Below are positions 1-64,000 of a DNA stretch of 64,000 nt, one piece after another. Source of the stretch: Watersipora subatra (lineage: Eukaryota; Bryozoa; Gymnolaemata; Cheilostomatida; Watersiporidae); NCBI RefSeq assembly GCF_963576615.1, contig NC_088708.1, positions 60,561,196 through 60,625,195 on the forward strand. The letters are read 5' to 3'. Position 1 is the first letter of the stretch. Each line of letters starts with the position of its first letter. Both the position numbers and the translations under genes were made by a program. The notes beneath the pieces were generated by a model. The model saw only the letters and a program-made list of their open reading frames with translations, was not told the origin of the DNA and made no database searches.

Positions 1-57
1 TACTCTGCTATCGCCTCGTTCAAGCTTTTGCCAGTTAGTGCCTCGTCCATCTTGTTT
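1..57 (-). CDS. Possible first coding exon of a gene leaving the left edge
   Basis: On the minus strand an acceptor-like TTGTTACAG ends at position 58. It is followed by AAACAAG and an ATG at 50-48, then 16 open codons to the window edge, reading MDEALTGKSLNEAIAEY. The ATG sits in a good context (AACAAGATGG). That pattern fits a gene whose 5' UTR is split by an intron just upstream of the start codon. If so, the 37-bp tandem array at 1086-2866 would lie in its first intron or promoter region. I do not recognise the peptide. With only 57 bases visible this could be chance, so confidence is low. Confidence 0.3.
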
Positions 58-1085
58 CTGTAACAATATAATTTTTAAATTTAAAATTCGAATAAATTTT
101 AAATTCAAATAATTTCATTGCCTAGCCATCAATGGTATAATTACAAATTATCACTGTTACATTTACAAGCGTACATGTCTTATGTACGTATATTATAAGT
201 GGTAAGAGTTATTTTTTCCTTAATATTCTATACATTGAGAGGGCAACTCTGTAGGTAATGAAATAGTTCTATATTCACAAAACAGTGTACGTGTACATGT
301 AGAACATCTACAAGGCCAACTCAAAAAATGACTTTTGACCAAGACAAGACTCCTTTAAAAAGTAAAACTCCAAGACTGCTCCACATTATGGTAATCATCA
401 CCACTGGTCAATTAGGATTATGTACTACCTATTATGCCTGGATGTTTGTATATGCCTTCATCTACAAACTTTTTTATCTAGATCTTTATAGATGCATGTA
501 TCTATGAACTCTTTTACGTAGATCTTTATAGATGCATGTATTTATGAATGCTTACACAAAGATGTTTGTAGATGCATTCATCTACATGTATATCATTGAT
601 TTATGCCTATACCTATGCACTTATGTACGAATACACATGACAAGAAAGTTTAATAGATTCACATTTATAATGATACAATACAGTGGTATATATAAACAGA
701 TACATAACGCGTAGAACAAGGTAGAATGTGCAGAATAGGAGATGGGCTATGGAGAACAGATGGAGTACCCCTGAGCCACAGAACGACTACTCAATGCAGT
801 CGTTGGAACAGGTTAATGAGACTAAAACTAATATGTGAAACATTTCCTACAGCTTACATGACAATCCACCAACTACTTTACAACAGTTTATAAGTAAAAA
901 TAATTTTTCATTATTATTTGTAGTAAATCATTATGCTTTGTAATACAACTAGCCCAAATATCCAATAACCACATCAACATCTTGTTTGTACATTTTTACA
1001 TTGCCATTTAAAATAATGAAAATGATTAAGCCAGAGTCAAATGGCATAGAGATGATACATGGGAAGAATGACTGACACACAGCAA
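58..1085. other. No gene seen
   Basis: AT-rich DNA without a convincing exon. Between about 440 and 580 a stretch built around GATCTTTATAGATGCATGTA occurs twice, with degenerate neighbours, giving a small local duplication. Nothing else is supported. Confidence 0.5.
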
Positions 1086-2866
1086 ACTGATGTCACCTAG
1101 TACTTACCAGGCTGCATAGGAAACTGCTGTCACCTAGTTCTTACCAGGCTGCATAGGAAACTGATGTCACCTAGTACTTACCAGGCTGCATAGGAAACTG
1201 ATGTCACCTAGTACTAACCAGGCTGCATAGGAAACTGATGTCACCTAGTACTTTCCAGGCTGCATAGGAAACTGATGTCACCTAATACTTACCAGGCTGC
1301 ATAGGAAACTGATGTCACCTAATACTTACCAGGCTGCATAGGAAACTGCTGTCACCTAGTACTTACTAGGCTGCATAGGAAACTGATGTCACCTAGTACT
1401 TACCAGGCTGCATAGGAAACTGATGTCACCTAGTACTTACCAGGCTGCATAGGAAACTGATGTCACCTAGTACTAACCAGGCTGCACAGGAAACTGATGT
1501 CACCTAGTACTTACCAGGCTGCATAGGAAACTGATGTCACCTAATACTTACCAGGCTGCATAGGAAACTGATGTCACCTAATACTTACCAGGCTGCATAG
1601 GAAACTGCTGTCACCTAGTACTTACCAGGCTGCATAGGAAACTGATGTCACCTAGTACTTACCAGGCTGCATAGGAAACTGATGTCACCTAGTACTTACC
1701 AGGCTGCATAGGAAACTGATGTCACCTAATACTTACCAGGCTGCATAGGAAACTGCTGTCACCTAGTACTTACCAGGCTGCATAGGAAACTGCTGTCACC
1801 TAGTACTTACCAGGCTGAATAGGAAACTGCTGTCACCTAGTACTTACCAGGCTGCATAGGAAACTGATGTCACCTAGTACTAACCAGGCTGCATAGGAAA
1901 CTGATGTCACCTAGTACTTTCCAGGCTGCATAGGAAACTGATGTCACCTAGTACTTACCAGGCTGCATAGGAAACTGCTGTCACCTAGTACTTACCAGGC
2001 TGCATAGGAAACTGATGTCACCTAGTACTTACCAGGCTGCATAGGAAACTGATGTCACCTAGTACTAACCAGGCTGCATAGGAAACTGATGTCACCTAGT
2101 ACTTTCCAGGCTGCATAGGAAACTGATGTCACCTAGTACTTACCAGGCTGCATAGGAAACTGCTGTCACCTAGTACTTACCAGGCTGCATAGGAAACTGA
2201 TGTCACCTAGTACTTACTAGGCTGCATAGGAAACTGATGTCACCTATTACTTACCAGGCTGCATAGGAAACTGCTGTCACCTAGTACTTACCAGGCTGCA
2301 TAGGAAACTGCTGTCACCTAATACTTACCAGGCTGCACAGGAAACTGATGTCACCTAGTACTTACCAGGCTGCATAGGAAACTGATGTCACCTAGTACTT
2401 ACCAGGCTGCATAGGAAACTGCTGTCACCTAGTACTTACCAGGCTGCATAGGAAACTGCTGTCACCTAATACTTACCAGGCTGCACAGGAAACTGATGTC
2501 ACTTAGTACTTACCAGGCTGTATAGGAAACTGATGTCACCTAGTACTTACCAGGCTGCATAGGAAACTGATGTCACCTAGTACTTACCAGGCTGCATAGG
2601 AAACTGATGTCACCTAGTACTTACCAGGCTGCATAGGAAACTGATAACACCTAGTACTTACCAGGCTGCATAGGAAACTGATGTCACCTAGTACTTACCA
2701 GGCTGCATAGGAAACTGATGTCACCTAGTACTTACCAGGCTGCATAGGAAACTGATGTCACCTAGTACTTACCAGGCTGCATAGGAAACTGATAACACCT
2801 AGTACTTACCAGGCTGCATAGGAAACTGATGTCACCTAGTACTTACCAGGCTGCATAGGAAACTGA
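1086..2866. repeat. 37-bp minisatellite, about 48 copies
   Basis: Head-to-tail tandem array with a 37-bp period. The plus-strand unit contains CTGATGTCACCTAGTACTTA followed by CCAGGCTGCATAGGAAA. Variants recur in blocks (CTGCTG for CTGATG, AATACT for AGTACT, CTAACC or CTTTCC for CTTACC, GATAAC for GATGTC), suggesting growth by multi-unit duplication. Read on the minus strand, every unit shows TTTCCTATGCAG (acceptor-like), then CCTG, then GTAAGTACTAGG (donor-like). 37 is not a multiple of 3 and stop codons occur in every unit, so it is not coding. Confidence 0.95.
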
Positions 2867-3825
2867 AGTAATTCTTGCCAACAAATTTAATTATTTCAAT
2901 GGGAACGGTGAAAAGAATAAGAATAGTTTTTGGCCAACGTATCAAGTACCCGTGCTTACATCCCTATCCCTATGCGAAGATGATTCGCTACAGCTCTAGC
3001 CTAGGTGAACTGGATAGCTCTGTCATCGCTATAAATCTCAGCATATAAACACTAGATCTCGGCATTGCTTACCTTCTGTCTCTGGCAAATTCATGACTTT
3101 CCGCTAACAATTCAAAAATTTAACAATCCACAGAAATGCTACAAGTGAGGAAAAACTAGTCAACAAACAAGTGCACTGAAAAAGAAACTATATGCAAACG
3201 TCTTCTTGTCTGACTTTATTAAATTTTGACCTAGATTTTGTTAAGACATAAATGGTGGTAGAATACCTTAACAAAATCGTCTAGGTATTTGAGAAAAAAC
3301 AAGTCGTCTAGCCTGAAACAGACGTTGAAATAAAGTCATCTCAGATTCTAAATGCTGGGAAGTGCCAAATTCTCTTTAAACATACAACAGCTAAATGACT
3401 TGAGATAAAAAATTGTTATAATAGATGCACAACACACTTCAACCACATACAAATTGATAGAGCTACCTGTCCATCCAAAGCCTGAGCAAACAACTCTAAC
3501 AGGACACCAAAACTGAAATGTTTGTATAAAGTGTTTAGAATGTAATGCAAGCGGGAGTCGCCGTTTAGCTCTAGCACAAAAATAACTGATGCAGAATTGC
3601 GGGGCATCCGCAATACAACCCATTAAAATACATCTACCATCTATAAAATCCGACTGCGTCTTGGTAAAAATTGTGTCCTCAACTTGTTCAAAAAGAGACA
3701 GCAATGGCATTGGTGAAACTGGGAGATGCTTCCAGAAGAAATCGAGCGGTACAAGCTGATTGAGTGCGACTTGAAGACGGTCAATAGCACTGACTAGTGT
3801 ACAGAGTGAATACCAAATATCCTGA
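2867..3825. other. 3' flank of ACTR1; no gene seen
   Basis: No exon is supported here. The open frames on the minus strand at 3348-3825 are the downstream continuation of the ACTR1 last exon region in other frames. A TTTATT at about 3208 would read AATAAA on the minus strand and could serve ACTR1 polyadenylation, roughly 610 bases past the stop, but this is only a candidate. Confidence 0.4.
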
Positions 3826-11428
<7,603 letters not shown>

Positions 11429-13422
11429 TATTTCCTATCACAGTAAGTCGGCTTGTCGTTCAGCTATCCTCATACACAATGCAGCGATTCAACAGCACCG
11501 AGCAGTTGACTTTATTGTTGTAACAAGAAGTTATTAAAAACTAGTTTTCACTTTGAATTGAGTTGGCAGTGATTTCTAACTAAGTCGGGGCCCAATTTAA
11601 ACCCGTCATGTAAACGACTATAGGAACTAGAGCTGTGTTCTACATTACCGTTTCCGGTTAACGAGCATGCGCAAAGATAATATTATGTGAACGACAGAAG
11701 TTATTTACTCTTGATAAAGTAGAGAGATAACTCCGACGCAATACTTTGATCTAATTCCATGCTAACATGTGAAATCGAAACCGGATTAGCTGTTAAGTAC
11801 CAAAGTTAGCCACACAAATACACTTCTTTACCTATTTTAAACTTACTCCAATTTTTTCCAGCAATCCTTTAAATCTGATATGGCTGTTTACATGAGATTT
11901 TACATACATCTTAGAGAATCGGGAGAGAATCATCATTAAGAAATAGATTGGCAAGCAACAATTTAACTAAAATTGTAACTAACAACTGTAAAAAAATAAT
12001 ACAAAATGACATAAAAATTGCTAAATAATCTATAAACAAATAATATTAAACATTCTTATAGATGCAAAACTTTCAGCAATGCATAGCAAGAGAAGCAAGA
12101 GAGAGGGTCAGAAACAAAAAAATTAGGGATGGGAATAATTCTGTACAAACTTTATGGTACAACATCGGTTGTTATGAGAGTTTTTCCCAAGTTTTCTTGT
12201 AGTGATAAGGGTGTATGACTCTATTTATCTACTTGAGATTATCCACCCAAGACAAACCAATCCTAAAAAGCAGTTCACTTCTGCCTCGCCAGTATGTATA
12301 AGATTGCTTGAAATGCCACTTCTTGGCTAAATTGCAATTATGCGAACTACTGTAACTCTGTTTACTAGCACTAGCTATGATAGGCTAAACTGGTTTGTAA
12401 GCATGAGACAAAGTCATTGATACAGAAACTGCAACAACATACTATCCACTTCTGTTCTGCTGCTTCCACAACTAGCAATTTTGTTTATTATTGTACAAGC
12501 AATTGCAAGCACAGGCTACACACATGGAAGTTTTATAATGCTAAAATTAGGTGCGATAGCCATTACCACTTATGAAACCAAAAAGGGGATAAAAAAGGTG
12601 CTCAGTCTCTTACCAGTATTCATATCTAATCATGATTATATTACGTATGCTAGCGCTTTCACAAACTGAATTCTGCCACAGAATTGTAGCAACGCTGAAG
12701 ATTCATCATGCATTGTTTAGTATGGCTTGTGCATTGATGACTTGTAAGTATATTCATTTTCTGGTGGTTTTGATTATCATCAGCATGAGCAAAACTATTC
12801 ATAGAAATGAATCAATGAACTTTTTCATGTGATGGAATATACCATACACTGTAAAATAGGTTATGGTATAAGGACTGGTGAGCCTTTATTTCTCCTTTAA
12901 TCTTGCACCAATAAATCTTGCTAAATGCTTTCATTGCAGAGCAATAAGAACATTTAGCATTGCTCAGGCTCAGCATAGGGAGAATGACTGATTTTAAAAC
13001 AAAGACAGCTAAAACTAATTATATTCGTGATGGAGAACTCCTCAAACATGATTGAATTATCTAAATACATGTAGGTTAAAAGAATATATTGTCTATAGTC
13101 AGCACGAAAATACAACAATGAATTATTTAAATAATGAAAAATATTTCTTTGGCATTTAATAAAAAATATGCTCTGCTTGTTAAACGAAATTTACAGTAAC
13201 TGCAGGGGAACTTTTAAATTTATTTTAGAAGTGTACGCACGAGTCGCCTGATGTATAAACCTACAGCAACAATTGAAACTTGTTCACATTTTCTGTCCCG
13301 TTCTTCACCACTCAAATTTGCTACCACTAGAAGACACATGATAGCGTGCTTTAGTCACAAGTGGCTACAAGTTGTAAACACACCAAGTTTATGCATGAAA
13401 TCATTGCATATTTAAAAATAAG
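11429..13422. other. ACTR1 5' flank and CFAP276 3' flank; no gene seen
   Basis: The ACTR1 promoter should lie just above 11428, since this gene and CFAP276 run the same way on the minus strand. No supported exon was found. TTTATT at 13219-13224 reads AATAAA on the minus strand about 200 bases past the CFAP276 stop and is a reasonable polyadenylation signal candidate. Confidence 0.45.
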
Positions 13423-14989
13423 TTATATAGTGAAGTATCCTCCATCTGGTTTTCTAGAATATCCCCTGTTGGTTGTTTCAGCATGATGTCCGGCTAAAAT
13501 AATGAAATAAAATGATGACTCTCAATACTATGGTTAACATTTGAAGTATTTTTACACCTTGCATTTTTGTTTGGTTTGTTATCACAGTTAAAAGTTTAAA
13601 GTATATCAGTGTTAAAAGTTCTAAGTAAAACCTTGATGAAAAGCAATTCTGGGTATAGAGCTAGGAACCAAGTAATACACCATAAGGAAATAATGATAGA
13701 ACCAAATAAGTGTTCTATTCAGCAGTGAAGCATTCTTAAAATCACTCTACCAACCGAGCTTTTGTTGACAAAATTAAGATGAAAAGATGTTTTGGTGAAA
13801 TGTTTATATTTTACTCACTAATAGTTAAAAGCCTGTTAACAGGTCATTACGCTTATTATCTGAATCCTGATATGTCTTTAACAAAAAAGGGATTTACCAT
13901 TTTATTCAATAGCTAATTATATTCTGAGAGCCAATTGTATACATTGTAAAACACATATTATATACGTACAAATAGCTCCTTTGGCTTGGTTTAGGGATTT
14001 CTTTTCTTTTTGTTCACATTTCTGTAAAGGGTGACCCAGTGCCGGAGGTGGTACAACAACCTCCACTACTCTGTTTTTCAAAACTCGTCTGGAAAAAGAA
14101 TATTTATAGCCTAATTACTTGATGCAGATTTAACCGCCAATGAACAATTGACTAAGGACTTCGAACACATAATAGCAAACTAAATCGGTGTAATCAAATG
14201 ATGTAGTCAAACAACTTTACAAATAGTAATAATATACATGTAAATTTCTAAAATTTACATTTTAATTCCTTTGCTGTGCTAAAATGTCTACTCAAACCTT
14301 TCTACATAAAAAGGAAATGTGAGAAACAAATACATTGGCGATCTATTTTGAGATTGTTTCTGACTCAACAAGTATACTTGTCTGTTTTACAAGTAAATAG
14401 TAGAACTGTTTTAGCTCTCACCCCTCTGGGTTGCCCTGAGTTTCCTTTTGCATGTAAACATCAGCAGGACCACAGAGAAAATCGCCATGTTGATTATAAG
14501 TTGATTTTATGACAAAGTCAAGACTGTTTCTAGGGGCTTGCGGATCAAAATGAAATACTTCTCGCCTAGCACTGCTCAGGGTTGGTGTTTTGTGGAGTCG
14601 TACCCATGGATCTTTTTGACCTATAAGATGTTCTCCTGTGCCATACGGTTCTTTCTGAAACATGTACATAATTCAAATTGAATTAAACTTGCAAATCATG
14701 ATAGTCACTACAACAAAATCTCAAATGATTGCTGTTAGTACAAATGTGGCTTTACCTAGACTCATATAGAGTGCTCTAGAGACTAGCCCATGGGCAAACA
14801 CTGCTATAATTGCATAAGACATAATGATGAAATATCATCACAAAATTAGCAATTTATAGATTTCAACGTGATTCAAATTGACTAAAGTATAACGAAAAAT
14901 CTCAAACTCACCCGCTCAAAAACTCCTCCTTGAAAGGTGTTGTCATTTTCATACAAGGGGTAAGGATAAGGGTCTCTTGTCGAAGCCAT
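13423..14989 (-). CDS. CFAP276: CFAP276 (C1orf194-type), ciliary microtubule inner protein (4 exons)
   Basis: The vertebrate family binds inside axonemal doublet microtubules of motile cilia. Exons on the minus strand: 14989-14912, 14654-14422, 14088-13970, 13493-13423; phases agree, 501 nt, 166 residues, against about 169 in human. Family landmarks are the N-terminal ASTRDPYPYPLYENDN, then PYGTGEHL, DPWVRLHKTPTLSSARREVF, FDPQAPRNSLDF, the RVLKNR segment opening exon 3, and the C-terminal TTNRGYSRKPDGGYF, all in the expected order. There is no signal peptide or membrane segment, as expected of a structural axonemal protein. The ATG has a purine at -3 (AAAATGG). It is transcribed away from ELAPOR across a 494-bp gap containing an X-box, so control by RFX factors is likely (inference). 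Confidence 0.93.
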
Positions 14990-15483
14990 TTTACTGTGCA
15001 CTGCCGGGAAACTGCAATGTATTTATAGTCAGTTGACACTAATTTTTTTGCTTCCTGTCAGAAAGGCATACAAATACAAAAACTCCTAAGAGTGTGAAGG
15101 CAGACAGATAACGTGCTCTGAATAAAACGTTTACTGTTGCACTCTCACAACACCGACAGTAGTTTGATGTTACCTAGCAACCAAAACTCCCTGACATTCG
15201 AACAACGAAAATACATCTTATTTCGTTTAAAAAAATTTGAAAATTGTGGGCAAATTTTTGTAAATTGATTAAAAAAAGATATATAATTAGATGTTGTGAA
15301 GTTAGGCAGAGAACAGTACTGTACATCATGCCGAATTCACGATTATCGATGGCTATTTGTCGGAATGCGTCTCAAACTCTGTTTCCGGTTTGATGCTTTT
15401 TTTCTAGAGTTTTTAACGATCTTAGCATAGGCTAGTACTGAATACAAACAACGGAAACGATTAACCCCTACACGAGTCACATA
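14990..15483. promoter_or_regulatory. Bidirectional promoter between CFAP276 and ELAPOR
   Basis: The two start codons point away from each other with 494 bp between them, so both 5' UTRs and core promoters must fit here unless an untranslated exon lies elsewhere. The region has no repeat and no open frame of note. Its clearest element is the X-box at 15169-15181. No convincing TATA box was identified. Confidence 0.7.
15169..15181. promoter_or_regulatory. X-box (RFX-factor site)
   Basis: GTTACCTAGCAAC matches GTNRCC, one-base spacer, RGYAAC in both half-sites. RFX transcription factors bind such imperfect palindromes in promoters of ciliary genes. It is 180 bp upstream of the CFAP276 ATG and about 300 bp upstream of the ELAPOR ATG, a typical position. 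The site is seen directly; binding is inferred. Confidence 0.7.
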
Positions 15484-18400
15484 ATGTGTCGTTGTGGTGT
15501 TAGCTTGCTTGTTCTTACAATATGTGCTTTTGGAAGTTATGGGATACCAAACTGTTCAGAGGTACGTCAGCTTCGTGCCTATGTAATACTTTGTTGGATA
15601 TATGAAGTGACAGCGGTAGACACCGTAAGCCTATCGTACTAAGCAAAATGTAATAGAAAATTAGAAAGTTAAATGAATATAATTTACTGAAGTATTAGTA
15701 GCGGGTTTTTTCGTAATGATAACCAGTAGGCTACTGATCTCTTTCGTGCATAGGCTGAGCCTTTTTGTAACTAATACAATACTACTGTGGAAACTCTAGG
15801 ACGATCTGTAATGAATGTTTTTTGAGCTACAAACACACACCTTATATACGTATACGCTGGCATAGCTGCGCATTTTTGTATTATTTATGTATTTTTTAAA
15901 GTAATTCCCCGACCAGTTTAGGTATGAAAAAGATAAATTGTTACTGGGAGGCTCTGTCAGGCATTATTTAGTTAGCACTGTTAACTATGATTTGTTTTGT
16001 TTAATCATCCATTTAGATTAATAGCAGCATGACTTGTCATATTTTACTGAATATTTGACTATTGATGCTTTTCGCTTAAAAGAGAATTAATGTTGAAGCA
16101 TGGATCTCATCACAAACGAATAGATAAGGAATAAATCTTTTGCAATAACCCTGCAACGTTTGTTTTCTGTATCTTGAATATTCTTTTTTACAAATATTTT
16201 CTTGATTAGTCACTTTCTAATTAATATTATGTATCAATCTATTCTTTTTAGTGTTCTAACTTGTCAGAAAGCCATTTTCTGGCTAATTACCTTTCATTTA
16301 GCAGCATAATTTTTCATTTGAATGGTGTCACTATTTTTTATTATTTCAAGTTTGTCCAACTCAAAAATACATTGTATATAAAAATTAAGTGGTGATAGCT
16401 CAGCTAAAACCACCCTTTTCCTTCAAATATTAAAATGGATAATATTGCAGGAACAACTTCACTATAGATACACGGAGTGTGAAGCAGACAACTCTCGTTG
16501 GAGAGTGTCAGTTCCCAAACCCACTGAGCACTGTTCTGTTGCCAACTCCAATGTACCCGTGCCTGGACCTAAGTGTGGTGAATATAACGCCCCATACGTA
16601 CTACAATATTGACAATTTTTTTGAGATATAGATAATACTAGCTGTACTATGCGGTGTTGCCCGGGTGATAAAAAGTCTTTGGACAGAAAAATTATTTGTA
16701 GGCTATTTAACATTAAACAACGTTTGCTATTCTAACTTTCAAACTACATATCATGAGAAAAGGGTTTCGTGTAATTGAAATAAATTAAGAGAGAAAATAA
16801 AAACAACTGTAAAGGTTTTCAAACATTGTCAAACAACTGGACCTTTTCGAACTTCATATCATGAAGAAAATGTTTCGTGCAGGTCAAATAAATTAAAAAA
16901 ATAAAATGACTATAAAAGGGTTTAAATGTAGCCTAAATGTGAAATAATTAGCAAGTAATAGTTAAATTAAGTCCGTCTTGCTTTGATTGCAACAAGAGAT
17001 GATTCGGTAATGATACAATTAATACGAACTGAGAAAACAAAATAAAAATTCTGAATATGTTGAATTAATAATAACAATTTTTGCATAGAAGTGTGTGTAT
17101 AAAAAAGGTTACTGTTCCACCAGAAGCTATCCATGAAAACTCCGAATCCGGCGATGCTGGTACCTCTTGATACTGGTACAAATGTAAAATTGAAATATCT
17201 GTCTTTGTCTGACGGAACGGTGAGAGAGTGTAGAGACCATTCCTACTCGAGATAATACAATTGTTCACGTGAAAAGTATTGACCTTCACCGTGATTTAGC
17301 AAATAAACCTCACGATAAACCAAAAATAAAAGTTCACAAAAAAGCATCGGGTTTCATAGAGTTAATAGAATTCATAGAGTTTCAAATAATACGTCATTTA
17401 GCATGTGCATACGCTATACAGTATATAGTAATGTTTTTGATCAATACGCCATTCGTAGCTCAGCGGTAGAGCTCGTGGTTAAAAAAACTTGTAAACGAAA
17501 TCTCCGTGAGATCAAATTCATCAGGATGCGAAATGTGAATTCTAAGATTATAATAGCAATAGCTGGACATACCGAAAGACAGACGACAGAAAACAGACGA
17601 AAAATTTGGAGAAAAAAATATATAGATGCTTGAAAAGAGTCATGGTTTTTAAAACAAAGTTATTTGAAAAAAATTTTTCAAATTTTTCGAATTTTTCATT
17701 TAAAAGTCTATCTTTTGATGTCTATGATTTTTTTGATAAATTGGATTTTTTCGCCCACTTTTGCTCATGTAATTTGTTTGTATTGTGCAATGCACATCAG
17801 AATGTTGGTGAACCAAATTTTCAGTATTGTGACCTACTGGTTGACTTGCAACAAAATTCACATTACCGTTATTTGATATGAAAAGATTCACCATGTCTTA
17901 CTCTGTTGTGTTGTAGGTGCAAAATATGTGGAAAGGTGATTACATGCTCTTAAAAGCTCATAAACGAACAGAAAATCGCAGCCACACGAGACCGCCGTAG
18001 TTTGGATTCCCTTTCCAAAACGGCTCAAATGTGACACAGTTGTGAGAGATGGTTTCTGTTTACACTTTCATGCAATCTTACTCGTCGAAATATTTTCACA
18101 ATTATACTTCACGCATTCAATAAAACCATGTCTGTTAACCATGTGTAATGCTGTCACTTTTAGCAGTGATATCTTATAACTTACCGTAAAAATTTGTTAA
18201 ACAATTTAACCTTACCCCGAAGGTGTACATCTCATTGTCTGATAATCATGACGAGCCTGTTGGTCAGCTGTGATAATTGAAAAGTGCTGCAAAAATTATT
18301 TGCGAAGTATTGGGTCACATGGTCAGAGAACGACTTTACGATTGAATAATGCCGAACCAAAACTGTAAAGTAGCGAGCATCTCTTTTTGATACGGGTCTT

Positions 18401-21400
18401 CGATAAAACCCGAAGTGTTTGTCATAAACCATTACTACGATAAGTTTTATATTGAGCTTTGTATTGGCCTTTCAATTCACGTGAGAACATACGTGACAAG
18501 ACGATAACCAAATTTTGTGGTTACGTCATCGAAATAAAGAGATTCCAATCTACGGCGGCATTTCGTTTTTGAGCTTTTAAGAGCTTGTAATCACATTTCC
18601 ACATATTTGGCACTTACAACACAACAGAGTAAGACATGGTGAATCTTTTGATAGCAAATAACTGTAATGTGAATTTTGTTGCAAGTCAACCTTTAAATGT
18701 GACAAATTCTTATATATTGCTTGCATTCAACAGTCATATAGAATTATAATGTGCAAACTACGTGTAGGTTATTGGAGTAGAGTAACTAGTGGTTTCACAC
18801 AAACTATGTGTAGGTTATTGGAGTAGAGTTACTAGTGGTTTCACACAAACTATGTGTAGGTTATTGGAGTAGAGTTACTAGTGGTTTCACGCAAACTATG
18901 TGTAGGTTATTGGAGTAGAGTTACTAGTGGTTTCACACAAACTATGTGTAGGTTATTGGAGTAGAGTTACTAGTGGTTTCACACAAACTATGTGTAGGTT
19001 ATTGGAGTAGAGTTACTAGTGGCTTCACACAAACTATGTGTAGGTTATTGGAGTAGAGTTACTAGTGGTTTCACACAAACTATGTGTAGGTTATTGGAGT
19101 AGAGTTACTAGTGGTTTCACACAAACTATGTGTAGGTTATTGGAGTAGAGTTACTAGTGGTTTCACACAAACTATGTGTAGGTTATTGGAGTAGAGTTAC
19201 TAGTGGTTTCACACAAATTATGTGTAGGTTATTGGAGTAGAGTTACTAGTGGTTTCACACAAACTATGTGTAGGTTATTGGAGTAGAGTTACTAGTGGTT
19301 TCACACAAACTATGTGTAGGTTATTGGAGTAGAGTTACTAGTGGTTTCACACAAACTATGTGTAGGTTATTGGAGTAGAGTTACTAGTGGTTTCACACAA
19401 ACTATGTGTAGGTTATTGGAGTAGAGTTACTAGTGGTTTCACACAAACTATGTGTAGGTTATTGGAGTAGAGTTACTAGTAGTTTCACACAAACTATGAA
19501 TGAGAGCCAAAGACAAAAGGCAGTGAGGTAGTGGGGGAAAACTGTGCCTGTTCCAGTTGCTACCTCACAATTAATCCTGCTTTAAGGTTTACTAAATAAA
19601 CTTACAGGTTCTAACTTCAACGGTCTTTCTGTAGCATTAGGCTATATATGTAGTCAGTTATCCTTATCACACTTGCCAATTCATGTTAGAAGAGTGTTCA
19701 CAGATTTGTTACATGAAGATCAAATCAAGATTGTTTGTCAAGAAACGCTGATCTTTGCAAATTTATGAAATAAATTGTGATGCTTTCAGAAAAAAATCAT
19801 GGTTTAGATCAATAATTTAAATCTTTTGATTTTTTTGGCCAACTTTGATAGATAATAGTTTTATTTAGATTAAAGTTTTAGTGGCATTCATCTTGCTGAA
19901 GAATATGAACAAGTGTACCATTCAAATCATTCAGAAACCTGCTGGTACCACTATTTTGTGCCCGACCAATGTTATATTTGTGCTTGCCTATGTATCAACA
20001 GCTTCCATTTGCTTGCTCATTACAGCAGTTGGCGCTTGCGTTTAACTGATCGCATACTTTGCTTCATATGTGCAATTCTGGCATTGTTAAAGCTTTTGTC
20101 TTGCTATGAATCTACTCCAACAGAATTTAATAGCTTTGAGTTTTTAAAGTATTTGTTTTACTCTGTTAGACTGGAGTGCCTTGCTTTTATATTAAGCTCT
20201 CTTATCTACCTTTTGTAAACTTTGAGTATTGTTTTATTTTGTTGTTTTTGTTTTTTACCTCGAGTATGAAATGGCATCCTATTTGTTATAAAGGAGTAGG
20301 TAGACGTGGTCTTAACTGTAATAATGTTACAGGATCTTCCTGTCCAGTTGGTCAATACCTGAATATATCTGGTGACCAGACATGCAAGAATTGTCCAGCT
20401 GGTAGCTACTCGGTAGGCAATGGCATCAGGTATGATCAGTGGGAAACACTACCCGAGGACTTCTCCGTCTCTCCCTCTGATTCAATCTCTTCCCAGCATG
20501 AAGGCTTCAACTGTAGTATATCTTCTGCGGTGTGAGTATTTGTTAGCATATTGCTGGTACATGCATCAGAAATATTTGTAGTGAGTGATTGGCGGTGGTC
20601 TTTGCATCGAGTGTTGTGATAAAAACATGATTTGTAGCAGTTAGTAAATGTAGTAGTGGTCAATATATAGTTGACAGTAGTCAGTATATGGTTAGTATTA
20701 GCAATGATATACAGCCCCCCAAGGATAGCCGACGGCTATCATAAGGGCGGGGTTTATTGATGGAGCCCTGTTAGGATTGTGCTAGCCTGGGTTTCGGAGC
20801 AAACACGACTCTCGCGGGGCGGTCGCGTTGCCTTGTTAGGTTTTGGAAAACACGACTCGCTGTTATCGTTTCATTATCTCATTCAGTCAGTAGACCCCGC
20901 GGTTCACAATAGCAAACCCTGAATTTCTACAATGTAGGGGTGATACCTAACCAAAATAATGGAACCATGCAAAATAAAACATTTCAAATTACCTACTTTT
21001 AGTAATTTTAAAATTGTTAAAGGTCGTAGTATATGCTTATAGTTGAATATAATTTACGCGAAATTATCCGAACAACGGCCTTTTTTCCTAGTTTTTGATT
21101 AATATTTTGCTACCCCTAATATAAAATGACAATCTCTTTCATCGTTGTCACATTGTTTTACCTGGCCAATAAGATGGGACAGCAGGCAAAGCTGTGCAGT
21201 GTAGTTTTTATACTCAAAATCTACATGTAAATACAAAACCGAATTTGTGCTATTTTACCATTGTGACTAGTAATATCACGAATGCTTGCGAATGGCGACT
21301 GACTGATCGTAATGGTGACAATATTGGGATACTATATTTATTTGGCAACAAAATGAATTCAACAGACAAGTAAAATAACCACTATAGTTCATAATATTTA

Positions 21401-24400
21401 TAAATTTACAAGGGGCTTTATTCAGTATATTTGTTTGTTCGGGTGCCATGTTTGGGTTCATCCCAACAGAGCTCCATCATTAAACCCCGCCCATATGAGA
21501 GCCGTCGGCTATCCTTGGGGGCTGTATATCATTGGTATTAGTTAGCACAGAGTTTATAGTATTGTTTATTGTTTGTAGTAAGACATGGGTGCCAAAGGGT
21601 ACTTATTTGGAAGGTTTGCCCGAGACCTGCAATGAGGCTCTCCATCTCACCGTTGAGCTGATCACAGATGGGGAGTTCAGCATACAATACTTTCACACAT
21701 ACATAGGTGTTGTTGCCATGGCTCGGGTACGCGAATCTTACAATACGTTCACATGTACATTCATGTAAATATTGTTATTATGACTCAGGTAAACAAACCC
21801 TGGATTGGTGTCTCATCGCCCTGCTTCTTGTGTTCTATGACTCACTCATTGACATGCCGTCTTTATCTCATGCAGTAGATGACTTTCTCATTGCTATGTT
21901 ACATGTTTGATACCAAGTAGACTCCCACTCGGTATATTGAGTGTTTGCAAAGGTATGGCTATATATCTCTTTACACACCCAGCTGTCACCAAGTCTGACA
22001 CCATACATACATTTGTGATATTTGCTACACGGCAGTGAACAAATTTTAGTTCTATATAACAGTGCTTGAGAACATCGGAGACACCAATTTAGATGGTTTG
22101 TTGGCTTTATTGCAAACATATTCTATTAATGACACTCAGGGGAACTCCATTGAGTACTCTGATATAACCTAGCAAAGCAGCTGATAACATGATGTGTGAC
22201 TATTGGCTAACTGAACTGACAAGTGCTATCATAACAAGCTAGAAGCTAGAAAATCATTGAATCGAAGTACTTGTTATAAGTGTTTTATTGGTTTTAGTTT
22301 AAAACAAGTAAGTATGTTTATCATAAAGTCTTAGATGCCAATGCTAATTCTTCAGTATATATGTACATCTACTAGTAACGACTAGCATTTGGATGGTGAT
22401 TAGAATGATTATTCCCAATGGCCAATGCAGATATTTGTCTGTTTGTTCAGTTTATATATTGACACATAAATTAGGTAATATTCAGCTCATTGTCTGACAG
22501 TTGTATCGAAAGTTTTTACAAAAATTGACAGAACAGTTTTTTTTGCAAAAACCCATAAACAAGGTATTATTGTATTGGTGGAGATTTGTCCGCTGTTGAT
22601 TGGCTTATGCAGAAACAAGTTTCTCTGTTTGTTGTGACAAATTCTTTTTGAAAAGCTTCATCACTTCAAGCAAAGCAACTGCTGCTTTTGTTGATAGGTG
22701 GAGAGCATGTGCCAGGCTGATAAGGCTGACCATGGCCTAGACAATTTCAAAGTTCTCCCTCCTTCTAAAGATGAGACTGCTAAAACTGTGATGGTACGTT
22801 CTCAGGTTTCTCATCTGGGTGTTACTTATCAGAATCTTCCCACATTTTACCAGCCACCATATTGGATTACCATATTTGTAGCTTAAGTTAACACCTGGGA
22901 AGAAGAGGCTGATCATATCTATAATGGGGTATCCAGGATCAGCACCCGGGGCTCGCTTCGCTATCAAGGCTATAGAAGTTAGAGGTAAGGACTCATCTTC
23001 CGCATCTGACATTGTGTGTTTGTGTGTAATGTTGGGGACCATTGATTTCTCATTCTTGAAACTATGTCGTGAGGTGTAATATGTTTGCTATTTATCGTTG
23101 TGTGCATTGTCCAATATAGCGGTGATATTGTATATTACACATGTATGTAGGAATGTGCACGCTTGTTCACATCAATTTCTTGGTTTTGTTTGTTGCAGGA
23201 ATGCCGTTTGCTACCGAGTGCACCCTTTGTCGGCCGGGATACTATTCTAGTGCTGGTTCTGGTTTTTGTACCCATTGTCCAGAGAATACATACACCGCGA
23301 GTCAGGGTTCCAGTGAGTATTATCATCAGTTCAATAATTGCTGTCAGCTAGACAGATAAATGGTTTGTCTCGCTCATCTTCCTACAATGTTTAATGTTCG
23401 ATTCACTCGTTTACTGGAGTTACTTGCTCTTGTTTGCTTCAGGCAATTCTTATTAAAGATTGTCTTATTTAGGTGGGTGCCTTCCATGCGATGCAAAGGA
23501 TTTTGCTCCACCGGCCTCAGCAGGTTGTAAGCCACGGCCGGCATGCAAAATGAGTGATTACTACAAATCTATTGCTCCTTGTGAGAATGGAACTGTGAGT
23601 GTCTCATCTTTGGTCTCTGTGGCAAAGCCTTCTCTCTTTTCGAATCCATTTTTAGTGGTTTTTATTTTTTCGTAATCAGAACTTCCTGTTTATTAATATG
23701 GCTGTGTGAAAAAGTGTATGACACTATATTTTTCTTTAGATGCAAATTTGGTCAGAGTTTATTGACATGTACAATAGAAGCTCCTATAATGTAAAAAACC
23801 TTCTTATGATATAAATGTCACTTAAAAGAGAGAATTTATGTGAAATTTTTTATTCGTATTTTGCAAGAGATTCCATGTAATGTAAAGCATTAAGTCGCTG
23901 CGAATTCCCAGATTTGATCTGAATAATGACGGTCCCATAGATAGCCTTAAAAATATCGTTTTCCAACTTATCGCACTTGGGTTAGAAAAAGGCGTGCAGG
24001 GGTATCTCTATTATATATACTAGTACCTGGCACTCTAGTGTGTCGTGAGGGATCATCAGGTGTGTCGATAAAACGCAAAGAATGAGTAATTGTACAATTA
24101 TTCAGAATAACCTATAGGCAGTTGATTGATGCAGATGTTAAAGTATCGGTCTACCAAACTGACTGTCACGAGTTAGTCTCTTTAAAATCTATCTTTTATT
24201 GTAACCTCTAACTCTGACACCCCTCGAACAGACACCTGTCTTATTATACTAAATATATAGTTTTCTTTTACTTTATTTTAGACACATGCAATATTTTCAG
24301 AGTCGACTTTCTTGTGTGAAAAAGAGAAAACTTGATTCAAATTGACCTTGAAGGCATGCCCTCCCCTTAATTTAACGTAAAATGATCGTAATCATGGATA

Positions 24401-27400
24401 CTAAACCAAGTGAAAAAATGAGAAAAAAGGAGAAAAGTTGTCGATACAAACCACTAATACCACAGTTACTGTACAGTCATTGAATCAAAAAGTTACATTC
24501 AGTTTTTTTCCTTTTTGAAGAGCCAAAGGGGTACCTGTTCATAAATTTTGGAACAGATTAGGCTATTTACAATTATTTTACTGTTCGTATAATGCAAAAT
24601 CCTTATAATGTAAACATTCCAGGAATTGATTATTTACATTGTAGGAGCGCCTACTGTACATTTATTTTTTTTACTTATTGGGATAGAGGGATGAGTGTGC
24701 AGTTGCGTCATCACATCTAGTGGATGACAACTTCATTATTTCAGTCGCACTATTTATTATAGACTTTATTGTGCCAGTGATTAATTTCTATTGACAACTA
24801 AACGATTCTTTGAACAGTAGATTTGTCAAGTCTGAGGGTTCTGATTTATCGGATGATCTTACCAGTCAAAGGCAACTTTTAAACCAATTATGTAAAGTTA
24901 GTCGTTAGAGTTACATGTGCAGGCGGGCGGATCTTACTTATAACTGCGATTTTTCATTGGTTCCTATTAAGTTTTCAAATGCAGATTTCATATATGTCTG
25001 ATTTTTTCCCGGAGTCATTAAGTGACATTTTTTATAAAATCAATTGTTTGACTAGCCTTTAGGCATTGAATTTTTTTGTATTGATCAAAAGTTCTGTGTT
25101 TGTGTTCACTACAAACAAGGTTTGTAGTAAACACAAACGGTAAAAGTATTTGTAATTACAACAACGTTGGTAATAGGATTCAATTTAGTAATGAGTGTTT
25201 GTTGCTACTATATTAACATACAGAAATACTAAAGCACATGTTTTCAGTGAGTTTGTCATTGTTTCGATATAAAATGTATACATTGTTTATCAAAAGCTGG
25301 AATAATATAGAAAACAAATATTTTAGCAGTAGTTAACTAGGTCAAAGAACTGCTGTTACATTTAGTTGTTTTTAGTGTTTCATAAAGTTGTTACATTGTC
25401 TACATGAAACTTAGGCTAAATAATAGCTGTTTATAAAAAAGAAACACTTTACTAGTTCCTAATGATTAGATTTCTTTTCCGATTTCAATGAAGGCATCAG
25501 CGTATGATCTGTAATAGCTGGTTATTGCTCACTGAAATCTGATCATCAAACGATTGAAGACTCGCCTTCTAAACTTTCATCTGCCATACAGCTAAATATC
25601 ATTCAGTCATATAGAAAAAATTGTTTGAAAACAATTTTAAGATAAAATATTAACGGATGAGAAACCAAAGGCTAAATTGTGTGATCGTACCCTTTGATTT
25701 ACGATTTGATAGACTCGTATAGTAACAATAATTACAATTGTCAAACTTGGATGTTACTAGTGTGAATAATTATGGTGAGCAAATAGTGAAAGATAGATAG
25801 ATAATTATGGCAACAAATAGTTTGGCTAGTCAATTATTTTGATACTCCAAGGAGTAAGATCGTGAAGCAGTACTCTTCTGTCTAGAACTAAAGTCTGTGC
25901 CTGTCTGAAGCTGTCTAAAAGTTCTCTGTTGATTTTCTTTTAAATTAAACTGGCTGAATAACCTTGTTTACTACTACAAATGTGTGCTTACTGCAGACCC
26001 ATGTGAAGTTCAGTTGGCTTTCTCCTCAATACTGCAATGCTGACCATCCGGACAGCGTGGATCTTCCAGTGCCAGGTGCTGTTGAGGATTGTCCTCCTTG
26101 TAACCCTGGTCAGGAGCTGAATGAGACTACAGGTACGCTTTTGGGTTCTAGTCAATTTTGAGTTATGTTAGCTTTTGATGTATGTTAACAATGGTAGCCA
26201 GAGGTGATTCACTGTATATGTTAACAATGGATGTTAGCAATGGTACCCAGAGCTAGTACATTGTATGTTAACAATGAATGTTAGCAATGTTAGCCAGATC
26301 TGATACACTCTATGTGTTATCAATGGTACCCAAAGCTGGTACATTGTATATGTTAACAATGTTACCCAGAGCTGATACACTATATGTTAACAATAGTACC
26401 CAGAGCTGATACACTCTATATGTTAACAATGGTACTCAAAGCTAATACACTGTATCTGTTAACAATGGTACTCAGAGCTGATACACTCTGTACGTTAACA
26501 ATGGTACCCAGAGCTGATACACTGTATATGTTAACAATAGTACCCAGAGCTGATACACTGTATATGTTAACAATGGTACCCAGAGCTGATACACTGTATC
26601 TGTTAACAATGGTACCCAGAGCTAATACACTGTATCTGTTAACAAGGGTACCCAGAGCTGATACACTGTATCTGTTAACAATGGTACTCAGAGCTGATAC
26701 ACTGTATATGTTAACAATGGTACCCAGAGCTGATACACTGTATATGTTAACAATGGTACCCAGAGCTGATACACTGTATCTGTTAACAATGGTACCCAGA
26801 GCTGATACACTGTATCTGTTAACAATGGTACTCAGAGCTAATACACTGTATATGTTAACAATGGTGTTACTATGTTAGCACGATCAACTTGTTTGTGTGT
26901 GAAACCAGCTGATCTTTTTGAGAGAAGTTTGATAGTTTGAGATTATTTACTTTACCTAGTTGAGATTATTTACTTGTTTCATGTCATCTGATACCTCAGT
27001 TTGTATTTTTACAAAACTAACTGCTTTTAATTTTGCTGTTGTGCTACGCTTTATCTCTGAACAATGGACACAACATCAAGGCATTTAATTATTGCAAAGT
27101 TTATTCAGCTTAAGATTAGGCCAAATGAGGTGTACATTTAGGCTTCCTCACAGCTGTAGGTTACACATATGGCATCTTCATGATTGCCCGAAGTTTCAGC
27201 ATCATAAACCACCTGCTAATGGACCTTTGAAACTTAAATTAACTCAAAAAATATGCATAGGCAAAGTATCTATAAATGTCGTTTGTTAACAATGTAAAGC
27301 CAAAGGCTGTTATGAACCCCTTTTCTTACAGGCCAGTGTAGTTACTGTCTCGCCGGCACTTTTTCGGATGGTTCACAGTCTTGTGAGGTGTGTCCCCTTC

Positions 27401-30400
27401 ATACGGAGGCCAGACGCTCGTTGGTATTCAACAAGTTTAATACACTCCCTGATCGCCTCACTACAAGCTGCGTCTTGGTTACTGATGGTATGCATTTGGC
27501 ATCAGCTGTTTTCAGTAAGGCCTTTAAACTACAAGAATGGCAGGTGGCTGTCTATATAGAATATTTTGAGGGTTCCTCTGTATCACTGACTTAAAACGGT
27601 TTGTTCAATTAAGGTGTGTATTGCTTGAGGTTGACTCATTTCTTGTTCAGGTTAATGCTGACTGTCAACTACAACTTAAATCAGTGTTCTTCCATGCTTA
27701 TGACTATAATTCTGGCAGCTTTTTCTGGTTGATTCACTTAGAGATTAGGGATTGTGCTGGTATGTGTGTATGCAGTCGTGTCAGAAATTATGAGGCTACC
27801 TCACATGTTGCGATACATTTGCTGGTAGCGATGATTTACTGCCTTAATTTTGCTAGAAACGACCACACCAATATAGATGCAGAATTTTATAATGATTACT
27901 ATGGAGTGGATTTCTAATAAGCAGCAGTTTCTAAATAATTTTGTTTAATGAAAATGCGTAAGCAATTTACCTTGACAAAAATCAAAAGTTTGTTTAGTTA
28001 CTTATTGCATTTTCAGCTAACTAATTTGGTTACACCGGCACAACATAGTTGGAAAAAACTCTTGTAATAATTGATGGCCGTGAATGGGCACTCAGGGTGT
28101 GTAAAAATGTCTAAGGATTGAGCTGGACGGGCTATATAGGAGGGTCTGAGGATTGAGCTGGACGTGTTATATAGAAAGTTTCAAGAATTGAGCTGGACGT
28201 GTTATATAGAAAGTTTCAAGAATTGAGCGGGACGTGTTATATAGAAAGTTTCAAGAATTGAACTGGACGTGTTATATAGAAAGTTTCAAGAATTGAACTG
28301 GATGTGTTATATAGAAAGTTTCAAGAATTGAACTGGACGTGTTATATAGAAAGTTTCAAGAATTGAACTGGATGTGTTATATAGAAAGTTTCAAGAATTG
28401 AACTGGACGTGTTATATAGAAAGTTTCAAGAATTGAACTGGACGCGTTATATAGAAGGATCTGAAGATTGAGCTGGACGTGTTATACTTGTTTTCCAGTT
28501 GGCAATATGCACTGAGGGTTGAATTTTTGAACTACCTCTTCTAGCTCATTCTCCAACAACTTTCTTTGTTCTGTTGAAGCAGCCACATTCACATCAGCTG
28601 ACTTTTTTCACTCCCTACAGGCGTCAGTACTTGTTAAACGTCGGTTTTCGATGGACAGGCGTACCCAAGTTCGATGCTGGTATTCAGTGTTGGCTCACTT
28701 TTGTCCTCTTACAGATCTCTCTTTAAGGCTCATGGAATAAACCCATGAACAAACTGCATAACGCTGTGTGATGACAGAATGTACAACATAAAGTGATGGC
28801 CATGCGTTATCTCTAACACGAAGTATTGTAACACTAACAAGATTTGGGATCCGGCACTGAAGGTATATCATGATGACACAAATTCCATCACCTCCGCTAT
28901 AAAATAAGATGAAAGGCTGTTTTGCTGGAACAAGGATAAATCTCTGCATCCAAGGAATTATGTTCTAGTAATTACATTGTAAATGGCTTAATATGCACTG
29001 TTTTCATGATGCACAAACTTGAGCCAATCTGTAAGTTAATTGCATCATGGAAACTTCATAAATCTGCAAGCTAAGTGAGTTTTGTGATTCGCAAAACTTT
29101 ATCGATTCCATCACGCTTGCGATTAATGGAAACAGCACCTGCGAATGATGCGCATTAAACTACCGCGCCGGCTATTCGATTTTAGCTACGTTTGATACTT
29201 CCGTTTGTCCTCGTTGACGTTGTTGTGTCGCTAACACGTGCGTCGCTAATTAATAATTTACAGCGTACAAGTTCTTACCTATTTTCAACAAGGTGCCGTA
29301 GTCAATTTCTTCATGCGAATGTCCATAGAACCACTTATTCACACATTAAACAACTCCAAATCCTGGAGTTGTTTAATGTGAATGGGAACAATCATGGGAA
29401 CATCGTGATGGCTCCAGCAAGGGTGCCAATATGAATAAAGGCGTGAATTATTGGCTGGTTTCATTTCTGACAACACTGCAGGAACGAAATTACATGTCTG
29501 ACCAAAAATGTACATGTACCCTTGGTGGTTATTTGATTTCCTATTTCCTTTAGTTCATTTACCAATGATGAATAGTAAGTATGCTTCGTAGATTCATGGC
29601 TACAAGAGTATGTTGTAGCAGGTGATTGTTTAGGCATAGGTACTATTTAAAGAGTGGTTGTCTTGGTTTAGGAACAGGTGGTGGTTATGGTTCATATATG
29701 TAAGTGCATCTTGTCAGGTTTAATATTGGGATATACATGTATAAGGTGGTTGGTGAAGGGCATGGGCGGGTGTTGATAGGTTGGTGATCAACATCTAAAA
29801 TAGTTTAATATATTTTGTATTATGTAGCTTATTGGCTCTAATAGGCCACCAGTATTAAATGAACACTTGAATCTGGTCTCAAGCATTTATGCTGACAGTT
29901 TCTAGATTCGTAATCAAATATGAATTATTATAAACCAATATTTAACTTGATGAATTACTGAAGCATTTAGCGCTGAGTGACTTATATGGTGGTAGAATAG
30001 TTTACCGGTGTTATTAAGGTTACCGGGCTGCTTGTAAGATCAAGTCTGTCTCATCTAGACATCGAGAGACTAGAATAGCAGAGTGCAATATGTTGAAAGA
30101 GACACCCATAATTGGAACTAGCAAAGTATTAGGGTTGGGAGTCCTTCTGATACAAAGTTTCAATTGGACTTGTCAGCTACCTCGGTTTGGGCTTAAATGT
30201 GACTGGAAGAGGGTGGTAGCGTTAGTGAATGAGATGCTGCTTTTTCATATACCTCATCTATGAGTGGCATTTACGGATAGACAAAATAATACATAATTGT
30301 ATTTTTCTCAATCTTACAAATGAACAGAGTGCATAATAGGCTGAAAGCGTTGCAATAGAGAGGATGTAAAATAATTTTCAAATTGTTAAAAACAATGATT

Positions 30401-33400
30401 TAGAGCTAAAAAAAAGAGTGCAATTTATTTAGGTGTAAAAACCTACAAGTTTGTCGTACCTCTCACTCGAATGATAATATCGGCTGTGTGGCTATATATA
30501 TATATCTGACTGTAAACTTGTGAAAAAGCCATTGAGTTGGCGCTAACTTGAAATATTTTTGTTTTGTATGCGGAATAGTCAGTATTAGCAAAAGGTACAT
30601 ACGCGTCTGATGTATGTGTTTACTATAAAGGTTATACTTACCAAATTGGTTTGTTATGGGGATATTGAATACTTAACACAGCAACTAGTGATTAGTATAT
30701 TTTAAGACACAACAGACAACAGTCAAGGACCACTGCTTATGACATAGATCTTCATTTCATAATCCTGGGTCAAGTGCTGTTTTGGGCCTACTCTCGTATA
30801 GCTTCTCTGCAGTTGGCTCCAATAGCAGAAGCCACCCTTATGCAACAGGCTCGGAGTCTACTTGCCAGACATTAGGTATACATGTACTGCGTTGCTCCAT
30901 TGAATAAACCTAGTCAGCGGCAAGTAAACAAACATATTCTTTTAGCCAAATTGAACCAACAGTAAAATGGTCTTTCGCAACTCATGCACAAACATCATCC
31001 TCCTTTCCAATTTCAATGTTGTGTTGTTGCCAGATCCCCACTGATACAGACTCAGTTTTCTGTGCAATGTCTCTATAAGTCCTTCAAAACTTTTCCCTGA
31101 CGATACCAGCCCTTTTTAAAACTGACAAGAGATTGCCCAGACAGATCTTGACAGTCAACCTCAACTGCACAAACAGCATATTGCCATTCTTCTATTTTAG
31201 TCTGAGCACGAATTCTCTGACGAATGTTTTCAACTTTTTCTCATGTCCCTACTGCTTGTTTTCTTCCCATGGAACTGTTAGCTTTGTCATGATAACTTCT
31301 TTGTATGCCTCTCAGCAAAGGATTTGGTCTGGTCATTGTTTTTTTAAAGCCACATATAGAAGGACTTGTAGCCACACGCTTGTAGCTGCCGATCAAGGCC
31401 AGCTAGCATAATCTACTTCCCTTTAGGCTTAAGACCAATCTCTTTTTACCTAACATCATTGGCTCATACATATTAGTTTTGTTCACTTCAATGGCTTCTC
31501 TAAACAAAAGCCGGAGAATCTATATAGCACTTGATTACGGTGTCATTTTAACATGGATGGTGGATGCTCTTAAAATGTGCTTCAATATGCATATGGGCTC
31601 ACTGCAGCACTGATGGCATCTTTCATCTCAAGCTACCTTCTATCCATTAAGGTTTGTAGGGCTTGGCAGCTGATCATATACTGAATTAAACAATAAACAT
31701 CTTAATTGATTCAAGACTCCAAATGTCAGACTATTTGAGTGCCCAACTTTCTACTCCTTCCCATGTTGTTCAGCGACATTGGCGTGATGACAAAATAGCT
31801 TGTGCTTGTCATTAATCTTCAACACATCTAGCGTCATCTATCGCCATATTCCTTTTTGTTTTTAGGTACCTTGTAAAAATCCCCATGCTTTTGCCATCTC
31901 AAACCATGTTTTCCTGATGTAATGACCCACCTATTTCTCTGATCTGTAATTTCAAAAGAGCATCCCTGACCTTGCTACCAACATCCCACTCGACATCATT
32001 GGGCAGTTCTGATTGGTTGGATATTTAGGTTTTCTTGACATAATGGATAGCGTGATTTCATCAATTTTATATTCTTCCTCTAAATACCTCATTGAAAGTG
32101 AGATGGCGAGTTCTGCTACATATAAAGCATTTGTGTTGATATTTTGAGACACCTCTAGCCACTTTTTAACTTTAACAGTCATCATTTGTTCTTTTTACGA
32201 TAGCGGTACACCATAAATTTGAATATTTAAAATAACAGACGCATATTTTAATTTGTGTTTCTTTAGTGAGGGAAAGTCATTGGAGGTAATGCAGTGTTTG
32301 TAGAAATTGATTAATGGGAGATTGCTGTACCTTGCTTTCAATTCATCATTGCTTTGGCTTGATGAATCATTGGATTACTTTAAGTAGCAACTTTTCAAAA
32401 GCATCGGCTGGTTTCACACTGAATGATATGGCAAAGACATTCAACTTTCCTTGCTTAGCTTTCACGTTCTGAAATCTTCGCTCAAATTCATTGAGCGTGC
32501 TGCACACTCATCAGCATATTTATATGTGCTTTTAGGAGTTTGATGTCGCATAGTCAGAAAATGTGCGGTGTTGTCTACTTTCAATTGCACTTACCACAGT
32601 TTTAGTTTAGCTTCAAAAGCTTTCACATATGACAGGAAAATACTAAAAAGTTTATTCGGCCCTTGTAGTTTTCGGTTCAACTAGAATAAGTGGTTTGTAA
32701 TGTCAACCGTGAGGCAAGATCAATTGACCACTTGCTGTCACCTAGTTCCAAAAAAGCTTGCCTTTCATCTCCATAAATTCTTTGGTTTCTTACCTCGGCT
32801 TGTAAAAGCGATTCAGCATGCTTGTGCGACTCAACCATCTTATTTCACAATAATAAATAATGTCACTGTACTGTGACTCCAAATTATTGAGAAACTGTGC
32901 AAACTGGTGGTTAGTGAGGCCTCTACTTTTAATGAAATTTATGCAAGATAGTATTTTTGAGATACCATTGGTCATTTCTAGTGACTGAGTCCACAGATTC
33001 TCCTGATGTATAATGCAGTGGCACAATACTAAACCGTTTGGTTCCAGAATGAGATGAGATAGTTCTTTTTTTACATAAACAGTTAATCATTTCTGTTTTG
33101 TGACCTTTGCTGAAGCTCTATCCGTGGTAAGTCCACATAGTTTCTCCAATTAAGCTCAAATTTATTCATAGCAGCGACAAGCTTTTCAAAGATGTCCTCA
33201 CCTTTCGCAGTACCAACAACTACTCGAATATTTTTAACTCATCAGTAATGCCACGAACAAATATAGCTAATTGAGCAGTATTTGTTGTCTGTTTTCTCAT
33301 CGCAAGTCTGAGAATAAAATTAGAATTTCTTCATTGACTTGTCTAATGTTCTTTTAATATTATCTGCTGTATCAGTAATCCGATCTGAGCTGAGATTGTT

Positions 33401-36400
33401 CTTCCGAATAGGCTGATGTTCTTGAACAAATTTAATTTGTCTGGTGCCAGCAGTTCTGCAGCAGCGATAATGCACTTCTTCAAAAATTCTCCTTCACTGT
33501 GAGGTCTCAGCTTTTTTACAATTAACCCACTAATTGCATAACTAGTTTGAAGACAACTTTTATTCTCAATAAGAGGTCTAGTAAATGCAGCTTGTTGCGA
33601 CTTCAAATGCTGTTTAAGAGCGTTGATCTTGTCCACTCATTGTTGTCTAGTCAGTTCAAAGAGTTTACTATGAGTTGTTTGGTAATGGCATTCCAGATTT
33701 ACTTCTTCCATCAATACCATAATATCTCTACATACCAGGCAAAAAAGAATTTTGTTGTGTTCCACAAAAAAGTCATTAGTTCATTGTTGTAGAAACACTT
33801 GATGCTCTGCATCTACTTTTATTCATTTGGTTAAGGTAACCATTTTTTGCACACAGTCACATGATTTATAAATAGTGCAAGATCCAACAAAGATGACCGC
33901 TTCCATGTTTGGTCATCAATAACAGTAGCTTAATCACAGTTTTTTCTCATTCATCACGGATATACTGCATCTGGTTTCTTGATAGCCAGCAGTGTGAGTC
34001 AGTAAGTTAATAGTAATAGGTAAATATTATTATATTACTAGACTTTATCGTTTATCTTTCACTTATTATTTGCTTCTGTTACTACTGATTTTTTTCCTGC
34101 ATGCTAAAGGGCTTGATAAATTAGCCTGAAGAGCCTGATTTGGCCCGTGGGCTGTAGGTTCCTCACCCCTGCTTTAAAGGCAATGAGGATTCCACCTTCT
34201 TGCCTCCTACTAGCATGTATTGGTTGTTGATTAACCTTGCTCTTCACACCTGAACCAAACTTTTCCAAACAACTAATGCAGTAACTTTGGTAAATACTGT
34301 GAAATACAGATCAATTTGTAGCACTGAATTGCTCAGCAATTTATTTGTTTCAGTTTCCTGATGCATAGTTGGTATGAGTGTTGATTGCATACCCAGTATG
34401 GTCTCCATTGTGGTGTATCAAATCATCTGCTTTACATGCTGTTGCACTTCAGTGCTCAACCACTTACAGGCACCCTCTCTTTGTTCTATGTATTCTCGTT
34501 CAGTTGTGAACTGTCGCTGACACACACAAGTTCATAAGCGTTCCAAGTCATCAACTGTAAAATCAGTCTGATCAGGACTATTGTTCTCTGCATGGTTCTA
34601 AAAATCCTGGGGTATTTTTCCTTTGTAAACCCTGTTAACTACAGTATTTAGAGGGTGATCTTGCAATAAGATCATTGGTAAGCAGGTTGCGAGCCCCCCA
34701 CTCCCAGTGCGGTCTTTTCAAACTGTCAACTGCGAGACATAACATAGAGACAATAACATAACAAGAGACATAACATACATCAGTCAAGGACCACTGCTCA
34801 TAACATTGGTCTACAGCTAGAGACTGTGGGTTGGATGCAGTTTTAAGTTCAACTCCGGGTCAGCTTCTCCATTAGTGACCCCAGCAGTAGAAACCATTCC
34901 CATGCAACTGGCTTCAGAGTCTACTTGTTAGATCTCAGTTGTACTGCATTGTTCATAACACATAGCTGACCGGCACAAGATGAGCAGGCAGATCCTCATG
35001 GCCAAACTGAACCAACAACAATATTACCTCTCACAACTCATGCACAAACCTCAACCCCCCTTTCACTTTTGAACAAATTTTGCTGCCAAATTCACACTGA
35101 TGCAGCCTCAGCTTCCTGAGCGACTTGCATGTACCATAGCAATGAGTGGTCAAGATATTGAATACTTACCTATATTGAATACTGCCAATCACTAACTGCA
35201 TTAGGATAATGAATACTTATCATAATAGTTAGTTATCAAGATATCAAGTTTCCTCAAGTGTGCAATGCCAGTTTTGCATCATTTACAAGTGTTATTGAGT
35301 ATAAGACACAGTCTAGTATTCTACTACGAAGTTAGTAGCTGTGCTACCCGGCGTTGCCCGGGTAATAAAAAAGTCTTTGGTCAGAAAATTGATTTGTATT
35401 TAACATATAACAACATTTTCCATTCCAACTTTCAAACTACATATCATGAGAAAAGTGTTTTGTGTAGTTGAAATAGTTTAAGAGAGAAAATAAAAACAAC
35501 TGTAAAGGTTTCCAAACTTTGTCAAAGAACTTTTAAACTTCATATCATGAGGAAAATGTTTCGTAACAGGTCAAATAAGTTGAAAAAAATAAAATAACTA
35601 TAAAAAGGTTTAGATGTAATTGTGAAATAATTAGCAAGTAATAGCTAAATTAAGTCGGTTTTGCTACATATACAATAAACGATGATTTGGTAATGATACA
35701 ATTAATACTGGGAAAACAAAATAAAAATCCTGAATATGTAGAATTAATAATAACATTTCTTGCATAGAAGTGTGTGTATAAAAAGGTTCTTGTTACACCA
35801 GAAGCTATCCATCAAAAATTTGAATACAATGATACTGGTACCTTTCGACACTGGTACAAATGTAAAAGTGAGATATTAGACTGTCTTTGTCTGATTGAAT
35901 GGTGAGAGAATGTAGAGGCTCTTTCCACGGAGACGATATAATTGTCTGTGTGAAAATAATTGGCCTTGACCCCAGATATAGTAATTGAACCTCACAAAAA
36001 TATTTCTTAACAGGGTCATCGTAAGGCGTGGCCGCATCAGTAAAATAATCAGTGTGCACTATAGCTATAGCCGGAATGACAGATCCACGGACACGCATAC
36101 TTTGAGATATATATATATACGAATATATATGTAGTTTTGCAGTTCGAGTAACTGGCAATAATGAAGTATTTATACATTTATCTGTATCATGACAGTCGAC
36201 TACGCTTTGCAAACTCGCTAAAATAATCTTTGTCTAACATGAAAACTTCAAAAATGAGCAACCATATCTGTCTAGCAATGTTTTTAGACCGTGACTTCTG
36301 CGACAGCCAGAGCTCATGGGTCCCACATGACAGCTATATGCAGGTGTCAGATACTGTCGATGATGACGCGTTTGCTGTTCTGCATGTGAATGTGTCTGGG

Positions 36401-39400
36401 TTCTCAAAGAGGAGCATAGATGGCCGAGTGTATGGCAGCCTGAAGTTTAGCTTTGAAATGGAATGTGAAGCTGAAGGCCTCTGCATTCTCTACGTCATGC
36501 AGGTGAGACTACGTAATAATCGTATTCTTGAGTGTCTGGTTATTAAACAGTACTTCTAATGCAACTATCATGAAATCAACATTAACATATGTTTTAAGTT
36601 AAAGTTTCCATGAAGATATGTTCCAAACTTGAAATCTTCATATAGTTTTTATCTGAAGATATATATATATATATATATTTGACTGTACATATATATATAT
36701 ATATACAGTCAAACATGGATAACTCGCCCACGGATAGCTCGAACACATGATTAACTCGAACGGTTTCTTTGGTCCGTTCCCACGTAATGATAAATTGCTA
36801 TAGATAACTCGACCTCAACTCTGTTAACTCGAACAGTTTTTTGCCCAACGGCTACCGAGACAGTTGTTATCGCTTTAGAAAATCACTTTATTCCAAGTCA
36901 TAGAGGTAAACCTCAACTTTTCGTAAATCATAGGCGTCGTTATTACCACCATCGGCAAAATATTTTTGTCAACGACTTTTCTAAAGGTTTGGTGAATGTT
37001 GATTTTTACCAAATATCCGCTTAGCAATCGCCTTTCGGAAGCATGGAAAAGTGAGGTGACCTTCGCATAAACTTCAAGAAAAATTGGCAAAATTGATCTC
37101 GGTTAAAACGTTCAAAAGAAAAAGATGTCTTTTCTTCTGAGCATTTCAACAACGATCAAGTTTTGCCAATTTTAATCTACAAATGTCCTGGCAATAACAT
37201 CCCCTCAAACAGCAAAACAATCTCAAGTGATAGAAAAATCTCCTATACTTTTTGATAAAAAAGTTTTAAAATTTACATTAGAAGCATTTAATTTGAAACA
37301 AGCCATTTATGCTTTTGATTTCTATTATAGTTTGTATATGTGCATGTATCTACTAATAAATAAATAAATAAATACATGGACTTGTGACAGTGTTCTGATA
37401 ACTTGAACGCTCTGATAACTCGAACACTTTCGCTCGGTCCCGTGAAGTTTGAGTTATCCATGTTTGACTGTATATATATATAGTTAGATATATATATATA
37501 TATATATATAGATAACAATAATAGATAGTTATAACACTCCGCACTTTTTAGAGCGTAGAGTGTTGTTAGCAGTAGGCCTGACCACTTATCTATTATATAT
37601 ATAGATATATACTTTTATAATTGTCACAATTTATGTTCCTTTCCATTTTTTTTACCTTTTTAACGAAATCTGACAACTTAGTTGGAATCCAATACTCTGA
37701 AAAAGGGATATTTATGTCAAATATTCGATAGTACTCTGTAGACTCAAATAAAATATATTTGATCATGCATCCCTTGTAACAAATATTAAATACTCTTTTT
37801 GCGTCTGTTCACCATGCTTTATGTACAAAAGGCTTTGCAACAGGAGGGCAAATTAACTTTCAAAGTTATCAGCTTTTGCAGACTAGCCTTTGTGCTCTTA
37901 CAACTTATTGCCCGAACCCTTTGAATAGCTTGAAGATATATTTCCGTTAAACGCTGATTTTTTCAGTAAATGGCTGCTTTCTCTGGGTTCGCCAATCATT
38001 GATGCTGCTCAAAAACAAAACATTTATTAACTTTCCACAAATTTACCCTCGCATGCCATGACTAGTATCGACTATCTATTAAAGACTTGGGGGTCATAAG
38101 GTCGGTTAGTTTAGCTAGTTATCTTGATTCCTCTCTGCATGGGTAAAGCATATCTTGAGTTTGCAGCTAGCCAATCATATCACTGATAGAGGTTCTTTGG
38201 TAATTATTTAGCCCTGAGTGTTATTTAATCCACACCCATATTTTGTTGCATGGATTTGGAAAGTTATATTTGTGAGAGGTCATGTGTTGCAGATACAAGA
38301 TTTAGCATAGTTTTGTACAATACATATGTGCATGACGAAAATCTAAGACTATTGAAACGTTTTTTAAAGAGTTTATGTCATAGATTTTAGGACCAAAAAG
38401 GTCACCATATAAAAGAGGATAACTTCAAAAGTTAATTTGTCCCCTTTTGCGAAACTTGTATATTTTGGCATCAATATTTTTATTTTTGATATAGCAAAAT
38501 AGTACATTTTCCGCAGAAGTATTATTCAGAACACATGCGCATAGAGAACTGCATATAAGTTTATTATAATTATAGCATTTGGTAACCATCAACTTCAGAT
38601 TTAGCTCAAGTGATTAAAGTGTTGGCTATAATGCTTTTTTCTAACTAATAATTTCAAACTCGCACTGATACCGCAACTCAGTTGTGGTTCTTGCAGTACG
38701 CAGCATCTAAGTCAATGTCTTCAGCCAATTGCATCTTGGTGACTTACAACTGCTATAATAAAATTCCAGCATTCCGTAGACAGTGAAAATAAAAAGCATC
38801 GTGGTGTTAGACAAGGAGGTAAATTTGTCAACTGAGTACGCTGACCTTTATGATGGTCGTCTATGGACAGAAAAATCTCTCTTTATTATAAATATTCTCA
38901 ACATTGAATTATTTTAAAATATGGATCCAACACTCATAGCTCCATTTGGCGGTGAGTCTGTAACATTAAGGTGATTTTTACTTAAATCAAACGCCTATTT
39001 TTTGCCAGTATCTAGTTTTCCGGCCAGGGTCTATAATGCGGAAATACTACTTGACATATTGTACAGGTTGGTGCAAGGAATCAAAACCATCCTATAGCAA
39101 TGAGTCAAGTTGCTCGCAACTATCATGTTGGTTCAGGGTTATTACTGGTTTTGTCATGGTGTATTGTCAACCTTCTCAGTAAAGTCCTATCCTTGCATGA
39201 CTATTTTATCATTGCTCATCCCTTCATGTTTGTAGGCAGCACTAAATCCACCTCCAGTTGTGCTGACTAGAATCAAGTCATAGAACTTCATATATAAACA
39301 TACATGTATCTAAATTATGACAGAAAATGTGATTAGCGTCGGTGCGATGTCGGGGAGGTAACAACTGCAACTTGCAAATTCTGACTACTATAATCACAGG

Positions 39401-42400
39401 CTAGCCTCTAGTTCACTTATTATGGGACATGCACATGGTATTATCTCTGCGTATCTTTTGTAGTCGCCTTTTAAAGATGCGTCGTTATACAGTTGGAATA
39501 AGACAACTCCATACACTACATTTCTCTACAACTTCACTGACCCAAACGTGCAAGCAATTAATATTGCATATAGGAACGCCTTTAAGCGTGGAGATATACC
39601 GTCTAAGAGCACAGCTAAAGTTTATCAAATCGAGCTGTCCAACACAAAGGAAGGTGGTGCTTATGAGTGTGTTGATTGCATGCTCGGGGGAACTAAGGAT
39701 GGGTAAGTAGCATGTCTTTCTTCAATATATAGTTTGCACAGCCAGTAGTTGCTTCATTTAGCTTTCATATAATAATTTAATTGCAAAATAGAATTGAATG
39801 GCTGTTGATTGTCACGCTGAAGAAAATGCCTATATTTTACTACGGGTCAGTGTTGTTACGATTTCACATCTTTAATGATTCTTTTTAGCGATTATTCTCT
39901 CTTTGATTATGTATACCGCTTCGATTGTATTTGAAAATTTGACTGAATATATTCATTTTAAATTTGATTAATAATTTAGCTAGAATTGCGTACTGGTAAT
40001 TTATTCACAACGATTCATATTATCGCTCAACTCTGTCACGGACAGTCAGTAGTTTTGGCATTTCTGTTGCTCCAAGTTGTCCTAACAATAGATTTCTTTT
40101 ATTTTAGTTGTCACAGCTGTGCAGCAGGTCAGATTATTGTAACAAACAATGTCACCAATGAGAAGTCTTGCAAGAAATGTCCAGCCAATCATATAAAAGT
40201 GGACAGTTTTACATGCGAGCCATGCGGCGAGGGTCTTGTAAGCAGTCCTGATTGGACAGAGTGCATAAGTAATTGCAGTTATACATCTCCTGATGGCATG
40301 CAGTTTGATTTCTCTAGCCTAGCTGGGTGAGTGTATATTTTCGTGCTTTTTCTTCTGTGGTGTCAACACATCTTCCTCTACTCGCAACATTGAGTTACCT
40401 CATCAACTACGCAGATAATAATATCTAATATAACATGTTTGAGTTACTTTCTGAAACAGCAAGTCCTTCTTTACACTGAATATTACTTGGGTACCTTAAC
40501 TCTGCCCTATTTCCTCATGTGTTTCAGTTCTGAAGCTTTTAACAGTGCTGATATGTTTACTGCGGATGGGACGGTGTATCATCATACCTTTAATGCTGTG
40601 CTCTGTACATCTGGCTCCAAGGCTAACATTGCTTTCGCTACATGTGTTAACAATGCCACTGATTCATTCTACTGGGTAAGATCTGTATTTATGCTGCATG
40701 GATGGGATTAGTGTTGTGAGTGTGGCTGTAGTACTCCATAGCACTTTATAGCACTGCTGTTGTAGTTGGTGTTACCGCAGCTTTGATAGTCACTGTTATA
40801 GAGGGTGTTACAGCGGTGTTGATAGTAATCGTTACGGTGGATGTTATTGCAATGTTGGGACTATGCTACGGTTTAGGTTGCTTTTGGCTTGTATGATAAA
40901 TATTCTAGAAGTTTTTTATTGTTCATAACAACATTGAAGAAGATGTGACATTAGCGTTTTAAGCTGTACAGCAATAGATTTTTCATGCTTGTATTTATAG
41001 GTAAACCAATTAGAGTTTTCCTCCCTTGGTCTGCCATTTTGTGTGCTGTTTTTGGAATAATCAAGTTTGCTCAAACGTAACAAAAGTTTAACAGCAATAA
41101 AATATGCTGATTTCAGCGTTTATTCGGTAGTTGTATAATATTGTTTGTGTTGGTAGACAGCAGCATATGCTAAACATAGATTCTCTAGCGATGAATATCC
41201 AAAAAAATTAAGTAGAATGACTATCAACGATAGGATTTGCAAGTTTGACATTTGTCAGGCTATCCTAAACGTGACAACCGAACGTGGCAGCAATGACGCG
41301 ATGTCTAGAGCATTAGCGTTTTGAGTTAGCCGAATAAATAGTAATCTACATAGCTTCAATGACAGGACTTTCTGTTTGCCATTGACCTGTGCTACGCCTC
41401 ATGAGCAGGCGTTATGAACAAATATAAATCGTTTTATGAGAGGATAATCTTAACCAAGGTTGTCTGCCCGTAACGGTTTTCACAAAACTCGCATACAGTA
41501 CTTTGCTGCAGTCACATCTCCTGTAAGATTTCTTAATTGTGAAAAACCGCAACATCCAAGTGCAATTTTTGAGAGTAGTAAAATTATATAAGAAATAGTA
41601 TTGGGATTTCTATTCACCTTGCATGTTTGTGGCTTCCTTTCTGTCATACATTGCGGGCTGGGGTTGACACCTGGCGCTTCGTGGCCTGATTAGCGCATCA
41701 GGTTGAAGATATTCTAGTTTAAATGTATCTTGTTATATGCATGCTTGGTTATAACTCACCGGTTGCCTTACCTGTAAAAATCGCATCCAATGTCGTAGAT
41801 GGTCGCTACATGTTAACCTTAGCCCCTATTAGTTGTAGCCATTGCTCCTTCATTTTCACTTGTTGTGTTCTGTTGTTATCGTGTTGTGTTGCAGTATTCA
41901 CAACTACAAACCTACCAAGTGCGACTTCGGCTACCTCTCTATCAATTTTACACTTTGCTCTCTCAACCTTGCTAGCGCTCTAAAACCTATCTGTGGCAGC
42001 AGTAGTGGCAGCCTTTTTAGCTCTGTTCACAATCTGCAGCGTAGTGAGAATATGAAGCTCTTCACTTCAACGGTGCAGGTGAAGGTTACTGCCGCTAGTG
42101 CTTATTTCATCAAAATTAGTTCACTTTGTTACAAGTAGGGTAGTAGGATGCATATAAATTTATCTTATTGTAGTTAGTTCACTTTGTTACAAGTAGGTAC
42201 ATATAAATTTATCTTATGGCAGTTAGTTCACTTTGTTACAAGTAGGGTACATATAAATTTATCTTATGGCAGTTAGTTCACTTTGTTACAAGTAGGGTAC
42301 ATATAAATTTATCTTATGGCAGTTAGTTCACTTTGTTACAAGTAGGTACATATAAATTTATCTTATGGCAGTTAGTTCACTTTGTTACAAGTAGGGTACA

Positions 42401-45400
42401 TATAAATTTATCTTATGGCAGTTAGTTCACTTTGTTACAAGTAGGGTACATATAAATTTATCTTATGGCAGTTAGTTCACTTTGTTACAAGTAGGGTACA
42501 TATAAATTTATCTTATGGCAGTTAGTTCACTTTGTTACAAGTAGGGTACATATAAATTTATCTTATGACAGTTAGTTCACTTTGTTACAAGTAGGGTACA
42601 TATAAATTTATCTTATGGCAGTTAGTTCACTTTGTTACAAGTAGGGTACATATAAATTTATCTTATGACAGTTAGTTCACTTTGTTACAAGTAGGGTACA
42701 TATAAATTTATCTTATGGTAGTTAGTTCATTTTGTTACAAGTAGGGTACATATAAATTTATCTTATGGCAGTTAGTTCACTTTGTTACAAGTAGGTACAT
42801 ATAAATTTATCTTATGGCAGTTAGTTCACTTTGTTACAAGTAGGTACATATAAATTTATCTTATGGCAGTTAGTTCACTTTGTTACAAGTAGGGTACATA
42901 TAAATTTATCTTATGACAGTTAGTTCACTTTGTTACAAGTAGGGTACATATAAATTTATCTTATGGCAGTTAGTTCACTTTGTTACAAGTAGGGTACATA
43001 TAAATTTATCTTATGACAGTTAGTTCACTTTGTTACAAGTAGGGTACATATAAATTTATCTTATGGTAGTTAGTTCATTTTGTTACAAGTAGGGTACATA
43101 TAAATTTATCTTATGGCAGTTAGTTCACTTTGTTACAAGTAGGTACATATAAATTTATCTTATGGCAGTTAGTTCACTTTGTTACAAGTAGGTACATATA
43201 AATTTATCTTATGGCAGTTAGTTCACTTTGTTACAAGTAGGGTACATATAAATTTATCTTATGGTAGTTAGTTCACTTTGTTACAAGTAGGGTACATATG
43301 TATATATTTATCTTATGGAAGTTCATTTTGTTTTAGGAAGACCACATATCAAGTTCAATTGATATGAATACGTGGCACAGCAGAACTCTGTTTAATTTTT
43401 TTACCAATTCTAACAAATAATGCAAAGCTGCCTTAACAGTTGGCTTTTGTATAATTATTTTATGTTGTATTTAATTATAATGGATGACCTTCATACCAAT
43501 GGTAGTCTAGAAATGTAGGGAGCCGTTATGTTGGCCAGTCCACTTTCTTTTCTCTTTGACATTTGTTTAAGCTTTCAAGTTTTATTTCACTAGCTGTTTC
43601 TTGTTCAGACTTTCATTTTACTGTCGTTGTTTCTCACCAACTGTTGTGGAGTCATACTGAAGTTGTTGTAGAAGGTCTTTGATTCAGTTAATGGTAAACT
43701 GATTGTCCCATCATGTTTAAATGTTTCTCCTAGGAAGATGAGCAATCAGTCAGCTCTCTCATCTGCAGAGAGACTATTCTTCCTGGTGACTCAACTATCT
43801 CACTTCAGCCAATGAACCTTGGTGACTCACTCTCCTCTATCACTACCAACAGCCGAGTGGACAGAATGCGACTCTCCCAAAAGGGTGGTGTGCAGCTCAC
43901 AGGTTAGTAGCTCTATGAGTAATTATGCTCTCATCTTGTTAGCTCTATGGCTCAATGTACTGCATTCTGGTATTCTAATAGCTTTTTGAGGGCAAGGCCA
44001 TTTTTGGCATGATTGTGACGCGCTGGACATTTGAATGCTTCGTCACATATTTTTCAGCCCAGATGTGAAAATTTGCTGTCATGTATGCTGTTTTAGGCAG
44101 CACTTGACACCAACTATTACTGAATGAGATTTTATCCTTGTCATGCAATGGATTGAAGAATTATTAAATATTAAAGCTGGTGTGACGCGCGGGACCATAA
44201 TTTGACATTTAAAAACTACTCTGTGATCTATTGCAAAAAGCTTCTGAAGTTTTTGACTCATGACATTATTGTTCGACAAGCTAATATCTCTACTATCCTT
44301 CTACTAGAAATATGTACTGTTTTGTTTTCAGGCCCAAGTTGAATGATTTGTGAGGTTTAAACGAAGGCAACCACCTGTGACTCGCAGGACAAAAAACATG
44401 AAAAATCCAGCATTTTTCTACATTTTGCAATTGTTAGACAATAAATTGTCATGATTTGGAGTTACAGCATCCATATACATCGATATACATGTGGTAAACC
44501 AACCAATAATTTAAAATTAAGCTTACATGTATATTATACTTATTTTATTTAAGCATGAAACAGAACACATACAATTCAAAGATTGTCAGACTTTCAAGTG
44601 GTAAACCATTTTTTCTTAAAATCGTCATATTCTGCCATTATTAATTCCTCATTTTCTAGTAAAAAGTACCTCAGTGACCTAATAGTTCTCGCTGGTGCAA
44701 TAATTGGAGATGTTTTAAGAAGACAGTTCCTGTAGGTGGTTGTTTTATTGTTGGGGTTTGGCTACATGAACCTCTTGCTTGCACGATGCATGCACTTTAT
44801 AGTGTAGCTACTGTCATTGGCTTCCCCAGTGAAAATTTCTTCAATGGTGACTTCAGAGTCATAGGCCAATGTGACCAACTTTTGTGGGGAAAACTGTGTC
44901 AGTGTTTGTGAAATATTTTCTGTGGTTACCTCTTGATTTGGTTTGCTGCTCTCTGTGTGTGCAGAATTGGCTGCTAAAGGGAAGGACACCATTCCATCAG
45001 AACAACATCACTATCTTCTTTAATTACTATGTGATGGCACTATTGATGAATTAGAGGCACGGTGGACAAGCATTCTTTGCAGATCCACACAGTTTTCAGT
45101 AATCATATCTTCTGAGATGTAGAATATCTTTATTGGCTTCGCTGATTTGAAAGTTATTGTTATTGCAGCTTCTGCAAATGACATTGGCGAGTTTACGACA
45201 TGCCTTTTCCCGTATACTGTCATTAAAGCCTGTTGTTTGATGCTTTCCCTCAATACCATCTATTGCACCTTTACCATGCGATGTATTTTTTGTAACCGTA
45301 CTTAAAAACACACACACACACACCTGGTTCAAAGATTACCTCTTGATTTTATGGCATCACACTAGGTGTGTGTATCAGTAGAGTAATCTTGACTAATTCA

Positions 45401-48400
45401 TGTTTTGAGTTACAAAACATTGCAAATTAATTCCAATCTTCATTTCTCTAAAAGAACCGGCTTTTTTGACTTGGAATATCCAGCATTGCTAGGAAGGATA
45501 TCATTGCATGTAAGGATATCAAAGTGAAATCCCAAACAAAAAGCAGACATCATATTGTTAGAAATGTCCTGCGCGTCACAAATACTTCCACACGCCTATC
45601 AAACAGAGATGTGCTGTATTTTCAGCAAATTGTAGAGTTTGGCCAAGGCATAGCAGCCCAAAATCGAGTTGAAGATAAGATTTTTTTACCTCAGATAGCT
45701 TAGGAAGACCAGGCTGCAACTAAATGCACTAAAATTTTGATGCTCAGGACAAATTATTCTTTGCTCATCTGAATGGTAAGGAAAAACTGCATTTGCTAGG
45801 GAAAAACACCTGGGTTAAAAATCTACTTTTGTATTGATTATAAAATATTAGCAAGATTTATTTCAGAATGAATAGCACAGTTTGAGAGAACATGACCTAT
45901 TGTCCGCGCGTCAAGTACCATACCCTAAAAATCTACTTGCATGCCCCATATCCTCATGAGAGAAGATCCCATTATAAAAATTTGCATCTCTGTATTTCTG
46001 AATATGTTTACTTACTAATTGACAGAAAATTATGATCGCAAAAGGTAGAAAAAAGTTGCCTATGTGTGTGACACTATGCTTGGCCTTGCTCAGTAGTGGT
46101 ATAGTATTCAGGTAGCTCTAAAGTTAGTGATGAGGTGTTGAGGTAGCTCTATTTACTGTGTTATCGAATTATGACAGCTCAAAGGCCAGGTCTGTCCTCT
46201 CTCTGATAGCTTGTGACTAGCATTTGTAATAATCTTACTACTTTTTCAGCTCTACTTATTTGGTTACAATGTGGTTAATTGTGTGCATTCGTTCTGCTCA
46301 TTAGTTTGATTGAAGTAGATATTAAAAACGGAAAACCTCAAAGGCCTGGCTAAGCACTCCGACCAAAAGCGTTGTTCGTCCAGCTGACACGTTGGCGACG
46401 TGTCGGCGATGCGTTGTCAATGCATTGTTGAACATATCAGCACTGTTAAAAGTTTCGTAATTAAAACCCATGAGGAAATGGATAGTAGGTAAGGTACCCA
46501 AGTAGTATTCAGTGTAAAGCATGACTTGCTGTTTCAAGGAACGTAACTTACATATGCTATATAATGTACCAGCATCTGCGCAGTTAATGAAGTAACTCTT
46601 TGTCGGTAGCGCATTGTCGATACGTAGTCTCAACGACCAGTATGTTCTTTAATGTGGGATTTTATGCAACCGTGATTAGTTGAAGTAGTTGATTTTAACA
46701 ATGCCGATTCCATTTTTTTTCTTTCCAACAAGTTGCATTCACGAATGGCTTTTGACAATGACAACATTGCTTCACGCAAACAACTCTTTACACATGTAGA
46801 AAGATACCCTTTTTTAAAAGCTATATGGATGGCAGCTGTTGCAAATTAAAACGTTTCATAAAACATTTCAGATAACTCCTTTGGTAATTAAATAGGTTAA
46901 AATCATTTTTGTAATTTACTGTACGTCATAAGCATAGAGTATTTTTGCGCTCAGCAGTTCTGTCATTAACATATAACGTTCTTTTTTTCTTCAGCAAAAT
47001 ATAGCCATACAAATAATTGCACAAATGTTATTGCTTTCACAAATCTTCAATAATCCATATAAGATAATGAATACCTTGATGATGCTTAAATAATTTTGAG
47101 GGAAAATCCAGTAAGGGCGCCATTGACTTCACACGAATGAGGTTAATTCTCATTGGTCATTCTGTTTGTCAACACTTAGTAGCACCAGTGTGTGTATGTA
47201 GCCACAATAAATGTCAGCTCTTCACGGCAGCGATGCATTTTGCTGGTGTCTAGCCAGGCCTTAAAATTATTCTTTGTGTCTTAAGCATTCTCCTCTCTTA
47301 TTGTTGCTATGCTACCACCCTCTTGGCAGTCATGACATAACTAGATGAATGCTCGGCGTAGTTTAGGTAATAAAAAAGTCTTGCGCAGAAAACGTATGTT
47401 TGTTTATCATATACAGCATTTACTTTTAAACTTTGTATCAAGAGAAAAGAGTTTTTGTGCAGTTCCAATAAATTGAGAGAAAAATAAACAATGAGTACGT
47501 GGAAGTGTGTTTATAAAAAAGTTACAGTTGCAGCAGAAGCTCGTTGTATTCAAAGTTTTAATGGACGATACTGGTACCTCTCGATACTGGTACAAACTTA
47601 AAATGAGATATCGGACTTTCTTTTCTGATACTTTGTCTGAGTAAATGGAGAGAGACTGTAGAGGCAATTCTTACTCCGTGTAATACAATTGTCCATGTGA
47701 AAAGCATTCAGCTTTTACAAATTTACTCAAAGTGGAAATATAAGTGTAACGGCACATTTAAAAATTAAAAAAATAGGTAATGGTAAAAAAATTAGCTTTC
47801 AAAAAATTTCAAAAAGTAACAAATGTAAAAGGTAATACTAATTGATATTACAAGTGCATGTTTTGAGTGTGCAATCGCTAAAAGGATATATTTAGTATGG
47901 GGTAAGATCGAGGGAAATAATATGTACGGCTGAGCCTTGTAATTACGCGTGCTGGTTAGTAGACTCGTTAGTAGACTCGATAGTAGACTCGTCAGTAGAC
48001 TCGTCAGTCGACTCGTCAGTAAACTCGTCAGTAGACTCGTCAGTAGACTCGTCAGTAGACTCGTCAGTAGACCCGTCAGTAGACTCGTCAGTAGACTCGT
48101 CAGTAGACTCGCCAGTAGACTCATCAGTAGACTGGTTAGTAGACTCGTTAGTAGACTCGTTAGTAGACTGGTTAGTAGACTTGTTAGTAGAACAGTGATT
48201 TGAATGTCACGAGTTCAAATTCAGTATTCCAGTACGAAGTTGATTTTTCGCTGCTAAAACTTTATCGCCACAGCTGGACAGATCACATGACTGGAGAATT
48301 ACATATATAGATATATTGTTTGCTAGTATTTATCTTTAAAAAAGGTGTTAATTTAAATTTTGACTAAGGTGTTTGTGAAAAGAAAACAAATTGTAGCTTT

Positions 48401-51400
48401 ACCAACTTTTTGGATGCATGCTAGAATTGGCTTCCTACATTCATCACCATACCTTGGCCTAGACCATAGTGTTACTTTGTGTCCATTCTTCCTAAAGGTA
48501 CTTATGTTAGGCTTTCTCATTCACAGACAATGATTTGACAATACACTACCACTATAAAACTTCCCAATCCACGGAGAATTGTCTCCATGGTCTAAATACA
48601 ACCGTAACGCTGATATGTGACCCAAGAGAGAGCTTAAATGGTGAGCAAACTCTCTCTTATTATACAAATATGTAGTCTTTCTGACTGAGTATTCTTGGTT
48701 GCATATGCTAAGTCAAGTACCGTTATGATTTGAACTCTCAAGAAATTAGCTCTATTCAAACAATTTTAGCTTCTCTTCTTCAAGACCTGTATAAGCCTCT
48801 GTATACATTGGTGATGATGGTATATCAATATCTGGTTGAGTTTGGGTTGCTTCTGCAGGTACGAAATCCATACCAGCACTTTGTGTTAGTGGAACCTGTG
48901 ATGGGTGTACATATGACCTTATATGGAAGACTATTGCTGCGTGTCCCAAATGTGAGCTCGCAGACTACGATAGGATAGTAGGAGAGTGTGTGGGTGGCTC
49001 CCAAACTGTGCACTATATTCCTCACAAGTAAGTTTGCAATGATTAATCTCTAGTTGGACATACCCTTTTCTCTGATGCGCCTATTATGTGAACTTGATGT
49101 AGCATTTCCAATGCTACATGAAAATGTCCAGCAATGAAAGATATAATGAAAGCCCTACTGTGTTAATAAGTAGTTCTACATCGAGGCTTGACAACAGCAT
49201 GACTGGTTATTTATGAACAACTGTTTTGAGTTGTAATGTTTTATTCCAGATTTTGTCCTATGACCGATAAACTGAGGGCAATGAAGACAACTCAAGAATG
49301 CAGCATACTAACTCTTGAAATAAAGATTGCAGTTGGGGTCGCTTCTATAGTAGCTGTTTCGTTGTTAGCCTGTGTCATCTGTTGTTGGAAACGCAGCAAA
49401 AAGTGAGTCAAACTCTTGTGATTCCTTTGCTAATCCACCTTATTTACAACTGTGTACTACTCTATCATATTTACTACTATGTACGAGTCTATCATATTTA
49501 CTACTGTGTAGTAGTCTATTGTATTTACTACCATGTACGAGTCTATCATATTTACTACTGTATACTAGTCTATCATATTTACTACTATGTACGAGTTTAT
49601 CATATTTACTACTGGGTACTAGGCTATCATATTTAGTACTGTGTACTAGTCTATCATATTTACTACTGTGTACTAGTCTATCATATTTACTACTATGTAC
49701 TAGTCTATCATATTTACTACTGTATACTAGTCTATCATATTTACTACTGTGTACTAGTCTATCATATTTACTACTGTGTACTAGTCTATCATATTTACTA
49801 CTGTGTATGAGTCTATCATATTTACTACTGTGTACTAGTCTATCATATTTACTACTATGTACTAGTCTATCATATTTACTACTGGGTACTAGTCTATCGT
49901 ATTTACTACTATGTACGAGTCTAGCATATTTACTACTGGGTACGAGTCTATCATATTTACTACTGGGTACTAGTCTATCATATTTACTACTGTGTACTAG
50001 TCTATCATATTTACTACTATGTACTAGTCTATCATATTTACTACTATGTACGAGTCTATCATATTTACTACTATGTACTAGTCTATTATATTTACTACTA
50101 TGTACGAGTCTATCATATTTACTACTATGTACTAGTCTATCATATTTACTACTGTGTACTAGTCTATCATATTTACTACTGTATACTAGTCTATCATATT
50201 TACTACTGTGTACTAGTCTATCATATTTACTCATATGTACTACTCTATCATATTTACTACTGGGTACGAGTCTATCATATTTACTACTGGGTACTAGTCT
50301 ATCATATTTACTACTGTGTACGAGTCTATCATATTTACTACTGGGTACTAGTCTATCGTATTTACTGCTGTATACTAGTCTGTCATATTTACTACTGTAT
50401 ACTAGTCTATCATATTTACTACTATGTACGAGTCTATCATATTTACTACTGGGTACTAGGCTATCATATTTACTACTGGGTACTAGTCTATCATATTTAC
50501 TACTGTGTACTAGTCTATCATATTTACTACTGTGTATGAGTCTATCATATTTACTACTGGGTACTAGGCTATCATATTTAGTACTGTGTACTAGTCTATC
50601 ATATTTACTACTGGGTACTAGTCTATCATATTTACTACTGTGTACGAGTCTATCATATTTACTACTGGGTACTAGTCTATCGTATTTACTGCTGTATACT
50701 AGTCTGTCATATTTACTACTGTATACTAGTCTATCATATTTACTACTGTATACTAGTCTAGCATATTTACTACTGTGTACTAGTCTATCATATTTGCTAC
50801 TGTATACTAGTCTAGCATATTTACTACTATGTACTAATCTATTATATTTACTACTATGTATGAGTCTATCATATTTACTACTGTGTAGTAGTCTATCGTA
50901 TTTACTACCATGTACGAGTCTATCATGTTTACTACTATGTACTAGTCTATCATATTTACTCATATGTACTACTCTATCATATTTACTACTGGGTACGAGT
51001 CTATCATATTTACTACTGGGTACTAGTCTATCATATTTACTACTGTGTACGAGTCTATCATATTTACTACTGGGTACTAGTCTATCGTATTTACTGCTGT
51101 ATACTAGTCTGTCATATTTACTACTGTATACTAGTCTATCATATTTACTACTGTATACTAGTCTAGCATATTTACTACTGTGTACTAGTCTATCATATTT
51201 GCTACTGTATACTAGTCTAGCATATTTACTACTATGTACTAATCTATCATATTTACTACTATGTACGAGTCTATCATATTTACTACTGTGTAGTAGTCTA
51301 TCGTATTTACTACCATGTACGAGTCTATCATGTTTACTACTATGTACTAGTCTATCATATTTACTACTGGGTACTAGGCTATCATATTTACTACTGTATA

Positions 51401-54400
51401 CTAGTCTATCATATTTACTACTGTGTACTAGTCTATCATATTTACTACTGTATACTAGTCTATCATATTTACTACTATGTACGAGTCTATCATATTTACT
51501 ACTGGGTACTAGGCTATCATATTTACTACTGTGTACTAGTCTATCATATTTACTACTGTGTACTAGTCTATCATATTTACTACTGCGTACTAGTCTATCA
51601 TATTTACTACTATGTACTAGTCTATCATGTTTACTACTGTATACTAGTCTATCATATTTACTAGGTACTAGGCTATCTTATTTACTACTGTGTACTAGCC
51701 TATCATATTTACTACTGTATACTAGTCTATCATATTTACTACTATGTACGAGTCTATCATATTTACTACTGGGTACTAGGCTATCTTATTTACTACTGTG
51801 TACTAGCCTATCATATTTACTACTGTATACTAGTCTATCATATTTACTACTGTGTACTAGTCTATCATATTTACTACTATGTACGAGTCTATCATATTTA
51901 CTACTGGGTACTAGGCTATCTTATTTACTACTGTGTACTAGCCTATCATATTTACTACTGTATACTAGTCTATCATATTTACTACTATGTACGAGTCTAT
52001 CATATTTACTACTGGGTACTAGGCTATCTTATTTACTACTGTGTACTAGCCTATCATATTTACTACTGTATACTAGTCTATCATATTTACTACTGTGTAC
52101 TAGTCTATCATATTTACTACTATGTACTAGTCTATCATATTTACTACTGTATACTAGTCTATCATATTTACTACTATGTACGAGTCTAGCATATTTACTA
52201 CTGGGTACGAGTATCATATTTACTACTGGGTACTAGTCTATCATATTTACTACTGTGTACTAGTCTATCATATTTACTACTGCGTACTAGTCTATCATAT
52301 TTACTACTATGTACTAGTCTATCATATTTACTACCGTGTACTAGTCTATCATATTTACTACTGGGTACGAGTCTATCATATTTACTACTGGGTACTAGTC
52401 TATCGTATTCACTACTGTATACTAGTCTCATATTTACTATTATGTACGAGTCTATCATATTTACTACTGGGTACTAGTCTATCATATTTACTACTATGTA
52501 CGAGTCTATCATATTTACTACTGGGTACTAGTTTATTGTGCCGATTTGTGTAGGCTTGAATACAAATACATGAGGTTGGTGGAAGGAGCTCAAGGTAAGA
52601 CTGGGGAGCTTCCAGCAGCGCAAACGTGTGCCTGGAGTGATGACGATGAGGAGGAAGGAGACCAAGTTGCCTTCAAAACAAAGGGAGATCAGCTGTTTGG
52701 CAAGCTTGGAAACAGAAAAGGAAAGGTAGCCAACTATTTGTTATACCTACAAGTATGAATTCATTAATATCTACCACATGACAGTTTTATGTCAATAATC
52801 TTTTGTGGTTATGCTAATTCTTTCATCTTCTTGGTTTTCTGGAACACAAGTTTATTTTTTAAACTTATACAATGACTAGCTGTGCTACCTGGCGTTGCCC
52901 AGCTAATAGAAAAGTCTTTGGACAGAAAATTGATTTGTATTCAACATATAACAGCATTTGCCATTCTAACTATCAAACTACATATCATGAGAAAACCGTT
53001 TTGTCTTATAAACAATGAGAAGTAGTGAGAGTTTTTGCTATTGGCCTGCGCGCTCTTAGCCAATATGTTTACTAATGTGAGCGAACAGCTTATCGTGACA
53101 TTATGCTATGACCCGCGTTGTACGCAAAGCAGTTAGGTCTTTGCTCTCATGTAATGACTTATATTGACTAGCTAGCAATTCGATTTTTATAGTTTAGTGG
53201 GTAGGGTGTTCAGGGTCTAGTTCAGTACGGAAACTTTATTCCAAAATTTTAAGATCTATAGCCGAACAATCAATCCTCTAAATACACATACAACGACAAA
53301 CTTTGAAAAATATACAGTCAAACATGGATAACTCGTCCACGGATAGCTCGAACACATGGTTAATTCGAACATTTCCTTTGGTCCGTTCCCACGTAATGAT
53401 AAATTGCTATAGATAACTCGAACTCAACACTGTTAATTCGAACTGTTTTTTGCCCAACAGCTACCGAAACGGTTGTTTTCGCTTTAGAAAATCACTTTAT
53501 TCAAAGCCATAGAGGTAAACTTCATCTTTTCGTAATTCATAAGCGTCGTTATTACCACCATCGGCAAAATATTTTTGTCAACGACTTTTCTAAAAGTTTG
53601 GTGAAATTTGATTTATACTGCGATACAATGAATAGCACGGGCTAGCCGGGTCACGCGCGCAAGAATTTTCGCCACGCACATACAAAACAAAAATCGCATG
53701 TTGTTTTGTATGTGCGTGGCGAAAATCCTTGAGTGCGTGACTCGGCTAACCCGTGATGAAAAGTTTTCCGACGTTGATTCCGTGTTGAATCAACGTCGGA
53801 ATGTTGAATGTTTAAAACGTCTTAAAAAATGTTGTAATTAAACGTATACGTTGTCTGAGCTACAAAAAACTATTCATCGTTTGACCTAAACACAGAATAC
53901 GTGTGTACATTCAATAAGTATCTATTAAAAAAGCGTGAGTGATATAGAATGTACCGTAAAACCTCGTAAAACTTCTAATTGAACTGCCTCGGAGTGTTGC
54001 TCTTAACGAATCCCAGGTAAAGTAAGGTAATCTGCATAAACTTCAAGAAAAAACGACAAAATTGATCGTGGGTAAAACCCCAAAAGAAAAAAATGTCTTT
54101 TCTTTTGAGCATTTCAACAACGATCAAGTTTTGCCAATGTCAATCTGAAAAACGTCCTGGCAATAACATCACCTCAAACAACAAACCAATCTCAAGTGAT
54201 AGAAAAATCTCTATACTTTTTCATGAAAACGTTTTAAACTTTACATTATAAGCATTTAATTTGAAACAAGCCATTTGTGCTTTTGATTTATATTATAGTT
54301 TGTATATGTACATGTATCTACTAATAAATAAGTAAATATATGGACTTGTGACAGTGCTCTGATAACTTGAATGCTCTGATAATTCGAACACTTTTGCTCG

Positions 54401-54801
54401 GTCCCTTGAAGTTCGAGTTATCCATGTTTGACTGTATATAGATAATGTGTCTGGTAGTTGCTATGATCGGTTAACAATGCTTTATACCTCCTGCAATTAT
54501 GATCATTTCTGCTTTAGACTGATAATTTTATATCTCCTATAGTTATGATCATTTCTGATTTAGACTGATGACTTTATATCTCCTTTAGTTATGATCATTT
54601 CTGATTTAGACTGATGGCTTTATATCTCATACAGTTATGATCATTTCTGATTTAGACTGAGGGCTTTATATCTCATACAGTTATGATCATTTCTGATTTA
54701 GACTGATGACTTTATATCCCCTACAGTTATGATCATTTCTGATTTAGACCGATGGCTTTGAGAAGATGAAGCTCGTAGGGAGCAGTTTGCCTGAGCTTTG
54801 A
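15484..54801 (+). CDS. ELAPOR1: ELAPOR (KIAA1324/EIG121 family) type I membrane protein, 20-21 exons
   Basis: Vertebrate ELAPOR1/2 are endosome/lysosome-associated transmembrane proteins linked to autophagy and secretory-granule maturation. Exons: 15484-15561, 16451-16577, 20333-20531, 21579-21726, 22698-22793, 22882-22984, 23199-23312, 23473-23594, 25997-26132, 27332-27487, 36288-36502, tentative 38780-38818, 39464-39702, 40108-40326, 40528-40675, 43734-43902, 48527-48640, 48859-49027, 49250-49402, 52554-52725, 54748-54801. All are GT-AG with matching phases; with the 39-nt exon the total is 2970 nt, 989 residues (human about 1013). Residues 1-20 form a signal peptide (SLLVLTICAFGSYG). Cysteine-rich TNFR/EGF-like repeats follow (CPVGQYLN, CPPCNPGQEL, CLAGTFSDG, CAAGQIIV), then an MRH-like segment (DGMQFDFSSLAG) and SGTCDGCTYDLIW. 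The membrane helix is at about 890-911, then KLEYKYMRL and an acidic tail ending SSLPEL. Introns are heavily loaded with repeats. Only the 39-nt exon is uncertain. Confidence 0.94.
16638..17345 (+). mobile_element. Dispersed repeat family A, copy 1
   Basis: Begins ACTAGCTGTACTATGCGGTG, continues through GTTGCCCGGGTGATAAAAAG and CAAACTACATATCATGAGAA, and ends near a TACCTCTTGATACTGGTACA segment and a CACGTGAAAAG block. The same ordered landmarks recur at 35333, 47341 and 52876. It lies in ELAPOR intron 2. No intact coding frame is visible, so it looks like a non-autonomous element; the superfamily is unknown. Confidence 0.75.
17456..17590 (+). mobile_element. tRNA-like SINE segment (A and B boxes)
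   Basis: TAGCTCAGCGGTAGAGC at 17456-17472 is an excellent Pol III A box, and GATCAAATTC at 17510-17519 fits the B box, at the spacing found in tRNA genes. The intervening sequence does not fold into a good anticodon arm, so this is a tRNA-derived promoter rather than a tRNA. AGCTGGACA follows about 50 bases later, as it also does after the second B box at 48213, which supports a shared family. It sits directly behind family A copy 1. Confidence 0.55.
17836..18692. mobile_element. Foldback element with ~150-bp inverted termini
   Basis: The left arm (17836-18000, with TTGACTTGCAACAAAATTC, CACCATGTCTTACTCTGTTG and GCTCTTAAAAGCTC) reappears inverted at 18540-18692 with scattered mismatches. The two arms enclose about 540 bp without a protein-like open frame. 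This is the structure of a foldback or large MITE-type non-autonomous transposon. It lies in ELAPOR intron 2. Confidence 0.8.
18754..19497. repeat. 46-bp minisatellite, about 16 copies
   Basis: Nearly perfect head-to-tail units containing AAACTATGTGTAGGTTATTG followed by GAGTAGAGTTACTAGTGG and TTTCACAC. Divergence between copies is very low (single-base changes), so the array is young or homogenised. It is in ELAPOR intron 2. Confidence 0.95.
20702..21534. mobile_element. 833-bp TIR element with 7-bp target duplication
   Basis: Termini are CAATGATATACAGCCCCCC and, inverted, GGGGGCTGTATATCATTG; the inverted similarity runs about 60 bp inward (GGATAGCCGACGGCTATC, GGCGGGGTTTA). Flanks carry a perfect GTATTAG direct repeat at 20695-20701 and 21535-21541. 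The interior has no transposase-like frame, so it is non-autonomous. It sits in ELAPOR intron 3. A 41-bp relative is at 61208-61248. Confidence 0.88.
23769..24659. mobile_element. Mariner/Tigger-like MITE
   Basis: Left end TACAATAGAAGCTCCTATAA with TGTAAA; right end, read inverted, TACAGTAGGCGCTCCTACAA with TGTAAA. TA flanks both ends. The roughly 890-bp interior is AT-rich and non-coding. Termini of this style with TA duplications are typical of Tc1/mariner-pogo MITEs; assignment rests on termini alone. It lies in ELAPOR intron 8. Confidence 0.6.
25096..25140. other. Hairpin in ELAPOR intron 8
   Basis: TTTGTGTTCACTACAAAC and GTTTGTAGTAAACACAAA face each other across a short loop, a stem of about 18 bp with one mismatch. 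No function can be assigned. Confidence 0.7.
26176..26880. repeat. 36-bp minisatellite in ELAPOR intron 9
   Basis: About 19 copies of a unit containing TGTTAACAATGGTACCCAGA followed by GCTGATACACTGTATA; the first few copies are degenerate or spaced irregularly and later ones are regular. Because 36 is divisible by 3, one frame stays open for 164 codons (MLTMVPRADTLY repeated); there is no sign that it is translated. Confidence 0.93.
28103..28490. repeat. 35-bp minisatellite in ELAPOR intron 10
   Basis: About 11 copies of a unit made of AAGAATTGAACTGGACGTG then TTATATAGAAAGTTTC. The outer copies carry GGATTGAGCTGG instead of GAATTGAACTGG, the usual pattern of older units at array edges. Confidence 0.92.
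29337..29383. other. Hairpin in ELAPOR intron 10
   Basis: ATTAAACAACTCCA and TGGAGTTGTTTAAT are inverted across a 6-base loop, extended on both sides by CACA/TGTG. It is a stem of about 18 bp with no assigned role. Confidence 0.75.
30716..31080. repeat. Direct-repeat block, left copy
   Basis: About 350 bp opening CAGTCAAGGACCACTGCTTA and including GAGTCTACTTG, AACTGAACCAACA-like and CTCATGCACAAAC segments. The same order of segments returns at 34776-35120 in the same orientation, about 4.06 kb away, with the hAT remnant between them. It could be a dispersed element present twice or LTR-like ends of a decayed composite. Confidence 0.6.
32220..33850 (-). pseudogene. Decayed hAT (Charlie/ZBED5-GTF2IRD2-like) transposase
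   Basis: Minus-strand frames, broken by frameshifts and stops, give in order: a TTHSKLFELTRQQ segment (about 33640-33720), TRPLIENKSCLQTSYAISGL and ELLAPDKLNLFKNISL (33343-33600), HCIIHQENLWTQSLEM, FINFIKS-like and IIYYCEIRWLSR (32790-33026), then LINFYKHCITSNDFPSLKKH further down, matching the hAT C-terminal dimerisation region. These are family landmarks of domesticated and active Charlie-type hAT transposases. The element cannot encode an active enzyme. A Charlie-type terminal repeat is seen at 34150-34171; I could not find the opposite end. It lies in ELAPOR intron 10. Confidence 0.85.
34150..34171 (-). mobile_element. Terminal repeat of the hAT element
   Basis: On the minus strand the sequence begins CAGGGGTGAGGAACCTACAG, the typical start of Charlie-type hAT termini. 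It lies upstream of the transposase remnant in the expected orientation. Confidence 0.65.
34776..35120. repeat. Direct-repeat block, right copy
   Basis: Counterpart of 30716-31080: CAGTCAAGGACCACTGCTCA, GAGTCTACTTGTTAG, CTCACAACTCATGCACAAAC. Divergence between the two copies is considerable, so they are old. Confidence 0.6.
35333..36100 (+). mobile_element. Dispersed repeat family A, copy 2
   Basis: GTAGCTGTGCTACCCGGCG opens it, then GTTGCCCGGGTAATAAAAAA, CAAACTACATATCATGAGAA, TGATACTGGTACCTTTCGAC, and a tail near 36050 resembling the AGCTGGACA region of the other copies. It is the best-preserved head of the family in this window. It lies in ELAPOR intron 10. Confidence 0.78.
36704..37470. 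mobile_element. Pogo/Tigger-like MITE, copy 1 (767 bp)
   Basis: Termini CAGTCAAACATGGATAACTC and its inverse with TA on both sides. Internal sub-terminal repeats of the AACTCGAAC type occur at each end. The middle is non-coding. A second copy is at 53315-54434. An extra truncated terminus (TTTGACTGTA) at 36678-36687 abuts it within the TA run. It lies in the ELAPOR intron after exon 36288-36502. Confidence 0.85.
38780..38818 (+). CDS. ELAPOR1: Tentative 39-nt ELAPOR exon
   Basis: The exons ending at 36502 and starting at 39464 are both phase 0. Joined directly they lack about 15 residues that vertebrate ELAPOR has between the YFMV-like strand and the next block. A segment with acceptor ATTCCGTAG and donor GAG/GTAAAT encodes TVKIKSIVVLDKE in phase 0 and fills the gap. 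Similarity to the vertebrate segment is weak. An alternative acceptor ten bases upstream breaks the frame at the shared donor. Confidence 0.42.
42114..43315. repeat. 50-bp minisatellite with higher-order structure
   Basis: About 24 copies of a unit made of TTAGTTCACTTTGTTACAAG, TAGGGTACATATAAATTTAT and CTTATGGCAG; some units lose one G (49 bp). Variant runs (GACAG, then GGTAG with TTCATT, then two 49-bp units) appear twice about 350 bp apart, showing that multi-unit blocks were duplicated. It lies in the intron between exons 40528-40675 and 43734-43902. Confidence 0.94.
44003..45915. mobile_element. Unclassified element with inverted sub-terminal motifs
   Basis: The motif GTGACGCGCGGGAC or a close variant occurs in plus orientation at about 44013, 44191 and 44366, and inverted at about 45567 and 45902. 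The arrangement converges on a central protein-like remnant at 44990-45330. That is how transposase-binding repeats flank an element, but I found no clear terminal repeat or target duplication. Boundaries are approximate. Confidence 0.45.
44990..45332 (-). pseudogene. Broken gene fragment with SHGKGAIDGI motif
   Basis: On the minus strand TKNTSHGKGAIDGIEG is followed, after a shift into another frame, by KRHVVNSPMSFAEAAITI and IKIFYISEDMITENC. The motif SHGKG-DG followed by a region ending in a YVS-like strand recalls a family of uncharacterised, often transposon-associated invertebrate proteins. A frameshift separates the two halves, so it is not a working gene. Family recall is approximate. 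Confidence 0.5.
46430..46547 (-). pseudogene. Inverted degenerate copy of ELAPOR exon 40528-40675 and its 5' intron edge
   Basis: Read on the minus strand it gives GAAACAGCAAGTCATGCTTT, ACACTGAATACTACTTGGGT, then TTTAACAGTGCTGATATG. The plus strand at 40440-40565 reads the same blocks, covering about 85 bp of intron and the first 35 bp of the exon. In the copy the acceptor GTTTCAG has become GTTTTAA, so it cannot be spliced the same way. It lies in a later ELAPOR intron in opposite orientation. Confidence 0.85.
47341..47720 (+). mobile_element. Dispersed repeat family A, copy 3
   Basis: Degenerate head (CTAGATGAATGCTCGGCGTA), then AATAAAAAAGTCTTGCGCAG, GAAGTGTGTTTATAAAAAAG, GATACTGGTACCTCTCGATA and a GTCCATGTGAAAAG end. 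It is shortened internally relative to copies 1 and 2. It lies in ELAPOR intron 43903-48526. Confidence 0.72.
47949..48192. repeat. 12-bp minisatellite
   Basis: About 20 copies of AGTAGACTCGTC or AGTAGACTCGTT. Being a multiple of 3 it leaves frames open on both strands (VSRLVSRL and LLTSLLTS repeats), which are not credible genes. It abuts a B-box-like GTTCAAATTC at 48213-48222. Confidence 0.93.
48213..48280 (+). mobile_element. tRNA-like SINE tail, second copy
   Basis: GAGTTCAAATTC is a good B box. AGCTGGACA follows at 48272, as at 17562 in the first copy. The A-box half appears to have been overrun by the 12-bp array (inference). Confidence 0.4.
49430..52545. repeat. 27-bp minisatellite, about 115 copies
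   Basis: Units of ACTAGTCTATCATATTTA then CTACTGTGT fill nearly the whole intron between the ELAPOR membrane exon (ends 49402) and the tail exon (starts 52554). Variants at two or three positions (GGGT/GTGT/ATGT/GTAT; ACTAG/ACGAG) recur in runs, including a large duplicated block near 50217-50430 and 50951-51130. Since 27 is divisible by 3, frames stay open for 954 codons on plus and 507 on minus, encoding LSYLLLCTS- and SSKYDRLVH-type nonapeptides. These lack any gene context and are treated as artefacts. Confidence 0.95.
52876..53012 (+). mobile_element. Dispersed repeat family A, copy 4 (truncated)
   Basis: Only the first ~135 bp are present: CTAGCTGTGCTACCTGGCG, GTTGCCCAGCTAATAGAAAA, CAAACTACATATCATGAGAA. 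It stops abruptly after that. It lies in the last ELAPOR intron. Confidence 0.75.
53315..54434. mobile_element. Pogo/Tigger-like MITE, copy 2, with nested insertion
   Basis: Same termini as the 36704 copy, TA-flanked, but 1120 bp instead of 767. The additional sequence lies at about 53620-54010 and includes a 120-bp palindrome (53635-53757) and a smaller one around CCGACGTTGATTC (53769-53801). The rest aligns with copy 1. It lies in the last ELAPOR intron. Confidence 0.85.
54511..54762 (+). repeat. 46-bp tandem repeat overlapping the last ELAPOR acceptor
   Basis: Five and a half copies of GATTTAGACTGATGACTTTA, TATCTCCTATAGTTATGATC, ATTTCT. The final partial copy supplies the acceptor GATTTAG (54741-54747) and the first 13 bases of the last coding exon, ACCGATGGCTTTG. 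The other copies carry near-identical GATTTAGACTGATGGCTTT sequences, i.e. decoy acceptors. Confidence 0.92.
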
Positions 54802-55450
54802 CTCCTCCCTGTATACAATATCCATGGCTCCTTGTTACTGAAGTGCACCCTATGGCTGTTCGCCATCACTAAATGATAGGAGGGCTACAGCCATCCAGTG
54901 GCATAACACACAACATTACCACAACATGGCTACACTATTACCATGTCATCATTTCCAGGATCATCATTTGTACAATTAATTTTGATCTCAGTTATTTTAT
55001 GTATTCTATAATGACTATATATATATATGTTATGTTGCTTCATGTATCACTGTAATCTCTATCAATGGATATTACATAAAATACTCCCAGAAAAATTGTG
55101 TGTAACGTGTGCATATTCTTTAGCTTTCTATCAATCATCGCTTAGCTATCGGCCCATGCTTTGCATACCAATCTTCTAGTCATAATGTATTCATGTTTTA
55201 TTGGCGATATCCAGCTTTGTCTAATCCTAAATATAAATATTTGAGTAAACCATATTGTATATCACTCGATTGCACAAATGTGTACCAGACCAAAAAGTGT
55301 TGTGCCATCATACTGGGGAAAGTCTCAAGTATTGATAGCCGTAGACCGATGATAGCGAATTTCACTACATCTTGGTTTCAAACTGACGAGATGTAGCTCA
55401 CCACTATACGGCAGCAAATATAATCTAAAAGTGTTGTACACCAGATTCTA
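54802..55450. other. Convergent 3' flanks of ELAPOR and the RING gene
   Basis: About 650 bp between two stop codons on opposite strands; both 3' UTRs must fall here or overlap. TTTATT at 55197-55202 is an AATAAA candidate for the RING gene, about 250 bases past its stop. No clear plus-strand AATAAA was found. Confidence 0.5.
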
Positions 55451-58400
55451 CTATAGCTCATTAGAGATTCTGTAGGCTCTGAGAATGTCACTGATTGGTG
55501 CCCTGCAGACCGGACAATTGCCATTGGCACTTCTCATACGCAGAGCACACGAGTAGCAGATACAGATGTGTCCACACCGGTATAAGACAGCATCGGCATC
55601 ATCCTCTATGCACACAATGCACTTGCTGTCGTTAGCTCTCTGGCTGCGCAGCTGTGTAGTTGGAACGGTTGCTGCATCTGAAACATGACGATGATCACAC
55701 TATTCAAATATGGTAATAATTAGAGTTAATTAGTGAACCTGCAGCAGATTCGAAAAGAAAAGAGCTTTTTTCCGTATCCAAAACCAAAACTTGGAAATGC
55801 AAACAACAACGTTTTAATGACAACGTGGAATTTTAGTGACAAGGTCTCAGACAATGTGAAAGATTATTCATACAGTTGGTGGCTCAAAGAAATGGCGCAA
55901 GAAAGGCATATTATGTCTGACTCACTCGTGACTGTGTTTGACACCGAGGCTTGGGAGACAGCGGCAGCCACTTCTTGTCTAATGGATCGCTGAATGTCCA
56001 TCTGCAGGTCAAGGCTCATTTTGAGCATGTTCGACAGTTGGGCGATCTGTGCCTTCATAGCACTCATCTCGCGCTGCACAGCAGCATTGCTCTGTAATAT
56101 TGACAATAACTATTAGTTACCATATGTACATTCAGAGCATGCTGAGTGGGTCAGCATTCATAAAAATACAGATTTCCTTGGCACCTAACTAGTATTTTCA
56201 TATTTGTAATGTTGCACTCAGAATTTTGTGAAACAAGAATATCGACAGGCGAACTGAATAACTCACAAATGAACTATTCCATGATCATTAGTAACTAGCA
56301 GCAGTTGGCACATACCTGTGCATAAGGAATAGTGGCACTAGCAGTAGCACTGATGACTGACACTGCATCATCAATCTGCTGTTGATCATGAGGAGCTGGA
56401 ATACCAAGGTGTGAAAAGTCATTTCGGATGATTCCACTAGGGGGTAATCGGAGAATCTGCTCTTGCACAGCGTGACCGTCCCGCCCGCTTTCTGCGATGC
56501 GTCTCTGTATAACAAGGTAGCTTTGCGCTATAGATTAAAACTAGCGTATTATTATATACTAAAAATATTTAATATATATTTAATACGAGAGTTAATTAAT
56601 TGTTTTATTTTTATCTAAAGGTAAACCTACCCCAACATGTCGTTCTAGTCTGTCCCTGAAGTCTCCACGAAGTGTTGATGAGACGATCTGCCTATGAACG
56701 AGCTCGCTGATCTCCATTACAAAATTATCATGGTTCAGCTGCCTCATCAGTACCTCAGCGTCCCCTGATGACTGCTGTGCATTCACTGGCTGTGCATTTA
56801 CGGGCTGTGCGTTTACTGGTTGTGCGTTTACTGGCTGTCTGCTAAATGGTTGTGCAGCCTCATGTCTACAATTTGAACCATTTTATACACACTCTGTGAG
56901 CCCCAAGTTTATGTATATTGTTAGACTCATATAGGAATTTCTATGCTGAGTGGCAGCCATGATGTCCCATGTTTGTATGCAGTGCTGAATAGAAGGTTAA
57001 AGTAAATTTAGGCCCATTCGCAATATTACAAGTTCTGTCCATGGATAGATACAGTTGAACAGTACTACGATACTGGTTTACATTAAATAGGTTTACATTA
57101 CCACAGACAAATCGGTATAACGCAAAAATGCGTTATCAATATCAGCTGAATTTGCTATTTTAAATGATATTGCAATATTTCCTCGTATGACAGTAAAACA
57201 ACACCAAAAATAAACCGAACTGATCTTCAAAGCAGCACACTTCCAGAAAAATGATATTCGTTCACACAAATATATTAACGCTAAGATAAGGCGACTGGGC
57301 CAGGCAATGCTTGAGAAAGTTTGGCAAGGTGCTGGGCACATGGTTTATACCTGGCAATTGCTGAGACTGCTGGCTCTTCATTCACTACACTTGGAGGACT
57401 TCCTGAAGGAGGTATTGGAACTGTGCTGTTTAATTGTGCTGTTGCTGTCGCCTGTTCAGCTGGTCTGACGGTTTCTCTAGGTCTCCTACTTGCTGAGCCA
57501 CCGAGGTGGCTTCTGACAGCATTCTCAAGTGAACGTCGGAACTGCACACTTTGCAGCATGGATGATACAGATCTGGTTTGTAGGAGGCCTTGCACCTCAA
57601 TGGTTACCTGTGAGAAAAAAAACTTAATTGCCAGTCTACCCTAAAATTGGTTCATCAGTCAAACATTAATTTGCTCATTGAGCCTAGTAAAACTTCGACT
57701 TGGTCGATCACCTTGAAACATAAATATGCTGACAAAATGATATGAAATTTGTGTAAATATTCGACTGAATACCAAAAACATTCCCTCATAACGCATTTGA
57801 ATTTACTCAAAAGTCAATACCGTTTTGTAAATCAGTAGATATGCACGTAGTTCTTTTTTTACATAAGTCGGTTTCATATGACTCAATATTAAACTGTGCT
57901 GTGAACCTTCCGTTTATGGTTTTAAAATAACGAAAAACATGGATCCCAAGAAAGCTAGTGCAAGTGGTAGTAGTGAAAAAGGAAGTGATGGATGAAAATG
58001 GACAAAAACATCAAGTTTATGTAAGCTAATGTTAGACTAGCTCTATCATCATCTCTAGCTATGCGCCTTCAGTCTTCTTTTCTTGTCTTTAATTTAAAGC
58101 ACAGAAACAAAACCTTTTTTCATTGGTGATTATGTCATAAGTTGATTTTTTTTACAAAAAATTAGATTCATACATTTATTTTCTGAGCTGTTGAATGAAT
58201 TTCATAGAGTACAGTGTATTTTTACAATGATATTTGTTTCAACATGTCATTGTAAAAACAAACCAAGATTTTGTTTTGACATGCAAACAAAATCTTGGAA
58301 CAAATTAGATTTGTATATCAAGGCTTGACAGTGCATACTTTCCAATCTGAAGGCTAGCGAGTGAATCTAACTACAGCGCCTACATTGCTAGTACAGGCAA

Positions 58401-59862
58401 TGATGCCAGAGAACACCACTGCGTGAGGAGTAAAACCGTGTAAATGCATACTTCTGCCATGCCACAGAGAAATGTGAATGAATTCCCGGTGATGAAACGG
58501 AATGATTCACTTTCAAAAGGAAATATAATGAGTTGTTTTTATACACCGAGTCGAGGAACTGAAGCAAACATGGTGAATATTGAGCTTTGGCATACTACAG
58601 TAATCAGTTGATTTCAACATGCCTGTAGTTTGATATGATTAGCTCACTTGACCGTAGAACAAAACTATTCATTATTATGTCGCAACCCGCTTTCCTATCA
58701 AGCTACGATAAGCTTTGACTAATTGTCAATAAACTAAGTCAAGCGTAGCTTAGCAACGATGAATCATTGCTGCTCCATGACCAATTGCACAATTAATGCC
58801 TGTTACGTCATAATGTGAGTGTGTTTGCAGAGCAAACCGGAGAGAGTACCTTTGCATTAAAACTCTCAATCGCAGCGCAGACATGCCCAACAGGTCTAGA
58901 ACTAGTCATTAATTTGTAATTTTAACTGAACATAATAGCCTCAAATATATAAACACTCTAGCTGGTTGTGATTGATGAAACGTTCTATGGCTAAGTACGC
59001 CTATCCTTGACAATATTATTGGTATATCGGGTAGCCTAGATATAATTTTACTACATGTTTACTGGCTATTGTGACCAGTGTATTTTACTTAATGATACCA
59101 AAAACAAATCAACAAAAATCGTAGGGTTGTTCCCTCATGGATTTAACCAATACACATATACTGCGAATGTGACACTTTGGAATAAGCACAGACTTGCCTG
59201 CATGTCAGATAGTGGTGGATATAGATTTATACAGATAGGTTAAGAGCAAGGGTACTGAAAGCTCACAATGTGTTGGTCTGTTTACGCTCACCACAACGCA
59301 TGTAGTGCTTGCGGACAAGAGGTAAATATTTGGCATGGACAAGACATACATGTAGGTAAATTATTACATCTAGTGAACATCTTAGAGGATGTTTTTATTT
59401 CGTTTACTGCTTTGGCGCAGGTGATTGCAAGCCATAGGATGCGACAATGAATGACATTAGCAATAGTTCAGCTGCCAACAGCAGCAACTTATCTAACCTG
59501 CTGTGGCCTGTGTTCCTCAACATCGTCTACATTAGCTACGGGTGAGTCTTGTGGCTGTACTCGCTTAGAGAAGAAGCTGCCGACCTTTTCTCTGGAATCT
59601 GACCCAGTCACAGGCCGTTCTCCATGCTGTATCTTCTTGAGCTCATACATCAGCTCACTAAATACAAAGAAACTTTAGCTATTAACAGCTTTGCCTTCGC
59701 TCCAAACGTGTTCTTTCCGCTAACTCACCGTATGACAGTAGAGTAAAACTTGCTAACAACTTACCACTTGCGACGTTGTAGCAGCGCATCTACGGAATTG
59801 ACTCCACCTGTTTGATTGAGATCCTCGGAAGAAGAACTTGAACTGCTTGCGATACCAGCCAT
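55451..59862 (-). CDS. RING-HC E3 ubiquitin ligase, Neuralized-type RING (7 exons)
   Basis: Exons on the minus strand: 59862-59765, 59657-59498, 57607-57351, 56865-56631, 56504-56316, 56091-55926, 55677-55451; GT-AG, phases consistent, 1332 nt, 443 residues. The C-terminal RING has Cys388, Cys391, Cys403, His405, Cys409, Cys412, Cys423 and Cys426 (C-x2-C-x11-C-x-H-x3-C-x2-C-x10-C-x2-C), with LYRCGHICICYSC resembling the RING of Neuralized; no NHR domain is present. Two related helical motifs precede it, RSVSSMLQSVQFRRSLENAV and RQIVSSTLRGDFRDRLERHV, then a likely coiled coil (VQREMSAMKAQIAQLSNMLK). A Ser-rich N-terminus follows the ATG, and QPVNA is repeated four times at the start of exon 4. 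It should transfer ubiquitin in the cytosol; the substrate is unknown. I do not recognise a named orthologue. Confidence 0.9.
58195..58312. other. Paired hairpins in RING-gene intron 2
   Basis: TTTTTACAATGA/TCATTGTAAAAA and, next to it, CCAAGATTTTGTTT/AAACAAAATCTTGG form two adjacent stems. They may be remains of a small foldback element. Confidence 0.55.
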
Positions 59863-60458
59863 TCTATATTTTATTTAGTTTGTCCTACTAGCTCAACAGA
59901 TAAAGGAATCTTGCCTAGTGAATAGCAAATAATCTTGATGGTTGGACGCTCACGCGTTATAAAGGTCTCACAAGCATGAGTCAGCATGACTAATTTAATC
60001 AATGGTGTGTAAAGACGCTTATCCAATAGAATGCTTCAGAGATTATTCCTTCATGCTGATTGGTGGTCATATCGCTAAATATAACCTACCGGTATATAGT
60101 GGAATGGACGCTGATATTTTACACCAAACTAAGAGGCAGTCTTTTATCATACCTCATGGTGTACTCCTCACATTATCTCTGCTCACTCATATCATTATGT
60201 ACATAGGCCTATCTATGAGTTAATAAATGATACCATGCTGGAGGAACGTTGATAGCTACGTGACCATGTGATGCAGGGAAAAAGGAAGAAGGTGTCCCAC
60301 TTGGCTTAAATTTTAAAAACATCTTTTTGCTCTAATCAATGAATGTATGAGGCGAGTGTAGGCAATGTAGGAAAACTGAAGATTGCTTCTCGTAGACTAA
60401 CAAGCCATCAGTTGATTGAGCAAGAGCTCCTCATTTTTCCAGAGACAGTCATGAAATA
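59863..60458. other. 5' flank of the RING gene; no gene seen
   Basis: The RING-gene promoter should lie just above 59862. Open frames here show no similarity I recognise. Confidence 0.4.
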
Positions 60459-60550
60459 GGTGACCACACCTGCGATATGAAGCAATGAATATGTGCGCAA
60501 ACCTGCCACACCGATCGTTGAAAATGTAAGCACACCTGCCACACAACCAG
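60459..60550. repeat. Left remnant of the 33-bp array
   Basis: Two to three degenerate units (GCACACCTGCCACAC, GTTGAAAATGTAAGC) match the array at 61823-61995. The two parts are separated by an insertion bounded by inverted TTATGGGGGTACTCT sequences. Confidence 0.75.
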
Positions 60551-60570
60551 TGATTGAAGTGTGAGGGTTG

Positions 60571-61769
60571 TTATGGGGGTACTCTATGGTGACAGGTAGG
60601 CGAGGCGACTCTCGGGCCAACGGCCCGCCCAAGCCGCGTAGCGGCGTGGGAGAGTCCGAGAGGGGTGCTAGACCGCCCCTCTCTGACTAACAATTAAAGT
60701 TAGTCAAAACTAAATTTAATGGCCTAAAACTTAAATTTAATGGCCTCAAACTTTTATCATTCCTAATCATCTAAGATAAAGCTTAGGTTTGATGTAGTAT
60801 TAGCATAGTTTAGGTAATGAGTCAGTCAGTTATACATAATAAATTAATTTACAAGCTTTGCCTTGCATGATATTAAATATTTGGAGCTGTGTGATACACA
60901 TACATTCCTCATCAGATACTCTGGAAAAAGCTTTGCGATTAATTGATGTTTCATAATAACCTGTGCACCTGATGTGAAAATACTACCCCTTCCACTTGAA
61001 AGCTATTTGGGGTACACCTTTAAATAAACTGAGAGATTCAAGTTGGCATCACAATGAAGGTAAATGGTCCTACTATTTCTTTGCCATAATTCCATCATTT
61101 TTAGTAGCAGGGCTGTAATCAGCTATCATTTCTAGTTCAGGTCATGATAAGTAAGGGATTTATAAGTTTCTAGTTGGTAAGGTAAATAAATCATCATATA
61201 CTCTCACCAATGATATACAGCCCCCATCAGGGGGGCTGTATATCATTGCTCTCACTCACCTTCGAAATAGCTATCAATTGGTCAATGACGTTTCATTATT
61301 AATCAAATAAAATAAGAATGATAATGTAGAAACAATTTGCTTTAGAACTTAAATTAGATAAATTTTCTGTGAAAGTTTACTTCGATTAGCAAAAGACCAA
61401 AACATGCCCGCACATGAAATAATCTCAAGCTATTTGATGATATCTTTGGACAGGTGACAAGGACGCCTGTTGATTGTGTTGCTTGAAAAAAAGTTGAAGG
61501 AATTAATGTTTTTCACAAAGTAGCATAGTTGATCCGTTGATGCAAAAAACTTGCTCAATGATGGGTAGCACAAACGCAGTGTCACCCTTCCCCCCCCCCC
61601 CCCCCGATTGAGCTTACTGTTTTACTGTTTTCGGTTTGAGAGAGATTCGAGCTAAAAGAGTGAAAAGTTATGTGAATATTTGTTGACTTCATAGCGATTT
61701 TATTGCATTTTAATAATATATGAGCAAACTAATGTTAGGGGATACGCTTTCCAGAGAGTACCCCCATAA
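60571..61769. mobile_element. 1.2-kb insertion with short inverted termini
   Basis: TTATGGGGGTACTCT at 60571-60585 is inverted at 61755-61769. The interval interrupts the 33-bp array. It contains a GC-rich double hairpin (60605-60690: GACTCTCGGGCC, GCCGCGTAGCGGC, GGAGAGTC; then GAGAGGGG and CCCCTCTC), the 41-bp mini-element at 61208, and a C-run at 61590-61606. No transposase frame was seen. Confidence 0.55.
61208..61248. mobile_element. 41-bp element consisting only of two terminal repeats
   Basis: CAATGATATACAGCCCCC, a 4-5 base centre around ATCA, and GGGGGCTGTATATCATTG, flanked by perfect CTCTCAC direct repeats at 61201-61207 and 61249-61255. The termini are those of the 833-bp element at 20702-21534, so this is a minimal or fully deleted family member. 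Confidence 0.88.
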
Positions 61770-61822
61770 TTTCTTCTTAGGGATACGCCGTATCCCTGCG
61801 TACCCCCATATTTCGAACGCTG

Positions 61823-61995
61823 CACACAACCATTGAAAATGTGAGCACACCTGCCACACGAACCATTGAAAATGTGAGCACACCTGCCACACGAACCAAT
61901 GAAAATGTGAGCACACCTGCCACACGAACCATTGAAAATGTGAGCACACCTGCCACACGAACCAGTGAAAATGTGAGCAAACCTGCCACATAAAT
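61823..61995. repeat. 33-bp minisatellite
   Basis: Five copies of ATTGAAAATGTGAGCACACC then TGCCACACGAACC. All three minus-strand frames remain open because the unit is a multiple of 3 without stops; none looks like a gene. Confidence 0.92.
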
Positions 61996-62625
61996 CATTG
62001 AAGAGAAGAGATTTTAATAGCATCAACTAAAGGAAACTGATGATGTCTATGCATTACATATGGAAGTCAATTTATCCAAACCAACTATCCTTACTATACT
62101 CGTATCTGCCGTCTTCCTTTACCTTTCTGCTATCCTGTTCTAAGTGATCTGCTAACATCGATTGCATGTCTAACTTTGTTTTTATAACTCTTATACTGTG
62201 AGTTAAAACTCCAAGCATATTGAATATTCATGGAATATAGAATTAAAGTTAGCATTTAGAATATTCATATTGTTCCCTAGATGAAAACAACAAACACTGA
62301 CCAACCAATAAAATGGTTATTTCAGCCAAGGGTACACACCACCTCAGCAACTCAACTATATTAGTCAGAAATCTATATTAATAATTCCCAATATGCTATT
62401 GTGTGTGTCTGTCTGTTAACTTGCATAAATACTATGCGTGTCCGCACTTTTTGGTCGATTTCATCCACACTCCACACGAGTATGATCGATCCATGCCTTC
62501 CGCCAAGTTGCTAAAAATATTTAGCCTTAAAAGCTCTGTCTGGTCCCAAACATCTGGCCTTCAGCATCCCCCTGCAGACTCTCCGATTGAAAATGAAGGA
62601 AATCGCGAACATCACCAGATTCACT

Positions 62626-63012
62626 ACTAGTTACATCTAGTTACTAGTTACATATAGTTACTAGTTACATCTAGTTACTAGTTACATCTAGTTACTAGTT
62701 ACATATAGTTACTAGTTACATCTAGTTACTAGTTACATCTAGTTACTAGTTACATCTAGTTACTAGTTACATATAGTTACTAGTTACATCTAGTTACTAG
62801 TTACATCTAGTTACTAGTTACATCTAGTTACTAGTTACATCTAGTTACTAGTTACATCTAGTTACTAGTTACATCTAGTTACTAGTTACATCTAGTTACT
62901 AGTTACATCTAGTTACTAGTTACATCTAGTTACTAGTTACATCTAGTTACTAGTTACATATAGTTGCTAGTTACATCTAGTTACTAGTTACATCTAGTTA
63001 CCAGTTACACGT
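62626..63012. repeat. 17-bp minisatellite
   Basis: About 22 copies of CTAGTTACTAGTTACAT with rare ATAG for CTAG changes. Each unit contains two GTTAC words, so a weaker 8-9 bp sub-period is visible. Confidence 0.94.
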
Positions 63013-63483
63013 ACTTTCAAGAGTATTATCTCATGAAAACATTCAATGCTCCTGTTCAACACAAGATTGTACCTTATTTGATTGGTTTTTTGAGTCTGGC
63101 ATAATTGGTCAGATACTGAATTGACCGAAAGGAAAAATTCTGAAGTGTTGAAGAATATTCTACTAAACATTCCATGTGAAAATATCATGAATCCAATTTT
63201 ATTAAATTCGTATGCAAATTTTTATCATAACAGCTGAGCAATGAGTAATAAATAATATGTCATACAATTATCATGTGAGAAAAAATGATAGGCTGTGTGG
63301 CTATAGCATTCATAAATACTAACTCAATAGATGTAGATGAGCCCGCAAGAAATGGCTATTTACTCCGTGTGACAAAGGCAGCAGGCATGAAAACTTGAAA
63401 CTCTGTCAGCGGCAGGACTGAAATGACTCCAGACTAGGACTAGCCGCTTGACCACTGTAAAAGTCAGGGTCTTCAAGTTACGG

Positions 63484-63927
63484 TCACGTTTTATCCAGCA
63501 TGTTGTTGTCGATACAGGAAGGTGGAATGAGACGGAGGGAGATGTCAGATGTCCCCATCGGTCCACGGCGTCTACGGTTGAGCTTGTGTTTTCCACGTGG
63601 CTCCAGTTCCTCCTGTGGGAGATTAGCAAAAACATGAGCGAATCGGTTGCCTAGTATTCAGCAATTACCCAATCAAAAAGTTATACTCATAGCACTAGTA
63701 TTTATAACATTGTTGTCACCCACAAATGTATCATTCAATTTACACATAGCGCATTTGTAAGAGATAGTGTTTCCAAAAGATTTATTTATCAATAATCATA
63801 TCTTGAAAACAAGTCTGCTAAAAGGATAAATAAATTGAGAAACTAATCTTGTGTTTTGAGATAATGAGATTTAGTCTACCTGAGGATCGTCTGTATCGAT
63901 GGAGCCGGCTCGAGCACTGAGCATTCT
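63484..63927 (-). CDS. Probable last two coding exons of a gene entering from the right
   Basis: Minus-strand exon 63927-63880 (acceptor CATTATAG, donor CAG/GTAGAC) encodes RMLSARAGSIDTDDPQ. It joins in phase 0 to 63612-63484 (acceptor CTCCCACAG), encoding EELEPRGKHKLNRRRRGPMG and about 22 more residues before TGA at 63486-63484. The tail is hydrophilic and basic (KHKLNRRRRG), suggesting a cytoplasmic or nuclear C-terminus. I do not recognise the protein. Support comes from splice-site quality and frame agreement only; the first of the two exons may extend a protein that starts beyond 64000. Confidence 0.45.
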
Positions 63928-64000
63928 CTATAATGACATGAAGTGCATTATTTCGTGTACATACATGTGTATTATGCATTATTGTGTATTATATTATGTA

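Follow-up and report, generated by a model that had tools for sequence, protein, structure and literature searches.

CFAP276 and ELAPOR are adjacent and divergent in the bryozoan Watersipora subatra, with 494 bases separating their start codons, and the short gap between them holds a perfect X-box, the RFX-type site. The arrangement, found in a stretch of 64,000 nucleotides analysed as a whole (the window), is best read as an ancestral divergent pair sharing a short intergenic region, in which the X-box would serve CFAP276. Confidence in this reading is evenly balanced. Immediate adjacency of the two genes in human and sole is taken solely from the order in which genes are listed. The pair is probably a new instance of an already known kind. 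The first-pass annotation had placed CFAP276 on the minus strand and ELAPOR on the plus strand, 494 bp apart, and gene models, domain content and single genome matches all agree with that description.

CFAP276 belongs to the microtubule inner proteins found in motile cilia. The CFAP276 gene of W. subatra, orthologous to C1orf194, spans positions 13423..14989 on the minus strand and is made up of four exons (14912-14989, 14422-14654, 13970-14088 and 13423-13493) with AG/GT splice sites. The spliced product is 166 amino acids long, followed by a stop codon, and the phase is consistent across the AG/GT junctions; of four candidate donor sites compared for exon 2, just one preserves the frame. The product matches Pfam DUF3695 (E 6e-29) and, from end to end, the CFAP276 chains of solved structures, the top PDB match being sea urchin CFAP276 (8snb; E 6e-47, query residues 3-165); the human CFAP276 chain (7ung) is matched over query residues 2-165 (E 1.6e-29). 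These matches identify the minus-strand gene as the CFAP276 orthologue, and its diagnostic domain has a single match genome-wide.

ELAPOR, a receptor-like membrane protein, belongs to the endosome/lysosome pathway. Its orthologue here (ELAPOR1/2) lies on the plus strand at 15484..52755, spans ~37 kb and has large introns. Exon 1 (15484-15562) starts with the first ATG at 15484 and looks signal-peptide-like by eye; exon 2, also read by eye, starts at 16452. Exons could be recognised by eye up to ~52.7 kb, a hydrophobic segment being present near 49.33 kb, and the last recognised frame, C-terminal-like, ends at 52755. The model obtained by joining exons by hand is incomplete (950 letters): exon ends past exon 2 are approximate, some exons are possibly missing, and an extra 3' exon is possible. 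No frame-breaking change was noticed in this hand-joined, incomplete model. The joined exons score above the Pfam cut-off for TNFR_ELAPOR1_6th, MRH_ELAPOR1_9th and the general Ephrin_rec_like model, and below it for ELAPOR1_C (24.8 of 27 bits) and GBD_ELAPOR1-like_3rd (17.5 of 27). Two ELAPOR1-specific models above cut-off on hand-joined exons identify the gene as an ELAPOR orthologue; TNFR_ELAPOR1_6th has a single match in the whole genome, located within the window.

The 494 bases lying between the CFAP276 ATG and the ELAPOR ATG (14990..15483) are the presumed shared promoter region. The X-box, GTTACCTAGCAAC (GTTACC-T-AGCAAC), maps to 15169..15181 on the plus strand, 179 bases from the CFAP276 ATG and 302 from the ELAPOR ATG, and is nearly palindromic. 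That a perfect X-box sits between the start codons had been noted in the first-pass annotation, and the site was recovered as the sole match when both strands of the 64 kb were searched with the consensus GTNRCC-N(0-3)-RGYAAC. In 200 composition-matched, first-order Markov sequences the mean was 0.53 matches per 64 kb, equivalent to ~0.004 per 494 bp, at least one match being present in 40.5% of the simulated 64 kb sequences; a match somewhere in the window is therefore ordinary, a match in the gap is not. With three mismatches allowed the motif is found 14 times in the window against 19.8 expected, with no over-representation, and the 14-base form with a spacer of 2 and one mismatch 3 times in the window against 1.3 expected, never in the gap. 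The CpG observed/expected ratio of the gap (~1.05, computed on 14991-15484, one base off) exceeds that of the window (0.56), and is reached in 93 of 1271 sliding windows, hence not unique. Such a ratio is promoter-like, as might be expected of promoters where the genome is partly methylated. A TATAAA at 15022..15027 on the minus strand, that of CFAP276, 32 bases upstream of the CFAP276 ATG, was set aside as a promoter element, since chance alone would supply about one such hexamer in a gap of this length (hand estimate); other forkhead-like and TATA-like words found there were likewise set aside, being common by chance.

The CFAP276 start of this genome carries a consensus X-box less than 200 bp away, at which RFX binding is putative. 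The site would most simply serve CFAP276, the nearer of the two starts. In this position beside a motile-cilium gene the site, here a predicted one, resembles those of RFX-bound ciliary gene promoters. Eight matches to the RFX DNA-binding domain above cut-off were found in the W. subatra genome.

The exact X-box 13-mer occurs at 76 places genome-wide, its reversed control at 21, the expectation from composition being 24-30 and 9-15, respectively. Included among the 76 places are one five-copy and one three-copy tandem array and two near-duplicate pairs, the latter noticed among 30 loci examined, so that more duplicates are possible among the remaining places. About 68 places are left once tandem copies and near-duplicate pairs are subtracted, and the excess over composition is ~2.5-fold. 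The reversed control is itself above expectation, and the true genome-wide excess is consequently smaller than the comparison of 76 and 21 suggests; the control also understates chance, because it contains a CpG. In the five-copy array (L031, G000:C5:35423476-35423586) the 13-mer is repeated in tandem at ~25-base steps, in the three-copy array (C11:27319842) at 22-base steps.

Exon matches, 44 in all, were grouped into eight tektin genes, chosen as motile-cilium genes. Unlike RFX-bound ciliary gene promoters, the eight show no full-consensus X-box across the 6.0-8.8 kb preceding the first matched exon, the true first exon of some lying possibly further upstream. One-mismatch sites are found 2.3-5.2 kb upstream of four tektins, and a perfect X-box inside one, 113 bases past an early exon. 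The surroundings of the 13-mer were surveyed at 30 of the 76 places, cut as 3 kb loci and including that of the window. The other 29 loci were codon-scored, a crude procedure, and in 10 of them one frame each, picked by eye among the higher scores, was scanned for families. Six frames matched a family with an E value no worse than 0.01, four did not; the families are UCH, cNMP_binding, Strabismus, SEP, TPR repeats (among them an NPHP3-like TPR model above cut-off) and weak beta-propeller models. No clearly axonemal family was found at the 10 scanned loci (one frame each, out of 29); the NPHP3-like, Strabismus and cNMP loci may have a ciliary link. One locus carrying the 13-mer, L002, is phosphofructokinase-like by eye. 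A genome-wide link of the X-box to ciliary genes finds no support in the tektin promoters. The motif alone is modest evidence; its position in a 494-base gap adjoining a cilium gene is persuasive.

Human CFAP276 and ELAPOR1 are probably head-to-head, ~0.1 kb apart. The first-pass annotation had the human genes head-to-head on 1p13. Their linkage is supported by a list of five 1p13.3 genes (WDR47, TAF13, TMEM167B, CFAP276, ELAPOR1; PMC9582330, available text), in which both CFAP276 (C1orf194) and ELAPOR1 (KIAA1324) are at one locus, as in W. subatra. The first-pass annotation further suggested that the pair has been kept since the common ancestor of protostomes and vertebrates, which would require a protostome genome here; a search for COX1, meant to give the mitochondrial code, found no match. 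Similarly, kiaa1324 and c1orf194 reside together on BAC 19L16 of Solea senegalensis, for which the accessible part of the report lists kiaa1324, c1orf194, smc5 and fam107b (PMC7915175).

The flanking genes differ. In place of the human neighbours, CFAP276 of W. subatra is backed by ARP1/centractin, the dynactin actin-related protein, found on the same minus strand at window positions ~5100-11428; its hand-joined exons match alpha-centractin with an E value of 2.5e-156, the C-terminal end not being located. On the other side, a RING-finger gene on the minus strand converges on ELAPOR (frame 55454-55699, Pfam zf-C3HC4_3); no family was matched by three more frames on that side (55867-56109, 56595-56882 and 57284-57640). 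Wider conserved synteny was discarded, as neither flanking gene resembles WDR47, TAF13 or TMEM167B of the human list. As far as can be seen by comparing flanking genes with the human list, the unit kept is the CFAP276-ELAPOR pair alone.

Expression data from the literature fit the two genes unequally. C1orf194 is named among genes expressed in ciliated cells in CilioGenics, the main text of which, as distinct from its supplementary tables, mentions neither KIAA1324 nor ELAPOR (PMC11317154, available text). The first-pass annotation had predicted, from a shared RFX-driven promoter, ELAPOR expression in ciliated cells, a prediction that gains no support from the literature examined: no report of ELAPOR1/KIAA1324 in ciliated cells was found there, a weak negative, most subscription papers and all supplementary tables falling outside its scope. 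ELAPOR1 is reported in brain (PMC9582330, available text). Other contexts in which ELAPOR1/KIAA1324 appears, in the portions of the articles available, are a neutrophil-related gene set, biliary epithelium and gene lists; an autophagy gene named KIAA1324L is reported in sea urchin nerve. In the accessible text of a single-cell study of ovarian tissue, KIAA1324 is, like SST, TFF3 and AGR2, a marker of one epithelial cluster of the tumour, not of the cluster marked by FOXJ1 and RSPH1; the former cluster may be regarded as secretory-like. In Xenopus and other metazoans, genes of multiciliated cells have core promoters enriched for X-boxes (PMC5245798, available text). The members of human divergently paired genes are reported to tend to act in different processes (PMC3815023, available text). 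The W. subatra pair resembles such genes with bidirectional promoters in its unlike functions and in a distance below 1 kb, which is here counted between start codons, not transcription starts.

In the preferred reading, CFAP276 and ELAPOR would have had one short intergenic region in common since an ancestral divergent arrangement. RFX factors would bind the X-box and drive CFAP276 in sperm and ciliated cells, and this same open chromatin would act as the ELAPOR core promoter. Open chromatin doubling in this way would make the pair hard to separate by rearrangement. RFX binding, CFAP276 as the user of the X-box, and linkage caused by overlapping promoters are inferences; co-regulation of ELAPOR by RFX has no part in this explanation. 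An RFX programme common to the two genes, the X-box driving both and ELAPOR acting in the ciliated-cell programme, for instance in membrane or lysosomal traffic, is unlikely. The perfect, nearly palindromic site within the 494-base gap speaks for it, as does the listing of the two genes together at a small locus in human as in sole, according to the available lists. Against it, the literature examined, as far as available, places no ELAPOR1 in ciliated cells, the main text of CilioGenics lacks KIAA1324/ELAPOR (PMC11317154), and KIAA1324 falls in the SST/TFF3/AGR2 rather than in the FOXJ1/RSPH1 ovarian cluster. It is equally doubtful that one RFX-bound region has been driving the two genes ever since early bilaterians; were this so, ELAPOR would be an overlooked ancestral component of ciliated cells, and its mammalian secretory and endolysosomal roles later or additional.

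The genes may alternatively have stayed linked without sharing a promoter, either by inertia or because one gene has enhancers within the long introns of its neighbour, the X-box serving CFAP276 only. This is rather unlikely: the ~37 kb of ELAPOR, with their large introns, offer room for embedded enhancers, and early bilaterian and planulozoan ancestors are where animal microsynteny is reported to have gained most (PMC8851819, available text), yet a gap as short as 494 bases makes fully separate promoters less plausible. It is very improbable that the X-box matches by chance and that the two genes are coincidental neighbours. The 13-mer is just ~2.5 times as abundant as composition predicts, the tektins have no full upstream site, and one degenerate match turns up in 40.5% of simulated 64 kb windows; but ~0.004 matches are expected in the gap, a ciliary gene adjoins it, and the same two genes are listed together in human and sole in the text available. 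A chance motif in the gap was, by that expectation, largely rejected, some caution being kept because of the modest genome-wide enrichment. If both the pair and the X-box proved to be kept across animals, they would provide a clean case of why unlike genes stay divergent for very long, and would predict ELAPOR transcripts in ciliated cells, falling upon RFX removal; a negative outcome of that prediction would denote a ciliary element surviving next to an unrelated gene.

Repeated DNA lies within the span of ELAPOR. Two inverted arms, recognised by eye at ~17840-17990 and 18550-18690, are perhaps the inverted repeats of a small mobile element; the X-box search matched the same word in each arm, in opposite orientations. 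A unit of ~46 bases forms a tandem array at window positions ~18750-19500, between exons 2 and 3 (by eye). A larger tandem array of ~3 kb (~49370-52550) precedes the C-terminal ELAPOR exon; 955 codons are open in one of its forward frames, with long open stretches in others, and the array is a trap for gene finders.
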